A stretch of DNA of 64,000 nt, from the NCBI GenBank assembly GCA_008330645.1, contig VLTN01000025.1, positions 310,001 to 374,000 on the forward strand. Direction: 5' to 3'. The notes beneath the pieces were generated by a model. That model made no database searches. It had not been told where the DNA came from and was given only the letters and a program-made list of their open reading frames with translations. Of this stretch, positions 1-64,000 are shown piece by piece (position 1 is the stretch's first letter; the number at the start of each line of letters is the position of its first letter). This DNA is from Cafeteria roenbergensis. Its lineage: Eukaryota > Sar > Bigyra > Bicosoecida > Cafeteriaceae. The translations under genes and the position numbers were made by a program.

Positions 1-3000
1 TGTCGACCCTCTTTCCCGGCGTGTCCACGCTGCTGGCAAACCTTGTGTCTTCGTTTTCGGATCGGGAAGCGGAGCGCTTCATCGCGGGGGCCGCGGCCGA
101 TTACAGGCCGGGCCAGCCCGTGGACGACGAGACGGAGAGCTTCGTGGAGGAGCGGGGCTTCGGCCCGTCCGCGCCGCGGTGGGCGAACTGGAGCCCCGAC
201 GAGAAGATGGCCGGGCTCGTGGCGGCGCGGCACGAGGCCCGCATCCGGGCCAAGGCCTGGAGGGTCGAGTACGCCCACAGCATGGGGCAGGAGGTGTACA
301 GCGTGCCCATCTCCCCGCTGTTCGTGCGCCGGTCGTTCGAGGAGGTCGCAGTCGCGGTGCACCGCTCGTACGGCTGCGTCCTCTTCGCGGTGGAGACGCA
401 GAGGCAGAACCACCACCCGCGGTGGGCGCGGGCAACGCGCGGCAGCATGGCCCGCCGGCAGCAGCGCAGGTACGACAAGACGGTGAAGCGCTCGGAGTCG
501 GCGCCCAAGTCCACGCCGTCCACGGCGGCGCGGCGGGCGGAGGCTGCCGAGGCAGCAGGGGCGCGGGCGGAGGGGGCGATGCGTGCCGCGACGCCGACGA
601 CGCCGCGGGGCAAGGGTGCGGGGTCGCCGGCAGTCGTCGGCGGGGGGCAGGACGGCACGGGCCTGGGCGTGCGGCCTCGCAGCTCCATGCGGCAGGCAAC
701 GACGCCGAGGCGGGTGAGCGTTCACGACGCAGCGCAGTCCCTCACGGGGAGCAGCGGGGGCTTGCGGGGGAGCCTCGCGGCTGCAACCGACACAGCGGGC
801 CCGCTCGGCGGCCCGATGGCCGTGGCAGGCAGCAGCTCCGCCACGTCGCAAGGATCGGACAGCTCTGCGGCGGAGCGGCGCGACGGCGACCAAGGGTCGG
901 CAAGCGGCGGCGAAGAGACCCGCGGCCACGGCCACGGCCAAGGTGACGACGAGGAAGGCGAGCGCCGGGCGGGGCGCTGGGCGTCCGGGGGTGCGGAGGT
1001 CGAGGAGGACGCCACTGGGGAGCGCGCCTCGGCGGGAAGCGACGGTCGCGCGGGTGCCTCGGTCGACGCCGCGGACATGCGGTCCGGCTCCGCCAAGACG
1101 CGGGGCCCGTCCGCTGGGATGTCGCTGACCACGGTGGGCAGGGCGTCGCGGCTCCCACGGCGGTCAATGAGCTCCAGAGACGTGATGTCCGGCCGCCCTG
1201 CCCTGCTGCCGGCCAAGAGCGACGGGTCCCCTCCTCCGTCGTCGCGCGCAAGGGCCGAGTCGGTTTTGGGAGCGACCGGGTGGCGGGGTCGCCACGCGTC
1301 CGGCCGCAGGCCAGCTCGCCCCGACTCGCCCAGGCGGGCCGTGACGTTTGCCCGCGGGCTGTCGCACACAGCGGAGAGCGAGGCCGGGGAGGAGGACGGC
1401 GACCTGGCCGCGCCGGGGCCGGCCTCGTGGGCCTCGCACGCGCCCGCAAGCCGGTCCATGTGGAACCTGGCCCTCCGCAAGAGCAGGGCCGCGTCCGCAG
1501 GCAAGGGCGTCTCGGGACCGGGAAGCAGCGCCGGCAGCTCGGTGTCCGCAGCGGCCAGGGCCCGCCTCGGCGGCGCGTCCACCGCAGCGAGCAGCTCGTC
1601 CTTCACGATGAAGAAGGCCAGACGTCGCATCAAGCAGCGCGACTCAGTCGTCGGCGACCTGCAGTCCGGGCTCCGGGGCAGGCCCACGGCGTCCTTCGGG
1701 CGCTCGCGGAAGCGATCCACCGCTGCGCAGTTCTCAAGCCTGGTCGGCACGTTCAACCAGAGCCCGACGGGGGGCGGCGCGTTCTCGAGCTTCATCGGCC
1801 CGGTCCAGCGCGGTTCGGGTCTCAGCGGACCCGCCAGCCCGTCTCTGGACGCCCGAAGCGGAGCGCGAGACAGCTTCGGCGCGAGGCCCGGCCGGTCGCC
1901 CCGGTCCCCCAACCAGGCCAGCTGGGAGCTGGAGCCTGAGCGCACCAGCGAGGACGACGACGCAGAGCACCCCACCAGCGGCCTGGGCAGCGCGCGGAGG
2001 CGCAGCTCTGCGCGGGGCCAAGTGCGCGTCCAGCGCAGCGCGTCAGACCCCTCCACAAGCAGCGGGGAGCAGTCGGCGGAGGGCGACACCACGCCCAAGC
2101 TCGGACGGAAGCGGACCTTCTGGGGAGGGCCCGTTCCCGAGCAGCTGGACCCGATGCCCTCCGCGAGCGCCATCCCGGTCAAGCGCTCAGGGGCGCACAG
2201 CCGGCGCCGGTCGTCGACGGCGCCCCGGGAGCGGCCTCGTCGCGACGCCGAGGCAGCCGCCAAGGCGGCTGGCAGCTGGGGCCCCCGGGAAGAGACGCCG
2301 CGGTCGCAGCAAGACTCCGGCCACGCTGCTGGCGCGGCCGCCGACGACCGCGACTACTCGGATATCCGGAGCGAGCTCGTCCTGCTCATGGCGCCCCAGC
2401 ACTACTACCTGCGCGCCGAGGACAGGGTGCTCGTCCTCGCTGGAGACGTCACGCAGGCTCTGAAGCTGGCAAAGCACGGTCGTGAGTTGGCTGCTGATGC
2501 CGCAGTCGTCAGAACTGTGCTTGGCTGCCATTGCTTGCGCTGCGCGTGGCTTCGCGCGCTGGGTCAGGCGCGGCCGTCGCGACGCTGGTGTGCTGAGGCT
2601 TGGGAGGCTCGCTAAGCGGCCCAAGCCTGCGAGTCGTGGCGCTCTCCTCCAGCCGTCCCGCGCTGTGCCTGCCACTTGCCAGGGTGAATCGTTGGCCTCT
2701 GCGGGCGACGCACTCGAGTCACGGTTGCGCGTTGCCCCCGCGCGCAATTGTTGCTGTTTCCACTGTGTTGTGTGCTCGTCTCGCTACACCTCTCTGTCTC
2801 GCTTTCGCTTGCGGTTCGCAGTGGTGCCCCAGCGCACTTGGGAGGAGGAGATGGACGAGGAGGAGGCGGCGCTTGCGGGCGAGCCCGTGTCGCACAGCAG
2901 GCCGGAGGCGCCGCCCGAGGGCGGTCATGGCCTTCCCGAGGACGCGGAGGACGACCAAGGGCCAGGGTCTGACTTGTCGCGAGCCGCCCACGCCGCGCGC

Positions 3001-6000
3001 GGCGCGCTCGGCAACCTGACGAGGCTCAAGCACCTGAGCCCCCGGGGGCGCATCTGGATTCGCAACCAGCGCGCCTCCAAGAGCCGCAAGGGAAAGGGCC
3101 CGCGGTTCGTGCCGAGCATGGTCGCTGCCGCGCTCCGGAAGCTCTGCGACGTGGCACTGGCGGGGCTCGACCCCAGAGTGCAGGCGCTGGCGCGCCGCGG
3201 GGAGGCCCCGGGCGTGTCGCCGGCCGAGGCAGCCGAGGCCCACCGCGCCATCAAGCTGCTGATCCAGAAGCCTCGCTCGGGGTCCGGGCTTCAGGCCCCG
3301 ACGGGCGACGCCGCGGCCGACCTGCTGCTTGTGCTGGAACCAGAGGAGGCCGTGTTCCTTGCGGCGCTGCCCGACTGCAACTTGCCGCCCTCCCCGCTCA
3401 ACTTCCACCGGCTGCCCGCGGCCGTGCGCGAGGCGGTGCTCAGGTCGGCGCTGCCCAAGGGCACCTCCTCGTCGGCGCCGCCGCTCGTCGTGCCTCGCGA
3501 CCTGTCGACGCCCAAGCAGGTGCCGGTCCCCGGTTGGCTGCGGCAGGCGGAGAGCGCCTGTCAGGGCACCGCGCCTGCACGGCTCAAGGGCCACATCATC
3601 ATCGGCGGAGACCTCTCCGGCCTGCCGGACTTGATCCGCCCGCTTCGGAGGGCAACGTCGCAGGTGGTGGTGGTGCTGGCGCCTCGTGCCAGCCTGCGCC
3701 GCGAGAGCTCGTCCCCCGAAGCGCGCGTGTGGCGGATGGTGAAGCGAGTGTACTCTGGCCTGGTTCACGTGGACGGCTCGCCGCTGCGGCCCAAGGACCT
3801 GCTCCGCGCGGGCGTGCAGCGGGCCGGGTGCGTGCTGATTCTGAGCTCGGAGGGGGCAGCGGAGCGAGGCAGCTCGGGGAGCGTCCAGGCCGACAGCGCG
3901 GGCGTCGGCGCAGATGGCGTGGCTGCAGCCATGACCCGCGACTTGGGGGCGCTGTACACGGCGTCGGCCGTGCTGCTCTTCTCCCAGGAGCGGGAGAGGG
4001 AGCTCGCGGGCGTGCTGCGCAAGCAGCGCGACGACGGGCTGTCAACGGACCACGCGCGCCTAGGGGGCATCGGGGACGGAGCCGTGCCCGGCATGGCCGC
4101 GGTTACCAGCAGCGCTGCGGCCGCAATGGACGCGTACGACGTGATCGACAAGCTCGACCGCGGGCGGCTGGAGCGCAGCAGGACCGAGCAGGAGCCGCAT
4201 GCCGGACAGCGGCCAGCGGCCCACGGGGCCGGGCCGATCGGCGTCACGGTGGAGGCACCACCGGAGCTGCGGTCCGCGAGCGCCATCCAGCGCATGGCGC
4301 GGGACATGCCGGCGACGCCTGTCGACCCCAGCACCGGCCGCCCCGGCTCGGGCTTCACGGCCCAAAGCGCGGCTGCCGCTGCCCGTCGCGCCAGCCTCCT
4401 TGGCTCTGCGCCCTCCTTCGCCATCGGCACGTCCGGCGCCCACGCGTCGTTCTTCGCTGGCAGGCCGTCGGAGCTCAGCGTGTCGGCCGCTGTGTCGACG
4501 CTGCGGCCCGACCTCCCCACGCAGATGGAGGACGGCCAGCTCTCCCCTCCAGGCACCGATTTCGCGGCCCACGGGACGGCGGCCCGGCAGCGTATGTCGC
4601 TCGGGGCGCCAACCTCCCCGGCGGGGCCTCGAGGCGCTGCCGGCAGCGACGACGACGCCATTCATTCTGCGTCGCTCATGCGTGCTGCGTCGCTCGCCCG
4701 GCACGGCGTGCCGGCCAGCTCGGCCGGGAACGCCACTCTCAAGACGAAGCGCTCCATGGGAGCGCAGGCCATCATGGAGTCAATGAGCGCGGAGGGGCTC
4801 CAGTCCCAGGTGCAGGCCTTTGCTTCACTCGAGGCGGACAGCGTCGGCGTGGCCCACAACACCGCGGACGGCGGCTCGCACGCGTCGTCGAGCACCACCA
4901 GCCGCCGCAGCGTGACCAGCGCTCGGCTGGCCGACGGGCGGAGGCGCAGCAGCGACGCTCTGGCGGACGGTGGCAGCAGCCGCACCGGCTCGGTCGACGC
5001 TCCTCGGGGCAGGCGCTCGCCTGATGCCGCGCCGTCGCTGGGGAGCGGGCAGTCTCGCAAGGACGGCTCAGCCGATCGCAGGGCGACGCCCTCGGCCGCC
5101 CCCCACAAGCACCGCGTCGCTGAATCCGAGTCCGCCGCGCGGGGCTCCGGATCCAAGACGAAAGGCTCTTCCCGCGGGCAGTCGTCGCGCAGCCGCCGCA
5201 GCGAGGGTCGCTCCTCTGCCGCCGGCACCCCCCACTTCGTGCCGCGGCCTGCCGGCGCCGCGCAGGCGCTGGTGGGAGCCACGCCCCGCGTGATGATCGA
5301 GCTGGCCGACGACACGTCCATCCGCTTCCTGTCGTCCACGCTGCAGCACCCTGTGGTCGCGCAGCGCCGGCGCAACGTGCGGGCGGCGATGCTCCGGGCC
5401 AAGGCGGCGGAGCTGCAGCTGCCCCCCGACGACGGAGAAGGGCGCGCCGCCGCAGACGACGTCAATGCGGAGATCGCCACCGCCCTGGAGGAGGCTGGGA
5501 TGGGCAATCCGTCGAGGTCGACTACAGCCCGCGGTGCGGGGCTGGGGCAGGGGGAGGAGACGGAGTCCTCTCGGCTCCGGCCGCTGTTTGCATCGGGAAG
5601 GGTCTTCCTCGGCGCAATGCTGGACTCCCTCGCAACGGGGCTGCTGTTCAACCCGCTGCTCCTGCGCATCGTCACGCAGCTGCTCTACGGCGCGTCGGCG
5701 CCAGGCGCCACAAGCTCGTCGGAGGGAACTTGCGACCCGCGTCTGGCGGCCGGGCTGCCCGTCATCGTGCGAGCGGACGCCTCCCCGCAGCTGTCTGACG
5801 ACATCGTCAAGGCTCCCGCGCACGACGAGTCGGGGGGCGGTTGGGCGAGTGGTGCCATGTCCGGCGCCAGGTCGCCCTTCACGCCTGGCGGGCTGTCCGA
5901 GCCAGGCGGCCGCGAGGCGGCCTCAATCGGACCCGACCCCCCCGGGCACATCGGGCTCGCCCATCTGGCCCCCGCCATCTCGAAACAGCCTCCCTCAGGA

Positions 6001-8958
6001 GTGTGGGGCTCCCCGTCGCCGTCGGCGATGGTGTCCTCTCCCGCGCCCAAGGGTCCCAGCCCTCGAGACAACAAGGCCGTGCCTGAGCGCGCGTCGCCTT
6101 CCCCCAGCCAGGTCATGCAGGCGGGCCTGCCCGGCCTCCGCGTGACCCCGCCAGACACGCCGCGCTCGGCAGCGTCGTCGGGGGACAACACCACGGGCCC
6201 GGAGGGCACCTCGTCCGGCGCGGGCTTCCCCGGTCTGCATCCTGTCACGCCGACGTCGCGCGCTGCGCACAGCAGCCTTGGCGCCGACTCGCCGCGCACG
6301 CCCGGGGCGCCCCTCACGCCGTCCGCGTCGGCATCGGCTGCCGCGTCGTCAGCAGCGGCTGCCGCCGCCGCCATCGGCCTCAAGGTGAACAAGTGGCGGT
6401 TCAAACAGCACGACTTTCTCCGGCAGCTCGCCGTCCCAGAGTCCTTCCACGGCCGCAGGTTCCACAGCCTGTTCCAGTTTCTGGTGGTGGAGCACAGGAT
6501 GGTGCCCCTGGCGCTGTTCCGCTCGGCCGAGGCGCTGGGCGCGCCCGCTCCGTACGTTGTCACCAACCCCCGCCCGGACCTGCGGGTGCACCGGCAGGAT
6601 CGCGTGTTTGTGCTCTGCGGCGTGGAGCACGTCAACCCCGCGCCGAGGCAGTTTCGTGAGCGGCCCATTCTTGAGCAGGAGCGCAGCGCGGCTCGCTCCC
6701 AGCATCGTGCACACAGGCAGGGCGTGGCTTCTGGCTTTGGCGTGGGCGACGGCACGGCGTTCGACTTTTCAGGCCTGGGCCACGCCGGGAGCGATTTTGC
6801 AAGGGCGGCCGGCGGTCGCGGCAGCGCTGCTTCTGGTACGCCTGCGGGTGCCCCTGAAGGCGCAAGCGGCAGCGAGAAGGCTCTCCGCGGCGACGACCTG
6901 GTCGGCCGCGAGGGAGAGTTCGGCCAGCCCGCCTCGCCCGCGGCCGCTGGCCACCGGCCACCGCCGTCGTTGCGACGCCCCAGCGCCACGGGCCGCGGCG
7001 CCGCCGCGGTCACGAGAGGCGTGGCGATCACGCGACTGCGCTCGCCCGTGCTGCGCCAGGCGTCTGGGCGATCTCTGGCCGGGAGCTCGGCCAGCAGCAC
7101 GGCCAAGACGGCGCGGCACACGCCCACTGGCGAGTCGGCCGCTGCGGGGCCGTCCAGGGGCGCGGGCAGCGGCGGCATCACGGGCCCGCGGGCCGGCAGC
7201 GCCCGGGCGCATGGCCGAGAAGGCCAGTCTCGAAGTCTCACGAGCGACGACGACGACGCTGCAAGCGGCGACAGCTCCAGCACCGCGTCCTCCTCTTCCC
7301 ACGGGAGCCGCGCAGGCAGCCTCGCCGAGTCGGACCAGCTCGGCGACGATGTCACGGCTGTTGGGCCCGAGACAGCGCCCCCTCCCTCCAGCCAGACCGC
7401 CCGAGTGCGCTCGAGGCAGCCGCCGCCGCCGCCGCCCCGTGTGAAGCGCGGCGTGCGGGCCCCGCCCGCGACCCCTCCCGGTGCCTTCCCCGAGATTGAC
7501 AGCCAGCTGGAGGGGCTGGGCATCGTCAGGATCGACACCTCACTCGGAATGCTCGGGTCTGGCGACAGCTCTCCGAGCAGCTCGCAGCCAGCGGCCTCCC
7601 CCGGGCAGGTGGGCGTGAGAAGCGGCACAGCGACTGGGCACGCGCGCGTGGAAGGCGCTCCATCCAGGTCCGGGTCGTCCGACTCGAGCAACCTAGGCTC
7701 CTCGCCCGAGGTGTACCGCGGCGGGGATTCGCCCGACCCGGCCACTCGTTCCCGCGTCTCGCCGGCCGGCGCCATGCCTGCGGCGGCCGGCCGCACCACC
7801 CCAGGCCTCCCCGCCCGGTCGCTGGCGCCGGAGGGGCTGGGCTCCGGTCGGCCGCCGGTCGGGGAGCAGGCGTCCCCGCTCAACGCCTCCCGCAGCAGCG
7901 ACGGGCTGCCGCCCCTGCTGCCGGGGTCGGTGCACCGCCAGCTGCCCAGCGTGCCGCCCGCTCGCCGCGCGGCGCTGAGCACGGGCCAGGCAGGCGGCGC
8001 AACCGTGCAGGCAACCCCCTTCGTCGGCCTCTCAGCCGTTGCGAGCGGCAACTCCGACACTGCGTCAACGGCCTTATCGGCTCACTCCCCGTCCGAGCGG
8101 AGCGTGGGGTTCGAAGACGCCCTGCCCAGGGTGGTGGGCGGCGGGGGCAGGGCTGCGCCCTCCAGCCACCAGCTGAGCTCCCCGCCGGGCACCAGCAGCG
8201 GGTTTTCGCCGCTCGGGCACGCCTCCATGAAGGCTGCCAGCAGCACCCGTGCGTCCATCGCGGGAACAGAGGGCGCCTCCAAGGACGCCACGGCGCCGCG
8301 CAAGGCTCTGCGCAAGGTCAAATCGGGCGCCACGTCTGCCAGCGTGGGGGCAGCGGCGCTGCCCTTCTCGGCGGAGGCAGCGAACCGGTCTCGCTTTGCC
8401 GTGCGGGAGCGAGGACTGACGCCCGTCGGGCTGCATGGCGGGGCCGGGCCGGAGGGGGGCGCGGGTGCTGGCGGAACGAGCTCGGACGCCGGGTCGTCGA
8501 GTGAAGTGCACTCCGGCCCCAGCCGCGGTCCGCCGTCCACGCAGGCCGCGCGTGGGACGACCGCGCACGGGTCGGGGGGGGCGACCTCGCCGGGGGACAG
8601 AAGCATCACCCAGAGGGGCCGCTGGGAGGCGCGGGCCGCATCTTCCGTGGTCGGCTCCTCGGTCGCGGGATCCGTCACCTCGTTCGCGATCAGCTCCGTG
8701 TCGTCGGGGGACCGTGCGCTGCCGAGCCCGCAGGGAGACGCGTCCAGCCAGCCGCGGGACGGCGGTCCGGGGCGAGGCCGCGCCGGCTCCGACATGGCGG
8801 GCAGCGCCCGAACCAGCGGCGCGGCCTCGGAGGCGGGCGCAGCGGCAGCGACAGGCACCTCGTCACCAGTGCGCTCGCAGCGGGTGCGAGTGGTGTCGCT
8901 CCCCTCCATCGCCCCCCTTGCGCCCGGGAGCTCGGCCGCTCAGCCGAAGCGCGAGTGA
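1..8958 (+). CDS. Slo-family (Slo2/KCNT-like) K+ channel, cytoplasmic gating ring, 5'-partial
   Basis: This is the C-terminal cytoplasmic part (about 2,871 residues visible) of a high-conductance K+ channel of the Slo family; the membrane pore lies upstream of the window. The frame is open from base 3. An intron at 2482-2821 (GTGAGT...CGCAG) joins two long exons in phase. The GVSTLLANLVSSF motif (residues ~7-19) and EVYSVPISPLF (~97) match the RCK1 start. LVLLMAPQHYYLRAEDRVLV (~790-815) matches the RCK1 end. GHIIIGGD...DLLRAGV (~1082-1145), FASGRVFLGAMLDSL (~1749) and YVVTNPRPDLRVHRQD (~2070-2090) match RCK2. The FASGRVF and NPRPDLR forms look closer to Slo2 (Slack) than to BK, and no run of Asp like the BK calcium bowl is seen. 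About 640 disordered residues split RCK1, and a ~770-residue Ser/Gly-rich tail follows RCK2. The family is secure. The subtype and the ligand (Na+, Ca2+ or other) are inference. Confidence 0.8.
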
Positions 8959-9246
8959 GCCCGAGCGGTGCGCAAGCGCGGCACAGTTGCAGCGTGCTCG
9001 ACGCGAGTTTGTTTTGTTCAGCGTTGGCTGCAGCCTCGCGAGCCCGAGGAAGCATCTTGTGTGCGGCTGGTTGCGCTTTCCGAGCACGCTCTTGTGGACT
9101 CGGGTTTTGCTCTCTGTGCTGCGCGACTCACACGCCCGTATTCCGAGCCCCCTGAGTTGGGGATGTTTGGGTTTGCGTTTACTCTGACTGCGGAACCGGC
9201 CCGGCAACTCCCTGGCGGCTGGCACAGTCCTCTCTGAACCGGCGCC

Positions 9247-10731
9247 ATGGCAGCTGCAGGAACCGGCGGGCCCCTCCTCATCCAGGCGCGCGAGCAGCTG
9301 AGCATGGTGAGGATGCCCGCGCGCGTGCCTCGGCGCCGCCCGCTTCCGAGCCTGGCGCAGGCGGCGGCCGCGACGGTTCCTTCGATGCGCCACGTCTTGC
9401 GCTGCTGCTCTCGCTGCCTGGCTCGCCCCCGCGTCCGCGCAGGCCCAGAAGGAGGCCAGCCGCTGGACCATGTTCAGCAGCACTGAAAAGTGGGAGAAGG
9501 CCGCCGACCACTACCGCAAGGCGGGCAACTTTTTCAAGGCCGCCATGAAATGTGAGACCTCAACTGGCTGGCATGGGAACAAGCCGGCGCTGCGCGCCCG
9601 TCGTCGCGGTCGGTCGTTGCGCTGCAGCCCACCCCGCTTGGTTGAGCTGTGCGCTCGCGCGTGGCGTGCGTTGCCGCAGGGGAGGAGGCAACGAACGCCT
9701 TCAAGGAGGCCGCGGCGCTGTTCGGCAAGCTGCGCGAGCCCTCTGAGGAACTCCAGATGCTGCGCGAGGCGGCAACGTCTCTGACGCACAAGGACGCCAA
9801 AGAGGCCGCGCGCATGCTGGAGGAAGTCCTGGTGCCAAGGCTGGTGGACGCGGGCAAGCTCGACGAGGTCGGGCGCATGCACTTGCAAATCGCCGAGTCC
9901 CTTGACGGCGAAGACGTGGACGCGGCCATGGAGCACTACCGCCAAGCGATGAACATGTTCACCAGCGCGGGGGCTGCCAGCGAGGCGCTCAAGTGCAAGC
10001 TCAAGCTCGGCCAGGAGCTGGGCAGGCAGGAAATGTACGACGAGGCCGTGGACATGTTTGTGCAGGTGAGAGGCAGCGCCCGCTTCTGCTGCGCGGGCGT
10101 CAAATGGAGCACGCGTGCGTCGCCCCAGTCACGGACAGGGGACGCGCATGCGCGTCGCGGCCGGCCCGGCCGTCCCTGCCACGCCTGCCCCCGCCGCCTG
10201 TGGCCCCCGGCCGAGTCTCCGTTGGTCTGAATCGACTCTCGCAGGCTGCCGAGGGCCGTCTGGCCAAGGAGCTGACCCGCCTGAGCGCGCGCGATCACTT
10301 CTTCGACGCCGGCATCTGTGTGCTCGCCAAGGGCGACAGCGTGCACGCCCGCGAGTGCCTGGACAGGTGGTGCGGCATGGACTACACGTTCGAGGACTCT
10401 AGGGAGGGCCGCCTCTTCGCCAAGCTCATCGAGGTCGTGGAGGAGTCCAAGTGAGCTTAGATGGCCGCGCGCTGCCGGTGCCGGCGCTTGTGGCGGGTGC
10501 CCGTGGCTGGCGCTGCTGCCTCCGTTGGTCGGCGTTGGCGCTGATGGTGTCCGGCATGATGCTGCTGCTGCGCGCCCCTTGTCCCTCTGCAGTGTGCACG
10601 ACTTCGCGGACGCCGTGTTCGCCTTCGACAGCATCAAGAAGCTCAACCCCTGGCGCACCAAGATCCTGCTGCGCGTCAAGGACTCCATCGCGGGCGGAGC
10701 GGAGGGCGATGTTGCCGACGACCTCACGTGA
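9247..10731 (+). CDS. NAPA: Alpha-SNAP (Sec17-type) SNARE disassembly adaptor
   Basis: Alpha-SNAP links SNARE bundles to the ATPase NSF so that SNAREs can be recycled after membrane fusion. Five exons join in phase: 9247-9306, 9443-9551, 9680-10065, 10245-10450 and 10593-10731. They give 299 residues, close to the ~295 usual for the family. The N-terminal part is a series of helical hairpins (KAADHYRKAGNFFKAAMKW, EEATNAFKEAAALFGKL). The C-terminal part carries the family's DSIKKLNPWRTKILLRVKDSI block. The penultimate residue is Leu (ending DDLT), as in mammalian alpha-SNAP where that Leu is known to stimulate NSF. The gamma-SNAP C-terminus is different, so alpha is preferred. All donors are GTGAG. 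The exon 1 start is the only nearby ATG that keeps the phase. The first exon is 20 residues and rather short of family motifs, so the N-terminus is the least certain part. Confidence 0.88.
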
Positions 10732-11169
10732 TCGGCTGCCGCCCCGCGCGCCCGCCCCATGGCCTCCCGCTGCTTCCCCCTCGGCTCCTCAGAGTGCCGC
10801 TTCGCGCTCCTGCCCCCGCCGTCATTCCTCCTTCGCTGCGGGTGGCGCCGCCCGTTCTTGAGGGGATAATGGGCTGGTGGGCCGTGCCCGCGTGCCTCAC
10901 ACGCCTCGCGTGTCGGCGCTGCCAGCGCAGGGGCGAGTGCTTGGCTTGCCCCCCGGGCCTTGAGTCAGCCGTTTCGTCAGGCCATCCTCGCCGCGTACCC
11001 AGGCAGGCCCCGCTCGTGTGCGTTGGCCGACGAGGCCCTTGGATCTCGTGCCGGCAAAAGATATGGATGGATCGTTGGCCCAGCCTGCCACAGTTCACGC
11101 GCACCCACAGGCGCTGCGACACCAGCAGCGCGCAATGAATCGCAAAGCCGTGCGCTCACTCGATGTTCA
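10732..11169. other. Convergent 3' intergenic interval
   Basis: This lies between the stop codons of alpha-SNAP (+) and the PP2A methylesterase (-). I see no coding frame with family resemblance, no tRNA-like B box and no repeat. It presumably holds both 3' UTRs. Confidence 0.5.
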
Positions 11170-12456
11170 TCACTCGACACCAGGCGGCATCGAGGGGCTG
11201 CGGCATGCACGGAGGTCGGTGCCCACAGCTGAGAGGGATGGCGGCGCCGCGCCGAGCCGAACGTCTTCCCACGCACAGCCAGCGGCGCGGCCAGCTTCGA
11301 TCACCCCGCTCCTGGCGAGGAACTCCACAACACACTGGACAAACGGCCCCGGGGCGTCCAGGTGCACGAAGTGCCCAGCAAAGGGCATTGTTCGCACTGC
11401 GAATTGCCCCTGCATCTGCGCCCGCAGCAAGTCCGCATCCGTGTTCTCCGTGGCTGACAGCAGCAGCAGCCTCGGAGCGCGCAGGCCGAGAAAACGGGCC
11501 GTGTGGCCAGCCAGCCACCCCTCCCACAAAGGCGCGCTGGCCAGCAGGTCCACCCTCCATTCCACCGGGCCGGCGCTGCGAGGAGCGGCCGTTTGGCTGG
11601 CTGGCCGGGCAAGCCCTGGGCCGGGAGGCGACGAGCCCGCGCCGCCTGAGGGGGCCACGGGCCGCTTTGGGGCCCCTCCCGAGCTCGCTCCGGCCGCAAC
11701 CGCGCCCGACATCGACGCGGGGGCGACAGCAGCCTCGTCCTTCTCCGCGGCGGCACTGGTTGCAGCTGCTGCCTGGGGAACGGAAGCAGCGGGTGGTGCC
11801 GACTTCGAGCGCAGCATGCTCGCCGCAGCCGCCGAGGCCGCCTCGGGCGAGCGGACCATGCCCGCACGCAACATCCACTCCGCCGCCTGCGCTCGCGTCG
11901 CAAACGTGCGCGGTCGCCTGCCGAGTGCCTCGCGCATGCGCCCGATTCCCGCAGCTGCAGCGCTCTCCACCATCTCGGCAGTCACGACGGCCGCAACCTT
12001 GAGGCCTTCGTGGCTGCCCTCAATCTCCGCGGCAATGCGCACGGCGATGCAAGCCCCAAGCGAGTGGCCGACGAGCACAACGCTCTCTGCGCCGGCGAGC
12101 GCTGCTGCGCTGGCCACCACCGCCGCACCGTCCGCCACGAGCCTCTCGTGGCCCAGGTCCGTGGGGCCTGACCGAGCGCCGTGCCCGTGGAGGTCAAATG
12201 CAAACACGTTGGGGACGTGGCGGGCCAGCGCGGGAGCAGCGAGTTCAAAATCGCCGCAGGACCCGCCTGCGCCGTGAATCAGCCCGCAGGCAAGCCGGCA
12301 CTCCGGCCGCCGGCCCCACCAGCGGACCCCCGGCTCTGGCAGCGGCGCCCTCGAGTCCGCGGCCCTCATGGGCAGGCTTGGGGCCGGCCGCCCCACAAGC
12401 GTTTGCACGCGGTGGAGTCGCTCGTGCACGCCTGCGTGAGTGGAATGTAGAGCCAT
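11170..12456 (-). CDS. PPME1: Protein phosphatase methylesterase 1 (PME-1)
   Basis: PME-1 is an alpha/beta hydrolase that removes the methyl ester from the C-terminal Leu of the PP2A catalytic subunit. The frame codes 428 residues from the ATG at 12456. The same frame stays open further upstream, but that would overlap the divergent DnaJ gene. Seen in order: the oxyanion region GLIHGAGGS (~57-65), the nucleophile elbow VGHSLGA (Ser ~131), the family block ALGRRPRTFATRAQAAEW, a ~60-residue low-complexity loop where family members also carry a flexible loop, the EWRVDLLASAPLWEGW block, then LLLLSATENTDADL, AQMQGQF and the catalytic-His block FAGHFVHLDAP. The position of the usual catalytic Asp (human IDVVEG) aligns with Glu here (AEMVES). 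This could mean altered activity or a misalignment. Intronless as read. Confidence 0.85.
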   Translation of the reverse strand: MALHSTHAGVHERLHRVQTLVGRPAPSLPMRAADSRAPLPEPGVRWWGRRPECRLACGLIHGAGGSCGDFELAAPALARHVPNVFAFDLHGHGARSGPTDLGHERLVADGAAVVASAAALAGAESVVLVGHSLGACIAVRIAAEIEGSHEGLKVAAVVTAEMVESAAAAGIGRMREALGRRPRTFATRAQAAEWMLRAGMVRSPEAASAAAASMLRSKSAPPAASVPQAAAATSAAAEKDEAAVAPASMSGAVAAGASSGGAPKRPVAPSGGAGSSPPGPGLARPASQTAAPRSAGPVEWRVDLLASAPLWEGWLAGHTARFLGLRAPRLLLLSATENTDADLLRAQMQGQFAVRTMPFAGHFVHLDAPGPFVQCVVEFLARSGVIEAGRAAGCAWEDVRLGAAPPSLSAVGTDLRACRSPSMPPGVE

Positions 12457-12664
12457 CGACAGCCACGCGTTCGCCCTGCATAGAACACGCAGAAGCTCGG
12501 GCCGTGCGGCGCTGGCACTCGCTCCCGATCTCCGCGGACTCGGCGAGCGCACTAGAACCGCTTCGTTGCCACCGCGCAAGGGTTCGGGTACCAAGTACCG
12601 GGCCCTGAAATCGGCCAGGCCACGCCGCCGACGAGAAACCAGTTGCGTTCCGGAGCTCGAACTC
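12457..12664. promoter_or_regulatory. Divergent promoter interval, PME-1 / DnaJ
   Basis: Only 208 bp separate the two divergent start codons, so both promoters must lie here or overlap the coding starts. I see no TATA box. The assignment is by position only. Confidence 0.4.
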
Positions 12665-13783
12665 ATGGCCGACGCCCACACGCCCGGGCGCCAGAACCCC
12701 TACAGCGTCCTGGGCGTGCACCCAACGGCAAGCCAGGCCGAGATCAAGCGGGCGTACATGCGCCTCGCTCGGCGGTGGCACCCGGTGAGCGCGCGGAGGC
12801 TGCCATCAAAGCGCAGTCCTGCCCCCTGCGCGGCCGGAAGGTCGCGGCGCCACGCGCGGCGCGCGGGACTATTGCAGGCGGTGGCAAGCAGGGGCAATCC
12901 GGCACCTTGCTGCCGGCACACGCGCGGGTGTAGTGCGACGGAAGGCGCTTGCGTCGCTTCGGCGGAGCTGTGGGGTTGACCTGCCCGTGTCCGGTGGCGT
13001 GTTCCTTCCCCCCTGGTCCCGCTGCAGGACAAGAACGAGGACTGCCGCAAGGCTGAGTGCGAGCGCATGTTCAAGGCCATCGCAGAGGCGTACGACACGC
13101 TTGGAGACCCAGCGAAGCGCGCCGAGTTTGACCGAATTGGCAGCTTTGGTGCAGCAGGAGTCGGGTCTGCATCTGGAGCACGGTTCTCGTTTGCCAAGGC
13201 AGACGCCATGTTTCACGACATCTTTGCCTCCATGCATGGCATGGGCTTCGAGGAAGGCTTTCGCCTGCGGCGCGAAGACGCCATGCCCTCGGGGTACGCA
13301 CGGCGTCCCGACGCGAGCGCGTCTTTCGCCGAAATTTTCAACACGCTGGAGAGTGCCTTTGGCCACTTTGCGGACATCGAGTCGCCCCCAGGCAGCGCCT
13401 CTAGTGCAGGCTTCAGCGCCGCGTGGGGGACGCGTTCGCACAGCGGCTCGGGAGGCCACACGTCCATCAGCTCGCACACTGAATCGTGCACTGTGGGCGG
13501 GCGCACCTTCACCAGGACGGTGACGACGCGGCGCCACCCCGACGGCCGCGTAGAGACCACGACTGACGAGTCTGGCGCTCGGGATTTGGACCCGATGCTG
13601 TCCCGCATGGATCGCCTGCCACTCGGCGAGCCGGCTGACCGCCGCTCGCGCCGGCTCATGCCCGCCCGCCTGCACGCACCCTCCGTCGCCATGGCGCCCT
13701 ACGAGCGCGCGCGCGGCTCGGCGGCTCGGCGTGCCCGCCGGCCCCTTGGCAGCCCCAGCGGGGATGGGTACGGCGACTTCTGA
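12665..13783 (+). CDS. DnaJ/Hsp40 co-chaperone, DNAJB6/DNAJB2-like
   Basis: J-domain proteins stimulate the ATPase of Hsp70 and deliver clients to it. Two exons, 12665-12784 and 13028-13783, give 291 residues. The J domain occupies residues ~11-85 (NPYSVLGVHPTASQAEIKRA, then KAIAEAYDTLGDPAKRAEFD). The obligatory HPD tripeptide is made only by splicing: exon 1 ends in His-Pro and exon 2 opens with Asp-Lys-Asn. A Phe/Met/Gly-rich stretch follows (MFHDIFASMHGMGFEEGF). The C-terminal segment GGRTFTRTVTTRRHPDGRVE resembles the beta-strand segment of DNAJB6/B2-type proteins. There is no zinc-finger domain, so it is not a type A DnaJ. No signal or membrane segment is seen, so it is probably cytosolic or nuclear. 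The intron has a C-only pyrimidine tract before GCTGCAG. Confidence 0.88.
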
Positions 13784-14211
13784 CTCGGACGCCCGGACGC
13801 AGCTGCTGCCATGGTCCGGCGCCTCGCCCCCCCCCCCCCCCTGGCGTCCTATACTTGTTGCAATGGAAAAAAAATGAGGGCGAGCGCTAGGGACTGGGGG
13901 AAGAGGGGGGGTGGGGGTACAATTTGAGTGATATGCAGCGAAGTTTTGCACACGGCGCCCGAAACGGAAACAGCCGTCAATGATTCCCACAAACCCGCCT
14001 GCTCGATTCTAACCGCACCAAGAGTCCGCGGCACCCGCGCGCGCCACGTGCTCACACTGCCAGCTCCGACGCGGGGGAGGGGGCACGGGTTTTTGCCGCC
14101 TCGGCGAGCGGCGGCTGCCAACAGCCTCCCTCCAGCCACCGCTGGCAGGAAGCCCCGCCCCTGCCCCTGCCCCCGCCCCCAACCTCCACCTCCACAGCAA
14201 GCGCAGCGGGG
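13784..14211. other. Convergent 3' intergenic interval with homopolymer runs
   Basis: Between the DnaJ stop (+) and the decayed nuclease stop (-). It holds a run of 15 C (13827-13841), a short A-run near 13863 and G-rich purine runs near 13895-13916. No gene was seen. Confidence 0.5.
13827..13841. repeat. Poly-C tract (15 C)
   Basis: A homopolymer of 15 C lies 44 bp after the DnaJ stop codon. It is a simple repeat and prone to length errors in sequencing. Confidence 0.8.
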
Positions 14212-17200
14212 CTAGTGCTGGTACCCCGCCTGCGCCGCAGCAGGCAGCGATCCCGACTTGATGCGGAACCTGGCCAACAGGCCGAGGTGGTTCGATGCGC
14301 GCGCCGAGTTGGGCAGGATTTCGTCGTCTGCCGCCTCGAGCGTGTTCGTGGCGTCGGGCACCTCGTCGGGGAGGAGGGCGGTCGGGATGCGGCCAACGGC
14401 AGCGAGCTCCAGCAACTGAGCAGTGTAGAATATATAGTCCACACAGGCAACCGTCACGGGGCCGTCGCCGCTGCTCCACGCGCCCTCGGAGTCAGCTGAC
14501 ACGTCGCTGCGCGCGTCCGCATCTGGGGCCGGTGGCGCAGTCGGGGAGTCCGCCCCTTCCAAGCACTGCCGAGCTGCCCGGGTGCGGCGAAACCGCTCGC
14601 CGGGGTGGCAGGGAGTGTCGTCCAGCCCATCCCCGCCAGGCGTGCCCACGGGGCTGAGGACGGTCATGCCCGGCTCGGCCCTCCCCAACGGGGGCTCCCA
14701 CCGCGACGACCGATGCAGCAAGGCAGAGAGGCGCGCCTCTGCGGGGGCCAGGCCTTGCAGCTCCGCCGGGCCGAGGCGGGGGGCTTGCTTGATGCCGGGG
14801 CCCAGTCCCGCCGCCCTGGTGGGAATCTGACAAGGCTGATGGCGGCTCCGGCTCCGACGGCGCCCTCGGGCCGGTGGCAGGTCGTCGCACTCCTCCTCCT
14901 CGGGACGCGGGGAGCCGGTGGAAGACGCGTCTCCATCCCATGCGTCGGACAGCGCGCCGCTGGAGGCGCCGGTGCCGCTGCTTGTCGAGCGCCCGATGCC
15001 AGGCTGGGCCGAGCTGCGCGCCCTGCGCCTGCCAGTGGATCCGACGTCCTCGCCGACGTCCTCACCGACGTCCTCGCCGACGTCCGAGCCGACGTCCGAG
15101 CCGAAGTCCTCGCCGTCGCTGTCGCTGTCGGCGACCACTGCACGGTGCGTGGAGGGCGGGTGGTACTCGAACGAGTCGGCCGCCGAGGCCGCGTCACCAT
15201 CCCGGTCACCTCCGGCCGCCTCGAGCACCCGGCCGCCCGACTCTCCGCGATGGTGGCGCTGCGTCGCGCCCGGAAGCGCCGCGACATCCGCTCCGGGTGC
15301 GCGCCCGTCCCCGCCTCCGCGCGGTTCCGGGAGCGCGTCGGGGTCCTCCTCGGGCAGCAGGTATCGATAGCACTCGTATGCGCTGGCCAGGCCCAGCTGG
15401 TGCACGCGCCGGCCGCGCCTGCCGGTCCAGCTGGGATCGGGCCGCGCCTGCATCTCAGCTCTCGGGTCGATGCCGCGAGCCAAGCAATAGCTCGCGGCAC
15501 GCTCGCCGCCACCCGCCAGTCGTCCGTCCCCGCCACCAGCCCCCGGCGCCAGACCGCGCCAGGGCACGTGAGCGGACGCGGTGCCGGGCTGTTCAAGCGC
15601 CGCTCCGGCCTCGTCCCTGGGAGTGGCCTCTGTAGGCCAGTCCTCCAGCAGAGTGTGCTCGGGGCGCGCGGGCGCCACCAGCGCGTCGTCCCCGGGCGCG
15701 CGCCGAGCCAGCAGTGCAGACGCGACGCTGCTGCCGGGCGCGGAAGGGGCTCTCCACTCCTCGGGCACCGGCAGCGGGCGGGCAGCTCGCAGCGGGACGG
15801 CGGCGCAAGACGCCGTTGCGGCCGTGCCCCGCGCCCCGGTTGCCCCGCCCGCGGCCGCACTGATGGGCGTCGCCGCCGCTGTCGTCTCCGTCGTCGCAGC
15901 CGCCTCTGCGTCCGCGGCTCCGCTCGACGGCGGGTGCCTCCCGCCGCGTCGCGGGCCTGGGCGCGGCTCCAGCGCGGCGAGGGCCGCGGCCCCGGCTGTG
16001 GCCTCCGTCACCCCCAGGCTCTGCAGGTCGTCCTGCAAGGTGGCTGCCTGCCACCTAGGCTGTGGCCTGGCGGCGCTCTGCACCGCGACGCGGCGTCGCT
16101 CCTTCTGCCGGAGCTCCACCTCAGTGCTGCCCCCGTCTGCCCCCATCACGAACCCGTCAGCCGCCCAGAGCAGCTGCTCTGGGCCCGCGGGCCGCAGCAG
16201 CGACGCGGCACCGGTGAGCCTCGCGGCGTGCTCAGCATCCATGGCCGCAGCAGGGTCCGGGTCGTCCGCCACGGGCTCGTCACGCCCGCGACCAGACGGC
16301 CCCTCGGACCGGGCCGTCGGGGCGGCCGCGCACACGGACAGGGCGTCGATGTCCTCGTCGGACGACACAGCCCCCGCGTCCCCGGCCTCATCGTCGCTCT
16401 TGCCTTCCGCGGAGGAGTCCGCGCTGGCCGCCGCGGCTCGCGCTCCCGAGTCGGCAAACGCCGCCACTGCCGCGGAGCGGGCGTTGCTCATTCCCGCGCG
16501 GTTCGTGGCTGCCTCCAGCTCGTCGCGCCGCGCCGCGGCCCGTGCCGCCCGCGCCGCCTCAGCCGCCGCCGCAGCCGCAGCCGCCGCCTCCTGCTCCTCC
16601 TGCCGGGCCAGCGGCCCCGCGCCCCACAGCGCAGCCCCGCCCGGCGGCCGTGCCACCGCCCCAGCGCCGGCTCCGTCGCCCCCGCCGCCACCAGGCAGCC
16701 AGTGCGCCGCCCGGGGCCGCGCCATCGTCCAGCCCCTCCCCTGGTCGCCGCCCTGCTCCCCACGCCTGCTGCCGGCATCGCCGCCGCTGCCCCTCGGCCG
16801 GCTGGCGCGTCTTCGGCCCGAGCCGCCAGCCACGCGCTGTCGGCTCTGCAGCTCTGCAGCAGCGCCCACGCACCCCATCTCCCGCAGCTCTGCCGGTGTC
16901 AGCTCTGCCGACGTGACCCCGCGGTCGGCCAGCTCGGCTGCCAGCCGCGTCTGGCTCGCTGACTGGGCGCGAGTTGACGGAGTGATGACTGCAAGCGAGG
17001 GAGGCGAGACCCGGCCCGGACCCACTGCCGACACGGCCGTGACGCGAAACACGTACACCGCCCCCGACGACAGCCCGGTCACCACCGTGGTGACCAAGCC
17101 GTCCAGGCCGGCGCCCCTGCGGGCGTGTCCCGAGGGGGGTGCCAGGGCGCCGGCGCGGCCTGCAATGGCCCGCGGAGCACCCGCCCCCGCTGCCGCTGCT

Positions 17201-18987
17201 GGCCCCGAGGGGGCTGCGAGCCAGGCTGCCAGCCTTGCTGCCGCAGAGGCCGGGCCGGCCACGCCCTCGCCGTCAGCCCCGGGCGGCGAGTGGCAGCCAG
17301 CGGCGCGGCCAGCCCTGCCCGCTGGGTCGGCGCAGTCGAGCTCGCTTGCCGACACCACTGCCACCCTGAGGAAGGCCTGCGCGCCGCCCGCGGAGGCCGC
17401 GAGCGGGCCGTCATGCTCCGCCCCGCGGGCTGGCCGCGAGTGGTTGGCCTCGCCGCTGGCTGGCAGCGGGGCCGCCGTTGCGCCCCACGGAGCGGCGCTG
17501 CAGGTGTGCGCGACGTTGTCAAACGACGATCCCACGCTTGGAAGGGCCTCAATCGACGCGTCCGGGCCTGCGGCGCCCGCCACCCCGGGCCCAGCCCTGC
17601 CAGCCTGAGAGACACGGCCGACCAGCGCCGTGACGGACCCGTCGACGCGCACCACTGCCGGCCCGCCACCGCCTCCCGCCCCGCCGGCTCGCCCCGCGAC
17701 TGGCCCTGTGCTGCGCGGCGCGCTTGGCCCGGGCGGCTGGTCGCCAGAGCCCGATCCGCTGGGCGCGCCGGGCACGGACCAGGCGGACGCGACGGACCCC
17801 GGCCCAGCGTCGGGCGCCGAGGCCGAGGGTTCGAACGAGTCAGCAACGACAGCTTCGCGATGGTGCTTTGATGGGCCGCCGGTGGAAGCGGGGTGGTTGC
17901 CGGAGCGGCCTGCTGCGCCGGTGCCTGCATCCGCGCCTGCTCGCGCAGCAGCAGGGTGAGACGGCGACACCACCGCCGCGTGAAGCTCGTAGCGGAGCAC
18001 GGGCGCATCGCCCTCAGCGTGGTGGTCGAGGGGAGGCCACGACACCCGCACACTCGAACACCCAACCGGCACCGCCGCTGGCCTCGCAACGGCAGCCGGC
18101 GGGTCTGGGCCAACGGGCTCACGGCCTACGCGCAGCAGGCGGTACACGGCCGTGCGGGGCGTGCTGGAGGTCGACAGGCCGAACAGCAGCGGGCCCGGAG
18201 ATCCAGCCGCGAATCCTGCCGACGCCCGGCAGAGCCACCTGACCTGGTGCTGGCGAAGGGCAGAGCCCTCCGGCGCGGGGTCGCCCGCCAGCTGGGCAGA
18301 GACGACGTGGATAGGGGTGGCGTGGCGTCCCGGGGCGGTGGGCAGCACCGTCACCATGCAGGCGGCCAGGCCTGATCGCGCCCTCGCACGTGCTCCACCC
18401 GTCACCAGCGACCCTGCGACCGCTGCCGCGCGCAGCGCCTCTGATCGGACGATGCGAAACTCGGAGCGGCGCACGGCTACCGCACAGCTGCGAGGGGCCC
18501 CCGCGGACAAGCGCGCAGCGGCCAAGGCGACGACACGAGTGCAGCGCGGGGTCAATGCCGCGACGCTGCAACGCAATCACACGCCCCTCCCTCCCGCCCT
18601 CCCCACCTCAGCCTCTTCCTCTCGCCACGAGAGTGCAGCCCATCGCAACCAAACGAGACCTCACAAGACTCCGGGGTCGTCGCTGCGAGGCGCCACTGCC
18701 ATGTCGTAGCCCAGGCGCTTCATGGTCGGAGCCCACCAACGCTCGTACCCATCGATGTCTTGAAGCGCCACCAGAGACGCGCCCGAGCTCCTGACCTCTG
18801 CCTCCAGGCGTGTGTGTCTGCTCGGAGCGTGGAGGCTCGAGGCGTGGACCAGCGGAAAGTTGGCTGCAGTGGCCCGGCGCTCCGCCAAAGCGTGGAGCGA
18901 GAGGAAGGTCAGCAAGTGCTCGTCCGGCGCCGCTTCGGCGCCAGCCCTCGTCTGAAGCAGTGTCCAGTCCGGGCAATTGAGCTCCAT
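14212..18987 (-). CDS. Catalytically decayed EEP (CCR4/Angel-type) nuclease fold with inserted FN3 domain
   Basis: Exons 18987-18665 and 18565-14212 join in phase, giving about 1,558 residues. The fold is traceable along the whole chain as an endonuclease/exonuclease/phosphatase domain of the CCR4/Angel deadenylase group. Seen are SLVALQDID (71-79), the TP..VYRLL block (~243-253), HQLGLASAYECY and DYIFY (1484-1488). The metal and catalytic motifs are changed: LQEV(D) is LQDID, the Asn-Thr-His-Leu strand is VSAQL (196-200), GDFNS is GLSTS (235-239), and SDH is SNH (1532-1534). Between residues ~262 and ~620 sits an FN3 domain (VRVSWPPLDHHAEGDAPVL, later VYVFRVTAVSAVGPG) that is itself split by ~280 low-complexity residues. 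The rest is disordered. It is most likely a pseudoenzyme or scaffold. The first exon is preceded by an acceptor-like CTTGTGCAG, so an upstream exon is possible; the ATG at 18987 is a working start. Confidence 0.68.
15041..15112 (-). repeat. 12-bp tandem repeat in coding sequence (six units)
   Basis: Six near-identical 12-bp units (ccgacgtcctcg and variants on the + strand) encode alternating Gly-Ser/Glu-Asp-Val tetrads on the minus strand, within a disordered acidic part of the decayed nuclease protein. Confidence 0.9.
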
Positions 18988-19675
18988 CCCAGAGCGGCCC
19001 CGGACTGACCTGCACAAGGCGGCGGGGTGAGGCGCGGATTGCTTTCGCGGTTGCCTTCGGATATTCCGCCTCCGGCAAACATGCCCGTTCTCCCACGCAC
19101 TGCGCGCGGTTCCACACAGCCTTGGGGCGCAAGCGGGACTAGCACGCGCACCTCCAATGGCCCGCTCGTCAAGCGTGGCTTGGCGCGCTTGCGTTTGCTG
19201 GATGCCAATGCTGGAATGGGCAGGAGGTGACCCAACTTTTGCGCCCCCTCGACAGGTGCTGCTGCATTTTGGTGCGCGCCTTGGCGATTCACGGTCTCAA
19301 CAGGCGCCGATGCGGACACGGGTCTGGGGCGCGCGCCGGGTCAGCCGCTACTCGACCCCGCAGCGCGCAGCCGGAAGACACCGAGGGCCCCGCGCCCGCT
19401 CCCGCGCGGCACGCATTGCACCGCAGCGGACCGCCAATCTGGACGCGCATCGCAACAAAAAAAGCACCAGAACATGATTGTCCCGCCGTGCACAGAGCCT
19501 ACCCCACTTGCAGCCGCAGCCCGAGCAAAGAACCTCGCCTCCCAATTGGTGGGTACCTCGAAGCCGGACACGAGTGTCGGAGGCTACGAGGTCAGAGCCC
19601 ACGCTTCCACGCTTGCTCGGACTGCAACAGGGGCGGCCTGCCGCCAACAAAATCCCTCCGACCGAACTCCAACCA
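18988..19675. other. Intergenic interval, head-to-tail minus-strand genes
   Basis: Upstream of the decayed nuclease and downstream of the RanBP2-finger gene. It may contain an unrecognised first exon of the nuclease gene, because an acceptor-like sequence lies at about 19010-19019. No other gene, tRNA or repeat was seen. Confidence 0.4.
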
Positions 19676-22600
19676 TCAACCAAGCCCCGGGAACCCTGAC
19701 GACGACCCCTGCCCTCCAGCACCGCCAAGGAGGTAGCCATCGTCCCCGCCCACAGGCTCCATGCTCAAGCTGCCCTGACGCCCAGCGGCGGGGTCGGAGC
19801 CAAGGCCCAAGGACAGGCCCTCGAGTCCCGCTCCCAGCGAGCCGAACGCGGAGCCGCCAGGCACTGCGGCTGCAGAAGTCGGCCCACTGGAGCCCAGCAT
19901 CGGGCCTGACACACCGAGGCCCAGCGACACTGCGGCACCAGTTGCCACTGCCGTGCCCGCCGCAGGCACGCCCCCCTGCGGGTCAGCACCCAGCGACAAG
20001 AACGACCCGAGCCCGAAGGTGGAAGCCGGTCCCGCAATGGCCGCACCAACAGACGCCGTGGGGGCACTCGAGCCCGTTGCGGCGTGCCCGGGCGCGGAGG
20101 CGGCAAGCAGCCCGTCCGAAGCCGCGTGTCCAAGGCTGTCAGGCCCTGCGCCGAGCTGAAGGCCGCTGTGGGAAACATCGAACGTGCTGCCGCCCAGCGC
20201 CAGCCCTGAGCTGTCAGTTGCCAGCGCCTCCATGGCCATCGACGGGTTTGCAAGGCCTGGCGGACCGAAGCCCAAAGGCGCGGACGCATCTCCTGCGAGG
20301 CCTCCCGCCAGAGCCGTGCCCGGCTCCTGACCAAGCCCGAGCTGCGGAGCATCGCTCAAGCTAGGCTGCCAGGATGGCTGCGCGTCCCCTGCGGGCAATC
20401 CCCACGCACCTGCATCCAGGGCTCCCGTGCGGTGTTCGGCAGGAGCGGGGGCAGCGGCTTCCGGGCCCGCCGAGGCGAAGCCCGCCTCGCTCGGCCAAAC
20501 CGACGTTTCCCGGCGGGGAGCACTGCGGGAGGCGGCGGATGACCACGCAGAGCCACCGGGAAGGCCAGTCGAGCTGCCCAGCTGGGTCTGAAGTCCCCCG
20601 CCAGTTGCGGCTCCACGCGACTCCGCGTCGACGCTGTGCTGCGCAGCCCCAGCTGCCGGCTGCGCAGGCGCCGCCTCCGCAACGCTGCGGCTGCCTTGCG
20701 AGACACCCTTGTGATGCGGGGGCTGACGGTCCTTCGAACCCCACTGCATGGCCTCCTTCTGGGGCAGGGGGTTGACTGGAGCTGCGGGCTGGCCTGACCT
20801 GCCGCCCCGCCCCGAGCCCCTGGCGCGGGACGCCACCTGAGACTTGGACAGAGAGACGGGCGCCGCGCGCCCCGCACTGTCCTGGCTGAACGCCGAGGTC
20901 GCTGGTCCGGACGAGCCTGTCGTGCGACGAGCCTTGACCGCAGCAGCGGCAGTGGAAGCGGGCTTGACGCCCTTGGCCCGCTTGCCGGCTTGCTGCCAGC
21001 CGCCGTCGTCGGCCCATGCGTCCGAGCCGGCCTTACCAGCAGGCGCCGCCGCTGCCGTCGACTCCTTCCCTGGGGGGGCGCTGCCGCACATGGCGCACGC
21101 CCGCGCGGCCGGCTCGTTGACAAAGGTGCACGACGAGCATTGCCACTGGCCTGGCTCAAGCACGACGTCGCCAGCGGGCGAAGAGCCGCTCTTTCGCGCC
21201 TCCTCGGGCTCGGACTGTGCCATGGCTGCCGCGTCGCTGCCAAGGGTGCGGCCGCCGTCGGATTCCTTGGCGATGCCCGAGCCGCCGCTCCTCGCAACTG
21301 CTGCACTTCGGGAGGACAGGTCGACGACTTCGACGGGCTGCGGGGGCTTTGCGGCAGCGGGCCTGGCGCGCGGGCTATCGGCCGCGGCTGCTGCAGCCTT
21401 GGCGCGGGCCGCCGTCTCCTGCTGCGGCAAGGATGCGAAGATCAGGCGCGAAGGAGCAAGACTGGTCGAGCGGCAAAGCTCCAGGCGACAGGGAGCGAGC
21501 GCACAGCCATTTGGGTAGCGTCAGACACTTGCAGTTCAGTTCAGTGCTCCTTGCGGGGACATCACACTCGAAAGATGGTTTATTGCAAAAATCATCATAC
21601 GCTTGGAAAGCCAGGTGCGGTGCACGGCGGGCTGGATCTCACCTGCTTGTAAGCCCCCCATAGCGAGTGAGGACCTCCTGCGTTGGCTGCGACGTCGTCC
21701 AATGCAACCTCCAGCCGCTCGCTCAGCTCTTTGGTAACGCTCACAAGCCGGTCTCTCAGGTTGGAGGGGATGTGGCCAGAAGGACGGGGCTCGTGCAAAG
21801 TCTCAGCGGTTGGGCGGAACGAGGCGCGGACTTGCCGGCCAATGCCAAGACCCATTCGGAACGCAAGGGTTTGCGCGAGCGACGCCCCCTGCAATGGAAC
21901 AGCAGAACAGGGAGTTCACACGCATGCGATAGCAATGGGGCAGGCCGCAAGGCGGACGGATAGCGGCGCTTGGGCCGTGTGCCACAAAATTGGCGCTCAC
22001 CTTGGGAAGGACCGGGAGCTCCGTCAAAATTGGCAGGCTCGAGCTCAGCTCGCGGTGAAGGCGGATGCCTTGAGTCTGCACTTGTGTGACCAGAGAGGCC
22101 ATCTCGGCGTCATGGTCGGACAGGATCGAGCCGGCTCGTCGGACCGGTGGGCGCCATCGGGCAGCAGCCGCAGCGTCGGCCTCGAGCCGCTCCACGCGGT
22201 CCAGCGCCCGCCCCACCCCCGCGTAGGTGTGAAGCCTGTCGGAGAGTTGGAGAGAGTCGAGGCCCTCGGCCCCCTTGGCATCGGCGGAGTCCACGCTGTG
22301 GTCGCGGGCCCAGCTTTGCAAGACCGCCGTGATGCGCTCCGTGACGCCCATCTCCACGAGCTTGCCTGACCGCCGGCCCTGGCACGTCTCGTTGCGCATA
22401 TTCCTGTCACCAACGACGATCAAAAAGTCGGCCTTGGTCGCCGAGATGACCATGGACAGGTGCGAGGGGCGGATCCAGTGCGGGCCCTTCCCCCGAGCGA
22501 GGCCAACCTCGCTCAAATTGGTCTGCATAAACACGTCGATTCCGTGGCGCGTAAACCTCGCCTGCACGTTCTTCGCGTACTGCAAAACCTTGTTGTCTGA

Positions 22601-23267
22601 TGCGAACAGAACCACAACCTGAAGGAAGGGTCTGCGAATGGTCCGGTGCCGCAGCGGGCCGGGCGGCGTGGCGACGGCGCCAGCTCCGGCGGCCACGGCG
22701 CGCGAGCTCGGCCGGCTTTGCCCCGCCCCCGAGGGGACAGGCAATGCTGCAGCTCCTTGCGCCGAGCTCAGCGACCCGCGGCTCGCGCCGCGGCCGCGGG
22801 TTTTCGACCCCGCGGTGGACCACCCGCCACCATCGTCTTCGGCTGCCGGTGCTCCTGCGAGGGCCAGTCGGCCGGGAGGGGCACCGCAAGGGGGGGAGCA
22901 GGGGGTCGCAAGACAGTCGCAGCACAGGGGTCCAGGGCGACTGGGCCGGCGCCATAGCCCAGGCCGCGGACCGCAGGGGGACGGCAAAGTTTGGTCGGCC
23001 GCATCGCGCGCTGCTGGACTTCCCCGTCCCCAGCCGCCCTGGCCCGCGCTGCCTCGACCAGGCGGCGAAGCGGGAGCCCGAGGGCGCGGCGCAGTGGAGC
23101 GCGGAGGCCTGGCCCTCGGGGGGGGGGGGGGGAGGGCGCGGCGCGCGCACGCCGTCGCAGGCAGTCCAGCGGCGGCTTGCCGCGAGCGGCGGAAGGACGC
23201 GGTGGCAGCACGCTTGCGCCAGCGAGTCTGGGCGCGCTGCGCGCTCACCTGCTCTTCTCCCGCTCAT
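19676..23267 (-). CDS. RanBP2-type zinc-finger protein with NCOA5/anticodon-binding-like domain and SIM
   Basis: Four exons join in phase: 23267-23249, 22854-22001, 21888-21643 and 21421-19676. They encode about 954 residues. A short Gly/Arg-rich N-terminus (GGGWSTAGSKTRGRGASRG) leads into an alpha/beta domain at ~70-185 (VVVLFASDNKVLQYAKNVQA, then ADFLIVVGDRNMRNE). This resembles the HGTP/anticodon-binding-like fold of NCOA5; the resemblance is by pattern and not certain. A helical region follows. PVEVVDLSS (~401-409) looks like a SUMO-interacting motif. A RanBP2 finger at ~464-490 has the form W-x-C-x2-C...N...C-x2-C (QWQCSSCTFVNEPAARAC). The C-terminal ~400 residues are Gly/Leu/Ser/Ala-rich and probably disordered. 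The finger type is known to bind RNA, Ran or ubiquitin. A nuclear RNA-related role is inference. Exon 1 codes only six residues plus one base. Confidence 0.62.
23118..23132. repeat. Poly-G tract (15 G), intronic
   Basis: A run of 15 G on the + strand. On the coding strand of the RanBP2-finger gene it is a poly-C tract inside intron 1 (22855-23248), well upstream of the acceptor. Confidence 0.8.
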
Positions 23268-24173
23268 GCCCACCCACACATGAATGGAGCAGCCGCGGGG
23301 AGTGCCAGCGGCCGCGCGCCGCAGTGGATGCGCCCCGGAGCTCTTGGGGGGCGCGCCCGGGGTTTGAGTGCTCCGAAGCTCCTGCCCGCTCGTTCAATCG
23401 TCAGGGTTGGCCCGCGGCTGGCCGGGCAGAGCCGGCATCCGGCCAGCAGCGGGCCGTCGGGTCGGCTGACGACTGTGGCGTGTCAGGCATCACTCATCGA
23501 GAGGCTGGCTTCTGGCCAGCTGCCGAGCCCCCCACGCGCCGGGTCCGACCCGCGGCGCGCCTGGCAGGCACTGTCCTGCGAGCCACCGCACGCCCTGCGT
23601 GAGCCAGCCCCGGCAGCGAGGCCAGTTGCGCCGCACTGCGGACTCCCTGTCGCGTGCACGCAGCGGAAGGCAACACCCCAGCGCGGCAGAGCCCCGCCCC
23701 GTTCCAGCGACGCCGCCGTGAACCGTGGGAGTGGTGCGTGGGAGAGGTGCGTGGGGCGGGGGGGCGGGCACGGCCAGCGGCGGGCGGGGCAGCGAGGTTT
23801 CAGGGCTCCCCACAGGCGGGCGCCCGTGCCGGCGGCGGTATCGCTGCGGTTCGGCCGAGAGAGCTTGCTCGGGCGAGCGATCGAGTGGCCCGAGTTGCGC
23901 GACGACGTCAGCTGCCCGTTGGCGGTTGCCTTCGGCGCCGCGTGCTCGGCAGCCAGCGTCTGTGGCGCGGCACGCACCGCCCAGCCCGGCCGGGTGGCCG
24001 TGGGCCAGGCGTCGTCCTCGTGGGGAGGGGGGTGCGCGGCGCGAGGGGCCGCCGGCCCGATTGCTGCGGAATTGATGTTCGGGCGAAAGGCGTTGCTTGC
24101 AGTTGTCGCGAGGCTGTTTCTTGCACATGGCTCCGACGCCACGCTGATTCACTCTGCCGCAGTTCACATTTCG
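23268..24173. promoter_or_regulatory. Divergent promoter interval, RanBP2-finger gene / JmjC gene
   Basis: 906 bp lie between two divergent start codons. Long open frames cross it but have no family resemblance and reflect scarcity of stops at this GC level. No TATA box or repeat was picked out. Confidence 0.35.
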
Positions 24174-27123
24174 ATGGCAGCCGCCGCCTCCAGCCGCCGC
24201 GCCCCGCGCCGGCCGCGGGACGAACCTGACGACGCCCGCCCCGTGCGCAGGTCTAAGCGCGAGCGCAAGCCTGCGCACTCGGGAATGCCCGAGCCCTGCT
24301 CGGCGGAAGAGGAGCGGCTGTTGCGTATCGCCGTGGAGGTGTCGCGCAGAGACCAGGTGAGATGCGTTTATTCACGCGTGCCGCCGCCCTTCCCCGCCCC
24401 GGCCGCCCGTTGCCCCGCCCGCGGGCGGCGCTGGGCAGGCAACCGCACCGGGCCCGCTCTGCGGGGAACAAAAGCAAGCGGGGCAGCCGCTCCGGGGCGC
24501 TCCGCCGAGCCGACGATCGGATGGAACAAAAAAAAAAAGCTCGCCGCGTTGCACGCTGGCACGACGTCAGCGCGCGCCGTTGGCGCGCCCCCGCGTATTG
24601 CCGGTCCGGCCGCCAGCATATCTGTGGGCGCACGGCGCGCGAGAACCGGCACGGGCGCGGGAAGGCGCAGCGGCCGGCTCGCAGGCCGGCTCGGGGAGCA
24701 CTCGGGCTGCTCCGTGCCGCCGACGTCTGCCCTCGTTCGATCCAGCCGGCCCGGCCGGAAGCGGCCTGTGGCCGGCGCAGCGGCGGCTGCGTCTCCGCCC
24801 GCCTCCCTGCCACGCGTGACGGCCGCCCGCGCGGCATGGAGGCGGGCGCTGGGCCGGGAGCCCTCGCTTGCCGATCGCGGCCAGGCCACTTGACTGGCCC
24901 CTAGCGCAGTTGCCGCCCGCCGCAAAACCCACTTCGACCGCTCCTCCCACCGAAACGGAGTCGCTCTCCTGAGTGGTCCCCCCACCCCACGGGTTGCCCC
25001 ATGCGCGGGCCGTGCAAGCCAGCTCGCGCCACCTCGCAGCGCATCGCCACTGGCTTTCGCTTGCCTCCGTATCCCTCGGTGCGCAGGGAATGGAAGCGGT
25101 GCGCGCCCCCGAGTGCCCTGTATTCACCCCCACGGTGGAGGAGTTTCGCGACCCCATGGCCTACATGCGAAAGATCGCCCCAGTTGGATGGAAGCACGGC
25201 ATTGTGAAGATTGTGCCGCCCGTCGGCTGGAGGCCCGCGTGCGGGGTCACGAAGCGCATGGCCTCCCGCCCGCTGGCCACCAGGAAGCAGCTGGTGCACG
25301 AGCTGCAGGAGGGCCGCGAGTTCGACGACGGGAAGGACTACACGTTGCCAGAGTACAAGGCAATGGCCGACCGGTTTGCGGCCACGCGCTTTCCGGAACT
25401 TTCGGCCACCACGGCCAGCGCTCCGGCCAAGCCCGAGCCCGCGTACTGGGCTCGCCCCCACGCCACGCGCGACCTCGGCCCCCCCTCGAGCTGCATGCAG
25501 CTCGCGCCCCGGGTGGAGGACGCGTACTGGCGCATAGTGGAGGCCCGCGAGTTGGAGGTCGTGGTCGAGTATGGCAACGACCAGGACGTTCGGGTGAACG
25601 GCTCCGGCTTCTCCTTCCCCGACCCCGGTGACGCTTGTGCCGGGGACCCCGACCGCGTCCCGGTCGACTTCCGCGACCCCCAGTTCTACAAGCGGTCGGG
25701 CTGGAACCTGAACGTGATGCCCTTCGCGAAGGGGTCGCTGCTGGCATACATGAAGGAAAAGGTGGCGGGGATCAACGTGCCCTGGCTCTATGTAGGGATG
25801 CTCTTTGCTTCCTTCGCGTGGCACACCGAGGACAACTACTTGTACTCGGTCAACTACATGCACTACGGCACGGCAAAGACGTGGTATGGGATCCCGGCTT
25901 CTGGCGCCTCGGCATTCGACGCGACAGTCAGAGAGCACCTCTTCGAACAGTTCAAGCAGGAGCCCGATCACATTCACAAACTGACGACTGTGTTTAGCCC
26001 GGCCAAGGTCCAGGCGGCCGGCATCCCGGTCGTGCACACCGTTCAGGAGCCCGGCGAGTTCGTGATCACGTTCCCGAGGTCGTACCACTCGGGCTTCAGC
26101 CACGGCTTCAACATCGCGGAGGCATGCAACTTTGCATTGGCGGACTGGGTGCCGATGGGCAGGCTCGCCATTCGCCACTACGAAACCGTAGCGCGAGACA
26201 ATTGCTTCTCGCAGGAGGAAATCCTGTTGCGCGCCGCGGCCGCGCCCGACAAGCTCGATGCGCAGGCATGCTCGCTCCTGGCGGCAGATTTGCGAATCAT
26301 CGCCGAGCAAGCCCGACTCGATCTCGAGAGCTTCCTTGCGCTTCCTGGCGTATCTAAGGCCCAAGTTGTGCTGTTGAGCGAGGACCACCAGCGGTACAAC
26401 TGCGCGGTCTCCCGCAGGCTGTGCCACGTGTCGGCTGTTGTCTGCGAGTCCGAAGCGTGCCGCCTCGAGGCAGAGAAGGCGCGCATCGAGGCCCGGCGTG
26501 TGTTCGCCAAGGAGCGGGCCGCCCTCATCGCTGTGGGGGTCGACCCGACTGGCATTGTCGAGAGCGACCCGCAGCATCAGGTGGTGCTGCCGCGCTTCGC
26601 GGACGAGCTGTGCGACTGCAAGCTCTCAAACCTGCGCATGGTGGTGTGGTTCACGGAGGAGATGATTCTCGGTCTGTGTGCCAAGCTCGAGGCTCGCAGG
26701 GACGAGCTCCTTCGCGATGTGGCCAGGGTCAAGACTGAGCCCGTGGGCGCCAGCCAAGGGCCATGCGCATCATCCGCAGCCGTGGGAGTGCGGCGTTCGC
26801 CGCTGCTTGCGGCCGTGCCCGGACCGTCCGTTCCAAGCTCGAGCTCGAGCTCGGCCTGCGTGCAGGCCGAGTTGCGGCACAGCGCCCGCGACCGCTCATC
26901 AGCAGCTATGGTTTCGGCTGCCCGCTCAGCGTCGACTTCTCCCATGGGCGGCGATGCTGTGCAGGAACGCGGAGCCAAGCATGATGCGACTCGAGGCGCA
27001 GCGACTGCGCGCTTTTCGACTCCGCCACGAGGCAATACAATGAGCGCCAGCGACTCGCCCATGACTGCTGTGTCCTCGGCCCCCGCTGCCGCCGACTGTG
27101 ACGCTCTGGGAGACGCGGCCTAG
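24174..27123 (+). CDS. JmjN/JmjC histone lysine demethylase (KDM4/KDM5/JMJ14-like)
   Basis: Two exons (24174-24356 and 25087-27123; 730-bp intron) give 739 residues. The N-terminus is basic (VRRSKRERKP) and probably nuclear. JmjN lies at ~71-110 (CPVFTPTVEEFRDPMAYM). A linker YWRIVEARELEVVVEYG with GSGFSFP is of KDM5/JMJ14 type. JmjC lies at ~260-415 and keeps the Fe(II) ligands His307 and Glu309 (AWHTED) and His400 (FSHGFN), plus KTWYGIP. A weak C5HC2-type finger follows at ~500-610, with the second half clearest (FADELCDCKLSNLRMVVW). There is no PHD, ARID or Tudor domain. The enzyme should demethylate methyl-lysine on histone H3 using 2-oxoglutarate and oxygen. The target lysine (K4 or K9/K36) cannot be read from sequence alone. 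The last ~170 residues are Ser/Ala-rich. Confidence 0.85.
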
Positions 27124-27584
27124 TCTCGGCGTCGCGCCGGGGCGTCGCGCTGCCCCGCCGGTCGCTGCCCACTCCCTCCCGCCTTCTTCCAGCAGGGCAC
27201 TGTGATCGGCACCGTTGCAGCTTGTTCATCGACGGTTGCTTCGGTCGCATCGCCGGAGTGGCGAGATCCTCTTCTCACTGCGGCTGAACCCCCATCGCGG
27301 CTGGCTTGATTCATTCCGTTTTCTTTTTGTGACGCACGTGCCCGACCGCGTTGTCGTTGTTCCGTGGGCCTCGAGCCTTCTTCATGTCGAGCCCGACCGG
27401 CAGTTCAAGCTGCCCAGGCTTCTCGTGGTCTTGCGTCGCCTGTTTTCGATGTGCGCTACCGGGGCGCTTGGTGTGCGTGATGCACTTGCCAGGAATGGCA
27501 TGTTTCACGACAGCGCTTCGATGACGACCCTGGGCTGTTTCGCGAAGGCAGCGCACCAGTGCACAGCGACGTGCCTTCCCGCGC
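27124..27584. other. Convergent 3' intergenic interval
   Basis: Between the JmjC stop (+) and the RGS-like gene stop (-). A 5-bp stem with a six-base loop at 27399-27414 is too small to call a terminator or RNA. No gene was seen. Confidence 0.45.
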
Positions 27585-29698
27585 TCACACATCCCTGCCA
27601 GACGATGCAGCTGCTCCTGAGCCTTGCGGCTCCAACCGCCGAGTCGAGCCTCTGCGCAAGCTCGTGGACGAGCGGGGAGTTGTGATTGCGTCGGAAATTG
27701 CATCCATCGCAGCAGTGTACTGCTCTGTTGCAGTGAACTCTCGTTGGAAGAGCACGTCGAGACGGTCAAACGCCTCGCCCTCAATGCCCGCAAAAAGGTC
27801 CGCAGAGCAGACGGCGGGCTGCTGCTGGAGGGGCGCACCAGCGGCGCTCGGCTCCGGTGAGGCGTCGGCCGTGGCCGCAGCGGCAGCTGCGGAGGCGCCC
27901 GCCCCGGTGGCGGCCCCTGCCCCGGCAGCGACGTACTTTGCCGTTGCCGCCCGGCAAGCCTGCTCGCCCATGCTCCCCCATTCGGCGGCGTCCGCAACTC
28001 GGCGCCGCACGTCGGAAACGAGCTCGGCGGGCATCCAGGCAAGGCTCGCCGATGCGCCGGACACGCGCCGCCTGGACATCGATGCCCTTGCAGGCACTTG
28101 GCCGCTCTCCGAAGCAGCGGTTGCAGATGGCAGCTCAACGCTTTCGCTTGCTTCAGGAGCCAGGTGCTTGTCCAAGATGGCCTGCGCCTTGACCAGCCGC
28201 AAGGCTGCCGATGAGGTGCTGCGATACGTGCTGCACGCGCGCCAGAGCGAAAATAGCCGCAACGCGTCTGGGTGCGCGTCTCGAAGCCATTGCGCGAACG
28301 TGCCCATTTTGCGAGCGTCGGTGATCGCACTTGCGAGGGTGGGCTGCTCCAGCATCCGCAGGTGCCGCGCCAGGCCATGGTCGATGCACAGACCTCCGTA
28401 CGTCCTCGGCAGAAAGCACCCCGGCGTTTTGCACCGTCTCTCCGAGGGCAAGCCCGCGAGGAAGCTCGGGTGCCGGAAACGGTACAACAGTCGCGCCGTA
28501 GCGTCGGCAATTCGCGCCCGCTCGTCGACGAAGCCTTCGTCATTCATAACGGGATTCAAGAAAGACTCGTTCCCGATGCCAATGAAGGTGCTGCGTTCCA
28601 GCAAAAGGCCGAGTGCCGGGGGGGGGGCGCACGCGAGCGCGCCGATCGGAGAGGCAACCATGCGCAGAGTCTGCCCCCGAAACCGGCGCATCGCCACGGT
28701 CAATCGAAACACGACCCTGGCTCACTTGGTGAGGCTGAGTGCGAGCTCTGGCTTCATCACGCTCTCCTTGACATATTTGCGCAGTACATCCAGGAGCGCG
28801 TCGTGCAGCGTTTTAATCAGCGCGCTCAGCGGGCCCACGTTGGTGGAGTGGCACCGCGACTCCGCAGTGGCCGTGTTGAAAAGGCTCTCCATCGTGTCCT
28901 GAGCGCCGTGGCAAGCAAAGGGCACGCTGGGCAACGGGGTGGCAGCAGCAGACACGCGCCCTTGATCAGTGGATAGCAGCGGGGGCAGCCGGTCAAACGC
29001 GATCACCGATCTGCAGCTCCCGGGGGACGGGAGTGCGTGTCGCACCATGAGAGGCTCGTTGATGCTCGCCACGTCTGCCACCTTGATAGTGCCGCGAGCG
29101 TACAGCAGCGACGCCTTCCAGGCAAGTCGAAAGATCTGCGACCGCGATGGCAGGGATCGGGCGCGCCGAGTGCAAGGGCCCTGGCGAGGGTCAAACGCCC
29201 ACATTGCGGCGCGGTTGCCCGAGAGCCCGGCTCACCGTTTTGCGGACCTCGCGCATGCGCTCAAGCCCGTAGTGCTTGCGGATGGCCTCTTGGACGCCTC
29301 TCCAGAGGCGCACCCCGTCCTGGCCGATGAAGCGGGCAATGACGCTGCGCGAATCGTGCGTTGGCGCGGGGGGCAGCGCGGGGAGGGGGGAGGGGGAGGG
29401 GGGGCAGGGGAGAGGACGAGCTCGGAGATAGCAGCCGCCTCCGAAGCCAGGCGCAAGCCGTCGATTGAGAGTGCGCTGCGGCATTTCGAACTCTATGGGG
29501 CGTGCTCCCGCCCGCCGTTTCGCCCGGGGGCACCGAGCGCGCAGGTTGTGGCTGCCCGGTGCTCTCGCAGGCTCTCGCACGCGACGCGTTCCCTTACCCT
29601 GCGCCTTCGCGCTCTCCCGAGTCCAGGCGCTCGCCTCGCTCAAACACAAGGCCCAGCTCGGCGCTCGCGTCCTCATCCGAGCCGGCCGCCGCTGCCAT
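27585..29698 (-). CDS. RGS-like domain protein with C-x4-C-x9-C-x2-H finger
   Basis: Four exons join in phase: 29698-29598, 29344-29236, 29135-28726 and 28590-27585. They give 541 residues. Residues 35-100 are helical and conserved-looking (FIGQDGVRLWRGVQEAIRK, then RLAWKASLLYARGTIKVADV). A small cysteine motif C260-x4-C265-x9-C275-x2-H278 (CKTPGCFLPRTYGGLCIDHG) resembles the WRKY19-like/CxxxxC..HG fingers I know from plants and stramenopiles. From ~290 the chain reads like an RGS box: TFAQWLRDAHPDALRLFSLW, then RLVKAQAILDKHLAPEA. It then has an Ala-rich insert and a late helix AFDRLDVLFQREFTATEQY. RGS domains accelerate GTP hydrolysis by G-alpha subunits. Whether this one is active is unknown, because the box is divergent and interrupted. 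No membrane segment was seen. Confidence 0.58.
28377..28433 (-). other. Cys/His finger motif within the RGS-like gene
   Basis: These codons encode C-x4-C-x9-C-x2-H followed by Gly, a candidate single zinc knuckle. It lies directly upstream of the RGS-like box in the same exon. Confidence 0.55.
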
Positions 29699-30014
29699 GG
29701 CCCCGGCGGGCGGCTGTGGTCCGTCGGCGCCGACCCGCTCGAAAACGTCCCCGAGGCTGCGACTCTGCCCGAGCCTCCACGCGCGCGGACCCCGCCCGCC
29801 CAGTTCGAGGCGCACAGCGTCCGCGACGCGACCTTCGGGCCAGTGTGCCCAGCGAGTCTGCTGGGCCGAGTGGGGCACGCCGCAGGGCAGCAGCGGCCAC
29901 GGGGCGCAGGGGGGCAGCGCTCGGAAGCAGACACACGATTCGTTCGCCCGCACCAAACACGGGCCGCCAGGCACACTCAGTCACGCACTCAACCGGCAAG
30001 CTGCTCAAAGCGAA
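29699..30014. other. Intergenic interval upstream of the RGS-like gene
   Basis: 316 bp between the RGS-like start (-) and the stop of the giant gene (-). It should hold the RGS-like promoter and the 3' UTR of the giant gene. No specific site was recognised. Confidence 0.4.
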
Positions 30015-33000
30015 TCAGTCGCGTTTCCCGTCCCCTCCCTTGCGCGTGCGGACGCGGAACACAGCCTTTTGGTCGTCTTGGCCCGCCGCGCCGTACAGCG
30101 GCTTGCTGCCGCCCCCGCGGGCCTCCGAGCGCTTCTTGGACTTGGACCTGGAGCGGCGCGAGCCGCCGCTGGCCGGCCTGCGGTGCGAGCTGCCGGAGGT
30201 CGGCGCAGCCATGGGGTGCAGGTGGTACCACTGCCCGGTGGCCGGGTTTTGGGCGATTGGCCGTCTGTCCTTGTCCAGGGCGACGCTTGAGCCCTCGGGA
30301 ACCGGCATGAAGCCAGGGAAGGGCGTGAACATGCGCACGCTCATGGAAGGCGGCCCGCCCGGCATCATGCCCGGGGCCATGCTTCCGTAGGGCGCCCCCA
30401 TGCCCGGGTGCTGGAAGCCGCCGTAGGCCGACTGCGCGGGGCCGTACTGGCCCGGCGTTTGGCCCCCGTACCCGGCGCCGGCCCCCGGCGGGGCGTAGGG
30501 ACCCGACGGGCCAGCGGCCCCGGCGAAGCCTGCGGCGGGCGGGGCGGGGTACATGGGCCGCTGTGGTCCCCCGGCCGCGGAGTGGTACGACGCGTCCGAC
30601 ATGCGGCTGTCCGGGCGCCACTCGCCGTCGGCCGGCCCGCCACGCTGTGAGTGGAAGGACGTGCGCGGGTCGCCAGCCTGCTGCTGCTGCGCCGCCATGC
30701 GCGCAAGGGCGGCCGGCGACGGGCCCGGCGGCGCGGTGGGCCGCCCAGAGAAGCTGCCCGAGGCGGGTCCAGCAGGACGCTCGGGGCGCATTGGGCCAGC
30801 CGCAGCTGCCCCGCCGGGGCCCTGCGCTGCCCCGCGTCCCGCCGCGGCCACGGTCGCCGCCATGGCGTCCGCCGCCTGGCTGGCGCGGCGCTGGTCCGCC
30901 TCGAACTGGGCCTGCGCATGCTGCTGGGCCCGCATCGTCAGAAGCGAGTCCGAGCTGCCCTGGGCGGTCGGCCCCACGGCGGAGCTGCGCCCCGTGTAGC
31001 GGCCGGCCGCCCCAGCGCCGTCCGCGAAGGAGACAGCGTGTCCGGCCCTCGCACCCTTGAGGGCGCGGGTCGGGTCGCCCTCGGGCCGGGCCGGGGCCTG
31101 CGGCCTGCCCGAGGTCGCGGCCGGCACGCCCGACGCGGCGCGGGGCAAGCCCTTTCCCGCCCCGGAGACAAAGGCCGTCCTGTAGGCCTGGTTCACCCGC
31201 CGCTCTGCCTCGGTCATGGCCGACTGGAAGAGCAGCACCTTGAGGGACGAGTCGCGCACGACCGACTCGAGCGCCTCGAGCTGCAGGCGCGTGAGCCGAA
31301 GGCGGGCCGACGGCGCAGGGAGGGCCGCTTGGGCCTTGCGTGTGCCGCTCGTCGCCGCCTTCATGGCCGCGCCCAGCGGTTTCGCCACCTCCTTGGGCAG
31401 GACGGTCATGCGCCTGTCTGCGATCTCGCGGAGGAGGCGGCCGTAGTTGAGCAGCATGAGGCGCATGCGGTCCAGCACGTCGAGGTACTCCTCCTGGATG
31501 CCGGCCTCGCCGCCCATGCGCTGGGCCGTGTGGGAGAGCCGGCGCCGCGCCAGCAGGATCTGCCGCCGGGTCCTGGTCTCGCCGGTTTCGCTGATCTCCT
31601 CGTCGTCGTCGTCGCCTCCCAGCCGCGCGCCGCGCAGCTCCTCCGTCTCGAGGAGGGCGCGGAGGCGGCGGCTGTGCTCGAAGCCGCCCGGCCCGTCCTC
31701 GTTCTCCTCCCCGCTGCCCGACGCCGCGCCGCCGAGGCCAGCCGTCGCCTGCCCGCCGTCGCGCGTGCGCATCGGCGGGTCGGTCAGCGCGTTCACGAGC
31801 GACTTGGACCCCTTGGCAGCCTCGGCGCGAGGCACGTCCACCGCCTGCTTCTTGCCCCCCGCGCGCGCCACGGCGGCGCGCTGCTCGCCGGCCGACTGCG
31901 CGCCCTTGGCGCCGTCCGCGCCCTCCTCGCCGTCCACCGCCCCGCTCGTGGCGCGCCCAACGGCCGCCGACGTCCGCACCTGCTGCCGCAGCTCGTCGCG
32001 CACCTTGGCCGCGCGGGACACCTTGTTCATGGCCGCAGCCACGTCCAGCACCAGCTTGTGCAGCGAGTCCGTGTCGATGGCCTCCTCGCCGCCCGGGAGC
32101 ATCACGATCCCGTCATCCTCCGGGACGATGGAGCCGCGCGCTGTCCTGGCGGCCGAGGCGGCAGCGGCCGCAACCTTGCGCCGGTTGGCCTGGTCGGCCG
32201 ACACGCGAACCGCCTCCTGCTTCTGCTCTGCGCGCTTGATGGCGGCCTCGGCGTCGTCCATGGCCGCGGTGACACGGTGGTGCGGCGCGCTGTTGGGCGG
32301 GAAGGTGGCCTCGTCGTCGCTGACGTCGGCCCGGAGCATCTCCAGACGGCCCTGCGACTGAGCCAACCGCTTGCCCGCGTCGCGCTCCTGCGCCAGCAGC
32401 GCCTCCGCAGCGGAGCGGTCCTTGTTCCGCGCGGCCGCAGCGGCCGCGCGGAAGGCCTTGACCGCCGCCTCGGCCTCCGCGAGGCTGGTCGCCGCTGCCC
32501 CCACGGCCGAGTCGAAGCCCATCGCGGCAGCAGCGCGCCGGTCCGGGTCCGTGGTCCCGTCCATCCGGTCGCGCTCCGCGCTCGCGCTGGCCATGGCGTC
32601 GGCCGCGGTGCCCGTGCTCCGCTGCGCGGCAATGTACGCGGCGCGCGCCTTGCCCGCAGCGCTGCTGGGGCCGGCGGCCGCGGCCGCCCGACCCGACACC
32701 ACATCCTCGCCGGCGGACTCGATGGCGTGGTCGAGGTCGCGCTGCGCCCTGTCCAGCCGGCCCCGCAGCCCCGCCAGCCGCGCCGCCAGCGCGCCCTCCT
32801 TGGCAACCAGGTCCCGCAGGCCCTCCGCCAGCCCGGCGCGCAGCTCCTTCACGGCGGCCTCTGCCGCCTCCACGTCGGTGCGCGCGGTCTGCATGGCCTC
32901 CTGCAGCTGCCTGGCAAGCGCTTGCTCCATGGCCGCGCTCTCCTCCGCCTCGGCGCGAGCCTCGGCCTCGTCCTCCGCCTTGGAGGGGGTGGCCGCGCTG

Positions 33001-36000
33001 CCCGGCTCGGCGGCACGCTGGGCCGCCTGGGCGGCCGCCGCCGCCTCCGCCGCGGCGGCGTTGCGCCGGGCCACCTCCCGCTGAGACTCGACCAGCTCGG
33101 TCAGCACGGCCCTGCCCCCTGCAACGCTCCCCGTCGCCTTGCCCACGGCCGCGTTGGCCCGCTGCATCGCCGGCTTGGAGGGGGCCGCGCCGGACTCCTC
33201 CACCGCCGCCGCGGCGGCCTGGGCCCGCGTGTCCAGCTCCCCGATGAGCTGCTCCGCCTCCAGCAGCGGGGCCACGCGCCGGCGGGCCCGCTGGAGGCTC
33301 ATCACCGCCTTGGTCGCCGCGTTGGCGCACCCGCGCGCCTCAGCCACGCTGCCGAGGAACTTGGCCTTGATCGCCGGAGGGCAGTTGCTCCGAGGGACGA
33401 ACCGGCCAGCCCCGGCAGACGCCCCGCCGCCCCTGGCCGAGGCCGAGAGGGGGCCGGTGGAGCTGAGCGAGCCGCCCACCGACAGCGCCCCGGTCCACGG
33501 CGAGCGGTCCGGGCTCGAGTCGCTGCCACGAACGCCCCCCACGGACACTGGTCCTCCCCCGCCCGCGGCGTGGTCGGACGACCGCCGGCTCCCGGACCCG
33601 AGGCCGGACTCCGCCCCGCCGGCCCAGTTCCCGACCATGTCCCTCCTGGCCGTGGCCTCGGCGACCGCCCCTCGGCCCTCCTGCACGGCCCGCCTGGCCG
33701 CCTCCAGGGCCGGAAGCAGCGCCTTGCCGCGAGCAGTGTGGCCGGCGCGGAGAGGCGACGTCGGCGCGCCGCTCCCGCCGGCTCCCGCCCCCGACGACGC
33801 AGCTGCTGCGCCCCCCGCCCCCGAGGCAGCCTCCTCCTTCTCCTTGATCTGGCGCGCGCCGTCCTCGGCCTGGAGCTCCGCCTCAGCCAGCTGCAGCTCC
33901 TCGTGCGCCCGCTGGACCGCGGCGTCGGAGCGCGAGAGCGACGCAGCAGCGTCGCTCAGTTCCTCGTCCGCCCGCGCAGCGAGCCGCCGCTCCAGCGCAG
34001 CCGCAGCAGCGGCAGCCGCCTTCTTCAGCGCCGAGGCGGCGTCCTCCACAGCTGGGATGCGCTGCCCGTGCAGCGTCCTCACGAGCCGGCTGACCTCCGC
34101 GGAGAACACGGGGGGCACGGCGGCCTCGATCGCAGCCTTGAAGTCCTTGCTGGTGATGTCTCCGGCCCCGCTCTCGGAGACGGCGTCCGGGTCTTCGTCG
34201 CCGTCGTCAGCGTCCTTGCTCTCTGCCGCACCGGCGCCGGCGCCGGCACCGGCACCGGCTGCGGACGCGTCTGCGGCCGCGGTCGACGCACCGGCGCCCG
34301 CACCGCTCGCGCCAGTGTGCGAGAGCCTGAGGGCAGCCTCCACCTCCGGGGCGCCGAGCAGCACGTCGCGAAGGCTCGACGCCTCCTCCGCCGCGGTCTC
34401 GGCCGCGCGGAGCGCCCGGTTGGCAGGGCCCAGCGTCTCCAGGTCCTCCTGCCGGGTGCCCACGCCGCCCGCCCCGGGCATCCCGGCGCCGGACATGACG
34501 CTCGTGCCCGCGCGGAGAGACGCGCGCCGGCGGGACCGGGCCGCCTCCTTGGCCGTCGACTGAGCGCGCAGCGCCCGAACTCGCTTGCCTGCCGCGGCGA
34601 TGACGCGCTTCGCCTGCCGCAGCCGGCCCAGCGCCTCTCCCAGCCGCCGCAGCACCCGCCTCGCCCCCGCAGCCTTGAGCTGCTCGTCCTGCGACTCAAC
34701 GGCCTCCTCGGCCTTGCCCACGGCGGCCTCCGCAGCCTCCACCGACCGCAGGTACGGCAGCACAAGCGATGCGGGCGCGTCGCGGGACTCGCCGTCGCCA
34801 GCGCCGGCAGCACCTCCGGCCTCCGCAGGCCCCGGCACGACGGGGCCCACCGTGGAGTCGAGGACCTGCTTGTGTGTCCTGGCCTCGGCGACCGCCTCGC
34901 GAGCCGTCCCCAGCGCGGAGTTGAGCTTGGACGCCGCTGCAAGCGAGTTGAAGCCCCTGGCGGCCGTGCTGGACATGGTCTCGCCGCCCGCCGTCATCTC
35001 CAGCGCGTCCTCCGCGCCCTCGCCGCTCGACCGGCCGCCGGCGGAGGCGGCCCCGGCAGACATGAGCTTGTTGAAGTCAGCTGCCACTGACGTCATCCGG
35101 GACGACACCGCGGCGAGGCGGCGGTCGGCGTCGCCGCGCACAGCCCGCATCCTCGCGGCCTCGGCCGCGTCGGCGCTGCGGCTGCTGCGGTCCCTGGCGC
35201 CCTGGAGGGCCTCCGCCACCGCCCCCACCTGCGCCTCGAGCGGCGCCACGCAGAGCACCAGGCGCCTGGCAGCCGCCTGCCTGCTGTCCCGGGCGCGAGC
35301 AGTCAGGCTCGAGGACCCGCGCCCGCCGTGGCTGCTGCCGCCCGGCCCAAAGCCCCACTCAGGCTCGGCCAGCTCGCTGCGGCCGCCCCCCGACGCCGAC
35401 GACGAGGAGGCCTTGGCCTCCGCGGCCAGGGCGTCTGCCTCGGACAGCGCGGCGGACACCTTCTCAAAGGCCTGCGGCAGCGGCATGCTCGACGTCGTCA
35501 GCTCTGCCGAGCCCACGTCCAGAACAGGCGCCGGGAGGGCGCTGTTGGCGGAGGCCAGCTCCGCGCCCAGGCCGCGCGAGGGGGCGCCTTGGAACTCGTC
35601 CACCACCTCTGGTGGCACGTCGGGGAGCGCGCACACTTCCTTGGCGAAGTCGGCACGCTCCTTGTCGGACGGGGCGCGCAGCAGGCCGAAGCGCGCGCGC
35701 GCGCGAGCCAGCGCCGCGATGGCGTCGACAGTGGCCTCGGCCAGTGCGCGCTCCCGCCCGGCGGACACGGCGGCCTCCGCTGTCTCGACCGCCTTGGCAG
35801 TGTCCCCGACCGCGTGCTCCGCGGCGGCGACCTTGGCCACGAACCGGGCGGCGCGGTCGCGGTCCTGCGCGAGGGGGGAGCCCTCCGCGAGGCCGAACGC
35901 CGCGGCCACGGTGGACTGCCTGCGCGGCACCACGGCCCGGCGGCCGGGGCGGGACTGGGGGGACCCTGTCCCGTCTCTGGGCGGCGCAGCGGCGGCCGGC

Positions 36001-39000
36001 GAAAAGCCGGGCGTCAGCGGCCCCCCCGAGCTGGGCGGCCTCGCGGGCACGCCGCCCTCGCCCGCGATGCGCGGCTGCACGGCCACGGCCTCGGCCACCG
36101 CTGCGGCCGACTGCTCGGAGGCGGCGTCTGCCGCTGCCGCAAGGCGCGCCCTACGGCCCTTGGCGCTGGGCCGGCGGCGGCGGGCGGAGCTCAGGCCGCT
36201 GTCGGCGCCGGAGCCGCGCACGTCCGCAGCGGCCTCCTCCACGAGGTCCTTGGCTCGGAGGTGCAGGTCGTGCTGGCGCTGCTCGAGCGCGGACAGCGTG
36301 GCGAGGGCCGCCGTGGCGTCCGACGCAAGCTTGGCCGCAACGCGCCTCCCAGAGTCCGCTTCCGCGTTGACGGACGCCTTCTCCGCAGCCGCCACTGCCG
36401 CCTCCAGCTTCTTCACTGCGGCTGCCAGGCGAGCAAGCTTGGCTGCGTTCTCCTCCTTGCCCGCCCACTCCGCGCCCTCGGGCGACGCCGGGTCGAGCGC
36501 CAGCCCGGCCGCAACGGCCTCCCGCGCCGCCTCCGCCTCCGCCTGCAGCGCCTGCGCCGCCTGCAGCCGCTCGTCCGCCTCCTTGGTGCCCGCGCCGGGC
36601 TCCAGGCCCGCGGACTCGCAAGCGTCGCTCCGGCCGATCGCCTCCGCCTCCAGCACCGACACCTTGCGCTTGAAGCCGCTGCAGCGGTCGACGTCCTCCC
36701 GCGCCGCGCGCAGCGCCCCGGCCGCCTTTGTGGCCTTGGCCTTGGCTTCGGCCTCCAGCCGGGAGGCCATGGCCCGCTCCCTGTCCCTCAGCGCCGACAG
36801 GGCCTGCGTGGCGCGCTCGCCGGCGGCCGCGGCGGTGTCCCGGTATCGCCTGGCCACGCCGTCGGAGACCATGCCCGGCTCCAGGGCGTCCAGCGTCGCG
36901 CGAGCGCCCCCGCCGCTGCCGCCGCTGCCGCCGCTGCCGCCGCTGGCGGAGGCAACAGCGTCCAGGACCAGAGCGCGCGCCGCCGCGGCCGTCCCGAGGG
37001 CGCCGTCGGCCGACCCCAGCGCCGCCGAGGCGCCGTCGCCGGGCCGCCCTGCCTTCTCGTGAAGCGCACGGCCCTCCTCCACGTTGGACTTGGCCCCCAG
37101 GAACAGCGACTCCGCCTCCCGGACCAGCGCCACGATGGCGGCGTCGGCGTCGGCCCGGGCCTTGGCCTCCTTGCCGCGCGCGGCGGCCGCCTCCACGGCC
37201 GTCACCGCGTCGATCGCGCCTCGCACCGCTCCCTCCAGGCCCTCTCCCGACCGCAACACCGCCCGTTGCGCCGCCGCGCGGCTCTCCGGGCTGGACGCAG
37301 CCTTGACCCTGTCCATGGCGTCAGCCATCTCTGCCAGCAGGTCCTTGAGAGACGCGAGCTTGCGCCTGGCGTCGCCGTCCACCTCCACCCCGGCCTCCGC
37401 AGCGGTGGCCTCCGCGGCCTCCACCCGCGGAAGCAGCCCCGCGAGCCTGTCCTCCGCCGCCAGCACTCGCTCCTCCATGGCGGTGCTCTCGGCGGCGAGC
37501 CGCTTCCCCTCCTTGGCCGCCTTGCGCAGCCGGACTGCGTCCGCCAGAGACGCCTGCTCCTGCCGCAGCCTGGACGTCAGCGTCCTCGCCTTGGGGGCGA
37601 GCTCCGTCAGCCGCTCGGCGCGCTCGAAGGCCCTGGCAGCGCGCTCCTGCTCGGGCATGAGGTCGTCGGGCACGGCCGCGTCCGCCGCCTCCTCGTCCTG
37701 CACAGCCTTGAGCTCCCCGAGCACGCGCTCCAGCTCGCCGCGGGTCCCCTGCACCGCGGCGTGGCCGGCGCGGACAGAGTCCTTGTCGTGACGCACAGCG
37801 TCGGCCCCTCTGCCAGCGCCAGCGCCGCCCACGGAAGAGGCGTCGTCGCCGTCGTCCGCTCCGTCGATGGTGACCTCCTCCGCCTCGGAGGCCAGGTTGT
37901 CCAGCTCGGGCGCCAGCCTCTCAACTTCCGCCTGCGCGGCCTTGCCGGCGTCGCCCAGAGCCGCCGTCACCGCCTTCTCGGCGGCCCGCTGCGCCCGCTC
38001 CAGCTCCGCCCGGGCCTCGCCGTACCGCTCAAACGCCGGCTGCTTGGCGGGGTCGGACAGTGAGGCGTGTTCCAGGCCTTCCCGGAGCTCGGTCACGTTG
38101 CGCACTGCACGGGCGAGGCGCTCCATGTCGGGGGGCGGGGCCGCACTCGAGCCCTCGCCCGAAATCCCGGCGGCCTTGAGCGCCGCCCGCAGCTCCCCGA
38201 CGCGCTTCCCGGCACGCTCCAGCGCAGCGTCCGTGCCCGCGACCACCTTGCCCGTGGTGGCCGCCGTGGCGAGGTCTGACAGGCGGCGCTGCCCCTTCTG
38301 AAGCCGCTTCAGGGCCTGCGCCGCGCCCTCGGCCCCCTCCGCGGCCAGCTCCCGCCTGCGCTCGGGGTCCGGCTCGGAGACGACCTCCGCGCGGCGCGCC
38401 CGCAGCCTGGCGACCAGGTCCTCCGCCCTCTCGAGCTCGTGCGACGCCGGGACGAGCACGCTGTCGGCGGACGCCTCCCCCTCGCCGAGCTCCCGCAGCT
38501 TCTTGTGCCGGCGCCGCGCCTCCTCGGCGTCCTGCTCCGCGGCCGCGACCTGTGCCTCGAGCAGCTTCAGGTCGCCGTCCGTCTGGGCCGCCACCGCCTG
38601 CTTGCTCGCCTGCCTGGCCGCCTCCACCGCCTCCGTGACGCGAGCCACGGCGTCGTCGGGCAGCTCCCCGCCGGCGCGGCCCTCGCTCGCCGCCGCCGCC
38701 TCCTCCTCCTCCGCCGACCGCAGGGCAGCCTTGGCGGCCGCGATCGCGCGCTCAAGCTCCGCGATGCCCGCCGCGGATTCTGCCGCGCCGGCCGCTGCAG
38801 CGGCGCTGGCTGCCTGGCTGTCCTGGCCCGCGGCCTCGCGAGCAGAGACAAAGTCGCGGCGCCCCGCCGCGGCCGCGCGCTCCCGCGCCTGCAGCTCGTC
38901 CAGCTTGCCCTGGAGGGACGCCACGGTCTCCGAGGCCTCCTCCACCCGGCGGCGCTTCGACGCTGCGCGGCGCTTTCGCGCCTCCTCCTCCTCGCGCCGC

Positions 39001-41553
39001 TGCTTGGCCTCCTCGCCCTGCGTGGCCGCCGTCTCCGACGCAAGCACCGCCTCCAGCGCGTCCGGAAGGCCCGCCACGAGCCGCTGCGCCGCGTCGGACC
39101 GCTGCTTGCTGCCCGTGGCTGAGGCCTGCACCTGCGAGGCCGCGTCCTCGAGCAGGCGCAGCGCGCCCTCTGCCTGCGCCCGCGCCTTGCCCACGCCCGC
39201 CGCCTCGGCCGCCTCGGGGTCGGAGGCCTCAAGCCGGGCTCCTCGCCGCGTGGCCTCGTCGAGCCGGCCGCGGGCCTGCTTCAGCTTGCGCTGGGCGTCA
39301 GCCAGCTGGGACTCGCTGGCCGCGCGGTCGCGCTCCATGGTGCGCGCCGTCAGGGCGGCCGAGGCCGCCCGCAGCGCAGCCCGCGCGGTCTGCACCACGC
39401 GGTCCACCCGGGGCAGCATGCGCGCCTTGCCCTCTGCGCCGGCGCGCTGCGCCATCTTCACCAGCAGGTCGGACCCCGAGAGCGCCTCCGTGGCGCGCCC
39501 GAGCGCCGCCGACACGGGCGTGTTTGCCGACTCGTCCGTCCCCGCGGGCCGCTCCATCGCGTCTCGGGCGTGCAGGGCGCGCAGCCGGGACTTGAGCGCC
39601 TCCAGCGTGGACACCGAGCCCGCCAGCGCAGACTCCACCAGCCCCGTGCTGGCCGTCTGGGCCATGCCGACCATCTCCCCGATGTCGTCGCTGTGGGCGA
39701 GGTACTCCCTCACCCGGGAGCGCTGGGCCGGGTCGGTGAGGCCCCCGGCCAGCAGCGCCGCCCGCTCCGTTGCGGCGCCCTCCAGAGCAGCCTCGAGGTC
39801 GCGCACCGGCTGGGGCGTCGTGGGGCGGGGGTGGGCGTCTCTGACGTGGTCCCTTTCGGTCTCGGACGCGGCCTCGACGACCGCCATGTCGCTCGCCTGG
39901 GCCGTGCGGACGTGGCCCTTGAGCACCGCAAGCTCCCGCTGGGCCGAGTGGATCACCTTGTCGGCAGCAGCCACCCGCTGCCCCAGCCGAGCGCCCTCGC
40001 GCATCGTCTCGCAGGCCTGGATCGCCGCCTCCACCCGCGCCTTGGCCTCGGGGGCGTCGCGCCGCACCACGGCCGCAGCGGCGCGCTGGCGCTCCCTGGC
40101 CGACGGCTCGCGCCGGGCCGCCTCCTCGGCCGCCCGCAGCTGCTCCAGCGCCCCCTTGGCAGCCGTGAGCTCCTCCAGCAGCGGCTCTGCAGCGGCGTCG
40201 GCGTCGCCCCCGCTGTCCTTGGTCTGCTGCCTGAACGCCGACACGTCGTCTCCCAGGGCCGCCACCCGGTCCCGAAGGCTCTCGTACTCGCCGCGCGCAG
40301 CGGTCAGGTGCCGGCCCGCGATGCTGGCCTCGGCCTCGCCCATGGCGGCCTCGGCGAGCGCCAGCGCGCCCTCGAGGCGCTGCGCCGCGGCCTGGGCGGC
40401 AGCCACCGCCACGTCGTCCACCGCGGCCATGGAGGGCGGGGCCGCCGTAATTGCCCGCAGCTCCGCCGTGGCAGACCGCGCGGCGGCGATGGCCTTGCCG
40501 GCTGCGTCGTCGGGCGCCCCGTCCTCCCGGTGCTCCTTCTCCAGCTCCGTGAGGCGGCCCATGAGGGCGTCCGCGCTGGCCGCCTTGCGCTTGAACGCCT
40601 GGGCAGCGCGCTTCCCGGCGTCCGCGCGCTTCCGCTCCCGCTCCTGCCTGTCGGCGCGCGACTCGGCGTCCTCCACCGCCGCCTCGGCCTCGTCCAGCGA
40701 AGCCACCAGGGCCGGCACGCCGGCCACGGCGTCCCTGGCCCGGTCGTCGTACCGCGGGTCGTCCTCGTCGGCCTCCTGCGCCCGCTGAATCGCCGCCCGC
40801 AAGCGCCGCTCCTTGGAGGCCACCTCCGCCATGGCGCCGCCCACGCCGGCAGCAGCGTGGCTGTCCGGGTCGCGCCCTTCGACGGCAGCCGCCCGGTCCA
40901 CCAGGCTCTTAAGACGCTCCATCGCCTGCACGACGGACCCGCTCGCAGCGGCAAGGTCCTTCCGGGACTGCTCCCGCGTGCGCTTGTCCGTCGCGTACGC
41001 CGCCGCGCTGAGGGCGTCGCGGAGGGCCTGCCGTGCTTGCTTGGCCGCCCGGGCCAGCTTGGGCAGCGCCGCCGCCTGCGCCTCCGCGCCGCTCTCGTCG
41101 GAGCCGCCCACCCTGCTGACCACGTCCGCGTTGGCGAGCGTCTCGTTCGCGCGGTCCAGCGCAGCCACAACGGCGGCGGTCGTGGGCCGCCCGGCGGAGC
41201 TCGCGCTCTCGTTCTCCCACCGGCGCAGGCTGCCCTCTGCGGCGCGGATCTGGCTCAAGTCCTCCTTGGCGTCCGCCGCCGCGGCGCGCACCGCGTCGTG
41301 GCAAGCCGCCTCCGTCGACGCCTGCATGTCGGCGCAGCGCTTGCCCTGCTCCGTGTACCGCAGGAGGCTGGGCTGGTGCTCCGCGGACGTCAGCTCGAGG
41401 CCGCCCACCCGCTCGCGGAGGCGGCGGAGGCTCTTGAGCTCGCCGGTGAGCACCTCGAGGGCGCCGTCCGCGCGGCCGAGAGCGTCGGCGGTGCGCGAGA
41501 AGGTGCCCGGCACGGGCACGCCTCCCCCCGGGGCGCCGTCCGCGGAGCCTGCA

Positions 41554-41589
<36 letters not shown>

Positions 41590-44500
41590 GAGGCCGAGCC
41601 CGGCCCGCCGGGGCTCATCGCAGCCGCGGAGGCTGCGCCCCCTCGCCTGCCCCCCGCACCTGCGGCGGCGGCCTTGGCGCGAAGGGCGGAGCGGCGCTCC
41701 TCCGACGCCTGCTCCAGCAGCGCCCTGGCCGCGGCAAGCAGCTTGTTCAGCCGCGAGGAGGTGCGCTCGCCGTTCATCAGCCCGACGTCCACGTCGTTCA
41801 CCTTGCGCCCGAGCGCGGCGGCCGCGCGGAACTCGGCCACCTTGGCCTGCGCGTCCTCCGCCACCCTCCGCGCCACCTCCACGGCGCGCGAGGCCTCCAG
41901 AGCGAGGGCGTGCTTTTCGGCAGCCGGGCCCGCCCTCCGGGCCTCCTCGATGGCCCGCTCCGCCTGCTTGGCGGCCCGCTCCGCCTTGGCGTGCTCGCCT
42001 CGCACCGTGGCCATGAGCTCCGTGTCGGCCGCCTCGGCCTCGTCGGCGCCGGCGTCCGCCACCGCCGCCGCCAGCAGCCGGAGCGCCTCGCCGGGGCCCT
42101 CGTGCCCTCTCAGCGACGACTCCACGTCCGCCAGCGCCGCCTCGGCCCGCTTCGAGTCCGCAGCCTCCGCAGCCGTGTCGGCTGCGCGCCTGCCGGCCCC
42201 CAGGGACCGCGCCGCCGCTGCCAGCTCGGCGTGCGCCTGCCTGGCCCTCTCCGCGTTGCCGGGCGGGGCCTCGCTCTGGGACCGCCCCAGCTCCCTCCTG
42301 GCCGCGTCGCAGGCGTCCAGTGCCTCCTGCGCGGCCTGGCTCACCGCCTTTTCGGCGTCGCGCCCGCCTCCGCCTCCGCCCCGCCCGCTGGCCGACCGCG
42401 CCATCTCCCTCGCCTGGCCGTCGACCTCCCCGCGGATCATGTCCAGGTCCTGGCAGATCTCCATCACCTCCTCCTCCAGCAGGCCGTGAGCGTCCGTCGC
42501 CAGGTCCCGCGCCACGACGCACGAGGTGCGAAACCGCTCAGTGCTCTTGGCCAGGTCGGCGAGCAGCGCGTCGGCGGCGTCCCCAGCGGCCCCTCCGTCG
42601 TCGTCTGCGCCCGAGCCGCGCCCCTCGACGCTGTCGTCGTCGCCGTCCCCGTCGTCAGCAGCGCTGCTGCCGCCGCCGCCGCGGCCCCTGCGGATGCGCC
42701 GCGCCCTGCTGCCGGAGCGGCCCGCCCCCGACGCGAACGCCTCGAGGGCCACGGCCGCCCGCCGGGCCGCGGCCTGGTCCTTCGCCGCCTTGTCCATGGC
42801 CGCCTTGGCCGTCCGGACCCCGCCCAGCCGCCGCACGGCGTCTGCCGCGCGCTCCTCCGGCGCCCTCAGGTCCACGCCGGGCACCATGTCCATGCCGCCC
42901 GCCACCGGCGCCACGTCCGCGAGCGCGTTGCGCATAGCCTCCGCCGCGCTGAGTGTCCGTTGCGCCACGCCGTAGTCCTCGTCCACCTCCTGCAGCGCCG
43001 CCAGCGCCCGAGACACTCGCGTCCTCGCGGCCGCGCGCTCGCGGTGCGTCACGGCGTTGCGCGCGTCCGACACGGCCGGCCCCAGCAGCCGCACCGCCTC
43101 CCGCAGCTCTGCCAGGTTGGGCCGCCCCCCCGCCCCCGACGCGCACTCCTGCACGGAGCGGAGGGCCTTTTCCGCCCGGCGCAGCGCCTCGGACGCCCGG
43201 TCGACCCGCGCCGTCCGCGGCCGGCCGTCCCTGCCGCCGGCCCGCGCCCCCCTGCCGTCAGCCGCCGGCAGGGACCGCAGTCGCTCCTGCAGGGCGTCGA
43301 GCTGCATGCGCTGCATGGCGATGTCCCCCGCCACCGCGCTGGCCTCGCCCGCCCCCTCCGCGGCGTCCACGGCGGCCTCTAGGGCCTTGGACGCGGCGGC
43401 GGCCTCCTCCTCCGCCTCCACCAGCCGCTGGGCCGCGGAGGCCGACGCCGGCGACGAGTCCGCCAGCTTTCGCAGCGTCTCGGCCTTGGCGATCTTGGCC
43501 CCGGCCTCCCTTGCCGCGCTGTCCACAGCGTCCTGCGCGAGCGGGTCGGTCGGCGTGCCGCCCTCCGCGGCGGCCTCCTCCAGGCGCCGGGCCCGGGCCC
43601 TCGCGGCGTCCACGCGGCGCCTGTGGTCCTTGATGTGCTCCGAGGCCGCCGCCGCCTTTTGAACCAGCTCCTCCGGCAGAGGCTCGGGCGGGCCAGGCGC
43701 CAGCGTGGACCGCGACACGGACGAGGACCGCGGCGGGCCCAGCGCGCCCACGCTGCCCATGGACGGGATCCTGGCGCCCAAAGCCCCGCCGCCCGCGCTG
43801 CCCACCGCGCCCGAGTGGGCGCCAGAGACGGTGATGGCACCGCCGTCAGGACCGGCGTGCGAGTGCGTGAGGCCGCTGTCGACAGCCAGGACCGGCTGGC
43901 TCGCCGAACCGACGGCGCCCCCGCGGGGAGTAGCCCGGTCGAACTCGATGGGGCTGGGCGCGCGCTTGGAGCGCGCGCCCCCGTCATCGCCGCCGCCAGC
44001 TGCGGCCGACGCCGCGTAGGCGGCATCCTCCTCCGCCTCCCGTCTGCGGCGGTGGCGCTGCCTGCGCTCCTCGTCTTCGTCCTCCTCGCGACGGCGCCGC
44101 GCCCTCCGCCGGCGCCGGGCTTCGTCGTCCTCGTCTCGCTGCCGCCGGCTGGGGGGGTCCTCACCCCTGGCCCGCGCCTCGGCGTCCGCCGCGTCCTCCT
44201 CCCGCCGGTACCGCTCCCGACGGGCCTCGTCCTCGTCCTCCTCCTGCCGGCGCCGGTCCCGGCGGCGGCGCCTCGCCTTGTCCTCCTCGTCCCTTCGCCG
44301 CCTGCTTGGAAGCGGCTCGCCCCTGGCCCGCGCCTCGGCGTCCGCCGCCTCCTCCTCCCGCCGCCTCTGCCGCCTGCGCCGGTCCTCCTCCTCCTCGCGC
44401 TCCCGCCGGCGCTCGTGGCGGCGGCGGCGCTCCTCCTCGTCCTCGGGTCGCCTCGACCCGCTGCGCCGGGAGCGGTCGTCCTCGCCGTCCGGCCGGCGCC

Positions 44501-45877
44501 GGCGGCGGTGGCCGTCGGCGTCGTATGCATCGTCGTCCCCGCGCCTGGGGCCGCGGCTGCCGCCGCCATCCTTGTCCTCGTCCTCGTCGCGGCGGCGCCG
44601 GCGGTCGCGGCTGCGGGAGTCCTCCCAGGCCTCCCCGCCGCGCCCGCGGTCGTCGCGCCCGCGGTCATCGCGCCCGCGGTCGTCGCGCCCGCGCGCGGAC
44701 ATGGGGCCGTCGGCGGCGGGGTCGCGCCGAGCCGACCTGCCGCGGGCCGTCGCGGGCTCGCTCGGGTACCGCCCGTCCCGCCCCGGCCTCTCCCGCCGGC
44801 CGGCGCGGCTGCGGTCGTCGCGCGACCCCCTGGGCTCCCCAATGTCGCCCTCGGCCTCCTTGAGGCGGGCCGCAGCCGCGGCGCGAACGGACGCCGGCGT
44901 CGGGTAATGGCCGCCCCGGTCGGAGCGCCCAGCCGCGGCTGCACGGGCCGCCTCCAGAGCGTGCGCCCGAGCTCGCTCCTCGTCCGTGCTCGGCACCGGA
45001 ACCGGGCCGTGGTTCTCAAACTCGTAGTCGCTCACCAGCTTGGGCCCGTACAGTCCCGCCGCAATGATGCGCGTCGCCTCTGTGGCCTTGGCCACGTTCT
45101 GGCGCTTAAAGGGCCCCTGGATGGTGCGGCCGAGGTCTTTGCGGCGCAAGAAGCTCTTGGACTCGGTGATGGGCCTTCTGCCCTCACTGCTCTCGCTGCC
45201 GGCCGCGACCTCCTCCCGCGCATGCCGAATGGCAGCGCCGGCACTCCCGCCGGGGGAGGCAGGGCGAGCGGCCGCCCTTCGAGGCACTCTGCGGGGCGGG
45301 CGTCACGGGATCGCGCGCGAGAGAAATGGTTGCTGGATGAGTCGGTGCGGCAGCTTTTGAGCCCGAAGCGCCCGCCAGCTCCCCCCCCCCTCCCCGCGCA
45401 CGCGCGCACACGCCCCGGCGTACGGGGCGCCGGATCCGACATGCGATGGAGCGCGCGCCACCCTTTGTCGCGCTCCCCCCGCGGCTCGGCAGGGGGAGGG
45501 CGGAGACGCGATGGGCCGGCGCGAGAGCCACCACGCCACACCACAGCAGCTTGCTGCTCGCCCGCGCCGCAAGCAAGGGAAAAGCCCTCCCCCCCCGGCC
45601 CCAGGGCACAGCGACAGCAGGCACGCTGGGCCAGGTTCAGCATCGGGCCCGCGCCCGTGCGCACGGCCGGCCCGCGCGGCCACGATGCGGCTGTTGCTGC
45701 GCGCGTCCGAGGGACGAGCCTGGGGGTGGCCGAAGGGAAACACCCGTGCAGCTCGCCGAGCGAGCCGAGGCATGCATCCCACACCAGGGCGGGGACGCGC
45801 GGAAGGCGGCGAACAAGCAGGGCTCACTCTCCCCTTCCGTCGGAGCGGCTTCGGCCGCCCGAGCGCATGACCTGCAT
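30015..45877 (-). CDS. Giant (~5,107 aa) Ala/Glu/Arg-rich helical-repeat protein of unknown function
   Basis: A 50-bp first exon (45877-45828) joins in phase with one 15,274-bp exon (45288-30015). The long frame has no ATG near its 5' end, which is why an upstream exon is needed. The N-terminus has a non-repetitive block (ITESKSFLRRKDLGRTIQGP, then AAGLYGPKLVSDYEFENHGP) that looks conserved. Next comes an Arg/Asp/Glu-rich low-complexity region with 5- and 52-residue repeats (~44030-44700). Then about 4,000 residues of helix-forming, Ala-rich sequence follow. These recur as degenerate units of roughly 105-125 residues, each with L..A...L..L, a Pro/Gly/Asp-rich loop and A..A..AL..A. The C-terminal ~400 residues are disordered and Pro/Gly/Tyr/Met-rich, with an aromatic patch NPATGQWYHLHPM before a basic tail. 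No catalytic domain, signal peptide or membrane segment was seen. A long scaffold or cytoskeletal rod is a guess. I do not recognise the family. Confidence 0.75.
44030..44400 (-). repeat. 52-residue (156-bp) coding repeats, Arg/Glu/Asp-rich
   Basis: The segment AADAEARARGE(P/D).PSRR recurs 52 residues apart (DNA near 44164 and 44320) with partial further copies on either side. The units sit in the charged N-terminal region of the giant protein. They look like recent in-frame tandem duplication. Confidence 0.75.
44641..44700 (-). repeat. 15-bp tandem repeat encoding Asp-Asp-Arg-Gly-Arg units
   Basis: About four copies of a 15-bp unit (cgcccgcggtcgtcg on the + strand) encode repeated DDRGR on the minus strand, in the charged N-terminal region of the giant protein. 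Confidence 0.85.
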
Positions 45878-46253
45878 CGCTCCACAGGGGGAATCAAGAC
45901 GGGCAACGCCTCCGGCCTTGCGGGTCTCTGGCCGCTGCAGCCGTCGGCCAGGCTACCGCAGGCGATCCCTCGTCTGGAAGCCGAGGTGGTCAGCGATGGC
46001 CAATCCCGGCCCGCACACGGCGCAGGCGCGAGGCCCTGGCACTCCCGGTTGCCTGTGGGGGTCGCGCCTGGCGCCGGCAATCGGACCGGACGACGAGCGA
46101 CGTATATGCGCCGCGCGGGCAAATATTTCCGGCAGAGCCGGTTGCCCTTGACTGCCCGTGGCAGCTGCGGTGCAACGTGCCGTCGTCAACCTGGGAGCAA
46201 GTTGACGCGGGGAGCTCACTCGTCGGCGCAGGGCGCGAGCCGAGCTTGGCGCC
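45878..46253. promoter_or_regulatory. Divergent promoter interval, giant gene / flavocytochrome gene
   Basis: 376 bp between divergent start codons. It contains the AT-rich spots CGTATATG (~46100) and AAATATTT (~46121), which stand out against the GC-rich background and could be core promoter elements for either gene. Assignment is by position. Confidence 0.35.
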
Positions 46254-49200
46254 ATGCGGGACCACGCGCCCCTGCACTCGCAGGACGAACACACGGCGTC
46301 GAGCCTCGTCTGCCACGCGGGCTTTGCGCTCGCCATGACCGCTGCATCCGTGGCTGGGGGCGTCCTCATGGTGGGCAACAGCTTCAGTCTGCCGAGCATC
46401 CACCCGGACTACCCGGGGGTGCTCAGCCCAGCCAACTTCGCGGGCGTCGTCCTGCTCATCTTCGGCGTGCCCATGGGCCTGGTGAGCAGACCGCAGCACG
46501 ATCGCGGTCACTGGGACCCAGCGCGCCCGGCTTGCCACGGCCCGCGCCCGCGCCTCGCGGCAGCCGCCCGGCGCTTCCTCCGGGGACCGGGGGCGGACGC
46601 GCACCCAGGGCTCCTTGGCTCGAGCGCAGGGGCAGTTGCGGGAAGAGGGCGGGGGGCTGCTTGCCGCCCAGGCCCGCGCGGCGAGAGGGATTCGCGGCGG
46701 CCAACCTCAACTTCCCTCGCTGAGCCTCGGCCTTGCCCTGCTGCTGCGCTGGGCTGCCCCGATTGGCGCGCCGTGCCAAGGGAGGTGCCCGGGCCGCCCA
46801 CCCTGCGCCCTCCCCGAGGGCTGCTGCGGGCGGCCGGCCCACCCGTCCAGCCGGCGCCGCGCGGTGACGCAGCCGTCTGCCATTGCCAGGCCGACTTGTC
46901 GTCAGCCTCGCCACGGCTCTCTGCCCTCCCCGTCCCCCCCCCCCGCCCCGCGCAGATGGGCCTGGGCCTCACGCTGCAGATCCTGTCGCGGATGCGCCCC
47001 GCTTGCGGGTGCTGGTCGACGCTGGGCATGGCGCTGCTCGGCCTTGGCAGCATTGCCTGGTCGGTGGCCGCCTGGTTCGTGCTGATCCGCCCCAGCCACA
47101 CGTTCAACGACGACGAGCCTGCCGACGCCCTGCAGCAGCTCTTTGGAGGCTTTTGCTTCGTCGCGTTCATGCCCTTCGGCCTGGTGGCCCTGGCCATCGC
47201 CGTGCGCGCGTTCCTGACCGGGCGCGCTGGCGAGTACTCGTCTCCAAAGGGCGGCTCCGGCGCTCGGCGCTCGGGCGTGGACCCGCTCGCAGGGGGCCTG
47301 GACCGCACCCGCGGCGCCGACGCCGAGGCCGCCCTGCTCCACAGCTACGCCGCCACGGACCACGGGCCGTCCGCTGCGCTCTCCGTGTCCGAGGCGGCTC
47401 GCGAGGCGGCCAAGTCGGCTCTCAAGCGGCCCGTGCAGCCCGTGCACTTCTCGCACGTCTGCTCCGGTGCCTGCGCCCTGCTCCTCCTCATCGCCGTGCT
47501 GGTCGTGGCCACCTCGTCGCTCACCAACGTGTGGAACTTCTCCGCGCACTCGTACCTCCCCTTCACCAGCCCCTGGTCGCTCATCAACATCAAAATCGGC
47601 GAGCACTTCGTGTCCAAGGTGTACGAGGACAGCGTCGTGTACTTCTCCTGCCTCGCCGTCTTCGTCGTGGCCGGCGTGCTGGGCCGCACCTGCGCGCCCT
47701 GCCGCTCCATCACCACGAGGCGCGTCCGCTGCCTCTCCCCCGGCACGGGCTGGTGGAACCCGTGGGCGCACGGCATCACCGTCGGCGAAGTCGGCGCTGT
47801 GGCCTACTTCGTCGGCATCTTCGCCTACTGGGTGTACTTCTGGGCGGGCAAGTACGACCGCATCCGCACCGAGGCGAAGCTCGACCCGGACCCGGAGATG
47901 CAGGTCGCCGCGCGCGTGCTCGGCCACCTCTCCACCCTCGTCATGTCCTTCCTTCTCATGCCCTCGTCCCGGAACTCCCTCTGGGAGGCCGCCATCGGCG
48001 TCCCCTTCGAGCGCGCCGTCAAGTACCACCGCGTCCTCGGCGCCTTCTCCTGGCTCCTCGTCTCCCTCCACATGTTCGTGTGGCTCGGAAAGTGGGCCCG
48101 CCAGGGAATCCTCTGGAACAACATCGTCACCATCGACAACCTCGCCATCGACCCGTACAAGTTCCACTGGGACAACTTCACCGTCGTCATTTGCGAGACC
48201 GCCTGGCTGATCATGACCGTGTCCATCCTGACCGCCATCTTCGTCCGCCGCCAGAACTACGAGGTCTTCTACTACCTTCACCAGTACGCCGGCATCCTCT
48301 TCTTCATCGTGGCCGTGTGGCACGCCTGGAGCTTCTGGTACTACGGCGCCGGCAGCATGATCCTCTGGTTCGTCGACAAGCTCTGCCGGCTCTACAAGGG
48401 CTCCCGCGAGTGCCGGCTGGTGTCCATTGAGCACCACGGCTCCGTCACGCGCGTGCAGCTCGATGCCCCCTCCTTCGACCACTCCGCGGGCCAGTACGTC
48501 TTCGTGAACATCCCCTCCATCGACGAGTGGCAGTGGCACCCGTTCACGGTGGCCTCCGCCCCGTCCTCTCCCTTCCGCACGCTGCTCATCAAGGACATGG
48601 GCGCGGACACCTGGACCAGCCAGCTCGCCCGCCTGGCCACCCTCTGCAGCGCGGACGCCCGCCCCTTCTCGCCCCGCATCTGCGTCGACGGCCCCTACGG
48701 AAGCCCTCGCGACTACACCGGCAAGCGCTCCATCGTCCTCGTTGCCGGCGGCGTGGGGATCACGCCCATGCACTCCATCTTCGCCGACCTGTACGAGCGC
48801 GCCCTGGCCGCCGACGAGGCCAAGACCTTCCGCGGCTCGTCCGAGGCCGGCACAGCGGGCCTGGGCCCCATCGCGCACGTCCGCCTCGTCTGGGTCGTCC
48901 GCAACGCGCCCGAGGCGAACATCGTCGCGGAGACGCTCTACCGCGCCCACACGCACAACCCCCACGGCATTTTCGCAGTGGAGCTGTACTGCACCACGCA
49001 CACGCCCGGCGCCTCCGAGGCGGGCGGCGCGACCCCGCGCGCTGCTGGCTATGACGACCCCGACATCGAGGACGAGGCCGCCGAGGGCGCGGGCCACTCC
49101 GGCAGCGGCGAGCCCGGCGCCCCCACCACGGGCAAGTTTGCGTCGCCCTTCCGCGACGTCTCCAGCGAGGCCGTGGCTTGGGTGCAGTCCCAGCTGAGGC

Positions 49201-49403
49201 CCGGCCGCCCCAAGCTCGACGTCGTCCTCAAGGACGTCGGCCGCGTCGACGCCGCCCTCGCCCGGGCCGGCAAGTCGACGAGGGCCGGCGAGCGCGCCCC
49301 CACGATGCTGCTGGCATGCGGCCCCAAGGGCCTGGTGGGCTCGGCCTCTGAGGCCGCGTTCAAGGCCGGGGCCGATTTCCACGAGGAGGAGTTTTACTTC
49401 TGA
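46254..49403 (+). CDS. Ferric reductase / NADPH oxidase-like transmembrane flavocytochrome
   Basis: Exons 46254-46481 and 46956-49403 give 891 residues. The protein moves electrons from NADPH through FAD and two hemes across a membrane, to ferric iron or oxygen. The N-terminal ~190 residues hold about four extra hydrophobic segments (CHAGFALAMTAASVAGGVL; FAGVVLLIFGVP). The ferric reductase core follows, with two bis-His pairs each spaced x13: His434/His448 (KYHRVLGAFSWLLVSLHMF) and His518/His532 (YYLHQYAGILFFIVAVWH). The FAD motif HPFTVASAP starts at 604. NADPH-binding motifs are VDGPYGS, VAGGVGITPM (~672) and LLACGPKGL. The C-terminus is aromatic (EEEFYF), as in this superfamily. There are no EF-hands, so it is not a Ca2+-regulated DUOX/NOX5 type. 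Choosing between an iron reductase (FRE/FRO) and an NADPH oxidase needs a tree. The intron is 474 bp, a multiple of three, and stop-free. Confidence 0.87.
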   Translation: MRDHAPLHSQDEHTASSLVCHAGFALAMTAASVAGGVLMVGNSFSLPSIHPDYPGVLSPANFAGVVLLIFGVPMGLVSRPQHDRGHWDPARPACHGPRPRLAAAARRFLRGPGADAHPGLLGSSAGAVAGRGRGAACRPGPRGERDSRRPTSTSLAEPRPCPAAALGCPDWRAVPREVPGPPTLRPPRGLLRAAGPPVQPAPRGDAAVCHCQADLSSASPRLSALPVPPPRPAQMGLGLTLQILSRMRPACGCWSTLGMALLGLGSIAWSVAAWFVLIRPSHTFNDDEPADALQQLFGGFCFVAFMPFGLVALAIAVRAFLTGRAGEYSSPKGGSGARRSGVDPLAGGLDRTRGADAEAALLHSYAATDHGPSAALSVSEAAREAAKSALKRPVQPVHFSHVCSGACALLLLIAVLVVATSSLTNVWNFSAHSYLPFTSPWSLINIKIGEHFVSKVYEDSVVYFSCLAVFVVAGVLGRTCAPCRSITTRRVRCLSPGTGWWNPWAHGITVGEVGAVAYFVGIFAYWVYFWAGKYDRIRTEAKLDPDPEMQVAARVLGHLSTLVMSFLLMPSSRNSLWEAAIGVPFERAVKYHRVLGAFSWLLVSLHMFVWLGKWARQGILWNNIVTIDNLAIDPYKFHWDNFTVVICETAWLIMTVSILTAIFVRRQNYEVFYYLHQYAGILFFIVAVWHAWSFWYYGAGSMILWFVDKLCRLYKGSRECRLVSIEHHGSVTRVQLDAPSFDHSAGQYVFVNIPSIDEWQWHPFTVASAPSSPFRTLLIKDMGADTWTSQLARLATLCSADARPFSPRICVDGPYGSPRDYTGKRSIVLVAGGVGITPMHSIFADLYERALAADEAKTFRGSSEAGTAGLGPIAHVRLVWVVRNAPEANIVAETLYRAHTHNPHGIFAVELYCTTHTPGASEAGGATPRAAGYDDPDIEDEAAEGAGHSGSGEPGAPTTGKFASPFRDVSSEAVAWVQSQLRPGRPKLDVVLKDVGRVDAALARAGKSTRAGERAPTMLLACGPKGLVGSASEAAFKAGADFHEEEFYF

Positions 49404-49968
49404 GGCGGGCCCGCCCCCCCCCCGCTCTGCCAGGCCTTCTCTTCCCCCCTCCACCCCGCTGGCCTCTGTCGCGCTTGCGCTGGGGCAGTGTCTGTCGCCC
49501 GGCCCCGCTCGGGTCCGGAGTTCCCCCCTTCCCCCCCCCCGCCCGCTGCCCCGGCGCAGCACGCCGCCATTGCAACGCGCGATGCCATGCCGCCGACCAC
49601 GCCAGCCTGTCGCCACGGTGAGGGCTGTGTGTGTGTGTGTGTGGGCGCGTGCGTGTCTGTCTCTCTCTCTCTCACTCTGTGTGTGCCTGTGTGTCTGTGT
49701 GCGTGGTTCCGCTCCGGCACGGCCCGGTTTGCGGACCAGCACACTCTGTTTTGGACTGCTCAGCGTCGTCCGCTGCTTGTCGTGGTCGACGGCGCGATGC
49801 AAACGTGCCAGAAGCCGCGGCTGGTGATGCGCAAAGTCACGTACGCACGCCCGCATGCGCGCGCACACACACTGTTACTATTGAGCCGCCTGCGACGAGG
49901 GAGACGGAGACTTGGGCGCAATCACGCCTCTCGCTGTCTGCGATCGGAAGAGGCCTGCCCGGCGCGCA
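49404..49968. other. Convergent 3' intergenic interval with microsatellite
   Basis: Between the flavocytochrome stop (+) and the MRH gene stop (-). It holds C-rich runs and the TG/CT microsatellite listed separately. No gene was seen. Confidence 0.5.
49625..49706. repeat. Mixed (TG)n / (CT)n microsatellite
   Basis: A TG dinucleotide run passes into a TC/CT run and back to imperfect TG repeats, about 80 bp in all, in a convergent 3' region. Confidence 0.9.
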
Positions 49969-51126
49969 TCACTCGGCACCATCTCCGTCCGTGCGCGCGT
50001 CAGCCCACGCCTGCAACGCCGCGATGGCAGTCTCCGCAAGGTCGGAGTGTGGCTCCGCCGCTGCAAGCGTCCGCGCCAATGCCACGAGTGCCTGCAGCGG
50101 AGGCACAGGTGCGGGACGGACAGCCGCAGTCCGGGCGCTGCCACCGTGCGCAAGGGCCGTCGCCGGGCTCGCAGCGGCGCCGCTGGCGGCGTGGTCGCCG
50201 CTGGCGTCAGAGACGGCGGTGGAGGCGGCAACCCGCGCCTCTTGCCCGACGGCGTCGGGCGCCCCGGCCGGCGCTGGCAAGGCAGAGCCCCGCGCCGGGA
50301 GGGCCTGGGCCGGGGCCCGAGTCTCACCCGCGACCGCGCGTTGAGCGCGTGCGGAGAAGGCAGCCCGCGCCAGCTCTGCCGCTGTTGTGGGCTCGGCCGC
50401 TGCCGCAGGGGACTGCGACGGCAGGGGTCCCGAGGCCGAGGCCGCCGGTGCTGGGGACGGGCTGCCGCTGGACGCGAGGGGAGCCGCAAGGTCACCTTGG
50501 TCAACGAAGTCCTCGACTGAAGGGTGGGGCTTGGCCGGGTTGAAGCCCGCTGGCACTGACATATCAGCCGTGCAAGCAGCCTCGCAGCGAAGCAGGCTGG
50601 TGTACACGCACGTCTCGGGCTCGCTCACCGAGTCAAGGACGCACGCACTGGCGCCCCCCGCCGACGGGGACGGAGTCAGGCAGGCGATGTCGATGGTGGC
50701 CCGGCGCGGCGTGCTACCGCACGTGTCCCCGTCTTCGAAGCGCATGCCTGAGAAGATGCGACCGCCATCCTCTCCGTCCGAAATCAGCATGCCATCGAAC
50801 AGGCCCAGCATTCCCCAAAAGGGCCGGGACCACGGGTTGGGGGCCTCGAGCTCGCGCTGTGTGAAGTTCTTGAACGGGCACAGTTGGTACTCGTAGCCCG
50901 ACTGCGTCCGCGTGAAGCACTGTCCGAGCAGGCCCATGATCGCGTCGGGGCCATTGGGGGCGGAGGGCTCCCTTGCGGGGACGGGCTTGGTCGGCGTCGG
51001 CGCGGCGGCCACACTCGGCTGTGGCCTTGGCGTGCCCTGCACGATGCGGATGCGCCTGGCAGGGAACGGCTGCGAGGACGCCCCCACGAGCAGGAGCAGG
51101 CAGACGACGAGGCCAAAGAGCGTCAT
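49969..51126 (-). CDS. Secreted/ER-luminal MRH-domain (mannose-6-phosphate receptor homology) protein
   Basis: 385 residues from the ATG at 51126. This start gives a clean signal peptide (MTLFGLVVCLLLLVGASSQP); the frame is open upstream, but without such a signal at its start. An MRH domain spans residues ~68-186: LGQCFTRTQSGYEYQLCPF, then FTQRE, GDTCGSTPRRATI and EPETCVY. The four glycan-contact residues of the family, Gln90, an Arg of 141-142, Glu169 and Tyr175, are all present, with eight cysteines in the domain. Known relatives are the glucosidase II beta subunit, the gamma subunit of GlcNAc-1-phosphotransferase and OS-9, which read N-glycan mannose in the secretory pathway. The remaining ~200 residues are Ala/Ser/Pro-rich. 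There is no HDEL-type retention signal, and the LDLa/EF-hand parts of glucosidase II beta are missing. The GNPTG-like or another MRH type is not settled. Confidence 0.75.
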   Translation of the reverse strand: MTLFGLVVCLLLLVGASSQPFPARRIRIVQGTPRPQPSVAAAPTPTKPVPAREPSAPNGPDAIMGLLGQCFTRTQSGYEYQLCPFKNFTQRELEAPNPWSRPFWGMLGLFDGMLISDGEDGGRIFSGMRFEDGDTCGSTPRRATIDIACLTPSPSAGGASACVLDSVSEPETCVYTSLLRCEAACTADMSVPAGFNPAKPHPSVEDFVDQGDLAAPLASSGSPSPAPAASASGPLPSQSPAAAAEPTTAAELARAAFSARAQRAVAGETRAPAQALPARGSALPAPAGAPDAVGQEARVAASTAVSDASGDHAASGAAASPATALAHGGSARTAAVRPAPVPPLQALVALARTLAAAEPHSDLAETAIAALQAWADARTDGDGAE

Positions 51127-51640
51127 GCTCCCCGCATGGGCCGGGGAGCGCTGCTCCAGCCAAGCCACGCGCGAGGCCGACAGAGTTGCGGCCAAGTGCC
51201 GCTTGGTTTGTTTGCAGGGCCAAGCCGACTCTGGCTGCAGAGTCGCGGACGGGCCAATTGTGCTGGCGGCAGGCGGCGCCACCGGAGCGCGCCAGGGAGG
51301 CTCTGAGCTGCTGCTGCGCAACGAGGGGCGAGTGCCCATGAGTTCTGTTCCGCCCATGCCGAGCTGGCTGGCGGCGTCTCAGGACCCGGAGGGAGCACCA
51401 GCCGTGAGCCGCTTTGAACTCGTCAACCGTCGATGCAGCGGCGGGCTCCCTGGGCACCAGACACGGCGGAGCGCGCCTCCAGCGCGAAGAAATGCCATAG
51501 GAGGTGCGCGCCTCCCGTCTACGGAGGGAATTCGTCGGGCAGCCACGGCACTCGGTCAAGGGCGGGGCCGCGACTGAGCCGCTCGCGCGCCGCCTTTGGT
51601 TGCTCCCTTGTCGCAGGCCCGCGAGTGGCAAACCTCCACG
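51127..51640. promoter_or_regulatory. Divergent promoter interval, MRH gene / orphan gene
   Basis: 514 bp between divergent start codons. The MRH frame stays open into part of it, so an alternative upstream start there cannot be excluded. No core promoter element was recognised. Confidence 0.35.
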
Positions 51641-53764
51641 ATGGCTCAGCTGGGCGAGGCGAGTCGGCCGAGCCACCGCGGTGACAGAGTGCGCGAGGCC
51701 AAACCGGTAAGGGGCAGCGGCTCGGCCGCAAGCGCGTGCAGGCGAGTCCCTCCCGTCGCCAGCGCTCGGCGTGCCATTGCGAACGCCGCTGGCTCCCGCT
51801 TGCTACTGAGGCGGGATCTCTCGCAGGCCCTTGGTCGGTGGAGCACGGTTACGTCGACCTCCTTCGCGCGGGATGACTACCCGGTCGGGCACCGCGGGCC
51901 ACCTCCGCCCGCGCCCATGCCTCGCCCGGTGTCCGTGCGCGTCGCGTCCCTGTCACTGGGCCCGACGGGCAGGTCCGACCCGGACGCTCGCCGTGCGCCT
52001 CTGGACGTGGGCGACTTCGCCTGCGGTCCCGTTCCTGTCTTCACGGACCCGGGCGCCTCGGCCGCCTCCCGCGTTCGCAAGCTGCGCTACGTCGACCCGC
52101 CAGCCGCCGCGCCCGGACCTGGCGAGGCGGCCGCCCCCGAAGGACACGCCCCGTTTCCCGCAGGGCGCCCAATCGTCGAGAGGGGCCCGTGGGCGGACCT
52201 GGGAGCCGGGGCTGTCGCGCACCAGGCGTGGTCCAAGCCGTCAGCTGCGACGCCACCGACGCCTCCACAACGCCAGCTTGTGCCGCAGGCGCGGCAGCAC
52301 GCCGCCCACCAGAGCGCCCACCAGAGACAGGCAGCGCTTCGAACGCACGGCGCCCACCGCCGCGCCAAGGCCATCGCGCTGGCGGAGCTTGCCAGGCAGG
52401 AGAGGGCTGCCCGGCTGGACCGCCCTCACGACCATCAGCAACACCAGCACCAGCCAAACCAGCACCAGCTCCAGCGCCGGCAGCAGAAGGCGTATGCGTC
52501 GCGGCGACCGGCCAGCGCCAGCAGGCGTGCGCCCGAGCCGCCCGCCGACACCCGCACGCGGTTCGGCCGGAGCGAGACCGCTGCCGCTGCCACATCTGGG
52601 CTTGGGGCGGCGGCAGCAGCTTCCGAGCCCGCGACAGCTTGCGCGGACCGCGCAGCCCACTCTCGCTCTGAGACAACTCGCGAGCGCAGCGCCGAAGGGC
52701 ACCTTCCCGCCCGGGGCCCGCGCGACCAACAGGACCCCGAGCCGGTGTCCGGTTCGGGGCTCGAGGCGTGCGCATGGGGCCTGGTGGGCCAGCCCTCTGG
52801 CGACTGCGCCGCTCAGCAACTGGAAACATTCGATCCGGACGCAACCCTGACAACCGCCGACCCGATCGCAGAGCAGTCCGAAGATGACCGCGCCGAGGAC
52901 GAGCACACAACGGGCACGCACCGTGCGCTCGCCGCGCCCGAGCAGGCCGAAGGCCGGCCAAAGCATGCGCTTGCCGAGCAGGGCGCGGAGAGTGTCGAGC
53001 TTTGCTCGGAGCACGCCCTGGCCTTTCGCCCTTCGGCCGCGGGCAGCCCGGCGCGCGACAGGGCGGCGGCCGGTGTTGCGACATTTGCGCGCGATGCGGC
53101 GGCGGCGCCTGCTCGCGGCGCGGTGCAAGGCCTTCCGGCGGGGTGGCTTGTTCCCGGCCCGGGCCACAGCCGCCGCGCGGTTCCGGACGCTCGAGGCCAC
53201 CACGTGCACTTCGCCAGCGCGTCAGCTCCCGTCGTGGACGGAAGCGCGGAGGAGGTGGTGATGCCGCGCAAAGCGGCGTCCCCCGACGCCCGCCGGCTTG
53301 CGGAGCGGGCCCGGGAGTCGCGAATCCCAGTGGAGTGGCAGGACTATCCGGCTGAACTGCGGTCGCTGGATGCACTGCGCCAAGAGGCAGTGGACACGGA
53401 GCAGCGGCAGCGTCGTGTCGAGCGACTGTCGGCTGCTGCGGCGTACGCCGCGTCCGATTGCCCTGCGCACAGGCGCCGGCTGTTCGAAGGGGCTGTTTCC
53501 GCCGATGCTGCCGGTTGGCATCCGTCGTGCGACGCAGCGGAAGCTGCCCGAGGGGGTCCGCGAAAGCGCGCTGTGGCGACTGGAGTGAGGCGGCAGCCGC
53601 GACCTCGCCAGCCCAAGTGGTCGGTTCCGGTGATCGGGTCGCCGCGCCTCCCGGTCGACCCGCGCCTGCGCCGGCCCGCCTTCACTGAGGCAGAGGCTGC
53701 CTATGCAACGCCGGCCGAGCAGGCACGGCAGCGGCGACACCGCTTGGGTCTCAGCCACCACTGA
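51641..53764 (+). CDS. Orphan Arg/Ala-rich protein
   Basis: Exons 51641-51706 and 51827-53764 give about 667 residues (120-bp intron, GTAAGG...TCGCAG). I do not recognise the family. The N-terminus after the splice, STVTSTSFARDDYPVGHRG, and the C-terminus, KWSVPVIGSPRLPVDPRL followed by FTEAEAAYATPAEQARQRRH, look like conserved ends. The middle is Ala/Arg/Pro-rich and includes a His/Gln-rich run (~52430-52490). No signal peptide, membrane segment or catalytic motif was seen. The short Phe/Tyr/Pro-containing motifs recall microtubule-associated axonemal proteins, but this is only an impression. The intron is stop-free and a multiple of three, so retention would insert 40 residues without a frameshift. 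The consistent open frame and splice phases support a real gene. Confidence 0.6.
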   Translation: MAQLGEASRPSHRGDRVREAKPVRGSGSAASACRRVPPVASARRAIANAAGSRLLLRRDLSQALGRWSTVTSTSFARDDYPVGHRGPPPPAPMPRPVSVRVASLSLGPTGRSDPDARRAPLDVGDFACGPVPVFTDPGASAASRVRKLRYVDPPAAAPGPGEAAAPEGHAPFPAGRPIVERGPWADLGAGAVAHQAWSKPSAATPPTPPQRQLVPQARQHAAHQSAHQRQAALRTHGAHRRAKAIALAELARQERAARLDRPHDHQQHQHQPNQHQLQRRQQKAYASRRPASASRRAPEPPADTRTRFGRSETAAAATSGLGAAAAASEPATACADRAAHSRSETTRERSAEGHLPARGPRDQQDPEPVSGSGLEACAWGLVGQPSGDCAAQQLETFDPDATLTTADPIAEQSEDDRAEDEHTTGTHRALAAPEQAEGRPKHALAEQGAESVELCSEHALAFRPSAAGSPARDRAAAGVATFARDAAAAPARGAVQGLPAGWLVPGPGHSRRAVPDARGHHVHFASASAPVVDGSAEEVVMPRKAASPDARRLAERARESRIPVEWQDYPAELRSLDALRQEAVDTEQRQRRVERLSAAAAYAASDCPAHRRRLFEGAVSADAAGWHPSCDAAEAARGGPRKRAVATGVRRQPRPRQPKWSVPVIGSPRLPVDPRLRRPAFTEAEAAYATPAEQARQRRHRLGLSHH

Positions 53765-54030
53765 GCCCTTGAGGGAAGCGCTGCTTGCGTGAGCATTGGC
53801 TGGGGTTGTGTGCGTGCGAGTGGCAACAGAACAAGTGCGCGGTTTGGCGACGGCGCTGTTTTGTGAACGGCACCAAAGCACCGCTGGGCAACGTGCACAC
53901 CATAGTGGCAGCTCAACGAAGCACAAAGTTTGAGTTGAGTGTGGGCCAGTCCAAGCTGCGGAGTGCGGGCGTCGTTGTTGGGAGATGCGGCAGATCGAAG
54001 GCAAGCTCACGCACGAATGCTCGGGCCACA

Positions 54031-54059
54031 GAGGGGAGAGGGGGGAGAGGGGGGAGGGA
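54031..54059. repeat. G/A purine simple repeat
   Basis: Imperfect repeats of a GGGGGAGA-like unit on the + strand. Confidence 0.8.
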
Positions 54060-54211
54060 CACGGCAGCGCGCGAGGCGATGCACCGGCCCGCACCGATCG
54101 TGCACCGGTGACAGGCAGGGCGAATAGGCAAACACAGGCGAGCAAAGCTCAGCCGGAAACGCCACCCACGGAGTCCAGGTTGGACGGAGACGGTCTCACC
54201 TGGCCAGGTAC

Positions 54212-54235
54212 GGGGGGTGGGGAGGGGGGTGGGGG
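54212..54235 (+). other. Potential G-quadruplex (four G-runs of four or more)
   Basis: Runs of 6, 4, 6 and 5 G are separated by single T or A bases, which fits the classical G4 pattern. It lies between two convergent stop codons, where folding could affect transcript 3' ends. Function is inference. Confidence 0.6.
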
Positions 54236-54551
54236 TTCGAGCAGGAGACAGGCGAAGGGGTGGCCGCCGGTGGCAGGGCCGGCCCCAGCAGGCGGAATTC
54301 AGAGCCGATGCTCGAATCCCAAGTGGCCGGAGGCGCGGCGGCAAAAAACCAGAAAGAGGAAGACGATGCTGTCGACAGGAGGGCAAAGCGGCCCCAGCGC
54401 GGGCGAAATGCAGCGGAGAGCGCACAAGCGGGGGGCGGACAAGCACCTCGAGGGTGCGCCCGGCCACAGCGCAGGTTGCTCATCGGCCACATCAGCCGGC
54501 AGCGCGAGGCGGCGCGACAGAGGGGGGAGGGGGGAAGTTGTCCAGGTGGAC

Positions 54552-56193
54552 TCAGTCCAGGTGCGTGGTCTGGAAGATCTTGGCCGTGACCACGTACGGG
54601 TCCATGTTCGAGGCCGGGCGGCGGTCCTCGAAGTAGCCGCAGTCGTCGGCCTCGGTGGTGCGGGGGATGCGCACCGACGCGCCGCGGTTGGCCACGCCAT
54701 AGGAGAACTTGTCGATGGGGGCGGTCTCGTGGGCGCCGGTGAGGCGGCGCTCGTTGCCGCGGCCGTACACAGCCATGTGCTCGAGGTGCTTGGCACCCAG
54801 CTTCTCGATGGCCTCGATGATGGCCGCGTAGCCGCCCGCCTCGCGCATGGGCTTGGTGGAGTAGTTGACGTGGCAGCCAGCGCCGTTCCAGTCGCCGGGG
54901 ATGGGCTTGGGGTCGAACGAGCAGACCACGCCAAAGTCCTCGCACACGCGCTGCATGATGTAGCGGCTGAGCCACATGTGGTCGCCAGACTCGATGCCGA
55001 GGCAGGGGCCGACCTGGTACTCCCACTGGCCGGGCATGACCTCGGCGTTGATGCCGGACACCTTGATGCCGGCGAAGAGGCAGGCACGGTAGTGGGCGTC
55101 GGCGATGGCGCGGCCGAAGGCGTTCTCTGCACCCGCGCTGCAGTAGTAGGGGCCCTGCGGGCCGGGGTAGCCGCCCTTGGGCCAGCCGAGCGGGGTGCGG
55201 CCGTCGGCCTCAAACAGGGTGTACTCCTGCTCGACGCCGAACCACGGCGCGCTGGCCTCGTCCTTGGCGAAGGCGGCAGCCGCGGGGGCGCGCGTGTTGG
55301 TGGGGTGGGCGGTGCCGTCCGGGCGGTAGCACTCGCAGAGAACGAGGATGTGCTCGCCGCCGCGGAACGGGTCCGGAACGATGCGCACGGGCTTGAGGAT
55401 CACCTCGGAGTCGTGCCCCTCGGCCTGCGAAGAATGGGTCAACGTCCACGGGAGCAGTGCAGGGTGGTCACGGGTCAAGGCAAAGCGTTGCGCGCAACAC
55501 GACAGACGCGTCCCGAGGGTCACCGAAACGGGCAGGCCGCTTGTCGCCACCCCGCAGCTCGGGAGCCACCCCGCTCTCGCTCGCGCCACCTGGCCCGCTT
55601 CACGAGAGCATCCACGACCCCAACCGAGATGGGCCAGGCGCGGGCGCCAGCTGGGTCGCCGCGCGCGCAGCGTTGCACGATGGGGGGGGTGACCCGCGCT
55701 CCAAATTGACGCACCTGCTTGGTGGACGAACCGTCGAAGTTCCACTCCGGGAGTTCCTCAACGGAGGCGGGCACCTTGTCGAAAGTGCGGGTCTTGCAGC
55801 TGCGAGGCGTAGAGGCGCGAGGCGCGAGGCGGCGGAGGCGGGTGGTGGTCCGAGCAGTGTGGTTCAAGCGAACGCGGCGGACGGAGAAACGTACCGGCAA
55901 GCGGGGACGCACGGCCGGTCGCAGCCCCGAACTCGCCACTCACCGCACGTCCTCGCCGCTGCCGCCGATCCAGATGTACTCGGCCTGCAGATCTTGCGTT
56001 GGGCGGTGGATTGGGGCGCCGGGGGCTTGTTTGCGGTCGCGATCCGGGCGAAATCAGGCTCACGGGTCACTGCAAGGGCGCAACTTGGGCGCCTGCTCAC
56101 CTGGACCTTGCCGCGGGTGTCGAGGCTCATGTAGCGGGACAGAACGTCGTGCGACAGGCGGCCACCGGTGGGAGCGCAGGCGAAAGCGGCCAT
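54552..56193 (-). CDS. Glutamine synthetase, type II (eukaryotic)
   Basis: Glutamine synthetase makes glutamine from glutamate, ammonia and ATP. Four exons join in phase: 56193-56101, 55984-55944, 55799-55715 and 55424-54552. They give 363 residues, the normal GSII length. The beta-grasp part carries [14 protein letters not shown] and [14 protein letters not shown]. The catalytic part carries [58 protein letters not shown] and [15 protein letters not shown], so the active-site motifs appear intact. There is no obvious plastid or mitochondrial transit peptide before [10 protein letters not shown], so it is probably cytosolic. One donor is GTGCGT rather than GTGAG. Exon 2 is only 41 bp. It is transcribed away from the FN3 gene across a 1.4-kb divergent interval. 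Confidence 0.96.
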
Positions 56194-57619
56194 CTTGCGG
56201 CAAACGGTGGGAGGTTTCTTACTGCGCCTGGGCGAAGTGCAAGGTCGAGACGCAAAATCAAAGGTTGAAATCGCAAATATTCGGTCGGCGCGCTCGGCTC
56301 TGCTGCATGTTTCCGCGGCCCCCAACATGCGCAGCAGCGACGGCTTGCGGCGCAACGCGCTGCCAACAGGGCCCGCGCTGGCGGGGAGGAAGCCCGGGCG
56401 CAGCCAGGTGGGCTGCAACCCCAGCGAGGCGAGCAGGAGGCGGGGGGCATGGAGGGCCGCGCGGGCGGCCAAGAAGGGGCAAGGGGTGCCAGCAATTGAA
56501 AACAAAAAGCAAACCGACGCCGCCGCCGGCTGTGCGACTGCCGCCTTGGCGGCCGCCGCGGCGAGGCAGCGAGCGGCCGCCCCCTCGCGGAGCGACCTGG
56601 CAGTCCCTCACCTGTCCGCGCTCGGGCGGTGGCGGAGTGCGCGCCAAGGTGGGGTGGGGCGCGCACCACTGGTGCTGCAAGTTTGCAGTTCAAATCAAGT
56701 CGCGCCGTGCCCAGCCGGCCGGCAGAGCGCGTTGGGCCGAGCTGCGAACCAGTGCCCGGCTCGAAAAAACCAGCGACCGCTGGCTGCCGCGCGACCTAGC
56801 CCGCACAAAAAGGCGAGGCCGCCCGGGCTTCTCGACTCCTGTGCGCAGCAGGAGCAACCCGGACCCCTCGCGACCCCGTGGCCAGCTCCCGGGGCGCGCG
56901 CGCTCCCGCCTCGACTGCACGGCCGACAGCCCCCTCCAGGTGAGCGGCGCTCTGTCGACCGGACGGCCAGCCGGGCCCGCGCGCAGGGAACCCCCTGGCC
57001 GCCCGTGCGCCCCGCTGCGTGGCCCCTCTCTTGGCAAGCGGGCCCGGGCCCGGCGGCGGCGGCGCTTGCGACGCGTTGCGCCCGTGCTGCGCCCCGGCAG
57101 GCGCGCGCTTGCTGGTGATCGACCAACCTTTGGCGTTGCCCGCCACGCTCGCCCGTCCCGCTGCGAGCCTGACGCACGAGGCCGTGCGCGCGCTCCCCGG
57201 TTGCAGCGCGCGCGCGCCCGTGCCGTGGGGGGACGCCCCGCGCCCCTGGCGGCCGCCAGCACGCCCCCGCGCCAGCCAGAGCGCCGTCGCAAAAAAAGAC
57301 GAGCAGCGTCGATGCCGTCAGCGACGGCCTGCTGGCGCGCCGCGCGCGCCGTGGCTCCCAGGCGGCCCTTGCGCCAGTGCCACGCTGGCAGCATCGCCCG
57401 CCCCGCGCGATACGAGCGCGGACTCGCCGCGGAGGCGCGACTGTTTGGCCGCGCTCGCTCTCCGTCAGGTCCGTTCGCTTGATCGCTCTCCCCAACCGAT
57501 GCCCGGCCGGCCGGCCGCCCGGCGTGCTTCCCCCACCATCTGCGCGGTTCCCTTCGCGCAGGCTCGTGCTTTTCCCCGTCCCAGTACCGGGACCCCCAAG
57601 CTCCCCGGCGCCTGGCGGC
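56194..57619. promoter_or_regulatory. Divergent interval, glutamine synthetase / FN3 surface protein
   Basis: 1,426 bp between divergent start codons, the longest gene-free stretch in the window. Open frames cross it on both strands without family resemblance. A GTTCAAATC string at 56688-56696 is not flanked by a tRNA T-stem. Both promoters are expected here. Confidence 0.35.
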
Positions 57620-60600
57620 ATGCGACTGCTCGCTGCTGCCATCGCCACGGCAGTGCTGCTGGCACAGCACTGTGAGCCGCGCGTCCGCGCCGCCCGCCCA
57701 CGCTGCAGCGCGGGGCATCCGCTGTTGCTACAGCTGCCGCGTGCTGTGCTGCGAACCGGTCGTCCCGTCGGCAGAAGCGCGGGCGCGCACGCACTGCAGC
57801 TGGTGCCGGCAGGGGGCACCCGGCCGGAGTGCCCATCGCGCCCACGCCCGCGCCCGCGCCCGGCGGCGAGCCTGCCTCCGTGCGTGTCCTGACTGAATAC
57901 CCAGCCCTGCTGCCGCTCGCCCCGCCGCAGGTGCTAGCGCTGCCGTGGCTCCTGGCCCGCCGGCCAGCCTCGACGTGACGCGCCTGAGCGGATCCTCGCT
58001 TCTGGCAACTGCGGCCCCGCCCGCCTCGGACGGCGGAGCCGGCGTCACATCATACCGCTTCGAGTGGGACACTGCACCTGGCGCCAGAGAGGTGCAGACG
58101 GTCCGCACTGGGCCCACCAACGGCCCTTCGGAGATCCAGTCCATCTCCCTGGCCGCGCCCGATGTGGACGAGGTGCAGTCCTTCCACACCCTGGCAACCC
58201 ACGCCGCCGAGGTGCAGCGGATCGTGACCACGGCGCTGCCGCACCAGACCATCGGCGGGACGTTCTCCCTCGCCTTTGACACGACTGCGACCGGCGGCGG
58301 CCTCTGGGTCACCGCCCCCATCGCATTCGATGCCGCGGCCTCGACCGGCGGCTCTCCCACCCGCGAAAGCATGGAGGAGCGGCTCGAGGCCCTGCCCAAC
58401 GTCGGCGACGTCACCGTGTCGCGCACTGGGCCCGACAGCGAGGGCGGGTTCACCTGGCTCGTGACCTTCGTCGACCCCACCGGCGACGTCCCTGCCCTGG
58501 TGGTGGCCAGCAACGCCCTCACCGGCGAGGGCGCGCAGGCTAGCGCCGCCGTCGAGGCCGAAGGGAACCACCTCGGCGGGTCCTTCTCCGTCTCCTTCCG
58601 CGGCTCTGCCACGGGCCCCATCGACCACGACGCCACGGACGCGCAGGTCGCCGCCGCCCTGGAGGCCCTCCCCGGAGTGGACGCCGTGGCGGTGCGCCGC
58701 ACCGGTCCCGATTCGGAGCAGGGCTACTCGTGGACGGTGACCTTCTCGGGCTCGGCCGTGGACGGCGACCTGCCCGCGATGGAGGTCCACGACACCGCGT
58801 CGCTCACCGGTGCAGGGGCGCAGGTGGTCGTTTGCAGCGACGGGGAGGGCATCGGCAACGCCACCCTCATCGCCCAGGCCGCGGCGCGCGGCGGCACCCG
58901 CACCTTCTGCGCGGCTGCCGGGTCCAGCCGCCGCGGCAACCAGCTGACCGGCACGTTCAACCTGACGCTGGCAGCCGCGCCGGAGTTCGGCGGCGCCTCT
59001 CGCACGGTGCAGGGGGTGCCGGTGGACGCATCGGCGTCGCAGCTCAAGGCCGCCATCGAGCGCGATGCTGGCGACGTCACTGGGCAGGTGGCAGTGACGC
59101 GTGGCGCCCGCCAGCCCGGCGGCGGCTACACCTGGACTGTGGCCTTCCCCGCCGCGGAGGGCGACCTGCCAGATGCCGTCGTTTCCATCGGCGCCGCCTC
59201 GGGCACCGCCAACCTCGGCGGTGGGGCCCCAGGCGCTGCCGCCGCGCCTGTGGCCAGCGTGGAGGAGCTCTCCAAGGGCACGCTGCGGGAGGTCCAGCAC
59301 CTCGCCGTGGTGTCCGACTCAGGAACCTTCACCCTCGCCGTGGGAAGCGCCACAACCCTCCCCATCGTGGCCAACGCGTCGACCCTGCTGCTGGCGTCCT
59401 CCGGCGCCGGCGCCTCGCCCCTCGTGGCCGCCACGCTCGCCGCCAACGGCTCTGCCATGGCGGCCTGCGCCGCGCTTGGCGAGGCCATCGACCGCGAGCT
59501 CGAGGCGCTGCCAGCGGCGGTTGCCGGCAGCGTGGCCGTGGCCTTTGGCCTGGCCCCCGGCGCGTCGCTCTCCCTGGGCTGCGAGTTCAACGTGACCTTC
59601 ATCGGCCGGGCCGGCGACGTCCCGACCATGGTGGCTGACAGCTCTGCCCTGCTGCCCTCGGGCGGGGCCGCGTCCGCCACGGTGTCCGCCGTGCGCGACG
59701 GCACCGCCTCGCCCGTCACGGGAGGCTCCTTCGCCCTCTCCTTCCGCGGCGAGCGCACCGGCTACCTCGCGTGGGACTCGTCGGCCCCGGCCCTGGAGGC
59801 TGCCCTCGAGGCGCTGAGCACCGTGGGCGACGTGGACGTGACGCGCAGCGCGGTCGCGGACGCCTCGGGCGGCTTCGTGTGGTCGGTCACCTTCCAGACG
59901 GAGTTCGGGTCCCTGCCGCTCATGGGCTCCGACCCGCTCACTCTGGTGGGCACCCTCCCGCGCGCAGACGTCGCCAAGGCCGTGGAGGGCGTTGCTCCGC
60001 CCTTTTCGTCCGGCGCCGGAGGCCTTCCCCTGGGCTCCGCCGTCGTCACCGACCTGGACAACCCCTCAGCAGTCCTTCTCGGCCTCTCCCAGGGCGTGGC
60101 GTACGCCGTGCGCGTCGTGGCCTCCAACTCCGTGGGCGAAGGCGCCCCCGCCTACTCGGTGCCGCGCTTCACGACCCCGGAGCCCAGCTCCCCGTCGGCG
60201 CCCGTGAACGTGCGCATCGCCCCGGCGGCCGCGCGCGGGGCAGAGTACGGCAACCCCGCCACCGGCGCATCCCCCACGGCCCTGGACGTCACCTGGGAGG
60301 CCCCGGCCCGCGACGGCGGCGAGCCCGTGCACGCCTACCTGGTGGAGTGGGCGCGCGAGCCCCTCCAGGCAGAGGTGCAGCGCGTCACCGTGTCCGCCCC
60401 CGCGTCCAAGGCGGTGCAGATGATCACCACGTCGGTTCCCGCGACGCCCGAGGTGCAGGCGCTGGTGTTCAACGGCTCCACCCCTGCCGGCCCGACGGTC
60501 GACGAGGTGCAGGCCATCGCCTGCGACGCCACCGGCGGCACCTTCTCGCTGTCCGTTGGCGGCCGCCCGCCTTCCACGGAGACGTCCACCGGCCCCATCC

Positions 60601-63600
60601 CGTTCGACGCCACCCCTGCCCAGGTGCAGGCCGCCCTCAACGCTGTGCCCGTGCTCAGCGGCGTGACCGTCGCGGCCAGTGGCGCCCAGACCACGGCCTG
60701 CCGCGCCTTCGACGCCGCCTCCTCGACTGCGCCCCTGCCCTTCCTGGTGACCATCCCCGCGGCTGTGGGCTCCGGCCTGGCTGGCTCTGCCGGCGACGTC
60801 CCGGCCCTCGTCGGCGACGCCTCCAGCCTCACCGGCAACCGCGTCATCTCCGTCTCGGAGTCCGTCAAGGGCACCGCTGCTGTCAGCGGCACCGTGTCTG
60901 TCTCCTTCCGCGGGGCCGTCCCCGTCTCCGTCAACACTGGCATGTCAGGCGCGCAGGTGGCGGCCGAGCTTGTGAAGCTGTCTTCCATCGAGGGCGTGTC
61001 TGTGTCCAAGGAGGCCGCCCCGGGGGGCGCCACTGCGTTCCTCGTCACCTTCACGGCGCCCCGTGGCAACGTGCCCGCGCTGACTGTGGAGGACGCTTCG
61101 GCGCTCGTGGGCAACGACGCCACGGCGACCGTTTGCTCCGACGAGACCGTCACCGACTCTCCCGCCGACGGCGCCGCTGCGGCCGTCGCGGCTCGCTGCG
61201 CGGCCCTCGGCTCCACGCTGCTGGCCCAGGTCGTGGGCGGCAACCGCGTCGGCGGAGAGTTCCGCCTTCGCCTGCGCGGCCACGTCACCGACCCCATTCC
61301 CTTCAACGCTGCCGACACCACGGTCAAGGCCGCGCTTGAGGCGCTGCCCAACGTCGGCACGGTGTCCGTGGCTCGCTCCGGCCCCACCGACGTGGCAGGG
61401 TACAGCTGGACCGTCACCTTCGTCTCAAACCCCGGCGCCTTCCCGCCCGCATCGGCCCCTGGAGGCCTCGGCGTGCTCGAAGCCGTCACCGTCGCGCCCG
61501 GCAGCGCGGCGTCCACACTGACCGGCGCGTCGGCCGCGGTGCAGGTCAATGTGACCGCCGACGCCTCCGCTCCCCTGGGCGGCTCGTTCCAGCTGAGCTT
61601 CTCCTCGTTCGCCTCCGGCCAGCCAGTCGTCGCGCAAACGGCGCAGCTGCTCAGCGACGCCTCGGCGGCCGATGTCAAGGCCGCGCTCGAGGCCCTCGCC
61701 ACCGTGGGCGAAGTGCAGGTGTCCCGCACCACGCTCGCGGACGGCAGTGGTTTCGCGTGGGACGTGTCCTTCACGGGCTGCTCCCCCTCGCCGGCAGCTG
61801 CCGCCGCTCTGGCCGCCGGAGGCGCCGAGGTGGCGACTGTGCCGTCGTCGGCGTCGGCCATTTCGGACGTGTGCAACCGCGGGGACCTGCCGCTGCTTGG
61901 GTTCAACGGCACCGGGCTGACTGGCGGCTCTGCGGCGGCCAACGCCAGCGGCGCCGTCGTGGAGATGGTCGCCGGGTCCGGCGCCCCCAACGGCACCGGC
62001 ACCGCGTCGGCCGCCAGGTACGGGTCCTTCCTCGTGACGGACCTGTCTGCCAGCGGCGCCCTCAGCTACCGCATCGAGGGCCTCGCCACCGGCATGCCCT
62101 TTTACGTGTCCGTTGCGGCTCGCAATGCCATCTCGCTCGGGCCTCGCTCCATTTCGTCGCCCGAGGCGTCGGCTGCGTCCGCCGCTGCCCCGGCCCCCGT
62201 GGCCGACCCCCCGCGTCTCGTGTCCTCGTCCCCCACGCACCTCACCGTGTCGTGGGAGCCGCCCCTGGACAACGGCGGGGCGCCCGTGACCGGCTACGAG
62301 CTCGAGATGGACACCGGGGCCGGAGGCGCCTTCGCCGTCGTCCACGACGGCACGATGGCCCCGCACCAGCGCACGCACACGGTGACCGCCCCCGACGTGG
62401 TGCCGGGTGCCGTCCACCGCTTCCGCGTGGTGGCGCGAAACCTGGCCGGCGTGTCGGCCCCGTCGCCCGTCGGAGCGTTCGCTGCCGCCGCGCCCTCGGC
62501 CCCCATCGCGCCGCCGTCGCCCTGGCGCGACCCGGAGACGTCTGCGGGAACCTCTGCGGCCGGCGACTCTGTTGCGGCCGTGGCCTTTGCGCCCCCCCGC
62601 GCCAACGGGGGCAGCCCCCTCACGGACTTTGACGTGGTGCGCGACGACGGGGCGGCCGGCGAGCTCGGCCCCACCGTGCCCCGCCCTCGCTTCGGAGCGC
62701 TCGAGGTGCAGCGGATCGTGACGTCGCGCACGGCCGGCTCTGGCATCCTCCGCTTCGGCATGCTCTGGGCGGCGCCCATGGCCACGTCGGCCGACTCGCT
62801 CGCTGACCTGGTCACGGCTCGCCCCGAGGCGTCGGCCTACCCGTCGCTGCTGTCGGCCAGCGCCGACGCGTCGTCCTCCCTGTTCATGCGCGACGGCGGC
62901 CTGCTCACCTCCAACGTCAGCTTCGCTTCCAGCGTGCCCACGGCCGAGGAGGTCCGCACCGCGGTCGAGGCCGTTCTGGTCGGCGAGGACGGCGTGCGCG
63001 GCAGCGGCCGCGTGGCGGTGGCGAGCGCCACGCTGGCGGGCGGCGAGACAGAGTACACCGTCACCTTCCTCCACCCCACCGGCGATCTGCCCGAGCTTGA
63101 CGTGCAGGAGGCTGGCTTCGCCACCGGGGCGCCCGACGGCCAGGGCACCAACGTGTCCACGACGACCGACGGCGTCGGCCACCTTCACACCGTGTCCGTG
63201 GCCACCGCCTGCGGCGCCGCGGGCTGCTCCGTCACCGGCGGGACGGTCGCCCTCACGGTCCCCTTTGCCGCCCCCCAGCCGCTCGAGGCAGGCTCAGCGG
63301 CCCCCGCGTCCACCGGCTCTCACTCCGTGGCCACCCAGTCCTCCGTGCAGGTGGAGCTGGCGTTTGATGCCGACGGCCCCACGGCCGAGGCCGCGTTCCG
63401 TGCCGCGCTCCGTGTCCTTCCGACGCTGGCTCAGGCTGACGTGGCCGTTCGCTCCGTTGACATGGGCTCGGGCGTCCGCGAGTGGACGGTGGTCCTCACC
63501 ACCGGCTGGGCCCACGCCGGGCCCGCGCTGGGCGGCCCCGTGCTCGTTGGCGCGTCCTCGCTGACGGTGGCAGGCGCTGGCGCTGCCGCGTCCGGCTCCG

Positions 63601-64000
63601 CCATCACTGTGCAGCGGGGCAGCTGGCGGCACGTGTCCCGCGGGCTGGTGGAGGGCCGCCCGTACCGCTTCGCTGTCTCGGCCTCCTCTATCGTGGACGG
63701 CGCGACTGCCGTCGGGCCCCGCTCCCCCATGGTCAGCGTGCTGGCCGCGTCCCTCCCCCTGCCGTCCTCCCGCGCTCCAGAGTTCACTGACATCAAGCCC
63801 GCCGCCATCGGCGTGTCGTGGACCCGCGCCGACGGAGAGGACCCCGACGGCCGCGTCGCGCTTGCCTCCGGGAGCCCCATCACCGGCTACCGGCTCTACG
63901 CCTTCCCGGGCGTCGGGCCCAACTCCCCCCTCGCCGTGAGCCCCGTCAGGCCAGAGGTCCAGACCGTGTCCGTCACGGCGGCCAACTCCACCGACGAGGT
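57620..64000 (+). CDS. Giant secreted FN3 protein with ~110-residue EVQ-type beta repeats, 3'-partial
   Basis: Exon 1 (57620-57671) encodes a signal peptide start (MRLLAAAIATAVLLAQH). It joins in phase to an exon from 57931 that stays open to the window edge, giving about 2,040 residues with no stop yet. A recurring ~110-residue unit reads G-G-(S/T)-F-x-L-S-F, AL..LP.VG.V.V.R, G..W.VTF, GD.P.L and LTG. I count about eleven, beginning near 58251, 58572, 58938, 59317, 59716, 60533, 60883, 61249, 61575, 62740 and 63235. FN3 elements alternate with them: a complete-looking FN3 at ~62195-62480 (LTVSWEPPLDNGGAPVTGYE) and split ones elsewhere. The tripeptide EVQ marks the passage from FN3 strands into repeats. 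It is an extracellular adhesion or matrix protein by inference. Whether it has a membrane anchor is unknown, because the 3' end is missing. Confidence 0.78.

Follow-up and report, generated by a model that had tools for sequence, protein, structure and literature searches.

A gene of the marine flagellate Cafeteria roenbergensis, a species with four sequenced strains (strain assemblies, PMC6972860), appears likely to encode a pseudonuclease of the EEP class, belonging to the CCR4/ANGEL/PDE12/Nocturnin group, for which a role as an adaptor or decoy is proposed. Its EEP ancestry is supported by profile comparisons and predicted structures of pieces of the domain, and the loss of most of its catalytic residues is supported by residue alignment; the product has probably ceased to cut RNA and instead binds or holds other molecules. 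The gene lies on the minus strand at 14212-18987 of the 64,000-nucleotide window, in which Rfam and tRNA scans found nothing.

An interrupted EEP domain in a predicted two-exon gene

The gene runs from an ATG at 18987 to a stop ending at 14212, and two predicted exons join to give 1532 codons encoding 1532 aa. The coordinates of the earlier note agree exactly with this start and stop. The splice sites, a GTGAGG donor after 18665 and a CGCAG acceptor before 18487, are predicted, and the exon join yields FCAVAVRRSEF, which corresponds to the GCAxFxRxS strand of the family. The features of the gene model are as follows:

18665..18987, minus strand: exon 1, coding for aa 1-107 plus two bases of codon 108; it holds the N-terminal EEP part (FLSLHALAE, LQDID, MKRLGY), from the family HMM and the yeast Ccr4 and ANGEL2 alignments
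18488..18664, minus strand: predicted intron of 177 nt, GT-AG (GTGAGG...CGCAG), with two in-frame TGA codons
14212..18487, minus strand: exon 2, from the last base of codon 108 through aa 109-1532 to the stop
18106..18486, minus strand: middle EEP part, aa 109-235 (CAVAVRRSEF, VSAQL, LSTSS, VYRLL), from the HMM alignment, residue comparison and AF2 fragment
17956..18102, minus strand: opening half of the fibronectin type III domain, where insert 1 begins; borders placed by eye
16999..17106, minus strand: remainder of the fibronectin type III domain, borders likewise placed by eye; 20.6 bits alone, below the cut-off of 25
15361..15405, minus strand: EEP part VHQLGLASAYECYRY, which is the L.SAY landmark and is flanked by the two inserts, aligned with HNLALKSSYNC of yeast Ccr4
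14251..14463, minus strand: C-terminal EEP part, VACVDYIFY ... LPNSARASNHLGLLARFRI, keeping Asp489 and His529, with Asn1507 at Asp528; from the alignment to ANGEL2 332-428

Pfam and NCBIfam scans returned no EEP match for the whole protein, for parts of it or for the joined core, and we therefore built a family HMM. The joined EEP core scored 49.2 bits on this model, whereas none of 5000 shuffled cores exceeded 4.3; the full 1532-aa protein reached 42.0 bits, with 1.5 as the highest value among 500 shuffled proteins. On an HMM without the rows from the Cafeteria genome the core obtained 34.6 bits. The profile search of the spliced protein that the earlier note had proposed thus places it far above shuffled sequences, with the Pfam model silent. 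The first 282 residues alone, with the pieces unjoined, gave non-significant PDB matches (yeast Ccr4, E 0.12).

Homology extends along the domain in family order, from FLSLHALAE (aa 28), LQDID (75), VSAQL (170), GLSTS (211) and VYRLL (222) to the later LASAYE (1141), DYIFY (1458) and SNH (1506-1508). The HMM alignment therefore confirms the landmark order claimed earlier; the spacing, claimed with it, is kept only up to VYRLL, after which two inserts of ~900 and ~290 aa (borders, like those of the fibronectin halves, placed by eye) interrupt the domain. The first insert carries the split fibronectin type III domain, whose joined halves reach 33.6 bits against fn3 (cut-off 25). A long stretch also separates the GDFNS and DYIF parts, within one frame, in an ANGEL-like EEP of the same genome, L008.

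With the domain split by the intron and the two inserts, AF2 models cover pieces only, and these were driven by real EEP rows. PDB ranks 1-15 for the model of the first 293 codons were PDE12, CNOT6/6L, Nocturnin and ANGEL2 (E 6e-7 to 5.2e-3); their superposition is loose, with an rmsd of 7.2-14.3 and a TM-score, normalised to query length, of 0.37-0.44. This model places intron-coded residues at a strand position, and we made no use of its detail. For the fragment of the middle part, the best Foldseek matches were Nocturnin, CNOT6L and PDE12, the best at E 2.9e-3 and none at or below 0.001. AF2 confidence was modest, with a pLDDT of 53.2 for the first model and a mean of 71.9 for the middle fragment.

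The same genome has intact CCR4-, ANGEL- and Nocturnin-like EEPs plus CAF1. It contains 11 PF03372 matches, nine of which fall in the eight loci that we fetched (the C69 and C33 places were left out); among frames of at least 100 codons in these loci, those of deadenylase type were the CCR4 gene L001 (220.4 bits), L008 (96.2 bits) and the Nocturnin-like L006 (79.3 bits), and L004 scored weakly (18.0 bits). A search of the genome with the protein recovered the gene itself and no second copy. Two weak places were dropped as non-significant and devoid of EEP landmarks (L011, E 0.065; L014, E 0.03, with one internal stop), and a third (L012, E 0.2) is the CCR4 gene itself. Searches of viral contigs with the protein and with the EEP alignment found no relatives. 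A search of a separate collection, genome_contigs, with the EEP alignment returned eight prokaryotic loci, three of which (L015-L017) served as comparison rows; the others (L018-L022) were excluded as more distant EEPs after their translations were read.

Substitutions at the active site

We compared eight active-site positions that are invariant among the comparison rows with letters there, CNOT6L included (ten rows for five of the positions and eight for the three towards the C-terminus). Six of these are changed, namely N195H, E240D, H360Q, D410S, N412S and D528N in CNOT6L numbering, and two are kept, Asp489 (in DYIFY) and the final His529. The replacements upstream of the first insert, taken from the residue comparison, are:

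18892..18894, minus strand: His32 replacing Asn195
18757..18759, minus strand: Asp77 replacing the Mg ligand Glu240 (role from part of PMC4032980)
18292..18294, minus strand: Gln173 replacing His360
18166..18174, minus strand: Ser213 and Ser215 replacing Asp410 and Asn412 (metal roles from part of PMC4032980)

A passage of PMC10590902 names Asn195, Glu240, Asp410, Asp489 and His529 as catalytic and gives E240A as inactive, and one of PMC4032980 has Mg bound by Glu240, Asp410, Asn412 and His529. Three of the five residues of that catalytic set are altered (to H, D and S), and His360, Asn412 and Asp528, invariant in 10/10, 10/10 and 8/8 rows with letters, read Q, S and N; on neither count does the protein resemble an active deadenylase. 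A scan of the whole chain detected no GDxN, SDH, [NG]xH[LMF] or xYN-type motif elsewhere, and QE occurs just twice, in the alanine-rich stretch at aa 737-741. True catalytic motifs displaced to another part of the chain, which by the earlier note's own reasoning would have told against it, were thus looked for and not found. Its claim that every catalytic motif is substituted holds for the four changes that it listed, to which the loss of Asn195 to His32 is to be added; "every" is an overstatement because two of the eight active-site positions remain. For one of these four, the replacement of GDFNS, the gap-free alignment places LSTSS (aa 212-216) there, one residue after the GLSTS proposed earlier.

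Of the earlier description, a pseudonuclease turned scaffold, the EEP ancestry and the loss of most catalytic residues are borne out, and the scaffold role would be a hypothesis. Loss is heavier at the catalytic positions than elsewhere among the invariant ones, though without significance: 2/8 catalytic as against 8/13 other invariant positions are kept (p = 0.18). Counted by identity at two thresholds, p was 0.18 and 0.20, and counted as identical or similar, 0.16 and 0.08.

Both Mg sites have altered residues, Glu240 being replaced by Asp and Asp410 and Asn412 by Ser, and we infer from the substitutions that two-metal RNA cleavage would be impossible for the Cafeteria protein. Retention of Asp489 and His529, together with the conservative nature of E240D, would leave room for some metal binding or other chemistry, and an EEP enzyme with a rearranged active site, built from Asp77, Asp1458, His1508 and nearby residues and acting on a phosphoester substrate, is conceivable though unlikely. 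Consistent with it, the title of PDB 6rvz gives ANGEL2, of the same group, as a 2',3'-cyclic phosphatase, and yeast Caf1, albeit of a different nuclease class, is still active in vitro with its DEDD motif reading SEDQ, so that residue loss need not equal inactivity (in part of PMC4032980). Against it stand the changes of Asp410 and Asn412 to Ser, His360 to Gln and Asn195 to His, as each of these four residues is present in every one of the ten rows compared, those of ANGEL2 and the Nocturnin-like L006 among them.

Possible maintenance of the reading frame

The joined frame contains no internal stop in 1532 codons, whereas 300 dinucleotide shuffles gave 17.0 on average and never fewer than 7; the open frame of over 1.5 kaa reported earlier is therefore real and longer than shuffling yields. 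Codon-position GC contrast, read here without a control gene, is seen at both EEP ends (GC2 0.53 and 0.51; GC3 0.79 and 0.85) and is weaker in the middle EEP piece (0.77/0.66/0.79). These observations bear on the alternative, to which we give a still smaller chance than to a surviving enzyme, that an EEP paralogue has lost its function and is drifting, its frame open by chance in GC-rich DNA. Its very low identity to the genome's own CCR4 (24%), the failure of Pfam to recognise the EEP domain, the loss of 5/13 other invariant positions and the local occurrence of long chance frames, such as one of 820 codons on the opposite strand of the same region, would fit such decay. However, it is countered by the absence of stops, the GC contrast at the EEP ends and the predicted GT-AG intron, whose removal joins two EEP parts in frame; that the frame stayed open through so much divergence speaks for selection on it. 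It is more improbable again that separate transcripts carry the N-terminal EEP half, the fibronectin region and the C-terminal EEP piece, as the insert lengths and predicted splice sites might allow, because exon 2 is a single open frame of 1424 whole codons in which the middle piece, the SAY piece and the C-terminal piece of the EEP domain follow one another as in the family, and L008 likewise holds its separated parts in one frame.

Possible roles and known counterparts

For the non-cutting EEP protein that we favor, we hypothesize an adaptor role. The EEP shell would still offer a surface to which a partner, or a ligand resembling poly(A) or a nucleotide, could bind, and the fibronectin type III domain and long low-complexity inserts could recruit other proteins; the whole might serve as an adaptor or might compete, as a decoy, with active EEP deadenylases. 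A bolder and quite tentative version is a dedicated EEP-class pseudodeadenylase with a grafted fibronectin type III domain, which would bind RNA tails or deadenylase partners, tune mRNA decay and constitute the EEP counterpart of the Ssd1-to-Dis3L2 relationship. In a limited literature search, mostly of titles, abstract openings and review passages, we found no described pseudoenzyme of the EEP-deadenylase class. Dead enzyme folds are already known in RNA decay (Ssd1, the Pan3 pseudokinase and the inactive USP domain of Pan2), and if the Cafeteria protein were to bind RNA or a CCR4-NOT partner without cutting, the EEP nuclease class too would be reusable as an adaptor.

Among active EEPs, the protein is closest at its C-terminal piece to ANGEL1/2, the best alignment being to ANGEL2 (PDB 6rvz; LPNxxxxSxHLxLLAxFRx), from which its six changed active-site positions of eight, fibronectin type III domain and long inserts set it apart. 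With CCR4/CNOT6L (PDB 3ngn) it shares the order of EEP landmarks and, with the paralogue L001, 24% identity over 354 alignment columns. CCR4 carries leucine-rich repeats; in contrast, the Cafeteria protein lacks most catalytic residues and Pfam shows just fn3, with no such repeats. The fungal Ssd1, an RNase II relative derived from Dis3L2 and described in part of PMC8097288 as an inactive RNA-binding protein, provides a precedent: it too is a relative of an RNA-decay nuclease that has lost its active site in a host retaining an active family member, but it belongs to the RNase II family and has demonstrated functions, whereas the Cafeteria protein is an EEP with a function proposed from its sequence. 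The Pan3 pseudokinase and the inactive USP domain of Pan2, as a review passage relates (PMC10590902), are similarly folds of inactivated enzymes that the deadenylation machinery has retained; they differ in having other folds and in being members of a deadenylase complex, a membership that would be conjecture for the Cafeteria protein.

Gene model and reading frame

The minus-strand gene has a predicted product of 1532 residues, spliced as follows:

18987 (ATG) to 18665, minus strand: exon 1
18664-18488, minus strand: predicted GT-AG intron of 177 nt, containing two TGA codons in frame
18487-14212, minus strand: exon 2, including the stop

These limits agree exactly with the span 14212-18987 proposed in the earlier note. 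The splice is supported by its restoration of a family strand, GCAxFxRxS, whose counterpart here reads FCAVAVRRSEF. The absence of internal stops from the 1532 codons (mean 17.0, minimum 7 in 300 dinucleotide shuffles), together with GC by codon position (0.67/0.53/0.79 over the first 110 codons, 0.77/0.66/0.79 over the next 130 and 0.67/0.51/0.85 over the last 92, without a control gene), favours a reading frame under selection, though the opposite strand is also open over 820 codons.

Affinity to the EEP family

Pfam and NCBIfam scans match no EEP domain in the protein, whereas custom family HMMs recover the CCR4/Angel-type affinity that the earlier note had claimed. A six-row HMM (human CNOT6L, CNOT6, PDE12 and part of ANGEL2, with L001 and L008, the CCR4 and ANGEL-like EEP of the same genome) gives 25.4 bits for the core, i.e., the joined EEP pieces without the long inserts, and 18.6 for the full protein, the top of 5000 shuffles being 5.3. 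Adding L006, the genome's Nocturnin-like EEP, and three bacterial relatives (ten rows) raises the core to 49.2 bits (5000 shuffled cores reach at most 4.3) and the full protein to 42.0 (500 shuffled full proteins, at most 1.5); the N-terminal 240 residues score 37.1 and the C-terminal 83 residues 15.9. Without own-genome rows (seven rows), the core has 34.6 bits and the full protein 26.5. The core pieces were hand-picked; the full protein was not, and still stands well above its own shuffles. The first 282 residues retrieve nothing significant from the PDB (best yeast Ccr4, E 0.12), and phmmer with the core finds yeast Ccr4 (E 7e-4), ANGEL2 (3e-3) and CNOT6L (2.3), with nothing further up to E 10. 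In blastp against the ten rows (nominal database 1e8 letters), two are listed: L001, with 24% identity in an alignment of 354 columns and E 1.9e-8, and ANGEL2, with E 2.9. Alignment also bears out the landmark order: VYRLL, L.SAY, DYIFY and the final HLxLLAxFRx, among others, follow one another as in Ccr4 and ANGEL2. Scores above shuffles and the shared order show that the homology is real, and we regard EEP ancestry as almost certain.

Structure models cover pieces of the domain, which as a whole spans non-contiguous translation. A read-through AF2 model of the first 293 codons (mean pLDDT 53.2, with ten-residue blocks at 71-88 over residues 31-100; pTM 0.59) sets intron-coded residues at a strand position. 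PDE12, CNOT6/6L, Nocturnin and ANGEL2 fill its Foldseek ranks 1-15, with E between 6e-7 and 5.2e-3 but loose superposition (TM-score 0.37-0.44 by query length). For a 126-aa exon-2 fragment (pLDDT 71.9, pTM 0.67), four of the top six hits are Nocturnin and the other two CNOT6L and PDE12; their E-values lie between 2.9e-3 and 4.9e-2, none being <=0.001. As the input alignments included genuine EEP rows, neither model is evidence separate from the sequence alignment.

The substituted active site

Equivalents of CNOT6L catalytic positions (numbering checked by motif positions)
N195: H32
E240: D77
H360: Q173
D410: S213
N412: S215
D489: D1458 (kept)
D528: N1507
H529: H1508 (kept)

The first five CNOT6L residues occur in 10/10 family rows and the last three in all eight rows with letters there, CNOT6L included in each count. 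The earlier note had every catalytic motif substituted; six of the eight positions are changed, and the equivalents of D489 and H529 persist. Three of the five catalytic residues named in passages of a review (Asn195, Glu240, Asp410, Asp489, His529; PMC10590902) are altered. Glu240 is a ligand of the first Mg, while Asp410, Asn412 and His529 coordinate the second (PMC4032980, in part); with both Asp410 and Asn412 replaced by serine, and Asn195 and His360 lost, a two-metal reaction is therefore unlikely. A search of the rest of the chain for GDxN, SDH and [NG]xH[LMF] found none; QE pairs occur solely within an alanine-rich stretch, and the fibronectin part has the sole xDH, which reads LDH (aa 261). 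Family-invariant positions are kept at 2/8 catalytic and 8/13 other sites, the expected direction (p = 0.18, not significant). Judged by its aligned residues, the protein is probably inactive as a two-metal nuclease, with the caution that yeast Caf1, of another deadenylase class, is active in vitro despite a substituted motif (PMC4032980, in part).

Inserts, genomic setting and possible role

Two inserts interrupt the domain:

~aa 236-1132: insert 1, beginning with a fibronectin-III domain
~aa 1160-1446: insert 2, apparently low complexity, with a 12-nt tandem repeat at 15041-15115

The fibronectin-III domain is itself interrupted by ~280 residues (second half alone 20.6 bits, cut-off 25; joined halves 33.6). 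Such matches are common in this genome (at least 50, E up to 0.01). Many fall in a 17,788-codon stop-free frame on contig C25; this frame covers 57897-64000 of the window (plus strand) and runs past its end, and a comparable one on contig C2 has 16,246 codons. This gene is not alone in having long loop inserts, since in L008 (1234-3708) the GDFNS part is also separated from the DYIF part by a long stretch; all eight catalytic positions are intact there.

The species Cafeteria roenbergensis is now named C. burkhardae. That name is in use in PMC8547959 (in part). The assembly comprises 167 contigs and 36,303,456 bases; the window (C25:310001-374000) has ~73% GC (mean over 2-kb values), and four C. 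roenbergensis assemblies 70-71% (PMC6972860, in part). The genome retains an intact CCR4 (L001, best PDB match CNOT6L), ANGEL-like (L008, best match ANGEL2) and Nocturnin-like (L006, best match Nocturnin) EEPs and a CAF1 gene; searching it with the protein found no second copy. The neighbours, an alpha/beta hydrolase, a RanBP-type zinc-finger protein and a frame resembling DnaJ (26.4 bits, slightly below its cut-off), offer no functional clue. Other frames in the window are:

2464-8958, plus strand: 2164-codon open frame, Slo-like RCK potassium-channel domain
24973-27123, plus strand: open frame of histone-demethylase type, with JmjN, JmjC and KDM5 helical domains
30015-45302, minus strand: 5095 codons without a stop, DNA ~76-78% GC

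Titles and abstract openings retrieved with a few terms, a partial coverage of the literature, describe no EEP pseudodeadenylase. The earlier suggestion of a pseudo-nuclease turned scaffold is one we entertain tentatively: the protein may serve as an adaptor or scaffold, by analogy with Ssd1 (PMC8097288, in part) and the pseudo-domains of Pan2 and Pan3 (PMC10590902, in part).
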